This document shows, in pieces, positions 1-42,765 of a stretch of 42,765 nt of DNA (its first letter is position 1; every line of letters begins with the position of its first letter). The position numbers and the translations under genes are program-made. The notes under the pieces are model-generated. The model saw only the letters and a program-made list of their open reading frames with translations, was not told the DNA's origin and ran no database searches. The stretch is taken from assembly GCA_017624495.1 (NCBI GenBank), contig JAGAMY010000024.1:1-42765 (forward strand), read 5' to 3'. This DNA is from Lachnospiraceae bacterium (GTDB lineage: Bacteria; Bacillota; Clostridia; Lachnospirales; Lachnospiraceae).

Positions 1-1
1 A

Positions 2-793
2 GATATCCTTTACGGATCAGACAAGCAGGTATTCTGGTACACAGATCCATTCATGCGTGCATGTGTAAATATGGATCAGGGTGGTGCTATCGTTGACTTA
101 AGACCTTACGCTGCTAAATTAGAATGGCCGGTAGGTATCGGTACAAAACATGTACAGGATGCATCTTATCCATTCTTAATTCAGGAAAAATATCGTGCCG
201 GATACTTCACACACTACGCCGGAGAAGGTACAGTAAGAAGTGCAAAGCTTTGCCATAACGGAGAAGAAGTAGATTTATGTCTCTGCCGTACAAAAGCACA
301 TTTCTCACAGGAAGGCAATACAAGAATCCTGACATTAGACCCGGTTGAAATCCAGTTCGCTGATTTAACTGTAAAATTACAGACAAAAGAATACTTCGAA
401 GAAGGTAGCTCTGCAATCAAGATTGAACGTACAGTTCTTGAAATGTCCGATCCAAATGCAGAAGTTGAATTAAATGAATATATGGTAGCCTGCTATGGTA
501 CAACAGAGTATTCTGAAGATATGACAGGTATCACATTGAAATGTGAAGGAAAAGAAGAAAAAACTATCAACTACGAATACCGTTGCAGAGAAGAAGCAGT
601 AATGGGCGCAGAAGCAGTAAGCGCAGTAGTTCCTGCCATCGAAACAAAGGTTTCTATGGTTGCTGACAGAGAAGCAGAAGGATACATCAAAGAAGGTTAT
701 GCTTTCTCACCAATGTTCACATTAGGTTACAAGACAATGCTTAAAGATAAGGGAGGATTCGCGACATGGCTCAAGCTGGAAAAGGCAAATTAA
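2..793 (+). CDS. Unrecognised protein, 3' part of a gene cut by the window start
   Basis: The reading frame is open to the left window edge, so codons before the first internal ATG at 53 also belong to the gene and the true start lies outside. The visible 263 residues are soluble, acidic and rich in beta-forming stretches, with no membrane segment or obvious catalytic motif. I do not recognise the family; a beta-sandwich fold is only an impression. The 3' end overlaps the next gene, whose ribosome binding site (GGGAGG near 750) lies inside this one, so the two are probably translationally coupled. The galactanase downstream, after a terminator, could hint at carbohydrate metabolism, but nothing in the sequence proves it. 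Confidence 0.75.
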   Translation, partial: DILYGSDKQVFWYTDPFMRACVNMDQGGAIVDLRPYAAKLEWPVGIGTKHVQDASYPFLIQEKYRAGYFTHYAGEGTVRSAKLCHNGEEVDLCLCRTKAHFSQEGNTRILTLDPVEIQFADLTVKLQTKEYFEEGSSAIKIERTVLEMSDPNAEVELNEYMVACYGTTEYSEDMTGITLKCEGKEEKTINYEYRCREEAVMGAEAVSAVVPAIETKVSMVADREAEGYIKEGYAFSPMFTLGYKTMLKDKGGFATWLKLEKAN

Positions 794-984
794 ATTATAG
801 ATGCCCATCATGCTTTATGCGTGATTTGGATATTGATATGTTTTTTGACAGAGATAAAGGAGAATATTACTGCTTAAGATGCCAGTATAGTGGAACAGAA
901 GCAGATGTTCTTGAAAAAAATGAAATGATTCGATTCCGTTATCGTGCAATGCATACACGTTTCGAGAAATTCGATTTTGACTAG
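766..984 (+). CDS. Small zinc-ribbon protein, overlapping the upstream gene
   Basis: A 72-residue protein with two CxxC knuckles (CPSC near residue 13 and CLRC near residue 38), separated by a short acidic aromatic stretch. This is the pattern of a zinc ribbon that binds one structural zinc. The ATG at 766 lies 28 nt inside the preceding gene in another frame and has GGGAGG about 10 nt upstream, so this start is preferred over the internal ATG at 817. Small zinc ribbons of this size are often accessory or nucleic-acid-binding proteins; the partner is unknown. A factor-independent terminator follows directly. Confidence 0.7.
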   Translation: MAQAGKGKLNYRCPSCFMRDLDIDMFFDRDKGEYYCLRCQYSGTEADVLEKNEMIRFRYRAMHTRFEKFDFD

Positions 985-999
985 AAAACACACACAGAG

Positions 1000-1028
1000 A
1001 GGCTCTTCCGATTTGGAGGAGCCTTTTC
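1000..1028 (+). terminator. Rho-independent terminator after the zinc-ribbon gene
   Basis: A ten-pair stem (AGGCTCTTCC with GGAGGAGCCT, one G-T pair) with a 5-nt loop is followed by TTTTC. It lies 16 nt after the zinc-ribbon stop codon and separates this unit from the galactanase. Confidence 0.8.
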
Positions 1029-1066
1029 TGGAAATGAATGATTAGAAAAATGGGAGGATGTGGCTG

Positions 1067-2179
1067 ATGAAACAGTTTATCAAAGGAATGGATTTATCCA
1101 CTTTACTAGAGCTTGAAAAATGTGGTGCAAAATATTTTGACCATGGAGAAGAAGCAGATGTTTTAGAAATTTTAAAGCGTTATGGAGCGGATTCTGTACG
1201 ACTTCGTCTATGGAATGACCCCTATTCTAAGGATGGAAAGCCATATGGAGCAGGAACAAATGATTTAGAAACTACGATTGCAACAGCAAAAAGGATAAAA
1301 GCAGCAGGCTATACCCTTTTATTTAACTTACATTACAGTGATTTCTGGGCAGATCCGGGCAAACAGTTTAAACCAAAGGCATGGGAAGGTATGTCTGTGG
1401 AGGAATTAGAAACAGCAGTTTACGATTTTACCAAAGCCTCTATGGAAAAATTGGCAGAAGCCGGAGCAAAACCGGATATGGTACAGGTGGGAAATGAACT
1501 ATCCAATGGACTGCTCTGGCCGGAAGGCAAGACACCAAACTATGATAATATTGCAAAATTTGTAAATGCAGGAATTCGTGGTGTTCGTGCAGTGGACAAA
1601 GATGTGCCGATTATGATTCATTTGGATAATGGTGGTAATAATGCGCTTTACAGAGAATGGTTTGACAATTTCATGGAGCGTGGAGAAGAATTTCAGATTA
1701 TTGGTCTTTCTTATTATCCATTCTGGCATGGCAGCTTACAGAGTCTCGAGGACAATATGAATGATATTGCTGTCCGCTATAATAAAGATGTGGTTGTAGC
1801 TGAGGTGTCCATGGGATATACTATGGAAGATTATGCATCTTATGAAAAACTAAAACCGGAAGAACGCAAAGGTTATGCGACAAAGCCTTCTCTTGTGGAA
1901 AAAATTGAATATCCAATGACAAAAGAAGGACAGGCAGATTTTATGAAAGATTTTATGACCCGTGTGGCAAATGTTGCGGATAATCATGGAAAAGGCTTCT
2001 ATTACTGGGAGCCGGCATGGATTCCTGTTCCGGGTTCAGGATGGGCTACATGGGAGTCTTTAGAGTATATTCAGGATAAAGGACCGATTGGAAATGAGTG
2101 GGCAAATCAGGCATTGTTTGATTATGAAGGAAATGCATTGCCAGCCCTTGAAGTAATCAGAGATTTTAAGAAATGCTAA
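1067..2179 (+). CDS. Arabinogalactan endo-beta-1,4-galactanase, GH53, cytoplasmic
   Basis: A 370-residue single-domain GH53 enzyme, expected to cut beta-1,4-galactan chains of type I arabinogalactan or pectin side chains. The fold is a clan GH-A (beta/alpha)8 barrel. The text shows the family landmarks VRLRLWNDP, LHYSDFWADPG, QVGNELSNG with the likely acid/base E144, and VVVAEVSMGY with the likely nucleophile E246, then a C-terminal YWEPAW. No signal peptide is present, so it should act on imported galacto-oligosaccharides. The first possible ATG (1058) directly abuts GGGAGG (1052-1057); the ATG at 1067 has correct 9-nt spacing and is chosen. No transporter or LacI regulator lies beside it, so it appears to be a single-gene unit. 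Confidence 0.9.
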   Translation: MKQFIKGMDLSTLLELEKCGAKYFDHGEEADVLEILKRYGADSVRLRLWNDPYSKDGKPYGAGTNDLETTIATAKRIKAAGYTLLFNLHYSDFWADPGKQFKPKAWEGMSVEELETAVYDFTKASMEKLAEAGAKPDMVQVGNELSNGLLWPEGKTPNYDNIAKFVNAGIRGVRAVDKDVPIMIHLDNGGNNALYREWFDNFMERGEEFQIIGLSYYPFWHGSLQSLEDNMNDIAVRYNKDVVVAEVSMGYTMEDYASYEKLKPEERKGYATKPSLVEKIEYPMTKEGQADFMKDFMTRVANVADNHGKGFYYWEPAWIPVPGSGWATWESLEYIQDKGPIGNEWANQALFDYEGNALPALEVIRDFKKC

Positions 2180-2194
2180 AAAGAAATAGCACAA

Positions 2195-2215
2195 CTACTT
2201 GACATAACAAAGTAG
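2195..2215 (+). repeat. 21-bp direct repeat, copy 1, probable PadR operator
   Basis: An imperfect palindrome with half-sites CTACTT and AAGTAG around a 9-nt core; identical in all 21 bases to the copy at 2237. It covers the -35 element TTGACA (2199-2204). Confidence 0.7.
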
Positions 2216-2227
2216 ATGTGCTATTTT
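2199..2227 (+). promoter_or_regulatory. Promoter of the padR operon
   Basis: TTGACA (2199-2204), a 17-nt spacer, then TATTTT (2222-2227). The two 21-bp repeats cover the -35 box and the expected +1 region, which fits autorepression by the PadR protein encoded next. Confidence 0.6.
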
Positions 2228-2236
2228 AATATTACG

Positions 2237-2257
2237 CTACTTGACATAACAAAGTAG
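2237..2257 (+). repeat. 21-bp direct repeat, copy 2, probable PadR operator
   Basis: A perfect second copy of the element at 2195, 42 bp away centre to centre (about four helical turns). It would lie just downstream of the transcription start, a position suited to blocking transcription of the padR operon. Confidence 0.7.
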
Positions 2258-2317
2258 CTATGTGGAAAAGATATAAAGACGATAACGTGAAATTTCAGAA
2301 AGATGAAAGGGTAAAAA

Positions 2318-2674
2318 ATGGATGAATCCCAGTTACTAAAAGGTATTTTGGAGGGCTGTATATTAAGTATTATTGCCAAGGGTGAGACTTATGGATACGA
2401 GATATTATCGCAGCTTGAAGAAGATGGTTTTGAAGGACTTGGAGAAGGGACATTGTATCCGGTTTTGACAAGACTGGATAAGAAAGGCTATATTCTTTGC
2501 AGAAAAGCAAAATCTCCATTAGGACCAATACGAAAGTATTATAGCATTACGGAAAATGGAAAGGAAAATTTAGAGAAATTTAAAGAGGTGTATAAAAAAA
2601 TGACGCAGAAAGCAGACAAAATTTTATTTTGTAATGATTTGAATGAGGAAAAAGGAGGAGATGGCATATGTTAG
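2318..2674 (+). CDS. PadR family transcriptional regulator
   Basis: A 118-residue winged-helix protein. The segment GYEILSQLEEDGFEGLGEGTLYPVLTRLDKKGYI is the hallmark of the PadR family DNA-binding domain, and the C-terminal helix (about residues 78-110) would dimerise. It starts 31 nt after an AT-rich leader with a GAAAGGGT-type ribosome binding site. Its stop codon overlaps the start of the next gene, a HAAS-type membrane protein, so the pair forms one operon. PadR proteins generally repress their own operons by binding short palindromes; the duplicated 21-bp element upstream is the obvious candidate. The signal it senses is unknown. Confidence 0.9.
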   Translation: MDESQLLKGILEGCILSIIAKGETYGYEILSQLEEDGFEGLGEGTLYPVLTRLDKKGYILCRKAKSPLGPIRKYYSITENGKENLEKFKEVYKKMTQKADKILFCNDLNEEKGGDGIC

Positions 2675-3741
2675 ACACATTGGCAATGGCGGGACAATTA
2701 ACGGGGGAATACAGAAAGACCTTTGAAATAGCAGATATGTATAGTACGGGCAATGGCTGTTCGGAAAAGAACAGGGATGAACGCCTTATGGATTTGTATG
2801 ACATGTTGACAGAAGCAGAAAAAGAAGGAAAGGCTGTAGAAAAAATCATAGGGAAGGATATAGAGCAGTTCTGTAAAGATTTTTTTGTGGATGAAATCGG
2901 TAAATTTGGAAACTTTCTTGTAAAAGCCTACAATATTGCTCGAATTGTATTTGTACTTTCTATATTAGATTTTGTTTTGACTGAGGAAGGAGATATGTGG
3001 GCTGTACAGGTAAATGTATTTCCCGTTGTTAGTGGTTTAGTGATTGGATGTGCCCTTACTGTGTTTTATAAATATGTATTACAGCCGGTAATTTTTAAAA
3101 ACAAAAAAATGAATCCAACGATTCATGCATTGATTATTCTTGGAGTTTTTGTAGCAGCCATTATTTTTTCAAGCATAGTATGGATGGATGTAGAAGTTTA
3201 TGTGAATAATTTTACGGCATTGTTTATTAGTGGAGGGTATATTCTGGGTTATCTAATGCTTCGTACAATATGGAGAATTCGTATGTATGGAAAAGCTTTT
3301 GGTATTCATAAAGAAGAAAAACAGTTAAAAAAAGAATTTAACAGGGAAATGGATAGAAAAGAAACTCTACAGATAAGTGCAGAGGTATTAGTAAAAGAAT
3401 TTAAAAAGAAAAATGCCAAGAATCGGAAAAAAGGAAAACCTGAGCTTACCCAGCAGGAGTTTGCGGAAATGATTCGAAGGAATGAAGAAAAATCAAAAAA
3501 AATAAATATTTTATTGATTGTATTGCTTGTGGTTATTCCTAGTGTATGGGAAATGCTTACCAACAATGTTACAGATGGTTTGGTTTATGGAGCTACAATA
3601 GCCGTTGTGGAGATTATTATATGGTACTTTTTCTATAAATTTACAAAAGAGGTATTTGAAGCACAAAAATATATATTAGAAGAATGTGAAAAAAGAAAAA
3701 TCAGTATTCTTGAATATGTAAATGGGAATGAGGATTTGTAA
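2668..3741 (+). CDS. HAAS-type multi-pass membrane protein, PadR partner
   Basis: A 357-residue protein. The N-terminal 80 residues (with EGKAVEKIIGKDIEQFCKDF) resemble the alpha-helical HAAS signalling domain that is commonly paired with PadR regulators. About six hydrophobic segments follow, at residues 88-108, 112-138, 150-172, 180-201, 276-294 and 303-326, with a charged cytoplasmic loop between the fourth and fifth. The ATG overlaps the end of padR by 7 nt and has AAGGAGG about 11 nt upstream, which indicates translational coupling. The likely role is membrane sensing or envelope-stress signalling with PadR, which is inference from family context; no catalytic motif is visible. Confidence 0.7.
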   Translation: MLDTLAMAGQLTGEYRKTFEIADMYSTGNGCSEKNRDERLMDLYDMLTEAEKEGKAVEKIIGKDIEQFCKDFFVDEIGKFGNFLVKAYNIARIVFVLSILDFVLTEEGDMWAVQVNVFPVVSGLVIGCALTVFYKYVLQPVIFKNKKMNPTIHALIILGVFVAAIIFSSIVWMDVEVYVNNFTALFISGGYILGYLMLRTIWRIRMYGKAFGIHKEEKQLKKEFNREMDRKETLQISAEVLVKEFKKKNAKNRKKGKPELTQQEFAEMIRRNEEKSKKINILLIVLLVVIPSVWEMLTNNVTDGLVYGATIAVVEIIIWYFFYKFTKEVFEAQKYILEECEKRKISILEYVNGNEDL

Positions 3742-3861
3742 TCGACAAACTTCGATTTACAGATGGGAGGAAGTGTTTTATAATACTTTGTGTTATGCAA
3801 AAATTTGCAATTCAAAGGATGGATAAAAACAAATGTATTTTGGAAGAAATGAGGGATAAGT

Positions 3862-4514
3862 GTGAAAAAAGAAACAGGATTAGATTATTTATGGCTTGCA
3901 CTATACGCTTTTGGAGGAATTGGACTGGAATTGGTTCTGGCGTTTGGAATTGAACCACTATTATATGGTGGTACACAAATGGCCGATTGGGGCACATGGC
4001 AAAATATTTTACATTGGATACTGACCTGTATCGTATGGGGGACAGTAGGAGTTATTCTTGTAAAACATGTAAAAAAGCCTATGGTTTTGATATTTTAAAG
4101 CATGGTGAAAAAATGAAAAACTGGCAATGGGTGGCAGTGGCATGTTTTGTAATACTAACGTTGGCGATTTCTTATGCGGACTGGAACGGTTCAAAGGTAT
4201 GGATTGAATTTCAGGCAAATGGCTGGTTGAAATTTATTTTCCAGTATATATATTATATATTTGAAACGGCACTGGTATTGTTGATTCTAATATTTGGACA
4301 AAAAGCATGTGAGCTTTGGTTTCATAATACAAAGATCCCATATGGCGGTATTATTGTGGCATTGACATGGGGAATTGCACATTTTTTCACGAAAGACTAT
4401 ATGACAGGTGTTTTGTCCATGATTTCAGGGTTTGCATTCGGAAGCGTGTATTTGCTGACGAATAGGGATGTGCGGAAAGCATACTGGTTGTTGTTTGCAA
4501 TGTTTGTTTTATAA
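3862..4514 (+). pseudogene. CPBP-like membrane protein with a frameshift at an A6 run
   Basis: A GTG start at 3862 (after GAGGGA) opens a 78-codon frame with two membrane segments that ends at 4098. The protein continues in the -1 frame through 4514 with three more membrane segments and an LTWGIAHFF...SGFAFGSVYLLT block that resembles motifs 2 and 3 of CPBP-type membrane proteins, although the EExxxR motif is not visible. The two halves join smoothly at A AAA AAG (4071-4077), giving VKK-AYGFDILKH. One missing A in a homopolymer, a sequencing error or a true -1 frameshift would all explain it. The ATG at 4113 could alternatively start a separate short protein but has no good ribosome binding site. 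Confidence 0.65.
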
Positions 4515-4543
4515 AAATAGAATACTATCAAAGGAAGAAGAAA

Positions 4544-5026
4544 ATGAAAAAAATTGAAAAAACAAATGTCATGCGTATACTTGAGCAGAAGAAAATTAAC
4601 TATAAAAGCTATGAATATGCAGCAACAGAAGCCATTAGTGGAGTAGAAGTGGCAGATATACTAAATCAGGATAAGAACCAGGTGTTTAAAACCTTGGTTA
4701 CAATAGGAAATTCAAAAAATTATTATGTCTTTATGATTCCGGTGCACAAAGAACTGGATTTAAAGAAAGCAGCAAAGGCAGTGGGTGAAAAAAGTATTGC
4801 CATGATAAAATCCAAAGAATTACTGCCACTAACCGGATATATCCATGGCGGCTGTTCACCGATTGGTATGAAAAAACAGTTTCGGACAACGGTGGATATT
4901 AGTGCAGAGAATTTTCAGACAATTATTTTTAGTGGAGGTAAAATTGGCTATCAGGTGGAAGTTGCTATGGAGGATTTAAAGCAGCTTGTACGGGCAGAAT
5001 TGGCTGATATTGTTGTGGAAGTATAA
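4544..5026 (+). CDS. ybaK: Cys-tRNA(Pro)/Cys-tRNA(Cys) deacylase, YbaK/EbsC family
   Basis: A 160-residue protein of the YbaK/EbsC editing family. These trans-acting enzymes hydrolyse Cys mischarged on tRNA-Pro by prolyl-tRNA synthetase. Visible family marks are the N-terminal TNVMRILEQKKINYKSYEY, the VFKTLV stretch carrying the conserved lysine, LDLKKAAKAVGEKSIAMI, and YIHGGCSPIGMKK. Length matches the family (about 155-160 residues). The start has AAGGAAGAAG about 8 nt upstream. It lies 29 nt after the frameshifted membrane gene and 23 nt before the CPBP protease, so it may be read in the same transcript, but the neighbours are functionally unrelated. Confidence 0.93.
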   Translation: MKKIEKTNVMRILEQKKINYKSYEYAATEAISGVEVADILNQDKNQVFKTLVTIGNSKNYYVFMIPVHKELDLKKAAKAVGEKSIAMIKSKELLPLTGYIHGGCSPIGMKKQFRTTVDISAENFQTIIFSGGKIGYQVEVAMEDLKQLVRAELADIVVEV

Positions 5027-5049
5027 GATGCGTAAGTCTAGGGTGAAGT

Positions 5050-5682
5050 ATGGAAGATATGCAAAAAGGACGTTATAGTTTATTAAAATTGTTATGTATA
5101 TATATTGCTGCAATTCTAGCAGGTATTGTAGTGCGTATGCTTATTCCTGACTCAAAAATATACGCTGGTATTTTTTATGTAGTGGTAGTGTTAGGACTGA
5201 TAAAATATATAAAGCAGGAAAAATGTGAGTGGAGAAAGTGGTTTTCTAAAATAGAAGGTGGAGTAGGGCGTATTATACTGATGTTATTTGTGGTAGCCTT
5301 AATGTTAAGTATTAATCTACTATTTCAGACCGCATTATGCTACATAGGAGAAGCAGAGTCATTTCGATTTGATATATATACATACATAGCAACAGGATTT
5401 TTAGCACCAATTGTGGAAGAAGTTGTATGTAGAGGAATTATTGTAGATGTACTGCAGAAACGGCATAAGAATGTATTTGTTGTGATTGTGTCTGCGTTGA
5501 TTTTCTATATAATTCATGGGAATCCTATCAATGTAGGTGCGTTTATATTTGGAATTTTTGCAGCTCTTACAGTATTGAAAACCAAAAATATATTGCCCGG
5601 AATGTTTATACATTGGATTTGGAATCAGATGATTTACTTTTTGCCATGGATTGGGCAGATGCTTATAAGTGTGTTTGACTAA
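5050..5682 (+). CDS. CPBP family intramembrane metalloprotease
   Basis: A 210-residue, mostly hydrophobic protein with about six membrane segments. All CPBP (Abi, Rce1-like) motifs are visible: EEVVCR (E123, E124, R128), an IFYIIHG helix with H156, and HWIWN with H188 and N192. These residues bind the catalytic metal and water in the membrane. Relatives process prenylated or peptide substrates, and some give self-immunity to bacteriocins; the substrate here is unknown. The ribosome binding site is weak (GGGTGAAG). A strong bidirectional terminator follows and separates it from the tRNA pair. Confidence 0.9.
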   Translation: MEDMQKGRYSLLKLLCIYIAAILAGIVVRMLIPDSKIYAGIFYVVVVLGLIKYIKQEKCEWRKWFSKIEGGVGRIILMLFVVALMLSINLLFQTALCYIGEAESFRFDIYTYIATGFLAPIVEEVVCRGIIVDVLQKRHKNVFVVIVSALIFYIIHGNPINVGAFIFGIFAALTVLKTKNILPGMFIHWIWNQMIYFLPWIGQMLISVFD

Positions 5683-5684
5683 AT

Positions 5685-5722
5685 AAAAAACTTCATAGTC
5701 TTTTGGACTATGAAGCTTTTTT
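5685..5722. terminator. Bidirectional terminator between the CPBP gene and tRNA-Leu
   Basis: CTTCATAGTC pairs with GACTATGAAG around a short T-rich loop, flanked by an A run on the left and a T run on the right. It can serve the CPBP gene on the plus strand and tRNA-Leu(CAG) on the minus strand. Confidence 0.88.
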
Positions 5723-5723
5723 A

Positions 5724-5807
5724 TGCAGGAAATGGGACTTGAACCCACACGACATTGCTGCCACAGGCACCTGAAGCCTGCGCGTCTGCCAATTCCGCCA
5801 TTCCTGC
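5724..5807 (-). tRNA. tRNA-Leu, anticodon CAG
   Basis: Class II tRNA with a long variable arm. The acceptor stem GCAGGAA/TTCCTGC, anticodon stem CAGGC/GCCTG with loop TTCAGGT, and the T-arm GGGTTCAAGTCCC are all intact. The anticodon is CAG (reads CUG). Discriminator is A and the CCA end is not encoded. It reads leftward into the terminator at 5685-5722. Confidence 0.96.
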
Positions 5808-5824
5808 TCAAACTGACGAAATAT

Positions 5825-5853
5825 ATTTTACATCTTTTGATAAAGGAAGTCAA
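5825..5853 (-). promoter_or_regulatory. Promoter of tRNA-Leu(CAG)
   Basis: On the minus strand: TTGACT (5848-5853), 17-nt spacer, TAAAAT (5825-5830), ending 17 nt before the mature tRNA 5' end. Confidence 0.75.
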
Positions 5854-5887
5854 TAGAAAAAAGAAAAAACTTTTTTGAAAAAAGTTG

Positions 5888-5916
5888 TTGACATATGAAC
5901 TTTTTTTTGCTATGAT
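5888..5916 (+). promoter_or_regulatory. Promoter of tRNA-Leu(AAG)
   Basis: A consensus TTGACA (5888-5893), 17-nt spacer and TATGAT (5911-5916). It lies 34 nt before the tRNA and is divergent from the other tRNA promoter. Confidence 0.85.
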
Positions 5917-5950
5917 AATCAAGTCGTCGGTGGTACATACTGAATGATGA

Positions 5951-6035
5951 GCGGAAGTGTCGGAACTGGCAGACGAGCAAGACTAAGGATCTTGTGGTCA
6001 ATGCGATCGTGTGGGTTCAAGTCCCATCTTCCGCA
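5951..6035 (+). tRNA. tRNA-Leu, anticodon AAG
   Basis: Class II tRNA with acceptor stem GCGGAAG/CTTCCGC, anticodon stem CAAGA/TCTTG with loop CTAAGGA, a long variable arm and T-arm GGGTTCAAGTCCC. Position 34 is A, so the anticodon is AAG and the CUU/CUC codon box is read by an A34 (possibly inosine) tRNA rather than GAG. CCA is not encoded; discriminator A. Confidence 0.95.
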
Positions 6036-6045
6036 CTAAGTTTTG

Positions 6046-6083
6046 AAAAAACCTTGTAAATATAAAAGTTTACAAGGTTTTTC
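6046..6083 (+). terminator. Terminator after tRNA-Leu(AAG)
   Basis: ACCTTGTAAA pairs with TTTACAAGGT across an 8-nt loop, followed by a T run, 16 nt after the tRNA 3' end. Confidence 0.88.
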
Positions 6084-6131
6084 TTTGTCTAAAAAACATC
6101 TGCAATTGTCTGTATAGTCTAATTTTGTTGT

Positions 6132-6176
6132 GGGGAAGTATTTTTGCTAAGAGGCTTAAGTGCTTCCTTTTTTATT
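6132..6176 (+). terminator. Weak terminator-like hairpin upstream of aroD
   Basis: GGAAG pairs with CTTCC and an inner TAAG/CTTA stem, followed by six T. No gene lies between it and the tRNA terminator, so it may be a second stop or a chance structure. Confidence 0.3.
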
Positions 6177-6203
6177 GTGAGCAGCGCAAGGGTGTGCTAT
6201 GAT
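6175..6203 (+). promoter_or_regulatory. Promoter of aroD
   Basis: TTGTGA (6175-6180), 17-nt spacer, TATGAT (6198-6203), 40 nt before the aroD start. Confidence 0.65.
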
Positions 6204-6242
6204 AGTTAAGGAAAGTGACAATGAAAAGATAGGAGTAATATC

Positions 6243-7013
6243 ATGCATACAATACATGTAAAAAATATAACAATAGGCGAAGGTATACCGAAAATTTGCG
6301 TTTCCATTATTGGAAAGACAAGAGAAGAGATTTTAAAACAGGCAGAAGCTCTGTTATATAGTAAAGCAGACATTGTTGAATGGCGTGTGGACTGGTATGA
6401 ACAAGCAGAAGTGATAGAAGAGGTTTTGCAGACGGCAAAGGAATTGAGCGCTGTTTTTAAAGAAATGCCGTGGATATTTACTTTCCGCACAGCAAAAGAA
6501 GGTGGAGAAAAGGAAATTTCTACACAGGCATATAAAGCCTTAAATGAAGCGATTATAAAAAGTCGGACAGCGGATTTTGTGGATGTGGAAGTCTTTATGG
6601 AAGAGGAGATGGCAAAGGAACTTATAAAAACTGCACATGAAAACGACACAAAAATAGTAGCTTCTAACCATGATTTTTCAAAAACACCATCCAAAGAGGA
6701 AATCCTGCGCCGCTTGTGTTATATGCAGGATTTGGGCGCAGATATTCCGAAAATTGCAGTTATGCCACAGTCGAAAACGGATGTACTGACTTTACTTGCC
6801 GCAACGACGGAGATGCGGGAAAACTATGCGAAAAGTCCGATTATTACCATGTCGATGGCAGGAGAGGGAAGTATAAGCAGAATCAGCGGGGAAATATTTG
6901 GCTCGGCAGTGACATTTGGGGCAGTCGGAAGTGTTTCAGCTCCCGGACAAATTGAGATAAATCGTTTGGTAGAATTATTGCAGGATATACATAAAATGTA
7001 TGTAGGTGCATAG
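6243..7013 (+). CDS. aroD: 3-dehydroquinate dehydratase, type I
   Basis: A 256-residue class I dehydroquinase that dehydrates 3-dehydroquinate to 3-dehydroshikimate in the shikimate pathway through a lysine Schiff base. The general base is H143 (SNHDFSKTP) and the Schiff-base lysine is K170 (DIPKIAVMP). The substrate-binding ADIVEWRVDWY and FTFRTAKEGG segments and the C-terminal SMAGEGSISRISGEIFGSAVTFG are all present. Length matches the family. AGGAG lies about 9 nt before the ATG. It has its own promoter and is not next to other shikimate genes; the following dgt gene starts 114 nt downstream with no obvious terminator between. Confidence 0.97.
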   Translation: MHTIHVKNITIGEGIPKICVSIIGKTREEILKQAEALLYSKADIVEWRVDWYEQAEVIEEVLQTAKELSAVFKEMPWIFTFRTAKEGGEKEISTQAYKALNEAIIKSRTADFVDVEVFMEEEMAKELIKTAHENDTKIVASNHDFSKTPSKEEILRRLCYMQDLGADIPKIAVMPQSKTDVLTLLAATTEMRENYAKSPIITMSMAGEGSISRISGEIFGSAVTFGAVGSVSAPGQIEINRLVELLQDIHKMYVGA

Positions 7014-7127
7014 CCATACTCTAAATAATTACAAAAATCGCAAAAATTCGAAAAAAATATACAATATATAAAAGGAAAAGGAGAAGAAGTACAGAATATA
7101 TATAATAGGGATTGGGGGAGGTGTAGC

Positions 7128-8141
7128 ATGACAATTCGTGAAAAAATCGAAAAAATGGAACAGGAAACATTGAGTCCATATGCAGCACTTAGTATTCATA
7201 CAAAAGGCAGGGATAGAGAAGAAACGCCCTGCGATATACGTCCGGTTTTTCAGCGGGACAGAGACAGGATTTTGCACTGTAAGGCATTTCGTAGATTGAA
7301 AAATAAGACACAGGTATTCTTGACACCAAAAGGGGATCATTACCGTACAAGGCTGTCACATACCTTAGAAGTATCCCAGAATGCCAGAACCATTGGTAAG
7401 GCACTGCGTTTAAACGAGGATTTAGTAGAAGCAATTGCTTTAGGTCATGATTTGGGTCATACACCCTTTGGTCATGCAGGAGAAAAAATACTGGATTCTC
7501 TATGTACAGATGGTTTTATGCATAATGTGCAAAGCGTACGAATTGTAGAAAAATTAGAGAAAAATGGCAGAGGACTGAATCTGACATGGGAAGTAAGAGA
7601 TGGGATTTTAAATCACAAAACCAGCCACATGCCATCGACGTTAGAAGGAAAAATTGTACGTCTTTCAGATAAAATTGCTTATATCAATCATGATATTGAC
7701 GATGCTATCCGGGCACATATTTTAGTGGAAGAGGATATTCCGAAAGAGCTTCGGAATACTTTAGGACATACCACAAGGGAACGTTTGAATATGTTGATAC
7801 ATAATATTATTACCAACAGCATTGATAAGGATGATATTTGTATGTCAAAGGAAGTTGAAGAGGCAATGTTTGACTTACGGCAGTTTATGTTTACCCATGT
7901 GTATAACAATCCCATTGCAAAGGGCGAAGAAGTCCGGGCGAAGGCATTGTTAGAGCAGTTGTTTTTCTATTATATGGAGCATATGGAAATGATTCCCGAA
8001 CGTTACCGTTTGATGATGGAAGCAGGAGAAAAACAAGACAGGGTTGTATGTGACTATATAGCAGGAATGACAGATCAGTATGCCATCAGCAAATTTGGGA
8101 AATACTTTATGCCACAGGCATGGCAGGTGGATGGGTATTAG
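7128..8141 (+). CDS. dgt: dGTPase-like HD-domain phosphohydrolase
   Basis: A 337-residue deoxynucleoside triphosphate triphosphohydrolase-like protein that would split dNTPs to nucleoside and triphosphate. The HD-domain metal ligands are visible: H78 in RTRLSHTLEV and H107-D108 in ALGHDLGHTPFGH, with a further conserved D in RLSDKIAYINHDIDD. The N-terminal RPVFQRDRDRILHCKAFRRLKNKTQVF is typical. A strong GGGGGAGG site precedes the ATG. It is 30 nt upstream of dnaG, an arrangement common in Clostridia, which suggests that dNTP control and replication priming are co-expressed with rpoD. Confidence 0.94.
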   Translation: MTIREKIEKMEQETLSPYAALSIHTKGRDREETPCDIRPVFQRDRDRILHCKAFRRLKNKTQVFLTPKGDHYRTRLSHTLEVSQNARTIGKALRLNEDLVEAIALGHDLGHTPFGHAGEKILDSLCTDGFMHNVQSVRIVEKLEKNGRGLNLTWEVRDGILNHKTSHMPSTLEGKIVRLSDKIAYINHDIDDAIRAHILVEEDIPKELRNTLGHTTRERLNMLIHNIITNSIDKDDICMSKEVEEAMFDLRQFMFTHVYNNPIAKGEEVRAKALLEQLFFYYMEHMEMIPERYRLMMEAGEKQDRVVCDYIAGMTDQYAISKFGKYFMPQAWQVDGY

Positions 8142-8171
8142 ATAAAAAGTTACAAAGAAGGAGGAAGCGGG

Positions 8172-9953
8172 TTGCCATTTTATTCGGACGATTTAGTAGA
8201 AGAAGTGCGGTCAAAAAATGACATTGTGGATGTCATATCCGGTTATGTAAGACTGCAGAAAAAAGGAAGCACATATTTTGGTTTATGTCCGTTTCATAAT
8301 GAAAAGACAGCTTCTTTTTCCGTAACACCGGGGAAACAGATGTATTACTGCTTCGGCTGTGGTGCAGGTGGAAATGTATTTACCTTTTTGATGGAATATG
8401 AGAATTTTTCCTTTACAGAAGCTATGCAGAGTCTCGCAGAGCGGGTAGGTGTAGAGCTCCCCGTACAGGAATATTCGCCACAGATGAAACAGGAGGCTGA
8501 CCGCAGACAGCGTCTGTTAGAAGTCAATAAAGAAGCGGGAAAATACTATTATATGCTTCTTAGAAGCGACCATGGGCAGCATGCCATGGAGTATTTTAAA
8601 AAGAGAGAATTGACCGATGAGACCATGCGCAGATTTGGGCTTGGCTATTCGGATAAATTTAGTGATGATTTGTACCGCTATTTGCGAAATAAAGGATATG
8701 AAGACGAACTTTTAAGGGACAGCGGACTGATATCTTTTGATGAGCGCAGGGGCGGACATGATAAATTCTGGAATCGTGCCATGTTTCCGATTATGGATGT
8801 GCACAGTAAAATCATAGGTTTTGGTGGAAGAGTCATGGGCGAGGGAGAGCCAAAATATTTAAACTCTCCGGAGACAAAGATTTTTGATAAAAGCCGGAAT
8901 CTCTATGGTTTGAATTTTGCCAGAACCTCAAGAAAATCCTACTTTTTGCTATGCGAGGGTTACATGGATGTGATTGCCTTGCATCAGGCAGGTTTTGATA
9001 ATGCAGTGGCATCTTTAGGCACATCACTTACCAGTGGACATGCCAGTCTGCTAAAACGCTATGCAAAGGAAGTTTATCTGACCTATGATAGTGATGGAGC
9101 CGGTGTAAAAGCAGCACTTAGGGCTATTCCGATATTAAAAGAAGTAGGGATTACCACAAAGATTATTAATATGCGGCCATATAAGGACCCGGATGAATTT
9201 ATTAAAGCGTTAGGGGCAAGTGCCTATCAGGAGCGGATTGAACAGGCTGAAAACAGTTTTATGTTTGAAATTCGCATTTTAGAACAGGATTTTGATATGA
9301 AAGATCCGGAGAGTAAGACCGCATTTTATAATGAAATCGCCAAACGGCTCTTAGGTTTTACCGAGGAGTTAGAGCGGGACAATTATATAGAAGCAGTTGC
9401 CGTAAAATACCAGATGGGATTTGAAAATCTGCGAAAATTAGTGCTTCATATGGGGACAAAAGGAGGAATTGCTGCCCCAAGAGCACAGTTAAAGTCCGGT
9501 ATTCATGAGAATAAGAAAAAAGAAGATGGCATGAAGCAGTCACAGAAGCTTCTGCTGACATGGCTCATTGAAGATACAAGACTTTTTGTTGTAATCAGCA
9601 GATATATTTCAGCGGCAGATTTTACAGAGGAGATTTACCGAAAAGTGGCAGAAATACTCTTTTCCCAGTATGAAAATACAGGAGCGGTAAATCCGGCACA
9701 GATTATCAGCATGTTTGAAAATGAAGAAGACCAAAGAGAAATTGCTTCTTTATTCAATGCCCATATCCGTAATATTGAAACAAAAGCAGATATGGAAAAA
9801 GCATTAAAAGAAACGGTTGTCCGTATAAAACAGAACAGCATCAGCCATCGTTCTGCAAACCTAGGACCTACCGATTTGGCAGGGCTGCAACAGCTTGTTG
9901 CCGACAAACGTCAGTTAGAACAATTAGAAAAACTGCATATTTCTATTGATTAA
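8172..9953 (+). CDS. dnaG: DNA primase
   Basis: A 593-residue replicative primase that makes RNA primers at the fork together with the DnaB helicase. The N-terminal CHC2 zinc finger has ligands C39, H42, C60 and C63. The core contains the RNA-polymerase basic motif and GRVMGEGEPKYLNSPET. The TOPRIM domain shows CEGYMDVIAL and TYDSDGAG for metal binding. A C-terminal helicase-binding region ends near residue 593. The start is TTG at 8172, about 7 nt after GGAGGAAG, and gives the canonical N-terminus MPFYSDDLVEEVRSKNDIVDV. It sits between dgt and rpoD in the macromolecular-synthesis operon. Confidence 0.97.
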   Translation: MPFYSDDLVEEVRSKNDIVDVISGYVRLQKKGSTYFGLCPFHNEKTASFSVTPGKQMYYCFGCGAGGNVFTFLMEYENFSFTEAMQSLAERVGVELPVQEYSPQMKQEADRRQRLLEVNKEAGKYYYMLLRSDHGQHAMEYFKKRELTDETMRRFGLGYSDKFSDDLYRYLRNKGYEDELLRDSGLISFDERRGGHDKFWNRAMFPIMDVHSKIIGFGGRVMGEGEPKYLNSPETKIFDKSRNLYGLNFARTSRKSYFLLCEGYMDVIALHQAGFDNAVASLGTSLTSGHASLLKRYAKEVYLTYDSDGAGVKAALRAIPILKEVGITTKIINMRPYKDPDEFIKALGASAYQERIEQAENSFMFEIRILEQDFDMKDPESKTAFYNEIAKRLLGFTEELERDNYIEAVAVKYQMGFENLRKLVLHMGTKGGIAAPRAQLKSGIHENKKKEDGMKQSQKLLLTWLIEDTRLFVVISRYISAADFTEEIYRKVAEILFSQYENTGAVNPAQIISMFENEEDQREIASLFNAHIRNIETKADMEKALKETVVRIKQNSISHRSANLGPTDLAGLQQLVADKRQLEQLEKLHISID

Positions 9954-9989
9954 GGACAAAATAGTAACGAACTATGAGAGGAAAAAAAG

Positions 9990-11147
9990 ATGGAAGAAAA
10001 GAAAAGTAAAGCAGCAAAAAAACAGAAACCGGATGTAGTATCCGAAGAAAGAATGGCAAGAGCCAATGCACTTTTAGAAAAAATAAAAGAGCTTGTTGAA
10101 ATTGGAAAAAAGAAAAAGAATACATTGGAATATCAGGAAATCAATGACTTTTTCCAGGGCATGAACTTAAATGCAGAGGAAATTGAGAAGATTTTAGATT
10201 ATTTAGAAGCGAATAATATTGATGTTCTGCGTATCAGTGATGATGATGATGATATTTTGATTGATGAAGATGATGATATCGAGGTAGAGAAAATTGACCT
10301 TTCTGTTCCTGATGGTGTCAGCATTGAAGACCCTGTCCGTATGTATTTAAAAGAAATTGGAAAAGTACCGCTTTTAAGTGCAGAGGAAGAAATCGAGCTG
10401 GCAAAACGTATGGAATTAGGCGATCAGGAGGCGAAAAAACGTCTTGCTGAAGCTAACCTTCGTCTGGTAGTTTCTATTGCAAAACGATATGTTGGTCGTG
10501 GTATGCTGTTCTTGGATTTGATTCAGGAAGGTAACTTAGGTCTTATCAAAGCGGTAGAAAAATTTGATTACCGCAAAGGTTATAAGTTTTCCACATATGC
10601 AACATGGTGGATTCGTCAGGCGATTACAAGAGCCATTGCGGATCAGGCAAGAACCATCCGTATTCCTGTACACATGGTAGAAACCATTAATAAGCTGATT
10701 CGTGTCAGCCGTCAGTTATTGCAGGAATTAGGTCGTGAACCGGCACCGGAAGAAATTGCAGCAGAAATGAATATGCCGGTGGATCGTGTGCGTGAAATCT
10801 TAAAAATTTCTCAGGAGCCTGTTTCTTTAGAAACACCAATCGGTGAAGAAGAAGACAGTCATTTAGGAGACTTTATTCAGGATGATAATGTACCTGTACC
10901 GGCAGAAGCAGCAGCATTTACCTTATTAAAGGAGCAGTTACAGGAAGTTTTAGGCACATTAACAGAAAGAGAACAAAAAGTATTGACATTACGTTTTGGT
11001 TTAGAGGATGGCCGTGCCCGTACTTTAGAGGAAGTAGGTAAGGAATTTAACGTTACCCGTGAACGTATCCGTCAGATTGAAGCAAAAGCTCTGCGCAAGC
11101 TGCGTCACCCAAGCAGAAGCCGCAAATTAAAGGATTATTTAGAGTAA
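9990..11147 (+). CDS. rpoD: RNA polymerase primary sigma factor (SigA/RpoD)
   Basis: A 385-residue housekeeping sigma factor. After a lysine-rich N-terminus comes sigma region 1.1, an acidic [13 protein letters not shown] stretch, region 1.2 ([16 protein letters not shown]), region 2 ([22 protein letters not shown] and [13 protein letters not shown], which melt and read the -10 box), region 3 and region 4 (TREEQKVL-like segment and [20 protein letters not shown], which reads the -35 box). Length fits primary sigma factors of Firmicutes. GAGAGG lies about 9 nt before the ATG, and the gene is 36 nt after dnaG. The many TTGACA-17-TATAAT promoters in this window fit this factor. Confidence 0.97.
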
Positions 11148-11151
11148 GCGT

Positions 11152-11883
11152 ATGGTAAAGCTTTCTGACCGCTTGCAGCATTTAGCAGATATGGTATCGG
11201 AAAATACCGTGTTAGCAGATGTTGGAACGGATCATGGATATATTCCGATTTATCTTTTGCAAAGTAAAAAGATAAAAAAGGCATATGCCATGGACATTGG
11301 CAAAGGTCCCCTGCAAAGGGCAAAAGAGCATATCGAGGAATGTGGTTTGGGTGACTACATAGAAACTCGTTTGTCAGATGGAGTGGCGGCACTTTCTTTG
11401 GATGAAGCAGACACCATTCTGATTGCCGGAATGGGCGGTGGTCTGGTACTGCATATTTTGACAGAAGGTGAAAGTGTTGTTGCGGCAGCAGACGAATTGA
11501 TTTTACAGCCACAGTCTGAAATAGAGCGGGTGAGGGAATATCTTTATCAGAAAGGATATGTCATAGACAAAGAAGACATGGTCTGTGAGGATGGAAAATA
11601 TTATCCGATGATGCATGTGGATATGAGAAAAAACATGCAAAGAGAGTTTTCCTATTCTAAGGAAGAATGGCAGGTCATATATCGTTATGGAGAACATCTT
11701 TTACGGGAAAAGCATACGGTGCTGCATCAATATCTGCTCTATCGTTTAGAGCAGTATGAGCAGATTGCTGCCGGACTGGAAAAACAGCAGAATACAGAAA
11801 AAATTGCAGCCCGTAAGACAGAAGTAGAAAAGGAAATTGCCTGTATAAATGCTGCTCTCTCTTATTGGAAGGAGCAGCAATAG
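11152..11883 (+). CDS. trmK: tRNA (adenine(22)-N(1))-methyltransferase
   Basis: A 243-residue class I SAM-dependent methyltransferase of the TrmK family, which methylates A22 in the D-loop of certain tRNAs. Motif I is LADVGTDHGYIPIYL (about residues 20-34), the SAM-acid segment is AYAMDIGKGPLQRA, and IAGMGGGLVLHIL is the family hallmark. The C-terminal half is a helical, Glu-rich coiled-coil arm. It starts only 4 nt after rpoD and precedes the Nif3-family gene, a gene pair conserved in many Firmicutes downstream of rpoD, so it probably belongs to the same transcript. Confidence 0.93.
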   Translation: MVKLSDRLQHLADMVSENTVLADVGTDHGYIPIYLLQSKKIKKAYAMDIGKGPLQRAKEHIEECGLGDYIETRLSDGVAALSLDEADTILIAGMGGGLVLHILTEGESVVAAADELILQPQSEIERVREYLYQKGYVIDKEDMVCEDGKYYPMMHVDMRKNMQREFSYSKEEWQVIYRYGEHLLREKHTVLHQYLLYRLEQYEQIAAGLEKQQNTEKIAARKTEVEKEIACINAALSYWKEQQ

Positions 11884-11914
11884 GGCGTTTTTGCAGCAGA
11901 AAGGATGGATGTGA

Positions 11915-12697
11915 GTGAACGGTAGAGAACTTATACAGATATTAGAAGAACAGTCACCTGTATCCTGTGCCTGTGACTGGGATAATGTAGGGCTTTTAGT
12001 AGGCAGTCCTGATAAAGAGGTAAAAAAGATTTACATTGCATTAGATGCTACAGATGAAGCCATTGAAGAAGCCGTAATGGTACAGGCGGATATGCTTTTG
12101 ACACATCATCCGATGATTTTTAAAGGGATGAAACGTGTGACATCCGAGGATTTTATTGGAAGAAGAATCATAAAACTGATTCAAAAGGATATGATGTATT
12201 ATGCCATGCATACCAATTTTGATGTCATGGGGATGGCAGATTTAGCGGCAGCAAGACTTGGACTGGAAGAAAGTACAGTTTTGGATGTGACCTGTATGGT
12301 AGAAGATAAGCCGGAAGGCATTGGCAGAGTTGGAAATCTGCTTACACCGATGTCCTTACAGCGTTGTGCAAAATTTACAGAAGCAGTGTTTTCCTTAGAA
12401 CAGGTGAAGGTGTTTGGTGCACCGGATAAAGTTGTAAAAAAAGTAGCGGTTTCACCCGGTTCCGGTAAAAGTGAAATAAAAAATGCTATTTTAGCAGGTG
12501 CAGATGTATTGATTACCGGAGATATTGACCATCATGATGGAATTGATGCGGTGGCACAGGGGCTTTGTATCATAGATGCCGGACATTATGGTTTAGAACA
12601 TATTTTTGTGGATTATATGAAGGAGTATCTGAAAAAGCATTGTGAAGATGTGGAGATATTTACACAGAAACTGACTTTTCCATTCTGGGTCGTATAA
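11915..12697 (+). CDS. Nif3-like dinuclear metal-centre hexameric protein
   Basis: A 260-residue Nif3/YbgI (YqfO) family protein. Members form a hexameric toroid with a two-metal site per subunit. Metal ligands are visible in LLTHHPMIFKG (His pair), AMHTNFDVMGMAD and DAGHYGLEHIF. The N-terminal CACDWDNVGLLVGSPDKEV is diagnostic. The start is GTG at 11915, about 8 nt after AAAGGATG. The biochemical role is unsettled; association with GTP cyclohydrolase-like or hydrolase activity has been proposed for the family. Placement directly after trmK repeats a common Firmicute gene order. Confidence 0.92.
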   Translation: MNGRELIQILEEQSPVSCACDWDNVGLLVGSPDKEVKKIYIALDATDEAIEEAVMVQADMLLTHHPMIFKGMKRVTSEDFIGRRIIKLIQKDMMYYAMHTNFDVMGMADLAAARLGLEESTVLDVTCMVEDKPEGIGRVGNLLTPMSLQRCAKFTEAVFSLEQVKVFGAPDKVVKKVAVSPGSGKSEIKNAILAGADVLITGDIDHHDGIDAVAQGLCIIDAGHYGLEHIFVDYMKEYLKKHCEDVEIFTQKLTFPFWVV

Positions 12698-12709
12698 GGA
12701 GGTTTTTAC

Positions 12710-14371
12710 ATGGGAGAAGAAAAAATTATTTTAACAATCAATGGCGAGAAAAAAAGCTATAAAAAAGGCATAACCTGCATGGAAATTGCAGAAGAATACC
12801 AGAAAAGCTGTAAAGATGATATTTTATTGTTATCGGTAAACAATCGTCTGTGCGAATTACATAAAACCCTTACAAAAGATGGTGAAGTGTCATTCGTAAC
12901 AGCGTTAGACAATGCCGGTAAAAAAGCATACCGCAGAAGTGTGACACTTTTAATGCAGAAAGCCTTATATAATCTTTTGGGTAAGGAAAAATCAAATGTC
13001 CGTATTATGCACTGTATCAGTCAGGCATATTATTGTGAGCTTGTCAATTATGGAAAACCGGATGATGCTCTGCTTGCGCAGGTGAAAGAAGAAATGCAGC
13101 GCATGGTGGAGGAAAAACTGCCGATTAAAAAGACAAGTATGAGTGTTGATGAGGCGATTGAGCTTTTCAAAACACTTGGCATGACAGATAAGGAGCGGTT
13201 ATTTAAGTATCGCAGAAGCTCCGGTGTAAATGTCTATTCTCTGGATAATTATATGGACTATTTTTATGGATATATGGTTGCACACACAGGGTATTTAAAA
13301 TATTTCGATTTAAAACTCTATGATGATGGATTTGTATTGATGTTCCCTAGTCATAATACAAAGGAAGTGGCAGCATTTACACCATCCGTAAAACATTTTG
13401 ATACCTTAAGCTGTTCAAGAGAATGGAGTCAGACCTTAGGTGTTGGTACAATCGGAGAATTAAACGATGCCATTGCGAATGGCAGAATGAATGACATTAT
13501 TATGGTACAGGAAGCACTGATGGAGCAGAGAATTGCCCAGATGGCACACCAGATTGCAAATGCAAAGGATTGCAAATTTGTCATGATAGCTGGTCCGTCT
13601 TCCTCGGGAAAGACCACATTTTCACACCGCCTGTCCATACAGCTTTCTACTTTAGGACTGCATCCGTATCCATTGGCATTAGACGATTATTACCAGAACA
13701 GGGATAAGTGTCCAAGGGATGAAAATGGAAATTATGATTTTGAATGTTTAGAAGCATTAGATGTAGAATTATTTAATAAGGATATGCTTGCACTTTTAAA
13801 TGGTGAGACCATTGATATGCCGACATTCAATTTTTCCACCGGAAGAAGAGAATACAAAGGGAAAAAGTTAAAGTTAAATGAAGGCGATATACTGGTAATT
13901 GAGGGAATTCATGGTTTAAATGATAAATTGTCCTATACATTACCGACAGAGAGTAAATTTAAGATTTTTATCAGTGCATTGACACAGGTAAATGTGGATG
14001 AGCATAATTACCTTTCGACTACAGACGGAAGACTTCTCCGTCGTATTGTAAGAGATGCAAGGACAAGAAATACCACGGCGCAGGAAACAATTGCTATGTG
14101 GAAATCCGTTAGAAATGGGGAGGAAAAGTATATTTTCCCATTCCAGGATAGTGCAAATATTATGTTTAACTCAGGTTTGGTCTATGAACTGGCTGTATTA
14201 AAGACATATGCAGAACCGTTGCTGTTTGGTATAGATAAAAATGCACCGGAATATATGGAAGCGAAGAGATTGTTGAAATTTTTAGATTATTTTCTTCCTG
14301 TTCCGGCGGATAAGATTGCACCGAATTCGATTTTAAGAGAATTTATTGGCGGAAGTCTTTTCCATGCGTAA
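12710..14371 (+). CDS. Nucleoside kinase with TGS-like N-terminus (uridine kinase family)
   Basis: A 553-residue protein. Residues 1-80 resemble a TGS/ubiquitin-like domain, residues 80-270 a threonyl-tRNA-synthetase-like second domain, and residues 285-553 a P-loop kinase of the uridine kinase/phosphoribulokinase type. The Walker A is GPSSSGKT (residues 295-302), followed by YPLALDDYYQNRD, the ILVIEGIHGLND Walker B and RRIVRDARTRNTTA lid. This fusion is common in Firmicutes; the usual prediction is nucleoside (uridine-like) phosphorylation, but the true substrate is not known. AAGGAGG lies about 7 nt before the ATG. It ends just before the rnpB promoter. Confidence 0.88.
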   Translation: MGEEKIILTINGEKKSYKKGITCMEIAEEYQKSCKDDILLLSVNNRLCELHKTLTKDGEVSFVTALDNAGKKAYRRSVTLLMQKALYNLLGKEKSNVRIMHCISQAYYCELVNYGKPDDALLAQVKEEMQRMVEEKLPIKKTSMSVDEAIELFKTLGMTDKERLFKYRRSSGVNVYSLDNYMDYFYGYMVAHTGYLKYFDLKLYDDGFVLMFPSHNTKEVAAFTPSVKHFDTLSCSREWSQTLGVGTIGELNDAIANGRMNDIIMVQEALMEQRIAQMAHQIANAKDCKFVMIAGPSSSGKTTFSHRLSIQLSTLGLHPYPLALDDYYQNRDKCPRDENGNYDFECLEALDVELFNKDMLALLNGETIDMPTFNFSTGRREYKGKKLKLNEGDILVIEGIHGLNDKLSYTLPTESKFKIFISALTQVNVDEHNYLSTTDGRLLRRIVRDARTRNTTAQETIAMWKSVRNGEEKYIFPFQDSANIMFNSGLVYELAVLKTYAEPLLFGIDKNAPEYMEAKRLLKFLDYFLPVPADKIAPNSILREFIGGSLFHA

Positions 14372-14375
14372 ATTT

Positions 14376-14386
14376 TGTGGTATACT
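14376..14386 (+). promoter_or_regulatory. Extended -10 promoter of rnpB
   Basis: TGTGGTATACT gives TATACT (14381-14386) with an extended TGG before it; the -35 (TTTTCC at 14358) is poor. The start point would lie near 14393, about 80 nt before the RNase P RNA core. Confidence 0.6.
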
Positions 14387-14406
14387 AGGTAAATGAGGTT
14401 TTGAAT

Positions 14407-14465
14407 GTTCAGCGTAGTAGGCCACAGACCGCACCTTTGCGGTGCTAGATGCCACTGCTCTGAAC
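14407..14465 (+). ncRNA. Unexplained 59-nt structured element just before rnpB
   Basis: Three stacked helices can be drawn: GTTCAG/CTGAAC, then GTAGT-(A)-GGC with GCC-ACTGC (one bulge, one G-T pair), an internal loop with CACAG opposite GCTAGAT, and ACCGCA/TGCGGT capped by a short loop. It lies between the rnpB promoter and the P1 helix. It is not part of the RNase P core as I know it, and I do not recognise it as a riboswitch. Confidence 0.5.
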
Positions 14466-14473
14466 TGGTAAAC

Positions 14474-14815
14474 TAAGTAGGGTAAATGATCGCGGCTGCA
14501 GAGCCGAAAGGCTGCAGGTGAGGAAAGTCCGGGCTTCATAGGGCAGGATGCCGGATAACGTCCGGTGGAGGCGACTCCAAGGATAGTGCAACAGAAATAT
14601 ACCGCCAGATTTTTCTGGTAAGGGTGGAAGGGCAGTGTAAGAGACTACCGACTTGCTGGTAACAGTGAGGGCATATGTAAACCCCATCCGAAGCAAGACC
14701 GAATAAAAGCGTTGACGTGGCCCGCCAGCTTTAGGTAGGTTGCTTGAGATAACTGGTAACAGTTATCCTAGATAGATGATCATTCACGACATAACCCGGC
14801 TTATCGCCCTGCTTA
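14474..14815 (+). ncRNA. rnpB: RNase P RNA, bacterial type A-like
   Basis: The catalytic RNA that trims 5' leaders from pre-tRNAs. P1 pairs AAGTAGGG (14475-14482) with CCCTGCTT (14807-14814). Conserved core segments are readable in order: GAGGAAAGTCCGGGC (P4 5' strand), ACAGAAATATACCGCC, GTAAGGGTGGAAGGGCAGTGTAAGAG read in parts, ACTGGTAACAGT-type arms, GTAAACCCCATCCG, GCAAGACCGAATA, and AACCCGGCTTAT (P4 3' strand). Length of about 340 nt fits. The ends are set by P1 pairing and could shift by a few bases. A strong terminator follows 18 nt later. Confidence 0.95.
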
Positions 14816-14832
14816 TATTTATAAAATAATAG

Positions 14833-14874
14833 AACACTCCATTTTCTTCGAAATGAGAAAATGGAGTGTTTTTT
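14833..14874 (+). terminator. Terminator of rnpB
   Basis: ACACTCCATTTTCT pairs with AGAAAATGGAGTGT around a short loop, followed by six T. It overlaps an ATG at 14861, which shows that the spoVAD frame should not start there. Confidence 0.92.
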
Positions 14875-14929
14875 GTATAAATTAAAAAAAATCACAAATA
14901 CTAACTCCAAAAATAATAGGAGCAGTAAA

Positions 14930-15958
14930 ATGTCAGGAAAAGAAACATATTATATAGGTGAACAAAGCCTGATTTTTCCAAAAGATGTTTATATCACCTC
15001 AAGTGCCTGTGTAGTAGGCAAAAAAGAAGGTGAAGGACCTTTAGGACGGGCATTTGACATGATTTGTGATGATGATAAATTTGGTGCCGATACATGGGAA
15101 ATGGCAGAAAGCACCATGCAAAAAGAAGCGCTGGCCCTTGCCATGGGCAAAGCCAAACTCGAACCGGAGGATATACGCTATCTTTTTGCCGGAGATTTAT
15201 TAGGACAAAACATCGCTACGTCCTTTGGGGTAATGAATTATGAAATTCCCTTATTTGGCTTGTACGGTGCCTGTTCTACAGCCGGGGAATCTTTATCCTT
15301 GGCAGCTATGTGTGTGGGAGCCGGTTATGCTCCCAAAGTGGCAGCCCTTACCTCAAGCCACTTTGCCAGTGCGGAGAAACAGTTTCGTTATCCCTTGGAG
15401 TATGCCAATCAAAGACCTGTATCAGCTACCTGGACGGTTACAGGAAGTGGAGCCTTTATATTGTCCGACAAGAAAAGTAAGGTACGAATTGCAGGAATCA
15501 CCACAGGAAAAATCGTTGACATGGGAATAAAAGATTCCATGAATATGGGGGCTGCAATGGCACCGGCGGCTGTTGATTTAATTGCCAGAAATTTAGAAGA
15601 TTTTAAACGGACACCGGAGGATTACGACAAAATTGTTACCGGAGATTTAGGGTATATCGGGCAGGAAATTATTATAGATTTACTAAAAAAACAAAAAATT
15701 GATATTTCCCGTATACATGAAGATTGTGGAATTAAAATCTATGATAAGGAAAAACAGGGAACCGGTTCTGGCGGCTCCGGCTGTGGATGTTCTGCCGTAA
15801 CACTTTGTGCTCACTATCTGCCAATGTTAGAAGAAGGTACATTGAAACGTATACTTTTTGTACCAACGGGAGCATTATTGTCTACGGTCAGCTTTAATGA
15901 AGGACAAAATGTACCGGGTATTGCTCATGGAATCGTATTAGAACATGTGGAGGAATAA
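14930..15958 (+). CDS. spoVAD: Stage V sporulation protein AD
   Basis: A 342-residue SpoVAD, a soluble thiolase-fold protein that binds dipicolinic acid and helps the SpoVA channel load Ca-DPA into the spore and release it at germination. The order of segments is typical: SLIFPKDVYITSSACVVGKKEGEGPLG, DDKFGADTWEMAES, LFGLYGACSTAGESL, ATWTVTGSGAFILS, and the glycine/cysteine-rich GTGSGGSGCGCSAVTLCAHYLP. The frame is open from 14861, but that lies inside the rnpB terminator; the ATG at 14930 has TAGGAGC about 8 nt upstream and gives the expected N-terminus MSGKETYYIGEQSL. SpoVAE follows after one base. Confidence 0.95.
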   Translation: MSGKETYYIGEQSLIFPKDVYITSSACVVGKKEGEGPLGRAFDMICDDDKFGADTWEMAESTMQKEALALAMGKAKLEPEDIRYLFAGDLLGQNIATSFGVMNYEIPLFGLYGACSTAGESLSLAAMCVGAGYAPKVAALTSSHFASAEKQFRYPLEYANQRPVSATWTVTGSGAFILSDKKSKVRIAGITTGKIVDMGIKDSMNMGAAMAPAAVDLIARNLEDFKRTPEDYDKIVTGDLGYIGQEIIIDLLKKQKIDISRIHEDCGIKIYDKEKQGTGSGGSGCGCSAVTLCAHYLPMLEEGTLKRILFVPTGALLSTVSFNEGQNVPGIAHGIVLEHVEE

Positions 15959-15959
15959 A

Positions 15960-16316
15960 ATGGAATTTTTAAATGCATTCTGGGTAGGCGGTTTAATCTG
16001 TGCCCTGACCCAGATATTAATGGAAAAAACAAAAATGTTACCGGGCAGAATTATGGTAACGCTTGTATGTACGGGAGCTGTTTTGGGTGCTTTAAACATC
16101 TATCAGCCAATCATTGACTATGCAGGCGCCGGTGCATCTGTGCCGTTGCTTGGATTTGGAAATACCCTTTGGAAAGGTGTAAAAGAAGCTGTGGAGACAG
16201 AAGGATTTTTGGGCATATTTTTAGGTGGTTTTAAAGCCAGTGCAGCCGGCATTTGTGCAGCCCTGGTATTTGGATATATTGCCAGCCTGATTTTTGAACC
16301 AAAAATGAAATCCTAA
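15960..16316 (+). CDS. spoVAE: Stage V sporulation protein AE
   Basis: A 118-residue SpoVAE membrane protein, part of the SpoVA channel for dipicolinic acid. Three to four hydrophobic helices are visible, with MEFLNAFWVGGLICALTQI at the start, PGRIMVTLVCTGAVLG, and a C-terminal GIFLGGFKASAAGICAALVFGYIASLIF. The ATG at 15960 begins one base after the spoVAD stop and uses GGAGG at 15948-15952, inside spoVAD; the in-frame upstream ATG at 15945 is before that site and is rejected. The usual upstream partner spoVAC is not in this window. Confidence 0.92.
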   Translation: MEFLNAFWVGGLICALTQILMEKTKMLPGRIMVTLVCTGAVLGALNIYQPIIDYAGAGASVPLLGFGNTLWKGVKEAVETEGFLGIFLGGFKASAAGICAALVFGYIASLIFEPKMKS

Positions 16317-16361
16317 TGTATAGAAAAGTAAAAATGACACAGAATATATATGAAATACCAA

Positions 16362-16376
16362 GTGTGAAATTCACAC
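16362..16376. promoter_or_regulatory. Operator-like palindrome before the lipoprotein gene
   Basis: GTGTGAA and TTCACAC are perfect inverted arms around one A, 26 nt before the lipoprotein start. It may be a repressor site; no regulator lies nearby and no clear promoter boxes surround it. Confidence 0.35.
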
Positions 16377-16401
16377 AATAGGAAAGGAGGACTCATTTTC
16401 T

Positions 16402-16866
16402 ATGAAAAATCTCAAAAAAATCTTATTATGTTGCGCAATGGTGATGTCACTTAGTACATTAACTGCCTGTGGATGTGGTACAACTACAGATAATACAACA
16501 GAGGATAACACTCTGACTACAGAATCAACAACAGACAGAAACGATACAACAAACGAAGGTGTTGTTGATGATGTGGAAAACGCAGTAGAAGACACAGGCG
16601 ATGCCATCATGGATGGAGCTGAAGATATTGGAAACGATATCAAAGACGGTGTAGAAGATGTAACAGGTACAGATAATACTGCAGCAACAGACAATAATGC
16701 GGCAACAGGTACAGATGCAGCAACAGAAAATACAACAGATACCACCACAGAAGATGCAGCAGGTAATGCAGCAGGTAATGCAGCAGCAGAAGATGCGGCA
16801 GCTGATGGTGCAGCGGATAAAACTACAGAAACAGAATCTACAGAAAAGAAAAGTACAGAGCAGTAA
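16402..16866 (+). CDS. Low-complexity acidic/threonine-rich lipoprotein
   Basis: A 154-residue protein with a lipoprotein signal: MKNLKKILLCCAMVMSLSTL followed by lipobox LTAC, so it is lipidated at C23 and anchored on the outer face of the membrane. The rest is low complexity, dominated by T, D, A, E and N, with DDVENAVEDTGDAIMDGAEDIGNDIKDGVEDV as an amphipathic repeat-like section and then T/N/A-rich repeats ending EKKSTEQ. No catalytic domain can be seen. Similar short lipoproteins occur near spore genes in Lachnospiraceae, but the function is unknown. GGAAAGGAGG lies about 14 nt before the ATG. Confidence 0.85.
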   Translation: MKNLKKILLCCAMVMSLSTLTACGCGTTTDNTTEDNTLTTESTTDRNDTTNEGVVDDVENAVEDTGDAIMDGAEDIGNDIKDGVEDVTGTDNTAATDNNAATGTDAATENTTDTTTEDAAGNAAGNAAAEDAAADGAADKTTETESTEKKSTEQ

Positions 16867-16869
16867 TAG

Positions 16870-16906
16870 GAAAGGTGGAAATGGTTTTGCCATTTCTGCC
16901 TTTTTT
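16870..16906 (+). terminator. Terminator after the lipoprotein gene
   Basis: AAAGGTGGAAATGG pairs with CCATTTCTGCCTTT (two mismatched positions) around TTTTG, followed by T6. Confidence 0.8.
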
Positions 16907-16919
16907 AGAAAATTTTTAT

Positions 16920-16948
16920 TTGTTAAAAGCAGAAACATATCATATAAT
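16920..16948 (+). promoter_or_regulatory. Promoter of rpn-like copy 1
   Basis: TTGTTA (16920-16925), 17-nt spacer, TATAAT (16943-16948). The same boxes and spacing precede copies 2 and 3. Confidence 0.8.
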
Positions 16949-16956
16949 CAAGATAT

Positions 16957-17052
16957 CGGACATCATCTATTGTCCGTAAATAACATTTATATTTCTGGTA
17001 TATCGCCAGTGATTCCCAAATATTAAAACTACATAAGAAAGGAAGTTTGCCT
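16957..17052 (+). promoter_or_regulatory. Structured 5' leader of rpn-like copy 1
   Basis: It begins 8 nt after the -10 box with hairpin CGGACA/TGTCCG (16957-16976), then CTGG/CCAG around TATATCG (16995-17009), and ends with the AAGGAAG ribosome binding site. The predicted transcript would start almost exactly at the first hairpin. The element recurs before copies 2 and 3. Confidence 0.6.
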
Positions 17053-18099
17053 ATGCAAAAAAACAAACTGCAGCAGTATTTTCCTATAATTCGTGGAAAA
17101 AAAGAAATTTTAAAAGAAATCGGGAAGAACCCACATTTATTGAATTTGTTTCACTCATGGAAAACAAAGTATCAAAAGGAGTTTTTAGATTTTTGTAGTG
17201 GTGCAAAGGGGATAAAAATTTTATATGATTCCTATTTTAAAGAAGTCATGAATCCCGAATACGATTCCACACGGTTAGAATCATTTATAAGTACTATTTT
17301 AGGTCGTAATGTAAAGATTCTTCAAATTCTTCCCAATGATTCTACCCGCCTGACAGATGAAACCACGCTTCTTTGGACAGATGTTATTGTAGAGTTAGAA
17401 GATGGTTCTATCGCAAATGTGGAAGTACAGAAAATTGGTTATGCATTTTCAGGGCAGAGAAGTGCGTGCTATTCGTCGGATATGCTTTTGCGGCAGTATA
17501 AACGAGTCCGTGGGAAAAGGGGAGATACATTTTCGTATAGGGATATTAAAAATGTATACTTGATAGTGATTTATGAAAAAAGTCCAAAAGAATTTCACCA
17601 GCTACCGGAGATATTTTACCACCATGCCAGACAAGTTTTTGATAGTGGACTTAAGTTGAATCTGCTACAGGAATACATTATGATACCCCTTGACATCTTT
17701 CATGAGAAAATGCAGAATAAAACTATAGAAACAGAATTAGAAGCATGGCTGACATTTTTAAGCAGTGATGAACCGGAGGTTATTATTCAGTTAATTACGC
17801 AGTATCCAAAATTTAAAGCCATGTATGAAACCTTATATCAGATGTGTCGAAACGTGGAAGGGGTAATGCATATGTTTTCAAAGGAATTGCAGATGTTAGA
17901 TAGAAATACAACGATATATATGGTGGATGAGCTGCAGAAAGAATTGGAGCAGAAGGATGAGCAGTTAAGCCGACAAAATCTGCAGTTAAGTCAGAAGGAT
18001 GAGCAGTTAAGCCGACAAAATCTGCAGCTAAGCCAGAAAGATGAGCAAATAGTATTTTTACAAAAACAATTAGAGCAACTACAGAAAAATAAGAAATAA
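17053..18099 (+). CDS. Rpn/PD-(D/E)XK nuclease-family protein, copy 1, with repeat coiled coil
   Basis: A 348-residue protein of the Rpn (recombination-promoting nuclease)/putative transposase family. The nuclease core lies at about residues 60-200: D110 in LLWTDVIVEL and E124-V-Q126 in ANVEVQKIG form the D...ExQ variant of the PD-(D/E)XK site, followed by RSACYSSDMLLRQY. A helical middle leads to a C-terminal coiled coil (about residues 288-345) built from tandem QLSQKDE and QLSRQNL heptads. The ATG at 17053 is used because AAGGAAG ends 7 nt before it; the in-frame TTG at 17047 directly abuts that site. Relatives cut DNA and may promote horizontal recombination; this activity is inferred. 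Confidence 0.85.
   Translation: MQKNKLQQYFPIIRGKKEILKEIGKNPHLLNLFHSWKTKYQKEFLDFCSGAKGIKILYDSYFKEVMNPEYDSTRLESFISTILGRNVKILQILPNDSTRLTDETTLLWTDVIVELEDGSIANVEVQKIGYAFSGQRSACYSSDMLLRQYKRVRGKRGDTFSYRDIKNVYLIVIYEKSPKEFHQLPEIFYHHARQVFDSGLKLNLLQEYIMIPLDIFHEKMQNKTIETELEAWLTFLSSDEPEVIIQLITQYPKFKAMYETLYQMCRNVEGVMHMFSKELQMLDRNTTIYMVDELQKELEQKDEQLSRQNLQLSQKDEQLSRQNLQLSQKDEQIVFLQKQLEQLQKNKK
17947..18045 (+). repeat. In-gene tandem 21-bp heptad repeats of copy 1
   Basis: Repeating units that encode QKDEQLS and RQNLQLS, 21 bp each, four to five in a row. Copies 2 and 3 carry different numbers and orders of the same units. Confidence 0.7.
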
Positions 18100-18106
18100 A
18101 GTATAA

Positions 18107-18155
18107 CAAAAGATTGCCAGAGCAGTAAGTAAGCATTAGGCAATCTTTTGATTTT
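18107..18155 (+). terminator. Terminator after copy 1
   Basis: AAAAGATTGCC pairs with GGCAATCTTTT across a 20-nt loop, followed by a T-rich tail. Confidence 0.7.
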
Positions 18156-18169
18156 AAGAAAAAATTAAA

Positions 18170-18198
18170 TTGTTAAAACAAAAAACATGGAGTATAAT
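18170..18198 (+). promoter_or_regulatory. Promoter of rpn-like copy 2
   Basis: TTGTTA (18170-18175), 17-nt spacer, TATAAT (18193-18198), identical in boxes and spacing to copy 1. Confidence 0.8.
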
Positions 18199-18206
18199 TT
18201 ATTCAT

Positions 18207-18301
18207 CGGATATCTTCTGTTGTCCGTATATAACATTTACATTTCTGGTATATCGCCAGTGATTCCCAAAATCAAAACTACATAAGAAAGGAAGTTTGCC
18301 T
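18207..18301 (+). promoter_or_regulatory. Structured 5' leader of rpn-like copy 2
   Basis: Same layout as copy 1: CGGATA/TGTCCG hairpin starting 8 nt after the -10 box (with a T-G pair in place of C-G), then CTGG-TATATCG-CCAG, then AAGGAAG. Confidence 0.6.
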
Positions 18302-19420
18302 ATGCAAAAAAACAAACTACAGCAGTATTTTCCTATAATTCGTGGAAAAGAAGAAATTTTAAAGGAAATCGGGAAGAAACCACATTTGAGGACACTGTTT
18401 TCTTCATGGAAAACAGAATACCAAGAGGAATTTTTAGATTTCTGTAGTGGAGCAAAGGGGATAAAAATTTTATATGATTCCTATTTTAAAGAAGTCATGA
18501 ATCCCGAATACGATTCCACGCGGTTAGAATCATTTATAAGTACTATATTAGGACGTAATGTAAAGATTCTTCAAATTCTTCCCAATGATTCTACCCGCCT
18601 GACAGATGAAACTACGCTTCTGTGGACAGATGTTATTGTAGAATTAGAAGATGGTTCTATTGCAAATGTGGAAGTACAGAAAATTGGTTATGCATTTTCA
18701 GGGCAGAGAAGTGCGTGCTATTCGTCGGATATGCTTTTGCGGCAGTATAAACGAGTCCGTGGGAAAAGGGGGGATACATTTTCGTATAGGGATATTAAAA
18801 ATGTATACTTGATAGTGATTTATGAAAAAAGTCCAAAAGAATTTCATCAGCTACCGGACATATTTTATCATCATGCCAGACAAATTTTTGATAGTGGACT
18901 TAAGTTGAATCTGCTACAGGAATACATTATGATACCCCTTGACATCTTCCGTGAGAAAATGCAGAATAAAGCTATAGAAACAGAATTAGAAGCATGGCTG
19001 ACATTTTTAAGCAGTGATGAACCGGAGGTTATCATTCAGCTAATTACGCAGTATCCAAAATTTAAAGCCATGTATGAAACCTTATATCAGATGTGTAGAA
19101 ACGTGGAAGGGGTAATGCATATGTTTTCAAAGGAATTGCAGATGTTAGATAGAAATACAACGATATATATGGTGGATGAGCTGCAGAAAGAATTAGAGCA
19201 GAAGGATGAGCAGTTAAGCCAGAAGGATGAGCAGTTAAGCCAGAAAGACGAGCAACTAAGCCGACAAAATCTGCAGTTAAGCCAGAAAGATGAGCAGCTA
19301 AACCGACAAAATCTGCAGTTAAACCAGAAGGAAAAGGAACTGGAAAAAGAGAGAAATGAGAAAAAGTTGTTGTTGGAACAAATAGCAGCATTGAAAAAAA
19401 CAAATAGGAAGCATGGCTGA
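18302..19420 (+). CDS. Rpn/PD-(D/E)XK nuclease-family protein, copy 2, longer coiled coil
   Basis: A 372-residue paralogue of copy 1. The nuclease core is almost identical, including the TDVIVEL...VEVQ active-site residues. Residues 15-45 differ from copy 1 (EEILKEIGKKPHLRTLFSSWKTEYQEEFLDF) and match copy 3 better, so the genes look mosaic. The C-terminus has three QLSQKDE units, then QLSRQNL/QLSQKDE/QLNRQNL units, a KEKELEKERNEKKLLLEQIAALKK helix and a TNRKHG end. The ATG at 18302 has AAGGAAG 7 nt upstream. The last bases (GAAGCATGGCTGA) are also the first bases of a broken fourth copy, so the tail was probably formed by recombination. Confidence 0.85.
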   Translation: MQKNKLQQYFPIIRGKEEILKEIGKKPHLRTLFSSWKTEYQEEFLDFCSGAKGIKILYDSYFKEVMNPEYDSTRLESFISTILGRNVKILQILPNDSTRLTDETTLLWTDVIVELEDGSIANVEVQKIGYAFSGQRSACYSSDMLLRQYKRVRGKRGDTFSYRDIKNVYLIVIYEKSPKEFHQLPDIFYHHARQIFDSGLKLNLLQEYIMIPLDIFREKMQNKAIETELEAWLTFLSSDEPEVIIQLITQYPKFKAMYETLYQMCRNVEGVMHMFSKELQMLDRNTTIYMVDELQKELEQKDEQLSQKDEQLSQKDEQLSRQNLQLSQKDEQLNRQNLQLNQKEKELEKERNEKKLLLEQIAALKKTNRKHG

Positions 19421-19491
19421 CATTTTTAAGCAGTGATGAACCGGAGGTTATTATTCGGCTGATTACGCAGTATCCAAAATTTAAAGCCATG
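19408..19491 (+). pseudogene. Broken rpn-like copy, left fragment
   Basis: Matches the internal segment of copies 1 and 2 that encodes EAWLTFLSSDEPEVII-LITQYPKFKAM, starting without any 5' part and ending at a transposon edge. The duplicated CCATG (19487-19491) joins it to the right fragment at 22515. Confidence 0.85.
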
Positions 19492-19524
19492 TGTCATCCA
19501 GCAAATTAAATACTGCTTGATTCC

Positions 19525-19537
19525 GCAGATTAAAAGA
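19525..19537 (+). repeat. Internal transposon end repeat, left
   Basis: GCAGATTAAAAGA, 33 bp from the left tip; matches the right-end motif in inverted orientation except for one base. Probable transposase-binding site. Confidence 0.5.
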
Positions 19538-19608
19538 GATTTTTTAAGATATGCAGAAGTATCGTGAAGCATATTGTTTGTTGCCGTTTCTGCACATTGT
19601 TTTAGATA

Positions 19609-19640
19609 AAAGAACCATCATGCAGATTACATGATGGTCT
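19609..19640 (-). terminator. Terminator of the transposon operon
   Basis: ACCATCATG pairs with CATGATGGT; on the minus strand the stem is followed by a T-rich tract. It lies just past the ATPase stop codon. Confidence 0.7.
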
Positions 19641-19645
19641 CAAAA

Positions 19646-20457
19646 TCAGCCAAGTTCGCAGTCGTTGATTGCCTGCATAACGGCATCGGTAGTTATGATA
19701 TTTAAATTTGAACTGTTTCCGACCAGCAAGCTGGCGTTACACAGCTTGTTGATCATACGGGGAGTTCCATTTGCAGCGTTTAGGATTGCTTCAAGGGCAT
19801 TTTCTTCAAACACTGTCTGGGAGCATCCGGCACCTTTTAACTTTGCTGCTATGTAGGCATGGCCTTCCGTTTTTGACATGCCTTCAAGGTTATAATTCAT
19901 TACAATCCTTTGACGGAATGGCTCATGTATACTGAGCCTGAGTGTGCTGTTCAGCTGTGGCAGACTGGCAGACCGGCAAGAAGGACAATTGCCCTGTCTC
20001 TGGAATCCATTTCGAAATTAAACAGCATTTTTAAATCATTAAGGACAGCGTTACCGATATAGTTTGCTTCATCTATGATGATGACAGGTGTCTGCCGCTT
20101 TTCAAGGACGAGCCGGTTAATCTCGTTCTGGATGAGCTTGAAGTTATCGGTTTTCCGAAATGCAGGCTGTGCACCGAGTTCAGAAGCCAGATTCCGGTAG
20201 AAGTCATTTACGGTAAGTGTAGACAGGCTGGAGCAGACTACTTTGTATAAGGATGGATTTAACCCGGCAGACCAGTTGCGGATGGCGGTGGTCTTGCCTC
20301 TTCCGGCACTGCCGGTTAGTAAACCGAAGCCTTTGGTGGTCAGTAGATAATTCAGACGAAACAGAACTTCCTTGTATTCCTGAGATTCTACAAGAACCTC
20401 TTTTGAGTTTTTTAAGAAGGGGTTAAATTCCAACCCGTATCTGGCAGTGTAATCCAT
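19646..20457 (-). pseudogene. Transposition AAA ATPase (ExeA/TniB-like), frameshifted by an 8-bp duplication
   Basis: The first 168 codons carry Walker A GSAGRGKT (49-56), Walker B IIIDEAN (D129-E130) and the sensor segment LLAGLP, then run out of frame and stop at 19951. The true C-terminal half, beginning QLNSTLRLSIHEPFRQRIV and ending with the helical lid AILNAANGTPRMINKLCNASL, resumes in another frame and stops at 19646. The cause is visible: GTCTGCCA occurs twice in tandem (19958-19973), and removing one copy restores LAGLPQLNS. The intact protein would regulate target choice for the DDE transposase, whose stop is 2 nt upstream of this start. Confidence 0.88.
19958..19973. repeat. 8-bp tandem duplication in the ATPase gene
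   Basis: TGGCAGAC TGGCAGAC on the plus strand. Deleting one unit joins the two halves of the ATPase in frame. Confidence 0.9.
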
Positions 20458-20459
20458 GG

Positions 20460-21704
20460 CTATTCATCTCCTTTACAAAGGTGTATTTTTTCTCTTTTGA
20501 TCAATGCGTTTTCTGTTTTGTTTAAAAGCCGGATAGGAGTCAGTGTCCCATCTGTTTCAACAACAAAGATATCTTTCATATCCGGAGAATATCGAAGGCG
20601 GATACGCTGACGGGCAAACCGACAGTCTGCTTCGTATTCGATTTGGTCGATCACTATGACGCAGTCGGCGGAAACACGGCGTTCGATCTCCAGGAGAAAA
20701 TCTTTGTCGATATCATCTGCAGGAAGTCTGCGAATCTGTTCCGGTTCAGAAAAGAAGCGGTCCTGCGGAGACATTCCCCGCAATGAAGAATGAATGTTCT
20801 GATTATACTGCTGGACATAAGCATGAAGGCTTCCCCTTAGTTCGTCCAGTGAATGGAAATCCTGCATATCAAGACCGGACATCCACTGATCCTTAAGTGT
20901 GCGGAACCAACGTTCAATCTTTGCTTTTCCGGTCGGAGTATATGGCTGACAGTAGCTAAGTGTTGTGCCGATTCTGGCTGCAAGAAGCTCCATCTGTTTA
21001 TTTTTATAAGATTTTCCGTTATCAAAGTTGAGTACTTTTGGACGTCCATACTTTGATATGGCTGATTTCATGACAGACATCAGGTTTACAAAGTTATCAT
21101 TATAAAAGACATCAATACCTGTAATGAAACGGCTGGCATCGTCAATCAGGGCGATGATGTAAATACGGTGCTTTTTTCCGTCTTTATCAGTAAGCCTGGG
21201 GCCTGCGCTGCTGTCACCACACCACACTTCATTGATGTGTGGACGTTCATAACGCCGCATATCCCTGTTGGGTGTCTGCCGGAGCTCATTCTGAAGCTGA
21301 TTAATGAAGCGGCAGACTGTGGATTCGGAAACCTGACCATTAATTATGGAACCATCGGCTTTTAATTGTCTGTAGATGGCTGCCGCCGACATACGCGGAT
21401 AGTTGGATTTAAAATATCTGATTCGTTCCTGCAACTCATCGTCAAGTTTACGGCTCATGCCGGCATCGGACCTTCCTTTAGGAACAAGGGCATCAAAACC
21501 ATGCTTCTGGTAATCAAGATACCATTTCTCAATAGTTGCCGGAGCATAATGGTGAATACGTCCGTCAGGGCCTGGCAGCCCTTTGGCGGAAACTTCGGTG
21601 TAAAAAGCAGTCTTGCTGGGATAGTTTTCATCCAGTCCGGCTATAAGCGGAGCAATCGCACCATAGCGCATAAGTGCGATTTCCTGTTGTTTTTCTTGTT
21701 TCAT
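20460..21704 (-). CDS. DDE transposase, Mu/Tn552-type integrase fold
   Basis: A 414-residue transposase. Residues 1-140 hold two helix-turn-helix segments (ATIEKWYLDYQKHGFDALVPKGRSD and SESTVCRFINQL). The rve catalytic core has D164 (WCGDSSAGP), D228 (VLNFDNG) and E264 (GKAKIERWFRTLKDQ), with 35 residues between the last two. A Mu-type C-terminal beta-barrel domain follows (about 310-400, with RRVSADCVIVIDQIEYEADCRFARQRIRLRYSP). It should cut the element's ends and join them to target DNA. It appears intact, with AGGAGG about 11 nt before the ATG, and is followed after 2 nt by the ATPase. Confidence 0.92.
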   Translation of the reverse strand: MKQEKQQEIALMRYGAIAPLIAGLDENYPSKTAFYTEVSAKGLPGPDGRIHHYAPATIEKWYLDYQKHGFDALVPKGRSDAGMSRKLDDELQERIRYFKSNYPRMSAAAIYRQLKADGSIINGQVSESTVCRFINQLQNELRQTPNRDMRRYERPHINEVWCGDSSAGPRLTDKDGKKHRIYIIALIDDASRFITGIDVFYNDNFVNLMSVMKSAISKYGRPKVLNFDNGKSYKNKQMELLAARIGTTLSYCQPYTPTGKAKIERWFRTLKDQWMSGLDMQDFHSLDELRGSLHAYVQQYNQNIHSSLRGMSPQDRFFSEPEQIRRLPADDIDKDFLLEIERRVSADCVIVIDQIEYEADCRFARQRIRLRYSPDMKDIFVVETDGTLTPIRLLNKTENALIKREKIHLCKGDE

Positions 21705-21765
21705 ACTGTTTTTGCCTCCTTTTTTCTAAAAGGATAGCGAAAAAGAAGAAAGCTGTCGTGTAAGG

Positions 21766-22299
21766 TTATGTTGGTAAAAGAAAAAGTTTATTACGGGTTG
21801 TTTTAATCTGCATAAATTGTCTTGAAAAATGAGAAAAACAGCCCATGACAAGGAAACTCCATTCCAAGGCGGCAAGTCCAGCTGAACGAAGCCTCTCTTT
21901 CCAATGGAGCCGGTAAGAGCGGATGAGAGCTCTTAGATTATTTTCGTCAATGAAACACTGCTCTTCCAGCAGGTATTTAAGAGGGGTACCGGATTCATAA
22001 GCATGAACAGCAGCTATGTGCATATCCAGGGGAAACTGGGAATAGGGAACCATGGAAGAAAGAAGAAGGGCATGTGTGTGTCCACAAGCTGTGCAGTAGA
22101 CGCGTGCTACAGACAGTGAGAGAACCGAATTTTTCAGCTGCACTTTTCTTTTGTAAGAGCCATAGCGGATTAGGCAACCGGAATGACCACAGGTACAGGG
22201 AACAAGGTTTAAATCGAGAGAATCTATGGTTTTATTATAAAAATCTTGAGAAATAAGGTTGTAGTTTTCTGTTTTGATTGTTATCATAGGAATGAACAT
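21766..22299 (-). CDS. DUF6431-like transposon protein with zinc-binding cysteines
   Basis: A 177-residue protein, first gene of the transposon. Residues 30-80 contain CTCGHSGC and CTACGH knuckles, suggesting one zinc site that would bind DNA, followed by a helical region with ALIRSYRLHWKERL that looks like a helix-turn-helix. I recall this domain as DUF6431, commonly encoded beside DDE transposases and AAA ATPases in Lachnospiraceae; the number should be checked. Its role, end recognition or target choice, is unknown. The start at 22299 is the first ATG; MITIKTENYNL at 22287 is an alternative. It is 62 nt upstream of the transposase start. Confidence 0.7.
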   Translation of the reverse strand: MFIPMITIKTENYNLISQDFYNKTIDSLDLNLVPCTCGHSGCLIRYGSYKRKVQLKNSVLSLSVARVYCTACGHTHALLLSSMVPYSQFPLDMHIAAVHAYESGTPLKYLLEEQCFIDENNLRALIRSYRLHWKERLRSAGLAALEWSFLVMGCFSHFSRQFMQIKTTRNKLFLLPT

Positions 22300-22458
22300 G
22301 GCGCAAGAGCGTTATGTTGTGGTATAAAGGCAGAAATCAAACTTTGGTCGGGGAGATTTCTGCTTTTTTTCTTGGTTACAATTAAACATGATAGCACAAG
22401 AAGTCTCAGGATAAAACAATCTGATGGAAAATACGTCAGATTCTCTTATGCTGTGACT

Positions 22459-22471
22459 TCTGTTAATCTGC
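22459..22471 (-). repeat. Internal transposon end repeat, right
   Basis: On the minus strand GCAGATTAACAGA, 43 bp from the right tip; pairs with the left-end motif at 19525. Confidence 0.5.
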
Positions 22472-22514
22472 TTGAAAAGTTGGAAATAAGTTTTTTATAA
22501 AGTGTTGGATAACA

Positions 22515-22770
22515 CCATGTATGAAACTTTATATCAGATGTGTCGAAACGTGGAAGGGGTAATGCATATGTTTTCAAAGGAATTGCAGATGTTAGATAGA
22601 AATACAACGATATATATGGTGGATGAGCTGCAGAAAGAATTAGAACAGAAAGTCGAACTGTTAAGCCAGAAAGATGAGTAGCTAAACCAAATAGCCAATG
22701 AACTAGAAAAAGAAAGAGCAAAACAGCATTATTGCGGAAAAAGCTGGAAATGTTACAAAATAGCAAATAG
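22515..22770 (+). pseudogene. Broken rpn-like copy, right fragment
   Basis: Continues the reading of the left fragment (19408-19491) from CCATGTATGAAAC: YETLYQMCRNVEGVMHMFSKELQMLDRNTTIYMVDELQKELEQK. A TAG interrupts the coiled coil at about 22678, and the tail has drifted. With the left fragment and the 5-bp target duplication it reconstructs one truncated gene. Confidence 0.85.
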
Positions 22771-22779
22771 TTAAAATAC

Positions 22780-22822
22780 AAAGACTGTGAAGAGAATATC
22801 GTCATTCGCAGTCTTATTTTTT
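22780..22822 (+). terminator. Terminator after the broken rpn-like copy
   Basis: AAGACTGTGAA pairs with TTCGCAGTCTT (one T-G pair), followed by ATTTTTTAT. Confidence 0.75.
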
Positions 22823-23219
22823 ATTTCAGCAGTTAAAGTTGAAATATTTTCTACTACCATTCCAGATAGGTATTTAAAGGAGAATCTGTATGGAATTATT
22901 GTGTGAAATAATGTATCAGATATTGTCAGAATAGTAAAAACTAAATATTTTTCACTAAAATTATGTACATAATGATAATAAAATACATTAAATAATAAAA
23001 TAGTACATAAAATTATAAGAAAATGTATGGTGAAAATTGTAGTAAAAACGTATAATAAAGTATGAAAATTTGTGCAGAAATACAAGCACAGGGAGGGGGA
23101 TAGATAGTGGAATGTTTTATGCGTTCCAAATTACTAAAAACCGGAGAACCGGAATTTTGGTTAAGCCAAGATAAAGGATTCTGGTTTGTGTAAAAAACTA
23201 TATGAAAAGGAGTAAAAAA
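22823..23219 (+). other. AT-rich leader region of the surface protein gene
   Basis: About 400 bp without a coding frame. The first 240 bp are extremely A+T-rich. A TATAAT at 23051-23056 with a weak TGGTGA 17 nt upstream is the best promoter candidate. Between 23125 and 23190 there are short CCGG/CCGG and AACC/GGTT pairings, possibly leader structure; I do not recognise a riboswitch. Confidence 0.4.
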
Positions 23220-26200
23220 ATGGGAAAAGGAAAAAGATTTTTAGCCTGGTTCCTGGCGGCAGCACTTACGGTTACAAGTGTGAATATAGGAACACCTGCT
23301 TCTGTTAAGGCAGAAGTGACAGATGCTAACTTAGTAGCAGGTTATACATTTGATAGTACGATTGATGCAACGACAAAGGTGGATGATGATACAATCCAGA
23401 CAAGTATTGTTGGTGCAGGTGTTTCAGAGTCTACAGCAGAAGCTGCATATACAACTGGACATGATGGTACAGAAAATGGAGCAGTTCAGTTGGGAGATTA
23501 TGGTTTAAAATTGAACAGGACAAATATCGGGACGAGTTATACAGTATCATTTTGGGTGAAAAGAGATGGAAGTAAGTATCTTAGCAATGACCAAAATAAA
23601 ATGGTGTTGTTGATGTTGGGAGATAATACAAGTCAGGCAGTTACCGTTGATCAATATTGGGGCGGTCCGGATATTCGAGCTAGAAAGATAGATGGCGGTG
23701 ATGGAGGAAATTCAATTATTACACAATACAAAGAATTTACAGCAAGCGTATGGCATATGCTCACAGTATCCCAAACAGGTACACAGACAGATATATATGT
23801 AGATGGAAAACAGATTGCACTGAATGCTGAAAATTCTGTTGAACCATTAAATGGTGAAGCACAGGATATTATTTTAGGTGTGTCATATGCAAAGGGGAAT
23901 ACTGCAAATGCATATGTTTATCCTGCAGCCATCGATGATCTTGTCGTATACAATTCAAACATGACATCTGCTGAAGTTGCAAAGCTTTATTTACAGCAGG
24001 CTACAGAAGCAGAACGTCTTGCATATCTTGGCATGGATGAGACATGTGTGAAAGAACTTCCGTCAGAAAAAAATGGTCTTGCGATTACATGGTCTTCATC
24101 TGATGGCGAAGCAGTTGTAGACGGAAAGTTAATGGAAGTGCCAGACGGCAGAACAGTTACATTGACAGCATCCGCAGATGGCGAAAAGCTATTTGACCAG
24201 GAAGTTACACTTGCTACAAGCGTAACATTAAAACGTATTGTACCGGGAACAGATGGCGCAGCCGATACAGAGTTGGAAACAAAGGTCATCGAAAAAGGTG
24301 CACAGAAATTAGGTGGTTCTTATACATATGCAACTGTAGGCGAGGATGCGGTATATGTGTCCGAGGGAATCGTATATGTACTGGATTCTGAAAATAGTAC
24401 ATTAAAAGTAGATTCTTTAAAAACCACAGAAGAGAATGTAGTTACTTTAGCATATAAGCAGGATGCTATTGCAAGTGTAGCAACATTAGAAACAATTTAT
24501 ACAATTGAGGGCAATTCTCCATTAATGCCAGCAACAGTAGAAGTTACAACAGAAGGTGGCACTACAATTGACACTGCTGTTGTATGGGAGGATACAGATA
24601 ATCTTGAAGTTGGAAATCATACAATTACAGGAAGTGTAGCAGGCTATGATGGTGATGTTACAGTGGATGTTTGTGTATATGCATGTGATGGAGCAGGAAT
24701 AGAGGAAGCTGAAATAGAAAAAAATCAGAACAGACCATATTATGCATTTGCAGGAAATAAGCAGTACGGTGGTGAGGTGGTAATTTCCTTTGACATTACT
24801 CCGCAAGGCACAGAAGATATACCTGTATTATATAGGGATAAGACAAGTGAAACGAAAGATGATCAGTATGGTATGTCTAGAATTGACCTTCGTTTCAATG
24901 GAAAAAATGCAGCTTATGAGATTAAAGTAAGAAATGATGCTAATGATGGTCATGAAGTACTTGGTTACTATACTAATGGAAAAACATACAGAGTATGGAT
25001 TACTGCAGATACTGCAAAAAAAACATATAACATAAAGGTATATGATGTAAAAACGGCTGAAATAGTTGCAGAAAAAGAAAATGCTATATACAGAAATCAA
25101 GAAAGTGTAAACGGTCTGACAGGTTATACAGTTGACAATACCACAAGGGGTGCATACATTACCAACCACAAAATCTTCTGGCAGTCCGGCTATGCAAAGA
25201 AAAATGTAAATATTTATGTAGATGGTGAAAAAGTTGTATCAGAAACCTACAAAGAGATGCCGGCAAGCAATCATACTTATACACCGGAAGCTGAGTACAC
25301 ATATGAAGATAAGACATATTTCATTGATGAAGAGACTTCAGGCTGGGTAGATGGTAAGAATACAACAACAGCAGCGAATGATGAAATTACTTACAATGTA
25401 TATTATGTAGCAAGTGCAAACTTCGATGTACTTGAAACTGCAATTAATGAAGCAGATGCTGACTATCAGGCGGCAGTTAAAGCAAAAGTCTATACAGAAG
25501 AATCTTTGAAAGTATGGGAAGATGCTCTTGCAGCAGCAAAAGCTGTATTAGCAACAAAAGATACAGAAGATGAAGCTGACGCAACAGAAATAACAGAAGC
25601 TACAAATACATTAAAAACAGCAATTGAAACCAATCCATTAGTTGCAGCTGATTTAGAAACAGTAAATGAAAAAGCACTTACTGCATGGTATCCATTAACA
25701 GATGATGCAAAAGATGTAACAGGAAATGGATATGATGGAACAGCAAAAGGCGTAACATTTGATAGAGAAGATGGAGCGAAATTTACATATGCAAAAGATG
25801 TAAAATTAGGCAGTTATATCAGTTTGCCAACAGATATGTTTTTAGAGTCAGAAAATTTAACAGTTTCTTTTTGGGCAAAAGATATAAGTACACAGGAATC
25901 ACAGGCAGTATTTGGTTTTGGTTCTGGTTATTATGATTTGAGAGATACTACAAATGATGCCAACACATACAAATATGTTTTGATTAATACAAATAAAGGT
26001 CGCAATTTGAAGACTGTTATTACACGTAATTCATGGGCAGGCGAAACAGGATTTAAAGGAGATGCAGCGTCAGGTAATATTTCATATCCAGAAAATACAT
26101 GGGCACACATTACTTGTGTATTTGAAGGAACAAAGATGGCAGTTTACAAAGATGCTGTACTAGCAGGTACAGTTGATACTGGAATTAAGGTGACAGAGTT

Positions 26201-28157
26201 AGGAACTACGCAGGATGCTAGGATTGCTTATATTGGTAATTCGATTTGGGGAACTAATGATCCTGATTACAACGGTAACGTAAAAGATTTCCGTGTATAC
26301 GATGCACCACTGAAAGATTCTCAGGTAAAAGAAATTTATGACTACATGGGAACACTTCCAATGAAATATGCAAAAGAAGATGTTCTTACAAAAGTAAAAG
26401 AAGCAATCGGAACAGACAATGTTGTTGTTGCAGAGGATGGAACAGTTACATTAAATATTTCAGAAGAAGCAGTTACACTTCCAACAACAGGTGTACAGGG
26501 TGAAACAATCACATGGGCATCTGCAAATGAAAATATTGCAGTTACAGATGGAACAGCAACTGTAACATTACCAAAAGATACTGCTACAGTAGTAGAGGGT
26601 AACTTAACAGCAACAATTACAATTGGCGAGGAAGTTGATACAGTAATTTTTGCAACAAAAGTATTTACAAAAAATAATACAAATGTTACTGCATTACAGC
26701 AGGCAGTAGCAGATGCAGAAAAGAATGGTTATGTGGCAGAAGATTATACAGTAGCTACATGGACAGCATATGCAAATGCATTAGCGGCAGCAAAACAGAA
26801 TATTGCACAGCCACCAGCAACAGAAGATGAGGTAGCAGCTTTAGTAAAAGCTTTAACAGAAGCAGATAAAGCATTAGTGAAAGTGACAGATTTAAAAGCA
26901 GCAATCGCAGACGCAAAAGCTTTAACAGAAGCAGATTACACAGAAGCAAGCTGGACAGCAGTAGAAGCAGCTCTTGAAGCAGCAGAAGAAGTTGTTGCTG
27001 ATGCACAGGCAACACAGAAAGCTGTTGACGATGCATTAGCAGCATTAGCAGAAGCAGTTGGCAAATTAGTTACTCTTGCTGAACAGGAAATCATCGAAGC
27101 AAAAGACGATTTAACAGCAGCAATTGAAGAAAAGACAGCAGATTTAGTTGAAGCTGATTATACAAAAGCAAGCTGGGAAGCATTACAGGCAGCTCTTGAA
27201 GCAGCAGAAGAAGTTATCAACAGCAAAGATGCAACAACAGAAGATATTGAAGCAGCAAAAGCAGCAGTAGAAGATGCAGTTGCAGCATTGAAATTACAGA
27301 CAGAAGCTGACGAAGAAGCAGCATTAGAAACAGCTAAGACAGAATTAGCAGCAGAAATTACAGTTGCAGACGATTATGTAGCAACATTAAAAGAAACAGA
27401 CTATACAGCAGAAAGCTTGAAAGCTGTTAAAGATGCAATTGCAGCAGCAAAGGCATTAGCTGACAAAGAGGATGTGACAGCAGAAGAACTTACAACAGCA
27501 AAAGATTCTATTACAAAAGAGGCTATTGATAAGGTATTAGTAAAAGTAACATCTTCTACACCATCCACACCAACTACACCACAGACTCCGGCAGAACCGG
27601 AAAAACCGGCAGTAACAGATGTAAAAGTAAGCAGCATCAAGATTACAAACAAAAATGTGAAAATTGCAGCAGGTAAGAAAGTTGCATTAGTAGCTGAAGT
27701 TGGACCAGAAAATGCTACAAATAGTGATGTTGAATGGTCTATCGCAGCAAAAGATGCAAAATATGCAAGTGTAAATGCAGCTGGTGTAGTAACTACTAAG
27801 AAAAAAGGTGCTGGCAAGAAAGTTACTGTTACAGCAACAGCAAAAGATGGAAGCGGCGTTAAAGCAACTGTTAAAGTTCAGATTATGAAACACGCTGTTA
27901 AATCCATCAAATTAAAAGCAGCTAAGAAACAGGTAGTTGCTGGCAAGAAAGTAAAAATTAAAACAACCGTTAAGACAACAGGTAAGAAAGTGAACAAGAC
28001 ATTAGCTTGGACTTCTTCCAACGACAATTGGGCAACCGTTAGCAGTAAAGGTGTAGTTTCTACTAAGAAAGCTGGTAAAGGTAAGACTGTTACTATTACA
28101 GCAACATCTACAGACGGTACAAACAAAAAAGCAAAAGTTAAAATTAAAATTAAATAA
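23220..28157 (+). CDS. Large secreted multidomain surface protein (LamG, Big_4, FIVAR, Big_2), no catalytic domain seen
   Basis: A 1645-residue exported protein. The signal peptide MGKGKRFLAWFLAAALTVTS...VKA is cleaved near residue 32. Approximate order: LamG/concanavalin-like domain 35-260; Ig-like strands to 340; Big_4-like domain 425-485; a second beta-sandwich 490-655; FIVAR-like helices 733-807; second LamG-like domain 810-1045; Ig-like 1053-1150; four Ala/Glu-rich FIVAR units 1153-1440; a Pro/Thr linker; two Big_2 domains to the end. No glycosidase active site, LPXTG or SLH motif is visible, so it may bind glycans or cell wall through the Big_2 domains. ATG 23220 is preferred over 23202 because AAGGAG lies 7 nt before it. 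Confidence 0.88.
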   Translation: MGKGKRFLAWFLAAALTVTSVNIGTPASVKAEVTDANLVAGYTFDSTIDATTKVDDDTIQTSIVGAGVSESTAEAAYTTGHDGTENGAVQLGDYGLKLNRTNIGTSYTVSFWVKRDGSKYLSNDQNKMVLLMLGDNTSQAVTVDQYWGGPDIRARKIDGGDGGNSIITQYKEFTASVWHMLTVSQTGTQTDIYVDGKQIALNAENSVEPLNGEAQDIILGVSYAKGNTANAYVYPAAIDDLVVYNSNMTSAEVAKLYLQQATEAERLAYLGMDETCVKELPSEKNGLAITWSSSDGEAVVDGKLMEVPDGRTVTLTASADGEKLFDQEVTLATSVTLKRIVPGTDGAADTELETKVIEKGAQKLGGSYTYATVGEDAVYVSEGIVYVLDSENSTLKVDSLKTTEENVVTLAYKQDAIASVATLETIYTIEGNSPLMPATVEVTTEGGTTIDTAVVWEDTDNLEVGNHTITGSVAGYDGDVTVDVCVYACDGAGIEEAEIEKNQNRPYYAFAGNKQYGGEVVISFDITPQGTEDIPVLYRDKTSETKDDQYGMSRIDLRFNGKNAAYEIKVRNDANDGHEVLGYYTNGKTYRVWITADTAKKTYNIKVYDVKTAEIVAEKENAIYRNQESVNGLTGYTVDNTTRGAYITNHKIFWQSGYAKKNVNIYVDGEKVVSETYKEMPASNHTYTPEAEYTYEDKTYFIDEETSGWVDGKNTTTAANDEITYNVYYVASANFDVLETAINEADADYQAAVKAKVYTEESLKVWEDALAAAKAVLATKDTEDEADATEITEATNTLKTAIETNPLVAADLETVNEKALTAWYPLTDDAKDVTGNGYDGTAKGVTFDREDGAKFTYAKDVKLGSYISLPTDMFLESENLTVSFWAKDISTQESQAVFGFGSGYYDLRDTTNDANTYKYVLINTNKGRNLKTVITRNSWAGETGFKGDAASGNISYPENTWAHITCVFEGTKMAVYKDAVLAGTVDTGIKVTELGTTQDARIAYIGNSIWGTNDPDYNGNVKDFRVYDAPLKDSQVKEIYDYMGTLPMKYAKEDVLTKVKEAIGTDNVVVAEDGTVTLNISEEAVTLPTTGVQGETITWASANENIAVTDGTATVTLPKDTATVVEGNLTATITIGEEVDTVIFATKVFTKNNTNVTALQQAVADAEKNGYVAEDYTVATWTAYANALAAAKQNIAQPPATEDEVAALVKALTEADKALVKVTDLKAAIADAKALTEADYTEASWTAVEAALEAAEEVVADAQATQKAVDDALAALAEAVGKLVTLAEQEIIEAKDDLTAAIEEKTADLVEADYTKASWEALQAALEAAEEVINSKDATTEDIEAAKAAVEDAVAALKLQTEADEEAALETAKTELAAEITVADDYVATLKETDYTAESLKAVKDAIAAAKALADKEDVTAEELTTAKDSITKEAIDKVLVKVTSSTPSTPTTPQTPAEPEKPAVTDVKVSSIKITNKNVKIAAGKKVALVAEVGPENATNSDVEWSIAAKDAKYASVNAAGVVTTKKKGAGKKVTVTATAKDGSGVKATVKVQIMKHAVKSIKLKAAKKQVVAGKKVKIKTTVKTTGKKVNKTLAWTSSNDNWATVSSKGVVSTKKAGKGKTVTITATSTDGTNKKAKVKIKIK

Positions 28158-28176
28158 TCAAACTTAGCTTAAAATG

Positions 28177-28222
28177 AAAAAGCTGCCATACTTACGAATA
28201 CTGTAAGTGTGGCAGCTTTTAT
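28177..28222 (+). terminator. Terminator of the surface protein gene
   Basis: AAAGCTGCCATACTTAC pairs with GTAAGTGTGGCAGCTTT, 17 bp with one mismatch region, followed by TTTATA. Confidence 0.9.
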
Positions 28223-28280
28223 ACTCTCTAATACTCTGGCAGAAGAATTACACTATCAGCGGACTTCAAGAATAACCCTT

Positions 28281-28379
28281 ATGAATGAGCTGCTCACCTG
28301 CTATCAGTACCTTAAAGAACGCGATATGCTGCTCTTATACGAAGCATATCGTAATGGTGTAGAATTACTATTTGACTAA
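28281..28379 (+). pseudogene. Possible 32-codon remnant of an unrecognised gene
   Basis: An in-frame ATG encodes MNELLTCYQYLKERDML followed by LLYEAYRNGVELLFD and TAA. It reads like the helical C-terminus of a longer protein, and the frame stays open a little upstream of the ATG without a ribosome binding site. It could be chance. Confidence 0.3.
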
Positions 28380-28398
28380 ATGATTAAGGTATTAAATA

Positions 28399-28421
28399 TG
28401 GCGGTCAAAATCTGACCGCCA
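28399..28421. terminator. Perfect 9-bp hairpin after rpn-like copy 3
   Basis: TGGCGGTCA pairs with TGACCGCCA across AAATC. On the minus strand it lies 50 nt past the copy 3 stop and is followed by an AT-rich but not uniform T tract. Confidence 0.5.
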
Positions 28422-28470
28422 TAAAAAATCAAAATAATTTACACACTTTACTTGACAAACCCCTTTTCAA

Positions 28471-29568
28471 TCAGTTATGCTTCCTATTTGTTTCTTGTAA
28501 TGCTGCTATTTGTTCCAGTAACATTCTTTTTTCTCTTCGCTCTTTTTCCAGTTCCTTTTCTTTTTGGCTTAGCTGCAGATTTTGTTGGCTTAGCTGCTCA
28601 TCTTTCTGGCTTAACTGCTCATCTTTCTGGCTTAGCTGCTCATCTTTCTGGCTTAGCTGCTCTTCCTTCTGTTCCAATTCTTTCTGCAGCTCATCCACCA
28701 TATATATCGTTGTATTTCTATCCAACATCTGCAATTCTTTTGAAAACATCTGCATTACTCCTTCCACATTTTGACACATTTCATATAAAGTTTCATACAT
28801 GGCTTTAAATTTTGGATACTGCGTAATCAGCTGAATAATAACCTCCGGTTCATCACTGCTTAAAAATGTCAGCCATGCTTCTAATTCCGTTTCTATAGTT
28901 TTATTCTGCATTTTCTCATGGAAGATGTCAAGGGGTATCATAATGTATTCTTGTAGAAGATTTAGCGATAGACCGCTGTCAAATACTTGTCGAGAATGAT
29001 GATAATATTTATCTGGCAATTCATGAAATTCCTTGGGACTTTTTTCATAAATCACTATCAAGTATACATTTTTAATATCCCTATACGAAAATGTCTCTCC
29101 CCTTTTTCCACGAACCCGTTTATACTGACGTAAAAGCATATCCGACGAATAGCACGCACTTCTCTGTCCTGAAAATGCATAGCCGATTTTCTGTACTTCC
29201 ACATTTGCGATAGAACCATCCGCTAATTCTACGATAACATCTGTCCAAAGCAGCGTGGTTTCATCTGTCAAACGGGTAGAATCGTTGGGCAGAATCTGAA
29301 GAATCTTTACTTTATATCCTAAAATAGTACTTATAAATGATTCTAACCGCATCGAATCGTATTCGGGATTCATGACTTCTTTAAAGTAGGAATCATATAA
29401 AATTTTTATTCCTTTTGCTCCACTACAGAAATCTAAAAATTCCTCTTGGTATTCTGTTTTCCATGAAGAAAACAGTGTCCTCAAATGTGGTTTCTGTTCA
29501 ATCTCTTTTAAAATTTCTTCTTTTCCACGAATTATGGGAAAATACTGCTGTAGTTTGTTTTTTTGCAT
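28471..29568 (-). CDS. Rpn/PD-(D/E)XK nuclease-family protein, copy 3, inverted
   Basis: A 365-residue paralogue on the opposite strand. It keeps the TDVIVEL...VEVQ nuclease residues, the RSACYSSDMLLRQY segment and the helical middle. It differs from copies 1 and 2 at scattered places (ILGYKVKIL for ILGRNVKIL, RGKRGETF for RGKRGDTF, SLSLNLLQEY for LKLNLLQEY) and has its own repeat pattern: one QLSQKEE, three QLSQKDE, one QLSQQNL, then the KEKELEKERREKRMLLEQIAALQE helix. The ATG (29566-29568) has AAGGAAG 7 nt upstream. Its inverted orientation relative to copies 1 and 2 makes a long inverted repeat around the surface protein. Confidence 0.85.
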   Translation of the reverse strand: MQKNKLQQYFPIIRGKEEILKEIEQKPHLRTLFSSWKTEYQEEFLDFCSGAKGIKILYDSYFKEVMNPEYDSMRLESFISTILGYKVKILQILPNDSTRLTDETTLLWTDVIVELADGSIANVEVQKIGYAFSGQRSACYSSDMLLRQYKRVRGKRGETFSYRDIKNVYLIVIYEKSPKEFHELPDKYYHHSRQVFDSGLSLNLLQEYIMIPLDIFHEKMQNKTIETELEAWLTFLSSDEPEVIIQLITQYPKFKAMYETLYEMCQNVEGVMQMFSKELQMLDRNTTIYMVDELQKELEQKEEQLSQKDEQLSQKDEQLSQKDEQLSQQNLQLSQKEKELEKERREKRMLLEQIAALQETNRKHN

Positions 29569-29663
29569 AGGCAAACTTCCTTTCTTATGTAGTTTTGTTT
29601 TTTGGATTTACTGACGATATGCCAGAAATGTTAAATTTGTTTACGGACAATAGAAAATATCCG
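29569..29663 (-). promoter_or_regulatory. Structured 5' leader of rpn-like copy 3
   Basis: Minus strand: CGGATA/TGTCCG hairpin (29644-29663) starting 8 nt after the -10 box, then CTGG-CATATCG-TCAG (29611-29625), then AAGGAAG. Base changes relative to copies 1 and 2 keep the pairing through G-T pairs. Confidence 0.6.
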
Positions 29664-29671
29664 ATACAGAA

Positions 29672-29700
29672 AGTATATGCTATTTATATGGTTTTAACAA
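29672..29700 (-). promoter_or_regulatory. Promoter of rpn-like copy 3
   Basis: Minus strand TTGTTA (29695-29700), 17-nt spacer, TATACT (29672-29677); same -35 and spacing as copies 1 and 2. Confidence 0.75.
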
Positions 29701-29744
29701 ATGAATTTTTTCTAAATTCTTCATATGGGATGAAACTTTTTTTC

Positions 29745-29773
29745 TTGTCATAAAAGTACATTCATGCTACAAT
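29745..29773 (+). promoter_or_regulatory. Promoter of the deleted Rpn-type gene and capA-like gene
   Basis: TTGTCA (29745-29750), 17-nt spacer, TACAAT (29768-29773). It faces away from the copy 3 promoter. Confidence 0.7.
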
Positions 29774-29862
29774 CGAACCAAAGCATATTTTCTTTATGAC
29801 AAATCAAATATCTAATATTTCTAAATTCAGAAAATCCATGCTTGAAACCCAATAAATACAAA

Positions 29863-29892
29863 AGCAGAAGGATTTTCAGAAAACCTCCTGCT
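29863..29892 (+). promoter_or_regulatory. Leader hairpin before the deleted Rpn-type gene
   Basis: AGCAG, AGG and TTTT pair with AAAA, CCT and CTGCT around CAG with two mismatches. It ends 5 nt before the AAGGAGG site. It could be a weak attenuator or stability element. Confidence 0.4.
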
Positions 29893-29911
29893 TACATAAG
29901 GAGGAAAAGAT

Positions 29912-30382
29912 ATGTCAGAGAAAAAAGTGACACGCTGCTACAAAGATACGATATTTCGAATGTTATTCAGGGAGAAAGAAAATTTACTAAGTCTGTATAG
30001 TGCAAGGTTGATAAAGCTGCCTACACCAAGATTTGTTATTTTTTACAATGGTACGACAGAGCAGCCGGAGAAACAGACATTAAGACTATCCGATGCTTAC
30101 GAAAAGCAGTTAGATGTCCCGGAACTTGAGCTGATAGTTACCATATATAATATAAATATAGGAAACAATCCTGAATTATTAGAATCCTGTCAGACTTTAA
30201 AGGAATATGCCGAATATGTGGAACAGGTTAGAAGATTTGCCAAAATTCTACCACTACCGGAAGCAGTAGAAAAGGCAGTAGATTATTGCATACAGAACAA
30301 TATATTAGCAGATTTCCTGAAAAAGAACCGTGCGGAGGCGATAGAAATGAGTATATTTGAGTATGATGAAGAAAAGGAATAA
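29912..30382 (+). CDS. Rpn-family protein lacking its nuclease core (internal deletion)
   Basis: A 156-residue protein that starts like the larger Rpn/PDDEXK putative-transposase subfamily (YKDTIFRMLFREKENLLSLY) and continues with its C-terminal part (KLPTPRFVIFYNGTTEQPEKQTLRLSDAYE, TLKEYAEYVEQVRRFA, MSIFEYDEEKE). In typical members, roughly 70-80 residues with the D/E...K active site lie between SLYNA and the SLYS-RLIKLP segment. Here SLYSA joins the two directly, so recombination between the two similar SLY(S/N)A coding stretches probably removed the core in frame. AAGGAGG lies 7 nt before the ATG. It is 2 nt from the capA-like gene, so it is still translated with it. It is likely inactive as a nuclease. 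Confidence 0.7.
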   Translation: MSEKKVTRCYKDTIFRMLFREKENLLSLYSARLIKLPTPRFVIFYNGTTEQPEKQTLRLSDAYEKQLDVPELELIVTIYNINIGNNPELLESCQTLKEYAEYVEQVRRFAKILPLPEAVEKAVDYCIQNNILADFLKKNRAEAIEMSIFEYDEEKE

Positions 30383-30384
30383 GC

Positions 30385-31830
30385 ATGAAGAAATATATTA
30401 TATTAATAGTATCCACAATATCCATAATTTTCACAGGCTGCGCAGAAAATAAACACTTAGAGGAATTCATGCAGTCCTTAAAGTTAGAGAACAGAAAAGC
30501 AGCTACAGCATCTGTAAATCATGCAGTAGTAACAGATACCGAACAGCTTACGCTGCCGATAAAAACAGAAGAAATAAACCTGCATCAGTATTACCAGACC
30601 ATCATCAAACAAACCACCGAGGAAACCAATCAGGGTTATATACTAAATGAAGCCTTTTTAAACTGGTTTACCGAAGAATATGGTACTGACCGCATAAAAG
30701 AAATCGCAGATTGTATCGAAACTGGTAAACAATCCCCGGATTTCTGGTATGAGCAGACTGGAAATACTATGCATGTTCTATGGATGAATTACTGCAAAGC
30801 CACCGGTATTCAGCCGTATCGTTTGGAAAATGCGGAATGGAAAGATTGTGCAAGTGAAGATGAGGTTACATTAGCCTTTACCGGAGATATTAATTTTTCC
30901 GAAGGATATGTCACCACAAAACATTTAGATAGAGCAGAAAATGGTATACAGGATTGTTTTTCAGAGGATTTGCTTACCGTGATGAATACTATGGATATCA
31001 TGATGATAAATAACGAATTTACCTATAGCACCAGAGGAAAAGCACTTGCCGGAAAAGCCTATACATTTCGTGCCGACCCGTCCCGTGTAGAGTTGCTTGA
31101 AACATTCGGTACAGACATTGTAAGCCTTGCAAACAATCATGTGTATGATTTTGGTCCCGAAGCATTGTTAGATACCATTTCCACATTAAATGAAGCTGGA
31201 ATACCAAATATCGGTGCAGGGGCAAATCTTAAAGAGGCTTCGAAACCCTATTATTTTATCTGTAATGGCAGAAAAATTGCCATTGTGGCAGCCACACAAA
31301 TTGAGCGTTCCCTTAATTATACAAAAGAAGCTACAGCAGACAGTCCAGGGGTATTAAAAGCTCTAAAACCGGACAAGTTTGTAGAGGTAATAAAAAATGC
31401 CAAAAAAGACAGTGACATTGTCATTGCTTTTGTTCACTGGGGAACGGAAGGTGACAGCAATTATGGCAGAGACCAAAACGAACTGGCAAAGGCATTTGTC
31501 GAAGCCGGAGCAGATGCCATTATTGGTGGGCATACCCATTGCCTGCAAGGGTTTGAAATCATGGATGGTGTTCCTATTATTTATAGTCTGGGAAATTTCT
31601 GGTTCAGTAGTAAGACGCAGGATACCGGGCTTGCAAAGCTGACGATTGATGATAAGGGAGAGCTGACATTAAGTTTTATTCCATGCATACAGCAGAATTT
31701 TTGTACATATCTTGTGACAGAGGAAGTGGAAAAGAAGAGGATTTTAGATTTTATGCAGGAACATTCTGCTCCGGAGATTCTGGTGACACCAGAAGGTGAA
31801 GTGTATTGTAACGATGAAAGTATCGAATAG
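30385..31830 (+). CDS. CapA-family lipoprotein (poly-gamma-glutamate synthesis-type metallophosphoesterase)
   Basis: A 481-residue CapA/PgsA-like protein. The N-terminus is a lipoprotein signal (MKKYIILIVSTISIIFTGC, lipidated at C19), so it acts outside the membrane. The calcineurin-like fold is shown by LAFTGDINFSEG (metal-binding D), MMINNEFTYSTRG, IVSLANNHVYDFGPEA, VHWGTEGDSNY and IIGGHTHCLQGFEI. Homologues support poly-gamma-glutamate capsule handling, but no pgsB/capB-type ligase lies in the window, so a capsule role is uncertain. It starts 2 nt after the deleted Rpn gene and likely shares the promoter at 29745. Confidence 0.9.
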   Translation: MKKYIILIVSTISIIFTGCAENKHLEEFMQSLKLENRKAATASVNHAVVTDTEQLTLPIKTEEINLHQYYQTIIKQTTEETNQGYILNEAFLNWFTEEYGTDRIKEIADCIETGKQSPDFWYEQTGNTMHVLWMNYCKATGIQPYRLENAEWKDCASEDEVTLAFTGDINFSEGYVTTKHLDRAENGIQDCFSEDLLTVMNTMDIMMINNEFTYSTRGKALAGKAYTFRADPSRVELLETFGTDIVSLANNHVYDFGPEALLDTISTLNEAGIPNIGAGANLKEASKPYYFICNGRKIAIVAATQIERSLNYTKEATADSPGVLKALKPDKFVEVIKNAKKDSDIVIAFVHWGTEGDSNYGRDQNELAKAFVEAGADAIIGGHTHCLQGFEIMDGVPIIYSLGNFWFSSKTQDTGLAKLTIDDKGELTLSFIPCIQQNFCTYLVTEEVEKKRILDFMQEHSAPEILVTPEGEVYCNDESIE

Positions 31831-31856
31831 TTGCATAATAAAAAATAAAGATAACA

Positions 31857-31885
31857 TAGACAAAAACTAAAAGTTGCGTTAAAAT
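31857..31885 (+). promoter_or_regulatory. Promoter of gpmI
   Basis: TAGACA (31857-31862), 17-nt spacer, TAAAAT (31880-31885), 75 nt before the gpmI start. Confidence 0.55.
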
Positions 31886-31960
31886 ATTTCCGAAAACGTA
31901 AATCACGCAGGAATATATTTTCTGTGAACAAATAAACATCATAAGAAAAAGGAGAATAAC

Positions 31961-33502
31961 ATGAGTAAAAAACCAACCGTATTAATGATTTTAGATGGAT
32001 ATGGCTTAAATGACAAGACAGAAGGTAATGCTGTAGCACAGGCAAATACACCAAATATGGATAAATTAATGGTAGAATATCCCTTCGTAAAAGGAAATGC
32101 CAGCGGACTTGCCGTAGGTCTTCCGGACGGTCAGATGGGTAACTCCGAAGTAGGACACTTAAATATGGGCGCAGGAAGAATCGTATATCAGGAACTTACC
32201 AGAATCACAAAAGAAATCGAAGATGGTGATTTCTTCAAAAATGAAGAATTATTAAAGGCAGTAGCAAATGTAAAGGCAAATGGCTCTGATTTACACTTCT
32301 TTGGCTTATTATCCGATGGTGGTGTACACAGCCATAATACACATTTATATGGTTTATTGGAATTAGCAAAAAGAGAAGGTGTGGAGAATGTATATGTACA
32401 CTGCTTCTTAGACGGAAGAGATACATCTCCTACATCCGGTAAAGGTTTTATTGAAGAATTAGAAGCAAAAATGGCAGAAATCGGTGTTGGTAAAATCGCA
32501 TCCATCTGTGGACGTTACTATGTTATGGACAGAGATAACCGCTGGGATCGTGTAGAATCTGCTTACAAAGCACTTACAGCAGGTGAAGGCGTTCGTGCAG
32601 GTAGTGCAGTAGAAGCTATCAGTGCTTCTTATGCAGAGGATAAGACAGACGAATTTGTAATGCCAACAGTTATTGAGGCAGACGGTGCTCCGGTTGCTAC
32701 AATTAAAGATAAAGATAGTGTAATCTTCTTTAACTTCCGTCCTGACCGTGCTAGAGAAATTACCAGAGCATTCTGTGCAGACGATTTTGATGGATTTGAC
32801 AGAGGAGCAAGATTAGACCTTACATATGTATGCTTCACAGAATATGATGTGACTATTCCAAACAAAGAAATTGCATTCAAAAAGGTAGAATTAAAGAATA
32901 CATTTGGTCAGTACCTTGCAGACAACGGCAAGACACAGGCAAGAATTGCAGAAACAGAAAAATATGCACACGTTACCTTCTTCTTCAACGGTGGTGTGGA
33001 AGAACCAAACAAAGGAGAAGACAGAATCCTTGTAAATTCTCCAAAGGTAGCAACTTATGATTTACAGCCGGAAATGAGTGCACCGGAGGTTTGTGACAAA
33101 TTAGTAGAAGCAATCAAATCCGACAAATATGATGTCATTATCATCAACTTTGCTAACCCGGATATGGTTGGACACACAGGTATTTCTGAAGCAGCTATCA
33201 AAGCAGTAGAAACTGTAGATGCATGTGTAGGAAAAGCAGTAGATGCGTTATTAGAAGTAGATGGACAGATGTTTATCTGTGCAGACCATGGTAATGCAGA
33301 ACAGTTAGTAGATTATGAAACAGGCGGAAGCTTCACAGCACACACCATTAACCCTGTTCCATTTATCCTTGTAAACTATGATAAAGATTACACATTAAAA
33401 GAAGGCGGATGTTTAGCAGATATTATCCCAACCATGATTGAAATGATGGGTATGGAACAGCCGGCAGAAATGACAGGAAAATCTTTATTGATTAAGAAAT
33501 AA
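31961..33502 (+). CDS. gpmI: 2,3-bisphosphoglycerate-independent phosphoglycerate mutase
   Basis: A 513-residue iPGM that interconverts 3- and 2-phosphoglycerate in glycolysis using two Mn ions and a phosphoserine. The nucleophile is S62 (GNSEVGHLNMGAGR); the first metal ligand is D12 (LMILDGYGL). HCFLDGRDTSPTSG, GRYYVMDRDNRWDRV, FFNFRPDRAREI, NFANPDMVGHTG and FICADHGNAEQLVD are all present. Length is exactly typical. AAGGAG lies about 8 nt before the ATG. It is monocistronic between its own promoter and terminator; other glycolytic genes are not nearby. Confidence 0.97.
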   Translation: MSKKPTVLMILDGYGLNDKTEGNAVAQANTPNMDKLMVEYPFVKGNASGLAVGLPDGQMGNSEVGHLNMGAGRIVYQELTRITKEIEDGDFFKNEELLKAVANVKANGSDLHFFGLLSDGGVHSHNTHLYGLLELAKREGVENVYVHCFLDGRDTSPTSGKGFIEELEAKMAEIGVGKIASICGRYYVMDRDNRWDRVESAYKALTAGEGVRAGSAVEAISASYAEDKTDEFVMPTVIEADGAPVATIKDKDSVIFFNFRPDRAREITRAFCADDFDGFDRGARLDLTYVCFTEYDVTIPNKEIAFKKVELKNTFGQYLADNGKTQARIAETEKYAHVTFFFNGGVEEPNKGEDRILVNSPKVATYDLQPEMSAPEVCDKLVEAIKSDKYDVIIINFANPDMVGHTGISEAAIKAVETVDACVGKAVDALLEVDGQMFICADHGNAEQLVDYETGGSFTAHTINPVPFILVNYDKDYTLKEGGCLADIIPTMIEMMGMEQPAEMTGKSLLIKK

Positions 33503-33513
33503 ACAGAGTTGTA

Positions 33514-33554
33514 AAATAACGGAAGGTGCTTTAAGTGTGCTTTCCGTTATTTTT
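33514..33554 (+). terminator. Terminator of gpmI
   Basis: AATAACGGAA pairs with TTCCGTTATT around a GC/TG-containing loop, followed by T5. Confidence 0.88.
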
Positions 33555-33578
33555 GCGTAGAAATGTTATATAAAGTGA

Positions 33579-33607
33579 TTGACAAATAGATATAAATGTA
33601 TTATTGT
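33579..33607 (+). promoter_or_regulatory. Promoter of the small membrane protein and YbjQ genes
   Basis: TTGACA (33579-33584), 17-nt spacer, TATTGT (33602-33607). Confidence 0.65.
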
Positions 33608-33640
33608 ATTAATTAGATAGTACAAGAAAGGGCGTGTGAT

Positions 33641-33871
33641 ATGGAAAAGCATTGGAAGAAAATTATTGCACCTGTAATCATAGCAGTTTTACTGGGAATA
33701 TATTATCTGGGTATCAGTGCGATATTTCTTTTTATTCCGGAAATACCTGTTTTAGTAAAAATTTTAATGGCAGGCATTCCGGCAATACTTGCAGGTGTTT
33801 TGATTTATGTACTCATCGAAAGAATTAAAGAGATAAGGAGTGGAGAAGAAGATGATCTTAGTAAATACTGA
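33641..33871 (+). CDS. Small two-helix membrane protein
   Basis: A 76-residue protein with two hydrophobic segments (residues 8-34 and 38-62) and a charged cytoplasmic tail ERIKEIRSGEEDDLSKY. No known motif. AAGGGCG lies about 9 nt before the ATG. Its last 20 nt overlap the start of the YbjQ gene, so the two are probably translated together and may work together, for example by holding YbjQ near the membrane; this is only a guess. Confidence 0.8.
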   Translation: MEKHWKKIIAPVIIAVLLGIYYLGISAIFLFIPEIPVLVKILMAGIPAILAGVLIYVLIERIKEIRSGEEDDLSKY

Positions 33872-34163
33872 TTATATTAGTGGAAAAGAGTTAGAAATGT
33901 TAGGTATGGTAAAAGGAAGTACCATTCAGAGTAAGAATATTGGAAAAGATATTACACAGGGATTTAAGACTCTCGTAGGTGGTGAATTAAAGGCTTACAA
34001 TGAAATGATGAATGAGGCAAGAGCTTTAGCCACAAAGCGTATGGTAGAAGAGGCAGAAGCGCTTGGCGCAGATGCCATTGTAAATATTCGTTATTCCTCT
34101 TCAGCAGTTTTACAGGGAGCAGCAGAAGTAATTGCATACGGTACAGCAGTTAAATTTGTATAA
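33852..34163 (+). CDS. YbjQ/UPF0145 family protein
   Basis: A 103-residue member of the YbjQ (DUF74, heavy-metal-binding-like) family, which forms pentameric rings of unknown function. The family signature is readable: YISGKELEMLGMVKGSTIQSKNIGKDI, LVGGELKAYNEMMNEARALATKRMVEEAEALGADAIVNIRY. The frame opens at a GTG (33840), but the ATG at 33852 follows GGAG with 6-nt spacing and gives the usual N-terminus MILVNTDYI. It overlaps the small membrane gene by 20 nt and ends at a bidirectional terminator. Confidence 0.93.
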   Translation: MILVNTDYISGKELEMLGMVKGSTIQSKNIGKDITQGFKTLVGGELKAYNEMMNEARALATKRMVEEAEALGADAIVNIRYSSSAVLQGAAEVIAYGTAVKFV

Positions 34164-34164
34164 A

Positions 34165-34206
34165 ATAAAGGACCAGCTTATCCTTAGTCGGTAAGCTGGT
34201 CTATTA
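34165..34206. terminator. Bidirectional terminator overlapping the PilZ 3' end
   Basis: GACCAGCTTA pairs with TAAGCTGGTC. The loop contains the PilZ stop codon (34184-34186), so the two convergent genes share one hairpin. Confidence 0.85.
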
Positions 34207-34528
34207 ATTTGGTTAAATCTTCCGGTTGTGTGGTAAACTCACATCCATAAAGATAGTGCTCCGCATCCACAGCACGGCAGTGGACAAGTTTTACAACGGT
34301 AAGCACCTCGTTTTGTGTTATGGATTCATGTCCGAGATTTGCATTGAAATAGTAGCCCACTGGCAGTACACATTCAGAAATAAATGCAAATCCTGCACGG
34401 GAAATATCCACAACCTGAATCGGTGAATTTAAATCATGTACACCGGATAAAGGCTTGTCTTTTTTATAGAGTTCAGAAATGCTTAACTGTACGGTAATCG
34501 GAACTCTGTCACAGGATCTTTTTTCCAA
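34184..34528 (-). CDS. PilZ domain protein (c-di-GMP binding)
   Basis: A 114-residue single PilZ domain. The c-di-GMP-binding motifs are RxxxR (R4-SCD-R8 at the N-terminus) and DISRAGF (D/N-x-S-x-x-G). It would be a stand-alone cytoplasmic receptor for the second messenger; the output partner is unknown because no cyclase, phosphodiesterase or flagellar gene is near. The start is TTG (34526-34528), 10 nt after AGGAGG; no in-frame ATG fits better. Transcription on the minus strand would start at the promoter at 34571-34598 and end at the shared hairpin. Confidence 0.85.
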   Translation of the reverse strand: MEKRSCDRVPITVQLSISELYKKDKPLSGVHDLNSPIQVVDISRAGFAFISECVLPVGYYFNANLGHESITQNEVLTVVKLVHCRAVDAEHYLYGCEFTTQPEDLTKLIDQLTD

Positions 34529-34570
34529 TATACTAATTCCTCCTATAACCCGATAATAATGGTTACTTTA

Positions 34571-34598
34571 ATTATAGTACTTTTGTCCTGTGCGTCAA
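34571..34598 (-). promoter_or_regulatory. Promoter of the PilZ gene
   Basis: Minus strand TTGACG (34593-34598), 16-nt spacer, TATAAT (34571-34576). Confidence 0.75.
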
Positions 34599-34641
34599 GC
34601 GGAAAATCGTTTAAAATAAAATATATTTTCGGGCAAATCGA

Positions 34642-34671
34642 TTGACTTTGTAAATCGGGCTGTATTATAAT
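34642..34671 (+). promoter_or_regulatory. Promoter of purC-purB
   Basis: TTGACT (34642-34647), 18-nt spacer, TATAAT (34666-34671). Just downstream a small hairpin ATGGTGTA/TACATCAT (34682-34701) lies near the expected start; no purine riboswitch core is visible. Confidence 0.7.
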
Positions 34672-34749
34672 TACACATACTATGGTGTATAATTACATCA
34701 TGGAAAAGAGACTTAGAGTATGTTTACAAAGCATAAGATGGAGGAAAAA

Positions 34750-35628
34750 ATGAGCATTCAGGAATTTAAACCAGTAAAAGAAGGAAAAGTAAGAGAAGTC
34801 TATGATGCAGGCGACAGCATGATTATCGTAGCAACAGACAGAATATCAGCATTTGATGTAATTTTAAAAAATGTAATTACCAAAAAGGGTGCAATTTTAA
34901 CTCAGATGTCAAAGTTTTGGTTTGATTTTACCAAAGACATCGTACCAAATCATATGCTTTCTGTAGATGTGAAAGATATGCCGGAATTTTTCCAGACAGA
35001 AAGATTCGATGGCAACAGTATGAAATGTCAGAAATTAGAGATGCTTCCGGTAGAGTGTATCGTTCGTGGTTACATTACAGGAAGTGGCTGGGAAAGCTAC
35101 AAAGAAAATGGAACAGTTTGTGGTATTAAATTACCGGAAGGTTTACAGGAATCAGACAAATTGCCTGAACCGATTTATACACCAACTACAAAAGCAGATT
35201 TAGGCTTACATGATGAACATATCACTTTTGAAGAAAGTGTTGAAATTTTAGAAAAGCTTTACCCGGGTAAAGGTGAAAAATATGCAACAGCTATTAAAGA
35301 CTGTACAATTGCATTATACAAGAAATGTGCAGAATATGCATTGAGCAAGGGTATTATCATTGCAGATACCAAATTTGAATTTGGTTTAGACCCGGAAGGA
35401 AATGTTGTACTCGGTGATGAAATGCTTACACCGGACAGCTCACGTTTCTGGCCATTAGAGGGATATGAAGCTGGAAAATCCCAGCCATCTTTTGACAAGC
35501 AGTTTGTAAGAGACTGGTTAAAAGCAAATCCGGACAATGATTACCTTCTTCCGGATGAAGTTGTAAAGAAAACAGTAGATAAATACGAAGAAGCATTCGA
35601 ATTATTAACTGGCAAAAAATTTGCATAA
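34750..35628 (+). CDS. purC: Phosphoribosylaminoimidazole-succinocarboxamide synthase
   Basis: A 292-residue SAICAR synthetase, which joins aspartate to CAIR with ATP in de novo purine synthesis. Visible marks are KVREVYDAGDSMIIVATDRISAFD, LPVECIVRGYITGSGWESYK, TPTTKADLGLHDEHI, IADTKFEFGLDPEGNVVLGDEMLTPDSSRFW. Length fits the long purC type. The frame opens at 34720, but the ATG at 34750 follows GGAGG by 5 nt and gives the usual start MSIQEFKPVKEGK. PurB follows after 27 nt, making a short two-gene purine operon; both enzymes act in consecutive steps (SAICAR made, then cleaved). Confidence 0.96.
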   Translation: MSIQEFKPVKEGKVREVYDAGDSMIIVATDRISAFDVILKNVITKKGAILTQMSKFWFDFTKDIVPNHMLSVDVKDMPEFFQTERFDGNSMKCQKLEMLPVECIVRGYITGSGWESYKENGTVCGIKLPEGLQESDKLPEPIYTPTTKADLGLHDEHITFEESVEILEKLYPGKGEKYATAIKDCTIALYKKCAEYALSKGIIIADTKFEFGLDPEGNVVLGDEMLTPDSSRFWPLEGYEAGKSQPSFDKQFVRDWLKANPDNDYLLPDEVVKKTVDKYEEAFELLTGKKFA

Positions 35629-35655
35629 ACTATTGGCGATAACAGGAGAGAAAAT

Positions 35656-37089
35656 ATGAGTACAGATAGATATACAAGTCCATTGTCCGAAAGATATGCC
35701 AGCAAAGAAATGCAGTATATTTTTTCACCGGATATGAAATTTAGAACATGGAGAAAACTTTGGATTGCATTAGCAGAGACAGAACAGGAGCTGGGTCTGG
35801 ACATTACAGACGAGCAGATTGCTGAGTTAAAAGCAAATGCGGACAATATCAATTATGAAGTTGCCATTGAAAGAGAAAAATTAGTACGTCATGATGTTAT
35901 GTCCCATGTATATGCATATGGTACACAGTGTCCAAAGGCAAAGGGTATCATTCATCTTGGTGCAACTTCCTGCTACGTTGGTGATAATACAGATATTATC
36001 GTTATGGCAGAAGCCTTAAAATTAGTAAAGACCAAATTAGTAAATGTTATGGCAGAATTGGCAAAATTTGCAGATACCTACAAAGACCTGCCAACACTGG
36101 CATTTACCCATTTCCAGCCGGCACAGCCGACTACGGTTGGTAAACGTGCAACCTTATGGCTTCAGGAATTTATGATGGATTTAGAAGATCTTGAGTATGT
36201 GATGGGAAGTTTAAAACTTCTTGGTTCTAAAGGTACAACAGGAACACAGGCAAGCTTCTATGAATTGTTTGACGGTGACCATGACAAAGTAGACCAGATT
36301 GATCCTATGATAGCAAAGAAAATGGGATTTGACGCATGTTATGCCGTGTCCGGTCAGACATATTCCAGAAAAGTAGATACAAGAGTAGCCAATGTTTTAG
36401 CGGGTATCGCAGCAAGTGCTTATAAAATGTCTAATGACATTCGTTTATTACAGCACTTAAAAGAAGTAGAAGAACCATTTGAGAAAAACCAGATTGGTTC
36501 CTCCGCTATGGCATACAAGAGAAATCCAATGCGTAGTGAACGTATCGGCTCTCTTGCAAGATATGTCATGATTGATGCATTAAACCCGGCAGTTACATCT
36601 GCTACACAGTGGTTTGAAAGAACGTTAGACGATTCTGCAAATAAGCGTATCAGTATCCCGGAAGCATTCCTTGCAACCGATGGTGTGTTAGATTTATGCT
36701 TAAATGTTGTAGATGGTCTTGTGGTATATGATAAAGTTATTACCAAACGTTTATTATCCGAACTTCCATTTATGGCAACTGAAAATATCATGATGGATGC
36801 AGTGAAAAAGGGCGGCGACCGTCAGGAATTACATGAAAGAATTCGTCAGTTATCCATGGAAGCCGGCGCACATGTAAAGAAAGAAGGAAAAGACAACAAT
36901 CTCTTAGAATTGATTGCGGCAGACCCAACTTTCAATTTAACATTAGAAGAATTACAGGCATCTATGGACCCTTCCAAATATGTAGGAAGAGCACCACGTC
37001 AGGTGGCAAAATTCTTAGAAGATATTATTCAGCCTATTTTAGATGCAAACAAAGATTTGCTTGGTGTAAAAGCTGAAATTAATGTGTAA
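35656..37089 (+). CDS. purB: Adenylosuccinate lyase
   Basis: A 477-residue fumarase/aspartase-superfamily lyase. It cleaves SAICAR to AICAR and adenylosuccinate to AMP, releasing fumarate. The signature GSSAMAYKRNPMRSE, with the mobile-loop serine, is present at about residue 280. THFQPAQPTTVGKRA and HLGATSCYVGDNTD carry active-site histidines. The N-terminal YTSPLSERYASKEMQYIFSPDMKFRTWRKLW is typical. AGGAGAG lies about 8 nt before the ATG. It directly follows purC and ends at a strong terminator. Confidence 0.97.
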   Translation: MSTDRYTSPLSERYASKEMQYIFSPDMKFRTWRKLWIALAETEQELGLDITDEQIAELKANADNINYEVAIEREKLVRHDVMSHVYAYGTQCPKAKGIIHLGATSCYVGDNTDIIVMAEALKLVKTKLVNVMAELAKFADTYKDLPTLAFTHFQPAQPTTVGKRATLWLQEFMMDLEDLEYVMGSLKLLGSKGTTGTQASFYELFDGDHDKVDQIDPMIAKKMGFDACYAVSGQTYSRKVDTRVANVLAGIAASAYKMSNDIRLLQHLKEVEEPFEKNQIGSSAMAYKRNPMRSERIGSLARYVMIDALNPAVTSATQWFERTLDDSANKRISIPEAFLATDGVLDLCLNVVDGLVVYDKVITKRLLSELPFMATENIMMDAVKKGGDRQELHERIRQLSMEAGAHVKKEGKDNNLLELIAADPTFNLTLEELQASMDPSKYVGRAPRQVAKFLEDIIQPILDANKDLLGVKAEINV

Positions 37090-37107
37090 ATAAAAAGGTA
37101 AAAATAG

Positions 37108-37147
37108 AAAAAGTGCTTGTTATAGCTTGGAATAACAGGCACTTTTT
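37108..37147 (+). terminator. Terminator of purC-purB
   Basis: AAAAAGTGC and TGTTAT pair with ATAACA and GCACTTTTT, with an unpaired base on each side between the two helices; T5 tail. Confidence 0.9.
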
Positions 37148-37154
37148 CTATAAT
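37127..37154 (+). promoter_or_regulatory. Promoter of the C39-like peptidase gene, inside the purB terminator
   Basis: TTGGAA (37127-37132), 16-nt spacer, TATAAT (37149-37154). The -35 and spacer are the 3' half of the terminator hairpin. Confidence 0.5.
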
Positions 37155-37167
37155 ATAGGAAAAAAGA

Positions 37168-38067
37168 ATGAAAAAACACAAAAGTACAGTTGTTATAATA
37201 ATACTGGTAATTATATTTTTTGCAATAGTTATTGGAGTCCTTTGTTATCGCAGAAACTTTGAAAAAAAGACGGAAACCTCCGTTTCTTCTATAGATATAG
37301 AAAATACAGCAGAATCTACGCTGTCTTTAAAAAATTGTAACGTACATTCGGGAGTGTATCGTGCCTTCAAAGAAGAAATTTATAATGCAGGTATTATTCC
37401 ATCGGATTTGCGTGTGGTTTACTTAACACCGGAAGAGCAGGCAGAACGAGTATATACCTTTTTTCAGGGACCAAGAGCTTATACGGAAGGACATCGCTGG
37501 GGCGGTGAATGGTGTCAGCAGATAGTAAAAGGCAATTCCTTTGGCGGCTTTGGCTGTGGAATGTGTTGTATGGCAAATATTTACAGTACATTGACACCTT
37601 ATGAATGTTCGCCGTGGGACATGTTTGAGCATGCTACACAGGTGACGTATTATTACCCTTCAAAAGAAGGTGGCGCAATTGGCTGGGGAGATATGAAGAC
37701 TACATTAGAAAGTGTGGGATTTGAAGCCAATCTGCACAGAAAGCCCGGTTCTTATGAGTATTTTCAAGATGTCATTAAAAAATCAAAATCAGCAATTGTG
37801 CTAATTAGCAGTCGGAATGACGATACTTTTTGGACAGATACGAGTGGACATTATGTGAATATTTATTTGTATCAGGAAGATACAGATATGGTATTTTTGG
37901 CAGAACCGGGAGATTTGGATAAGAACAGAACGTGGATACCCCTGCGTTATGTATATGATGCGTTAAAAACAGTCAGTAATTTTCATTATCTGACGATAGA
38001 TTCCTATGAAGAAGAGAAAAATGCATGGAAACATAATGGAATTGATGAAATCTGGAATGGTAAATAA
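37168..38067 (+). CDS. Membrane-anchored C39-like (papain-fold) peptidase
   Basis: A 299-residue protein. One N-terminal signal anchor (residues 7-28) puts the rest outside. The C39-like catalytic cysteine is in FGCGMCCMANIYS (C130 by alignment to the usual GCG; C133 and C134 nearby), the histidine is H228 (DTSGHYVNIYL) and D249 (LAEPGD) would complete the triad. Substrate is unknown; such proteins are often cell-wall or peptide-processing hydrolases. The weak site GGAAAAAAG precedes the ATG, which lies 13 nt after the -10 box, so the 5' leader is very short. The stop codon lies in the first base pairs of a 22-bp repeat. Confidence 0.8.
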   Translation: MKKHKSTVVIIILVIIFFAIVIGVLCYRRNFEKKTETSVSSIDIENTAESTLSLKNCNVHSGVYRAFKEEIYNAGIIPSDLRVVYLTPEEQAERVYTFFQGPRAYTEGHRWGGEWCQQIVKGNSFGGFGCGMCCMANIYSTLTPYECSPWDMFEHATQVTYYYPSKEGGAIGWGDMKTTLESVGFEANLHRKPGSYEYFQDVIKKSKSAIVLISSRNDDTFWTDTSGHYVNIYLYQEDTDMVFLAEPGDLDKNRTWIPLRYVYDALKTVSNFHYLTIDSYEEEKNAWKHNGIDEIWNGK

Positions 38068-38087
38068 GCTGTACGGATTATTGGACA
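38066..38087 (+). repeat. 22-bp direct repeat, copy 1, left of the methyltransferase gene
   Basis: Begins AAGCTGTACGGATT and ends ATTGGACA. An identical copy lies at 40176-40197. It overlaps the stop codon of the C39-like gene. Similarity continues loosely downstream (AAAAATAT, then a GAAGGAGT ribosome-binding-site-like box), as if a leader had been duplicated. Confidence 0.85.
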
Positions 38088-38242
38088 TATAAAAATATAT
38101 AATTGCTTTGTTACGAAGGAGTCTTATTTTGAAGACACTATTTTAAGTTTTATGGATTGTGGCAAGTTAGTACATCATCATAGTTTTGATGTGATTGATA
38201 TAGAGGATATTTGTAAACAACGGCATTAGGAAGGTGAATAAG
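38088..38242 (+). other. Leader of the methyltransferase gene, decayed copy of a small-gene leader
   Basis: About 150 bp. After the repeat comes a stretch similar to the leader of the 33-codon gene at 40258 but without a following small gene. A short frame ending [12 protein letters not shown]-like residues reaches a TAG at 38227 and looks like a remnant. No clear promoter is visible. Confidence 0.35.
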
Positions 38243-40165
38243 ATGAAAGTAATTAGTTTGTTTAGCGGTTGTGGAGGACTTGATTTGGGATTTGAAAAAG
38301 CAGGTTTTGAAATACCAATTGCTAATGAATGTGATAAGACAATCTGGGAAACATTCAAAATAAATCATCGTAATACTAAATTGATTGAAGGAGATATTCG
38401 TAATATAAGTGAAAGAGATTTTCCTAAGGATGTTGATGGGATTATAGGTGGACCGCCATGTCAATCATGGTCGGAGGCCGGCTCACTGCGAGGAATTGAG
38501 GATCAAAGAGGTCAATTGTTTTTTGATTATATTAGAATATTAAGGGAAGTAAAACCTAGGTTTTTTTTGGCAGAGAATGTATCAGGGATGTTAGCTAATA
38601 GACATAGTGAAGCAGTCAAAAACATATTACAAATGTTTGAAGAATCAGGTTATAATGTGTCATTAACTATGGTTAATGCAAAAGATTTTGGTGTTGCAGA
38701 AGAGAGAAAAAGAGTGTTTTATATAGGTTTTAGAAAAGATTTGAACATAAAGTTTTCTTTTCCTAAAGGATCGACAGAAGATGATGAAAAAAAGATAACT
38801 TTAAGGGATGTTATATGGGATTTACAAGATTCTGCAGTGCCAGCATTGGATAAAAACTATCATAATCCTCAAGCTATAAATAATAATGAATATTTTATAG
38901 GGGCATATTCTCCAATATTTATGTCACGAAATAGGGTGAAGTCGTGGGATGAACAGGCATATACAGTACAGGCATCTGGAAGACAGTGTCAAATTCATCC
39001 CCAAGCTCCCAAAATGATTAAAGTAGCAACGAATGATTGTAGGTTTGTTGAAGGAAAAGAAGATTTATATAGAAGAATGACAGTAAGAGAAATTGCAAGA
39101 GTACAGGGGTTTCCAGATGATTTTAAGTTTATCTATGATAAGGTGGATATTGCTTATAAAATGATAGGAAATGCTGTGCCTGTAAATTTAGCCTATGAAA
39201 TTGCTATAGCAATAAAAGAAGCATTGGAAAAGGAGAAAAATGAAAAAAAGATGCCAAAGAAAAATTATGGAAAATTAGAAGAACATATTATAGAAACAAT
39301 GAAAAGAGACAGATTGTTTACATACCAGAAAAAAGTTTATGAAATAATTAAAATAGGTAAACCAAGACCAAATTCACCTGGTGGTGAATGCAAAACAGAT
39401 GTATTTATTAGAGCAAAAGAAAAGGGAACAAAAAATGATGTTGATTTAAAAATATCTGTAAAATCTAGAGATAGTCAAGAATTACAAGAGAATAAAATGA
39501 CAGCAGAAAGAGCAGAGGCATATTTTGGAATTGGTTGGGAAGATATGATTATAGATGCAACAACATCATTGAAAGAAAAATTTGAGAATAGAGTATTACT
39601 TTATGCTTCTGGTAAACATCCTACAAAGCCCAATTCTATGACAGTAGGGTGGAAATTAGAAATAGCTAGCAAACCAAGAGCACTTAGCGTGAAATTACCA
39701 TTAACTGATGAAGAAATTAGAGAATATGTATATAAAGGTACAAACCAAACAGAAGTAAAGAAGAATTCTGTTGTTGAAGGTGAAGTGATTGAAGGTTCAG
39801 GTATTGCAGATTATCTTTTGGTTACAGAAATAGAAGATATAAAGTCTGCGGATGATGTTGTTAGACAAATGAAAACGATAGATGAAGTTAAAGTGAATGA
39901 TACATATTTGATTTTTACAGCTAATAATTATAGAACAGATAAGGACAAAGCAGATGGAAAAAGAGCATTAGCTGTAAGAGTAGAATGGCAATGTGTAGAC
40001 AATAGATTGACCCCTTTGTTTTACTATGATAATCCACTTAAATATACTGGAGAGGGAGATATGAGACCTATTGCAAAAGAAGCGATGAAACAAATTGGAA
40101 AGAAAAATGTGGCGGATTTAAATCCAGATGAGGATATTGTGAGTAGAGATATTTTTGAAGAATAA
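38243..40165 (+). CDS. C5 cytosine DNA methyltransferase fused to a putative PD-(D/E)XK nuclease
   Basis: A 640-residue chain. Residues 1-327 are a complete C5 methyltransferase: motif [12 protein letters not shown], motif [11 protein letters not shown] with catalytic C73, motif VI AENV (E111), motif [26 protein letters not shown] and [27 protein letters not shown] after motif IV resembles HaeIII-type (GGCC) enzymes, so GGCC is a guess for the target. Residues 335-640 hold no methyltransferase motif but show D386 and D401-L-K403 ([10 protein letters not shown]), a possible PD-(D/E)XK site. The ATG at 38243 follows AGGAAGG by 8 nt. Codon use is unusually AT-rich. It sits between 22-bp direct repeats, which suggests transfer. 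Confidence 0.85.
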
Positions 40166-40175
40166 TAAATAAAAC

Positions 40176-40197
40176 AAGCTGTACGGATTATTGGACA
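40176..40197 (+). repeat. 22-bp direct repeat, copy 2, right of the methyltransferase gene
   Basis: Exact copy of 38066-38087, starting 11 nt after the methyltransferase stop codon. Confidence 0.85.
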
Positions 40198-40207
40198 CTA
40201 AAAATAT

Positions 40208-40250
40208 TACACTCTTTTCAGAACAACAAAAAAGTTTTGAAAGGAGTGTA
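40208..40250 (+). promoter_or_regulatory. Hairpin that hides the ribosome binding site of the 33-codon gene
   Basis: TACACTCTTTTCA (40208-40220) pairs with TGAAAGGAGTGTA (40238-40250), 13 bp with one T-G pair. The paired strand contains AAGGAGT (40241-40247), the only good ribosome binding site for the ATG at 40258. Confidence 0.75.
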
Positions 40251-40257
40251 TTTTATT

Positions 40258-40359
40258 ATGAAAGGATATGTAGTAGAAAGTGGTTATATGGGATATGTAA
40301 ATGGAGAGTATATGTTATTTGTAAATGAAGCAGACTATAGAGATTACATAGAGCAGTAA
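40258..40359 (+). CDS. 33-residue small protein with hidden ribosome binding site
   Basis: A short protein: MKGYVVESGYMGYVNG, then EYMLFVNEADYRDYIEQ and a TAA. It is rich in Y, G and V with an acidic C-terminus and could form a small beta-hairpin plus helix. The start has AAGGAGT 10 nt upstream, but that site lies within a 13-bp hairpin, so translation should need unwinding or RNA cleavage. Similar short proteins beginning MKGYVVESGYMGYVNG seem to recur in Lachnospiraceae genomes, from memory and not checked. It follows the methyltransferase and a 22-bp repeat and may be part of the same cassette or a marker of its insertion site. Confidence 0.7.
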   Translation: MKGYVVESGYMGYVNGEYMLFVNEADYRDYIEQ

Positions 40360-40425
40360 TACAATTCACACATGCTATTCACAATGGCATAAATTATTAA
40401 TAAAATATAAATTTGCAAATAATTG

Positions 40426-40454
40426 TTGACAAAGAATTGGTAAGGTGCTATCTT
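40426..40454 (+). promoter_or_regulatory. Promoter of hrcA-grpE-dnaK
   Basis: TTGACA (40426-40431), 17-nt spacer, TATCTT (40449-40454), followed after 13 nt by the CIRCE element. Confidence 0.85.
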
Positions 40455-40467
40455 AACAATGTAAGTA

Positions 40468-40494
40468 TTAGCACTCCAATCAAATGAGTGCTAA
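40468..40494. promoter_or_regulatory. CIRCE operator for HrcA
   Basis: TTAGCACTC, 9-nt spacer, GAGTGCTAA: a perfect CIRCE inverted repeat. HrcA bound here would repress the heat-shock operon. Confidence 0.97.
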
Positions 40495-40522
40495 CAACAA
40501 AAACCGACACAGGAGAGATAAG

Positions 40523-41554
40523 ATGGATGAACTTGGCGAAAGAAAAATAAAAATATTAGATGCAATCATCCGCACCTATTTAGAAACCGGTGAACCGGTA
40601 GGGTCAAGAACCATTTCAAAGTATACCGATTTGAATTTGAGTTCAGCCACCATTCGAAATGAGATGTCGAATTTAGAGGAGTTAGGTTATATTGTCCAGC
40701 CGCATACCTCTGCGGGCAGGATTCCTTCGGATAAAGGTTATCGTTTCTATGTCGACCATTTGTTACAGAATAAAGACAAAGAAATCTCCGACATGAAGGA
40801 TTTTGTCATCGAACATACAGAGCGGATGGAAAATGTGTTAAAACAGGTAGCCAGAATGTTAGCACAGTCTACGAATTATGCGACGATGATTACCTCTCCG
40901 AAATATAGTGCAAATAAGGTGAAATTCATTCAGCTTTCCCAGTTAGACGATAATCAGCTATTAGCCGTTATTGTTATGGAAGCAAATGTAGTGAAGAATA
41001 AGATGATTCCTCTTGAGAAACCCTTAGATAATGAAACATTGCTTCGGCTGAATGTATTGCTGAATTCCACATTAAATGGCATGTCTATTCCAGAGATTAA
41101 TTTGGCAACGATTAGCAAAATGAAAGAACAGGCAGGAAGTTATAGTGATATCGTTGGTGTGGTATTAGATGCAGTAGCAGAGACAATCAGTCAGGAAGAA
41201 TTGGAAATTTACACCAGTGGGGCGACAAATATTTTCAAATATCCGGAGCTTTCCGATTCACAGAAAGCCAGCGAACTGATTTATACCTTAGAAGAAAAGC
41301 AGCAGCTTGCAACCTTGGTATCTGACAGCTTAAGTGATGAAAGTAACACAGGTATTCAGGTTTATATAGGAAATGAAAGCCCGATTCAGACCATGAAGGA
41401 TTGCAGCGTGGTGACCGCCACATATGAATTAGGCGAAGGTGTCAAAGGCACCGTAGGCATTATCGGACCAAAACGTATGGATTACGAAAAGGTTATGGAT
41501 AGCTTAAAAGAACTGACAAACCAGTTAGACGGTATATTTAAAAAGCCGTCCTGA
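40523..41554 (+). CDS. hrcA: Heat-inducible transcription repressor HrcA
   Basis: A 343-residue HrcA. The N-terminal winged helix has LDAIIRTYLETGEPVGSRTISKYTDLNLSSATIRNEMSNLEELGYIVQPHTSAGRIPSDKGYRFYVD; the GAF-like core ends with GTVGIIGPKRMDYEKVMDSLKELTNQL. It binds CIRCE and is kept active by GroEL. The frame is open from 40484, but that start lies inside CIRCE; the ATG at 40523 follows AGGAGAG. It is the first gene of the hrcA-grpE-dnaK order common in Firmicutes. Confidence 0.96.
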   Translation: MDELGERKIKILDAIIRTYLETGEPVGSRTISKYTDLNLSSATIRNEMSNLEELGYIVQPHTSAGRIPSDKGYRFYVDHLLQNKDKEISDMKDFVIEHTERMENVLKQVARMLAQSTNYATMITSPKYSANKVKFIQLSQLDDNQLLAVIVMEANVVKNKMIPLEKPLDNETLLRLNVLLNSTLNGMSIPEINLATISKMKEQAGSYSDIVGVVLDAVAETISQEELEIYTSGATNIFKYPELSDSQKASELIYTLEEKQQLATLVSDSLSDESNTGIQVYIGNESPIQTMKDCSVVTATYELGEGVKGTVGIIGPKRMDYEKVMDSLKELTNQLDGIFKKPS

Positions 41555-41692
41555 TTTTATATTGCAGGTCTGCGCATGTACTGCGCTGACCGTAAGAAAA
41601 TGATTCGGGTGTGCAAAAATTCCTTTGCTGCAAGCAAATTGTAATGAATTTTGCATATCTGTAAACGCAGTGAACAGAAAGGTGGTAATGAA

Positions 41693-42328
41693 GTGGCAGA
41701 GATGAATAAAGAAGAAGTCTTAGAAGAACAGGTGACAGCCGAGGCAGAAGATACAACAGAAGAAGTTGCAGAAGAAACAGCCGAAGCAGAAGTACAGACA
41801 GAAAATGAGGAAGAACAGACCAGCGAAGCTGAAGAGGGCGCAGACGAGCCAAAGAAAGGTCTATTCAATAAAAAGAAAGAAAAGAAAAAAGACAAAAAAG
41901 ACGAGCAGATAGAAGATTTAACCGATCGTCTGAAACGTCAGATGGCTGAGTTTGAAAATTTCCGTAAAAGAACGGAAAAAGAAAAATCCCAGATGTATGA
42001 TATGGGAGCAAAAGCCATTGTAGAAAAAGTTCTCCCGGTTATTGACAATTTTGAAAGAGGACTTGCAGCAGTACCGGAAGAAAATGCAGAAGACCCATTT
42101 GTAGATGGTATGAACAAAATTTATAAGCAGATGATGACTGTTTTAGAAGAAGCCGGCGTAAAGCCAATCGAAGCTGTAGGCGTAGAGTTTAACCCGGATT
42201 TTCACAATGCAGTTATGCACATAGAAGATGAGAATCTTGGAGAAAATGTTATCGCAGAGGAGTTCCAAAAAGGATATACCTATCGTGATACAGTCGTTCG
42301 TCATAGTATGGTAAAAGTAGCTAACTAA
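41693..42328 (+). CDS. grpE: Nucleotide exchange factor GrpE
   Basis: A 211-residue GrpE. The N-terminal 65 residues are a low-complexity acidic stretch (E, A, T, V), followed by lysine-rich KKKEKKKDKKDE. A long dimer coiled coil leads into the GrpE domain with LKRQMAEFENFRKRTEKEK, MYDMGAKAIVEKVLPVIDNFERGL, MNKIYKQMMTVLEEAGVKPIEAVG and FNPDFHNAVMHIEDENLGENVIAEEFQKGYTYRDTVVRHSMVKVAN. The frame is open from 41651, but AAAGGTGG sits 7 nt before GTG 41693, which is chosen; the ATG at 41702 is the alternative. It lies 138 nt after hrcA and 42 nt before dnaK. Confidence 0.94.
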   Translation: MAEMNKEEVLEEQVTAEAEDTTEEVAEETAEAEVQTENEEEQTSEAEEGADEPKKGLFNKKKEKKKDKKDEQIEDLTDRLKRQMAEFENFRKRTEKEKSQMYDMGAKAIVEKVLPVIDNFERGLAAVPEENAEDPFVDGMNKIYKQMMTVLEEAGVKPIEAVGVEFNPDFHNAVMHIEDENLGENVIAEEFQKGYTYRDTVVRHSMVKVAN

Positions 42329-42343
42329 TCAAAATTAAAATAG

Positions 42344-42765
<422 letters not shown>

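Follow-up and report, generated by a model that had tools for sequence, protein, structure and literature searches.

Hairpins near the predicted 5' ends of rpn-like mRNAs in Lachnospiraceae suggest control by RNA shape

Three rpn-like genes in a 42,765-nt contig from a Lachnospiraceae bacterium (JAGAMY010000024.1 of assembly GCA_017624495.1; this whole stretch is the window) share one arrangement: TTGTTA, 17 nt, TATAAT or TATACT, 8 nt, hairpin 1, hairpin 2, AAGGAAG and ATG. Both direct reading and alignment found this layout, which had been predicted, in all three copies (Table 1). Homologues in other Lachnospiraceae often have leader hairpins too, with different letters in the stems. These patterns suggest that the shape of the RNA helps to control the dangerous rpn genes. 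Specifically, we propose, with a probability of roughly 45%, that a hairpin at the 5' end governs how long the full-length (toxin) rpn mRNA survives.

Table 1. Positions of the rpn-like genes and of their promoter and leader features in the window
Feature	Position	Strand	Evidence
rpn-like gene copy 1, 348 aa, PF12784	17053..18099	+	profile match
Copy 1 promoter, TTGTTA-17-TATAAT	16920..16948 (TTGTTA 16920-16925, TATAAT 16943-16948)	+	sequence; consensus scan 10/12
Copy 1 hairpin 1, CGGACA-8-TGTCCG	16957..16976	+	sequence, folding
Copy 1 hairpin 2, CTGGT-ATATC-GCCAG	16995..17009	+	sequence, folding
Copy 1 AAGGAAG ribosome-binding site (open by prediction)	17039..17045	+	sequence, folding
rpn-like gene copy 2, 372 aa, PF12784	18302..19420	+	profile match
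Copy 2 promoter, TTGTTA-17-TATAAT	18170..18198 (TTGTTA 18170-18175, TATAAT 18193-18198)	+	sequence; consensus scan
Copy 2 hairpin 1, CGGATA/TGTCCG	18207..18226	+	sequence, folding, pattern search
Copy 2 hairpin 2, CTGGT/GCCAG	18245..18259	+	sequence, folding
rpn-like gene copy 3, 365 aa, PF12784	28471..29568	-	profile match
Copy 3 promoter, TTGTTA-17-TATACT	29672..29700 (TTGTTA 29700-29695, TATACT 29677-29672)	-	sequence; consensus scan
Copy 3 hairpin 1, CGGATA/TGTCCG	29644..29663	-	sequence, folding, pattern search
Copy 3 hairpin 2, CTGGC/GTCAG	29611..29625	-	sequence, folding

The PD-(D/E)XK nuclease domain PF12784 is found in all three proteins (69–71 bits, with a cut-off of 27.4), and none of the Rpn models in NCBIfam matched them. 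These genes probably have a DNA-cutting, anti-phage function. PADLOC gave only weak coiled-coil matches, and no relative was found in the viral contigs searched. Rpn genes are widespread and form anti-phage toxin-antitoxin systems in E. coli, where a shorter antitoxin transcript arises inside the gene. Like these genes-within-genes (COG5464, RpnL/RpnS), the window copies combine a nuclease domain with a candidate internal start and, by consensus scan, a candidate internal promoter. The candidate start is an ATG at residues 272 and 274 in all three copies, with AAGGGG or AAGGAG upstream in each, and it precedes a variable C-terminal part that bears 7-residue repeats. Unlike the window proteins, the E. 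coli proteins belong to PF04754 and have repeats of four residues, and no leader is mentioned for E. coli rpn in the main texts of two Rpn papers.

The three copies are recent paralogues (pairwise differences at 7/88, 24/84, and 24/86 fourfold sites) and cannot be counted as three independent observations. Their identical 17- and 8-nt spacings are mostly due to this recent duplication, in which promoter, leader (about 98 nt) and gene would have been copied as one unit. The "exactly 8" of the original prediction does not hold outside the window: the distance is 15 in L126 and 20 in L018. Every copy has an A at exactly 7 nt past the -10 element (16955, 18205, and 29665), so we place the putative +1 two bases before hairpin 1, judging from sequence. 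Counted from the -10 element, the predicted unpaired 5' tail is 2 nt; many relatives have predicted tails of more than 2 bases. The differences between copies within the stems keep pairing through G.U, as predicted, with C or T opposite G.

When up to 3 mismatches were allowed, the pattern of hairpin 1 matched the genome assembly (54.67% complete) at the three window sites only, and a reversed control pattern had 0 matches. A hairpin of -4 kcal/mol or below inside -60..-36, a band that we picked after inspecting the window, occurs in 0.3–1.5% of shuffles of each copy's leader. The folding energy of the whole leader is unexceptional (z of -1.64, -0.99, and -1.61 for the three copies). Mean pairwise identity is 87% for hairpin 1, 91% for hairpin 2, 78% between them, 63% for the 17-nt spacer and 46% for the 8-nt discriminator. 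The conservation of the hairpins is not singular, because the unpaired part of the leader between hairpin 2 and the ribosome site has 86% identity, about equal to hairpin 1.

Among homologues (29 rows were dropped from this comparison), each subfamily keeps its own stem letters, which change from one subfamily to another. Hairpin 2 ends 40–44 nt before the ATG in the window copies, and it does so too in four further leader groups with different stems: A (L012, L016, L049, L050), B (L018, L020, L043), L052, and L014 (the same as L126). Hairpins are present at -60..-36 in 14/70 leader clusters and in 0/50 control genes; L013 has its hairpin outside this band, and L015 and L093 have none within it. 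Since that band was chosen post hoc, our argument for enrichment rests on the wider band of -75..-36, with hairpins in 29/70 clusters versus 6/50 controls. At -60..-20, the counts are 20/70 and 6/50 (p = 0.024). By our criteria, 51 of the 70 clusters have a leader hairpin and 19 do not. If we consider clusters with a promoter score of 8.5 or more, the hairpin starts 3–20 nt after the best -10 element in 19/43 clusters versus 4/24 controls (p = 0.02; 8% of shuffles). With stricter promoter scores, this distance did not differ significantly from controls (11/29 vs. 3/14 and 5/15 vs. 2/10).

The hairpins might instead be functionless by-products, whether palindromes, former terminators or stems formed by chance in intergenic DNA, that were carried along when the gene was duplicated. 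Recent paralogy, the weak z-scores, the 19/70 clusters that lack a leader hairpin and the 6/50 control genes that have one at -75..-36 all fit this idea. We still consider it rather unlikely, given the excess of hairpins over both shuffles and control genes and given that hairpin 2 stays in place while its stem changes.

The changes within the stems also bear on this question. RNAalifold did not recover the hairpins from a mixed alignment of close relatives, and the stems are too different between groups to share alignment columns. We paired the stems by hand because both RNAalifold (on the mixed alignment) and MAFFT (with pieces of hairpin 2) misplace the palindromic arms. Among the one-sided changes in these stems, 15 gave G.U, 2 gave A.C and 6 gave another mismatch; a further 5 pairs were changed on both sides. 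The counts for terminal pairs are biased, because stems were selected by their pairing; internal pairs alone gave 11 G.U, 1 A.C and 2 two-sided changes. The count covers the window and groups A–D (other small clusters were left out), with L031 and L033 added by hand to group C and without hairpin 1 of L022 (which has an N in the loop) or of L018 (whose sequence is unrelated). The preference for G.U over A.C favours RNA over a DNA palindrome, and together with the two-sided changes it argues against a mere by-product. Formal covariation among the leaders is modest and depends on the group. It amounts to 2 two-sided pairs in one group (26 of 500 shuffles reach that) and is missing from the L022 group, which pairs slightly less than its own shuffles do (94.3% vs. 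95.1%).

In many toxin-antitoxin operons a repressor binds DNA operators, and we also considered that the inverted repeats directly downstream of the -10 element might be such sites. An inverted repeat that overlaps or follows the start point is in the classic place for an operator, and these repeats lie near the predicted start point and keep their sequence within groups. However, a palindrome in DNA should not favour G.U over A.C, and among our hand-chosen stems the ratio is 15 to 2, or 11 to 1 for internal pairs, which makes operators improbable. Attenuation, in which a leader hairpin would terminate transcription unless a signal prevents it, seems less probable still. A T-rich stretch follows the leader hairpin in 13/70 clusters versus 4/50 controls, as attenuation would require, but there is none after the hairpin in 38 of the 51 hairpin-bearing clusters, and none of the three window leaders contained a terminator-like site in a consensus scan.

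In the window copies, folding predictions gave no sign that the leader hides the ribosome site, which is mostly unpaired (mean predicted pairing of 0.20, 0.23, and 0.17 for copies 1, 2, and 3). The original prediction of a structured leader at the 5' end stands in part: the leader is structured and lies near the predicted 5' end, and hairpins recur there with changed letters in many relatives. Hiding of the ribosome site was not seen in the window copies, and the exact spacing is not kept outside the window. (A start-codon hairpin is predicted in the window copies too; we set it aside, and the relatives' leaders were read by eye only.)

Another explanation is that the Rpn protein, or a small C-terminal antitoxin form of it, binds the hairpins of its own leader and represses translation. 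The stems would then differ between subfamilies since each protein reads its own hairpin. This fits with stem letters that are constant within subfamilies and different between them, and the G.U bias fits with RNA. Such co-divergence of protein and hairpin is plausible because, in E. coli, RpnS blocks only its own RpnL (PMC10327210, main text). No RNA binding by Rpn proteins is reported in the main texts of two Rpn papers, and we view autoregulation as unlikely.

In our preferred explanation, a stabilising leader, the RNA element would consist of two short hairpins. Hairpin 1 lies within a few bases of the predicted 5' end, and about 42 nt separate the end of hairpin 2 from the ATG. Transcription would start just before hairpin 1, and this hairpin would shield the 5' end from decay that depends on it (by enzymes of the RppH and RNase J type in Firmicutes) and would thereby determine how long the full-length toxin mRNA persists. 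Meanwhile, the ribosome site would stay free. A shorter transcript for the antitoxin, with its start inside the gene, would lack the leader and could be controlled separately. The anatomy, the recurrence with other letters and the G.U bias speak for a stabilising leader; z-scores of -1.0 to -1.6, the L022 group without covariation and the 19/70 clusters without a leader hairpin speak against it.

Stem-loop leaders at the 5' end reportedly stabilise the mRNAs of B. subtilis aprE and E. coli papA. Like these leaders, the window copies have a short stem-loop near the predicted 5' end, a ribosome site that is predicted to be open, and no terminator. Unlike them, the rpn leaders have two hairpins and a start that is predicted only, and many relatives have the longer predicted tails. 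The mRNAs of type I toxins also have a structured 5' UTR; there, the structure conceals the ribosome site, and control involves an antisense RNA. The window copies resemble these in that a toxic gene has a structured 5' leader; unlike them, they have a ribosome site that is predicted to be open, and the consensus scan listed no promoter on the opposite strand of any of the three leaders. More broadly, there is precedent in B. subtilis and E. coli for 5' stem-loops that stabilise mRNA (PMC3997798, as far as its main text describes them).

The cause of the differing levels of RpnL and RpnS is stated as not known in the main text of PMC10327210. If the structured leader were confined to the long transcript, it would offer a concrete, testable site for this missing control. 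We speculate, as a rather doubtful extension, that the leader hairpins of rpn mRNAs across Lachnospiraceae change quickly in sequence, keep their structure and distinguish the full-length toxin transcript alone. If so, mRNA stability by itself could shift the toxin-to-antitoxin ratio of a gene within a gene, whether the cell brings this about or a phage attack does so by altering RNA decay.

Rfam had no match at or above the gathering score for window positions 16800–30500 and matched only a tRNA at 20 homologue loci. The main texts of two Rpn papers contain no mention of a hairpin, stem-loop, leader or untranslated region, in agreement with the original prediction, according to which no such leader is known for Rpn genes. 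Of the regional matches below threshold, the best one, ctRNA_pT181 (22281–22377), lies outside the leaders. We also rejected SpF25 (16868–16959, minus strand; 26 bits vs. a cut-off of 48), which overlaps the promoter of copy 1 and the upstream terminator.

Finally, we noticed by eye an ATTYCCA-like motif after hairpin 2. As its enrichment is merely modest, we do not claim it as a common element of the leaders: after dropping 42 rows (18 short or inner, 18 duplicates, and 6 without a start), one form of the motif is found in 15/70 clusters versus 2/57 controls, and a second form is found in 16/70 versus 5/57.

Each of the three rpn-like genes in the window is preceded by a sigma-A-type promoter and leader of its own (the leader being the predicted 5' untranslated stretch from promoter to ATG), and all three proteins match PF12784 (PD-(D/E)XK nuclease family transposase domain) at 69–71 bits, with a cut-off of 27.4. 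The original prediction, of one promoter design followed by two hairpins, is exact in all three copies by sequence, alignment and consensus scan. The predicted transcription starts (A16955, A18205 and A29665) each lie 7 nt past the -10 and 97–98 nt from the ATG. As judged from their sequences, the copies are recent paralogues, so the identical spacings are mostly inheritance. Hairpin 1 (promoter-proximal) and hairpin 2 (gene-proximal) have 87% and 91% identity among the copies, versus 46% for the discriminator and 63% for the spacer; the unpaired stretch past hairpin 2 (86%) is about as conserved as hairpin 1. Stem changes among the copies go to G.U, so pairing is kept as predicted. Folding of the whole leaders exceeds that of shuffles by a small margin only (z = -1.64, -0.99 and -1.61), and the hairpin-1 pattern does not recur in the genome assembly (54.67% complete).

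Features of the rpn-like genes in the window
Feature	Position	Strand	Note
rpn-like gene, copy 1	17053-18099	+	348 aa, PF12784 match
rpn-like gene, copy 2	18302-19420	+	372 aa, PF12784 match
rpn-like gene, copy 3	28471-29568	-	365 aa, PF12784 match
C-terminal part from candidate internal start, copy 1	17866-18099	+	internal ATG and ribosome-like site
C-terminal part from candidate internal start, copy 2	19115-19420	+	internal ATG and ribosome-like site
C-terminal part from candidate internal start, copy 3	28471-28755	-	internal ATG and ribosome-like site
rpn remnants flanking integrase/AAA/DUF6431 genes	19381-19497 and 22511-22717		homology search

We searched for homologues in the genus (15 genomes), family (250), order (392), the genus of G045 (3), a Roseburia-like genus (62), nine genomes behind individual loci, and genome_contigs; this yielded 99 distinct upstream regions, which form 70 sequence clusters. 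The gene is patchily distributed: 30 of 250 family genomes (E 1e-40), 15 of 392 at order level (E 1e-80), and, within the Roseburia-like genus, 4 of 62 (E 1e-90). Leader hairpins are present again, with changed stem letters, in the closest relatives (about 56–66% protein identity). In group A (upstream regions L012, L016, L049 and L050), GGCGGC pairs with GCCGCC (GCTGCC in L050) and GCCTG with CAGGC. In group B (L018, L020 and L043), hairpin 2 pairs GCCGG with CCGGC, while hairpin 1 pairs ACATTCAT with ATGAATGT in L020 and GCGTTCGC with GTGAATGC in L043; the hairpin-1 stem of L018 is unrelated. The end of hairpin 2 lies at -40 to -44 relative to the ATG in the window, in both groups, in L014=L126 (two leader hairpins), and in L052 (where it is the only one called near the gene); shuffles reproduce this placement in 0.3–4.5% of cases (leaders tested; L014=L126 not included). 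As a counter-case, hairpin 2 of L013 lies further upstream, and L015 and L093 have no hairpin between -60 and -36, a band chosen after seeing the window.

Across 93 leaders, the best hairpin averaged -7.15 kcal/mol, versus -3.72 for shuffles (standard deviation of shuffle means 0.31). With related leaders counted separately, 67 of 93 leaders carried one or more hairpins of -5 kcal/mol or better within -100..-15, and 22 carried two or more, versus 20 and 2 of 57 neighbouring genes. With one leader per cluster and the wider band we rely on (-75..-36), a hairpin was present in 29/70 versus 6/50 controls (Fisher p = 0.0003); by the criteria used, 19 of the 70 clusters lack a leader hairpin. A hairpin started 3–20 nt past the best -10 in 19/43 cases, versus 4/24 controls (p = 0.02) and 8% of shuffles; at stricter promoter scores (11/29 versus 3/14; 5/15 versus 2/10) the difference from controls was not significant. 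The leader occurs more widely, and varies more, than the window sequence alone could reveal.

We also considered that the palindrome might be read as DNA, in which case a change in either arm should be equally harmful. In stems paired by hand (window and groups A–D), Watson-Crick pairs that had changed on one side only became G.U 15 times and A.C twice (p = 0.0023), or 11 times and once at internal pairs alone. The six other mismatches were all at stem ends, and five pairs had changed on both sides. The clearest case is L020 versus L043: an 8-bp stem with six substitutions and all pairs intact. Whole-alignment counts were weaker. The covariation sought among homologues appeared, to a modest extent, in the L098 group, with two two-sided pairs (26 of 500 shuffles reach as many) and the same hairpin recovered by RNAalifold, but not in the L022 group, which had no two-sided pairs and pairing slightly below shuffles; RNAalifold found no hairpin in a mixed close-relative alignment. 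We conclude that the structured leader on rpn genes is real and probably an RNA-level feature, and we put the probability of structural selection at roughly three in four.

The ribosome site is predicted to be open in the window copies, so the hairpins would not simply hide it. Furthermore, a consensus scan found no terminator-like site in the three window leaders, and a T-rich stretch after the hairpin is missing in 38 of 51 clusters with a leader hairpin (L035 and L038 were flagged as having both). Because the site is predicted to be open and terminator-like sites were not found in the window leaders, the simplest reading is that a hairpin at the 5' end would stabilise the mRNA by blocking 5'-end-dependent decay, a proposed function to which we give slightly less than even odds. 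Excerpts of one paper (PMC3997798) describe precedents in B. subtilis and E. coli, and a preference of B. subtilis RppH for G in the second position, whereas the predicted second base of the window transcripts is U. In the open PMC literature (subscription papers and supplements being outside this scope), we found no paper on a leader hairpin of rpn toxin-antitoxin genes in Lachnospiraceae; by word search, the main texts of two papers on Rpn proteins do not contain hairpin, leader, untranslated or stem-loop.

In E. coli, rpn genes additionally give rise to an internal short transcript and to a small antitoxin encoded within the gene (PMC10327210). In all three window copies, residues 272 and 274 are candidate internal ATGs preceded by a ribosome-like site (products of 75–101 aa) and followed by 7-residue coiled-coil repeats whose number varies between copies. 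This arrangement is what would be expected of an antitoxin like RpnS, the small C-terminal E. coli product. The copies also contain a candidate internal promoter (TTGACA-17-CAGAAT, by consensus scan); if a short transcript arises inside the gene, the leader would be present on the toxin transcript only.

Minus-strand genes for an integrase (rve), an AAA protein and a DUF6431 protein (19403-22717) are flanked by two rpn remnants, of which 22511-22717 retains the candidate internal start and carries an early TAG. By eye, the ends resemble those of a TGT...ACA transposon, with a direct repeat of 5 bp, and the element seems similar to Tn552/Tn5053.

Other leader types were also seen. In five PF12784 genes of the family (L141, L146, L151, L154 and L163), a strong hairpin (-9.5 to -14.8 kcal/mol) abuts the ATG or lies at most 5 nt away and overlaps the ribosome site; strong ribosome-site pairing was no commoner in folded PF12784 genes (10/32) than in controls (12/50). 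The rpn leaders of L034, L035, L036 and L038 start, by eye, with a long hairpin and then a T-rich run shortly past the -10, and seem attenuator-like. In L098, L099, L104, L106, L108 and L111-L115, repeated CTTAAGA-type palindromes around the rpn promoter (by eye) look like putative operator sites.
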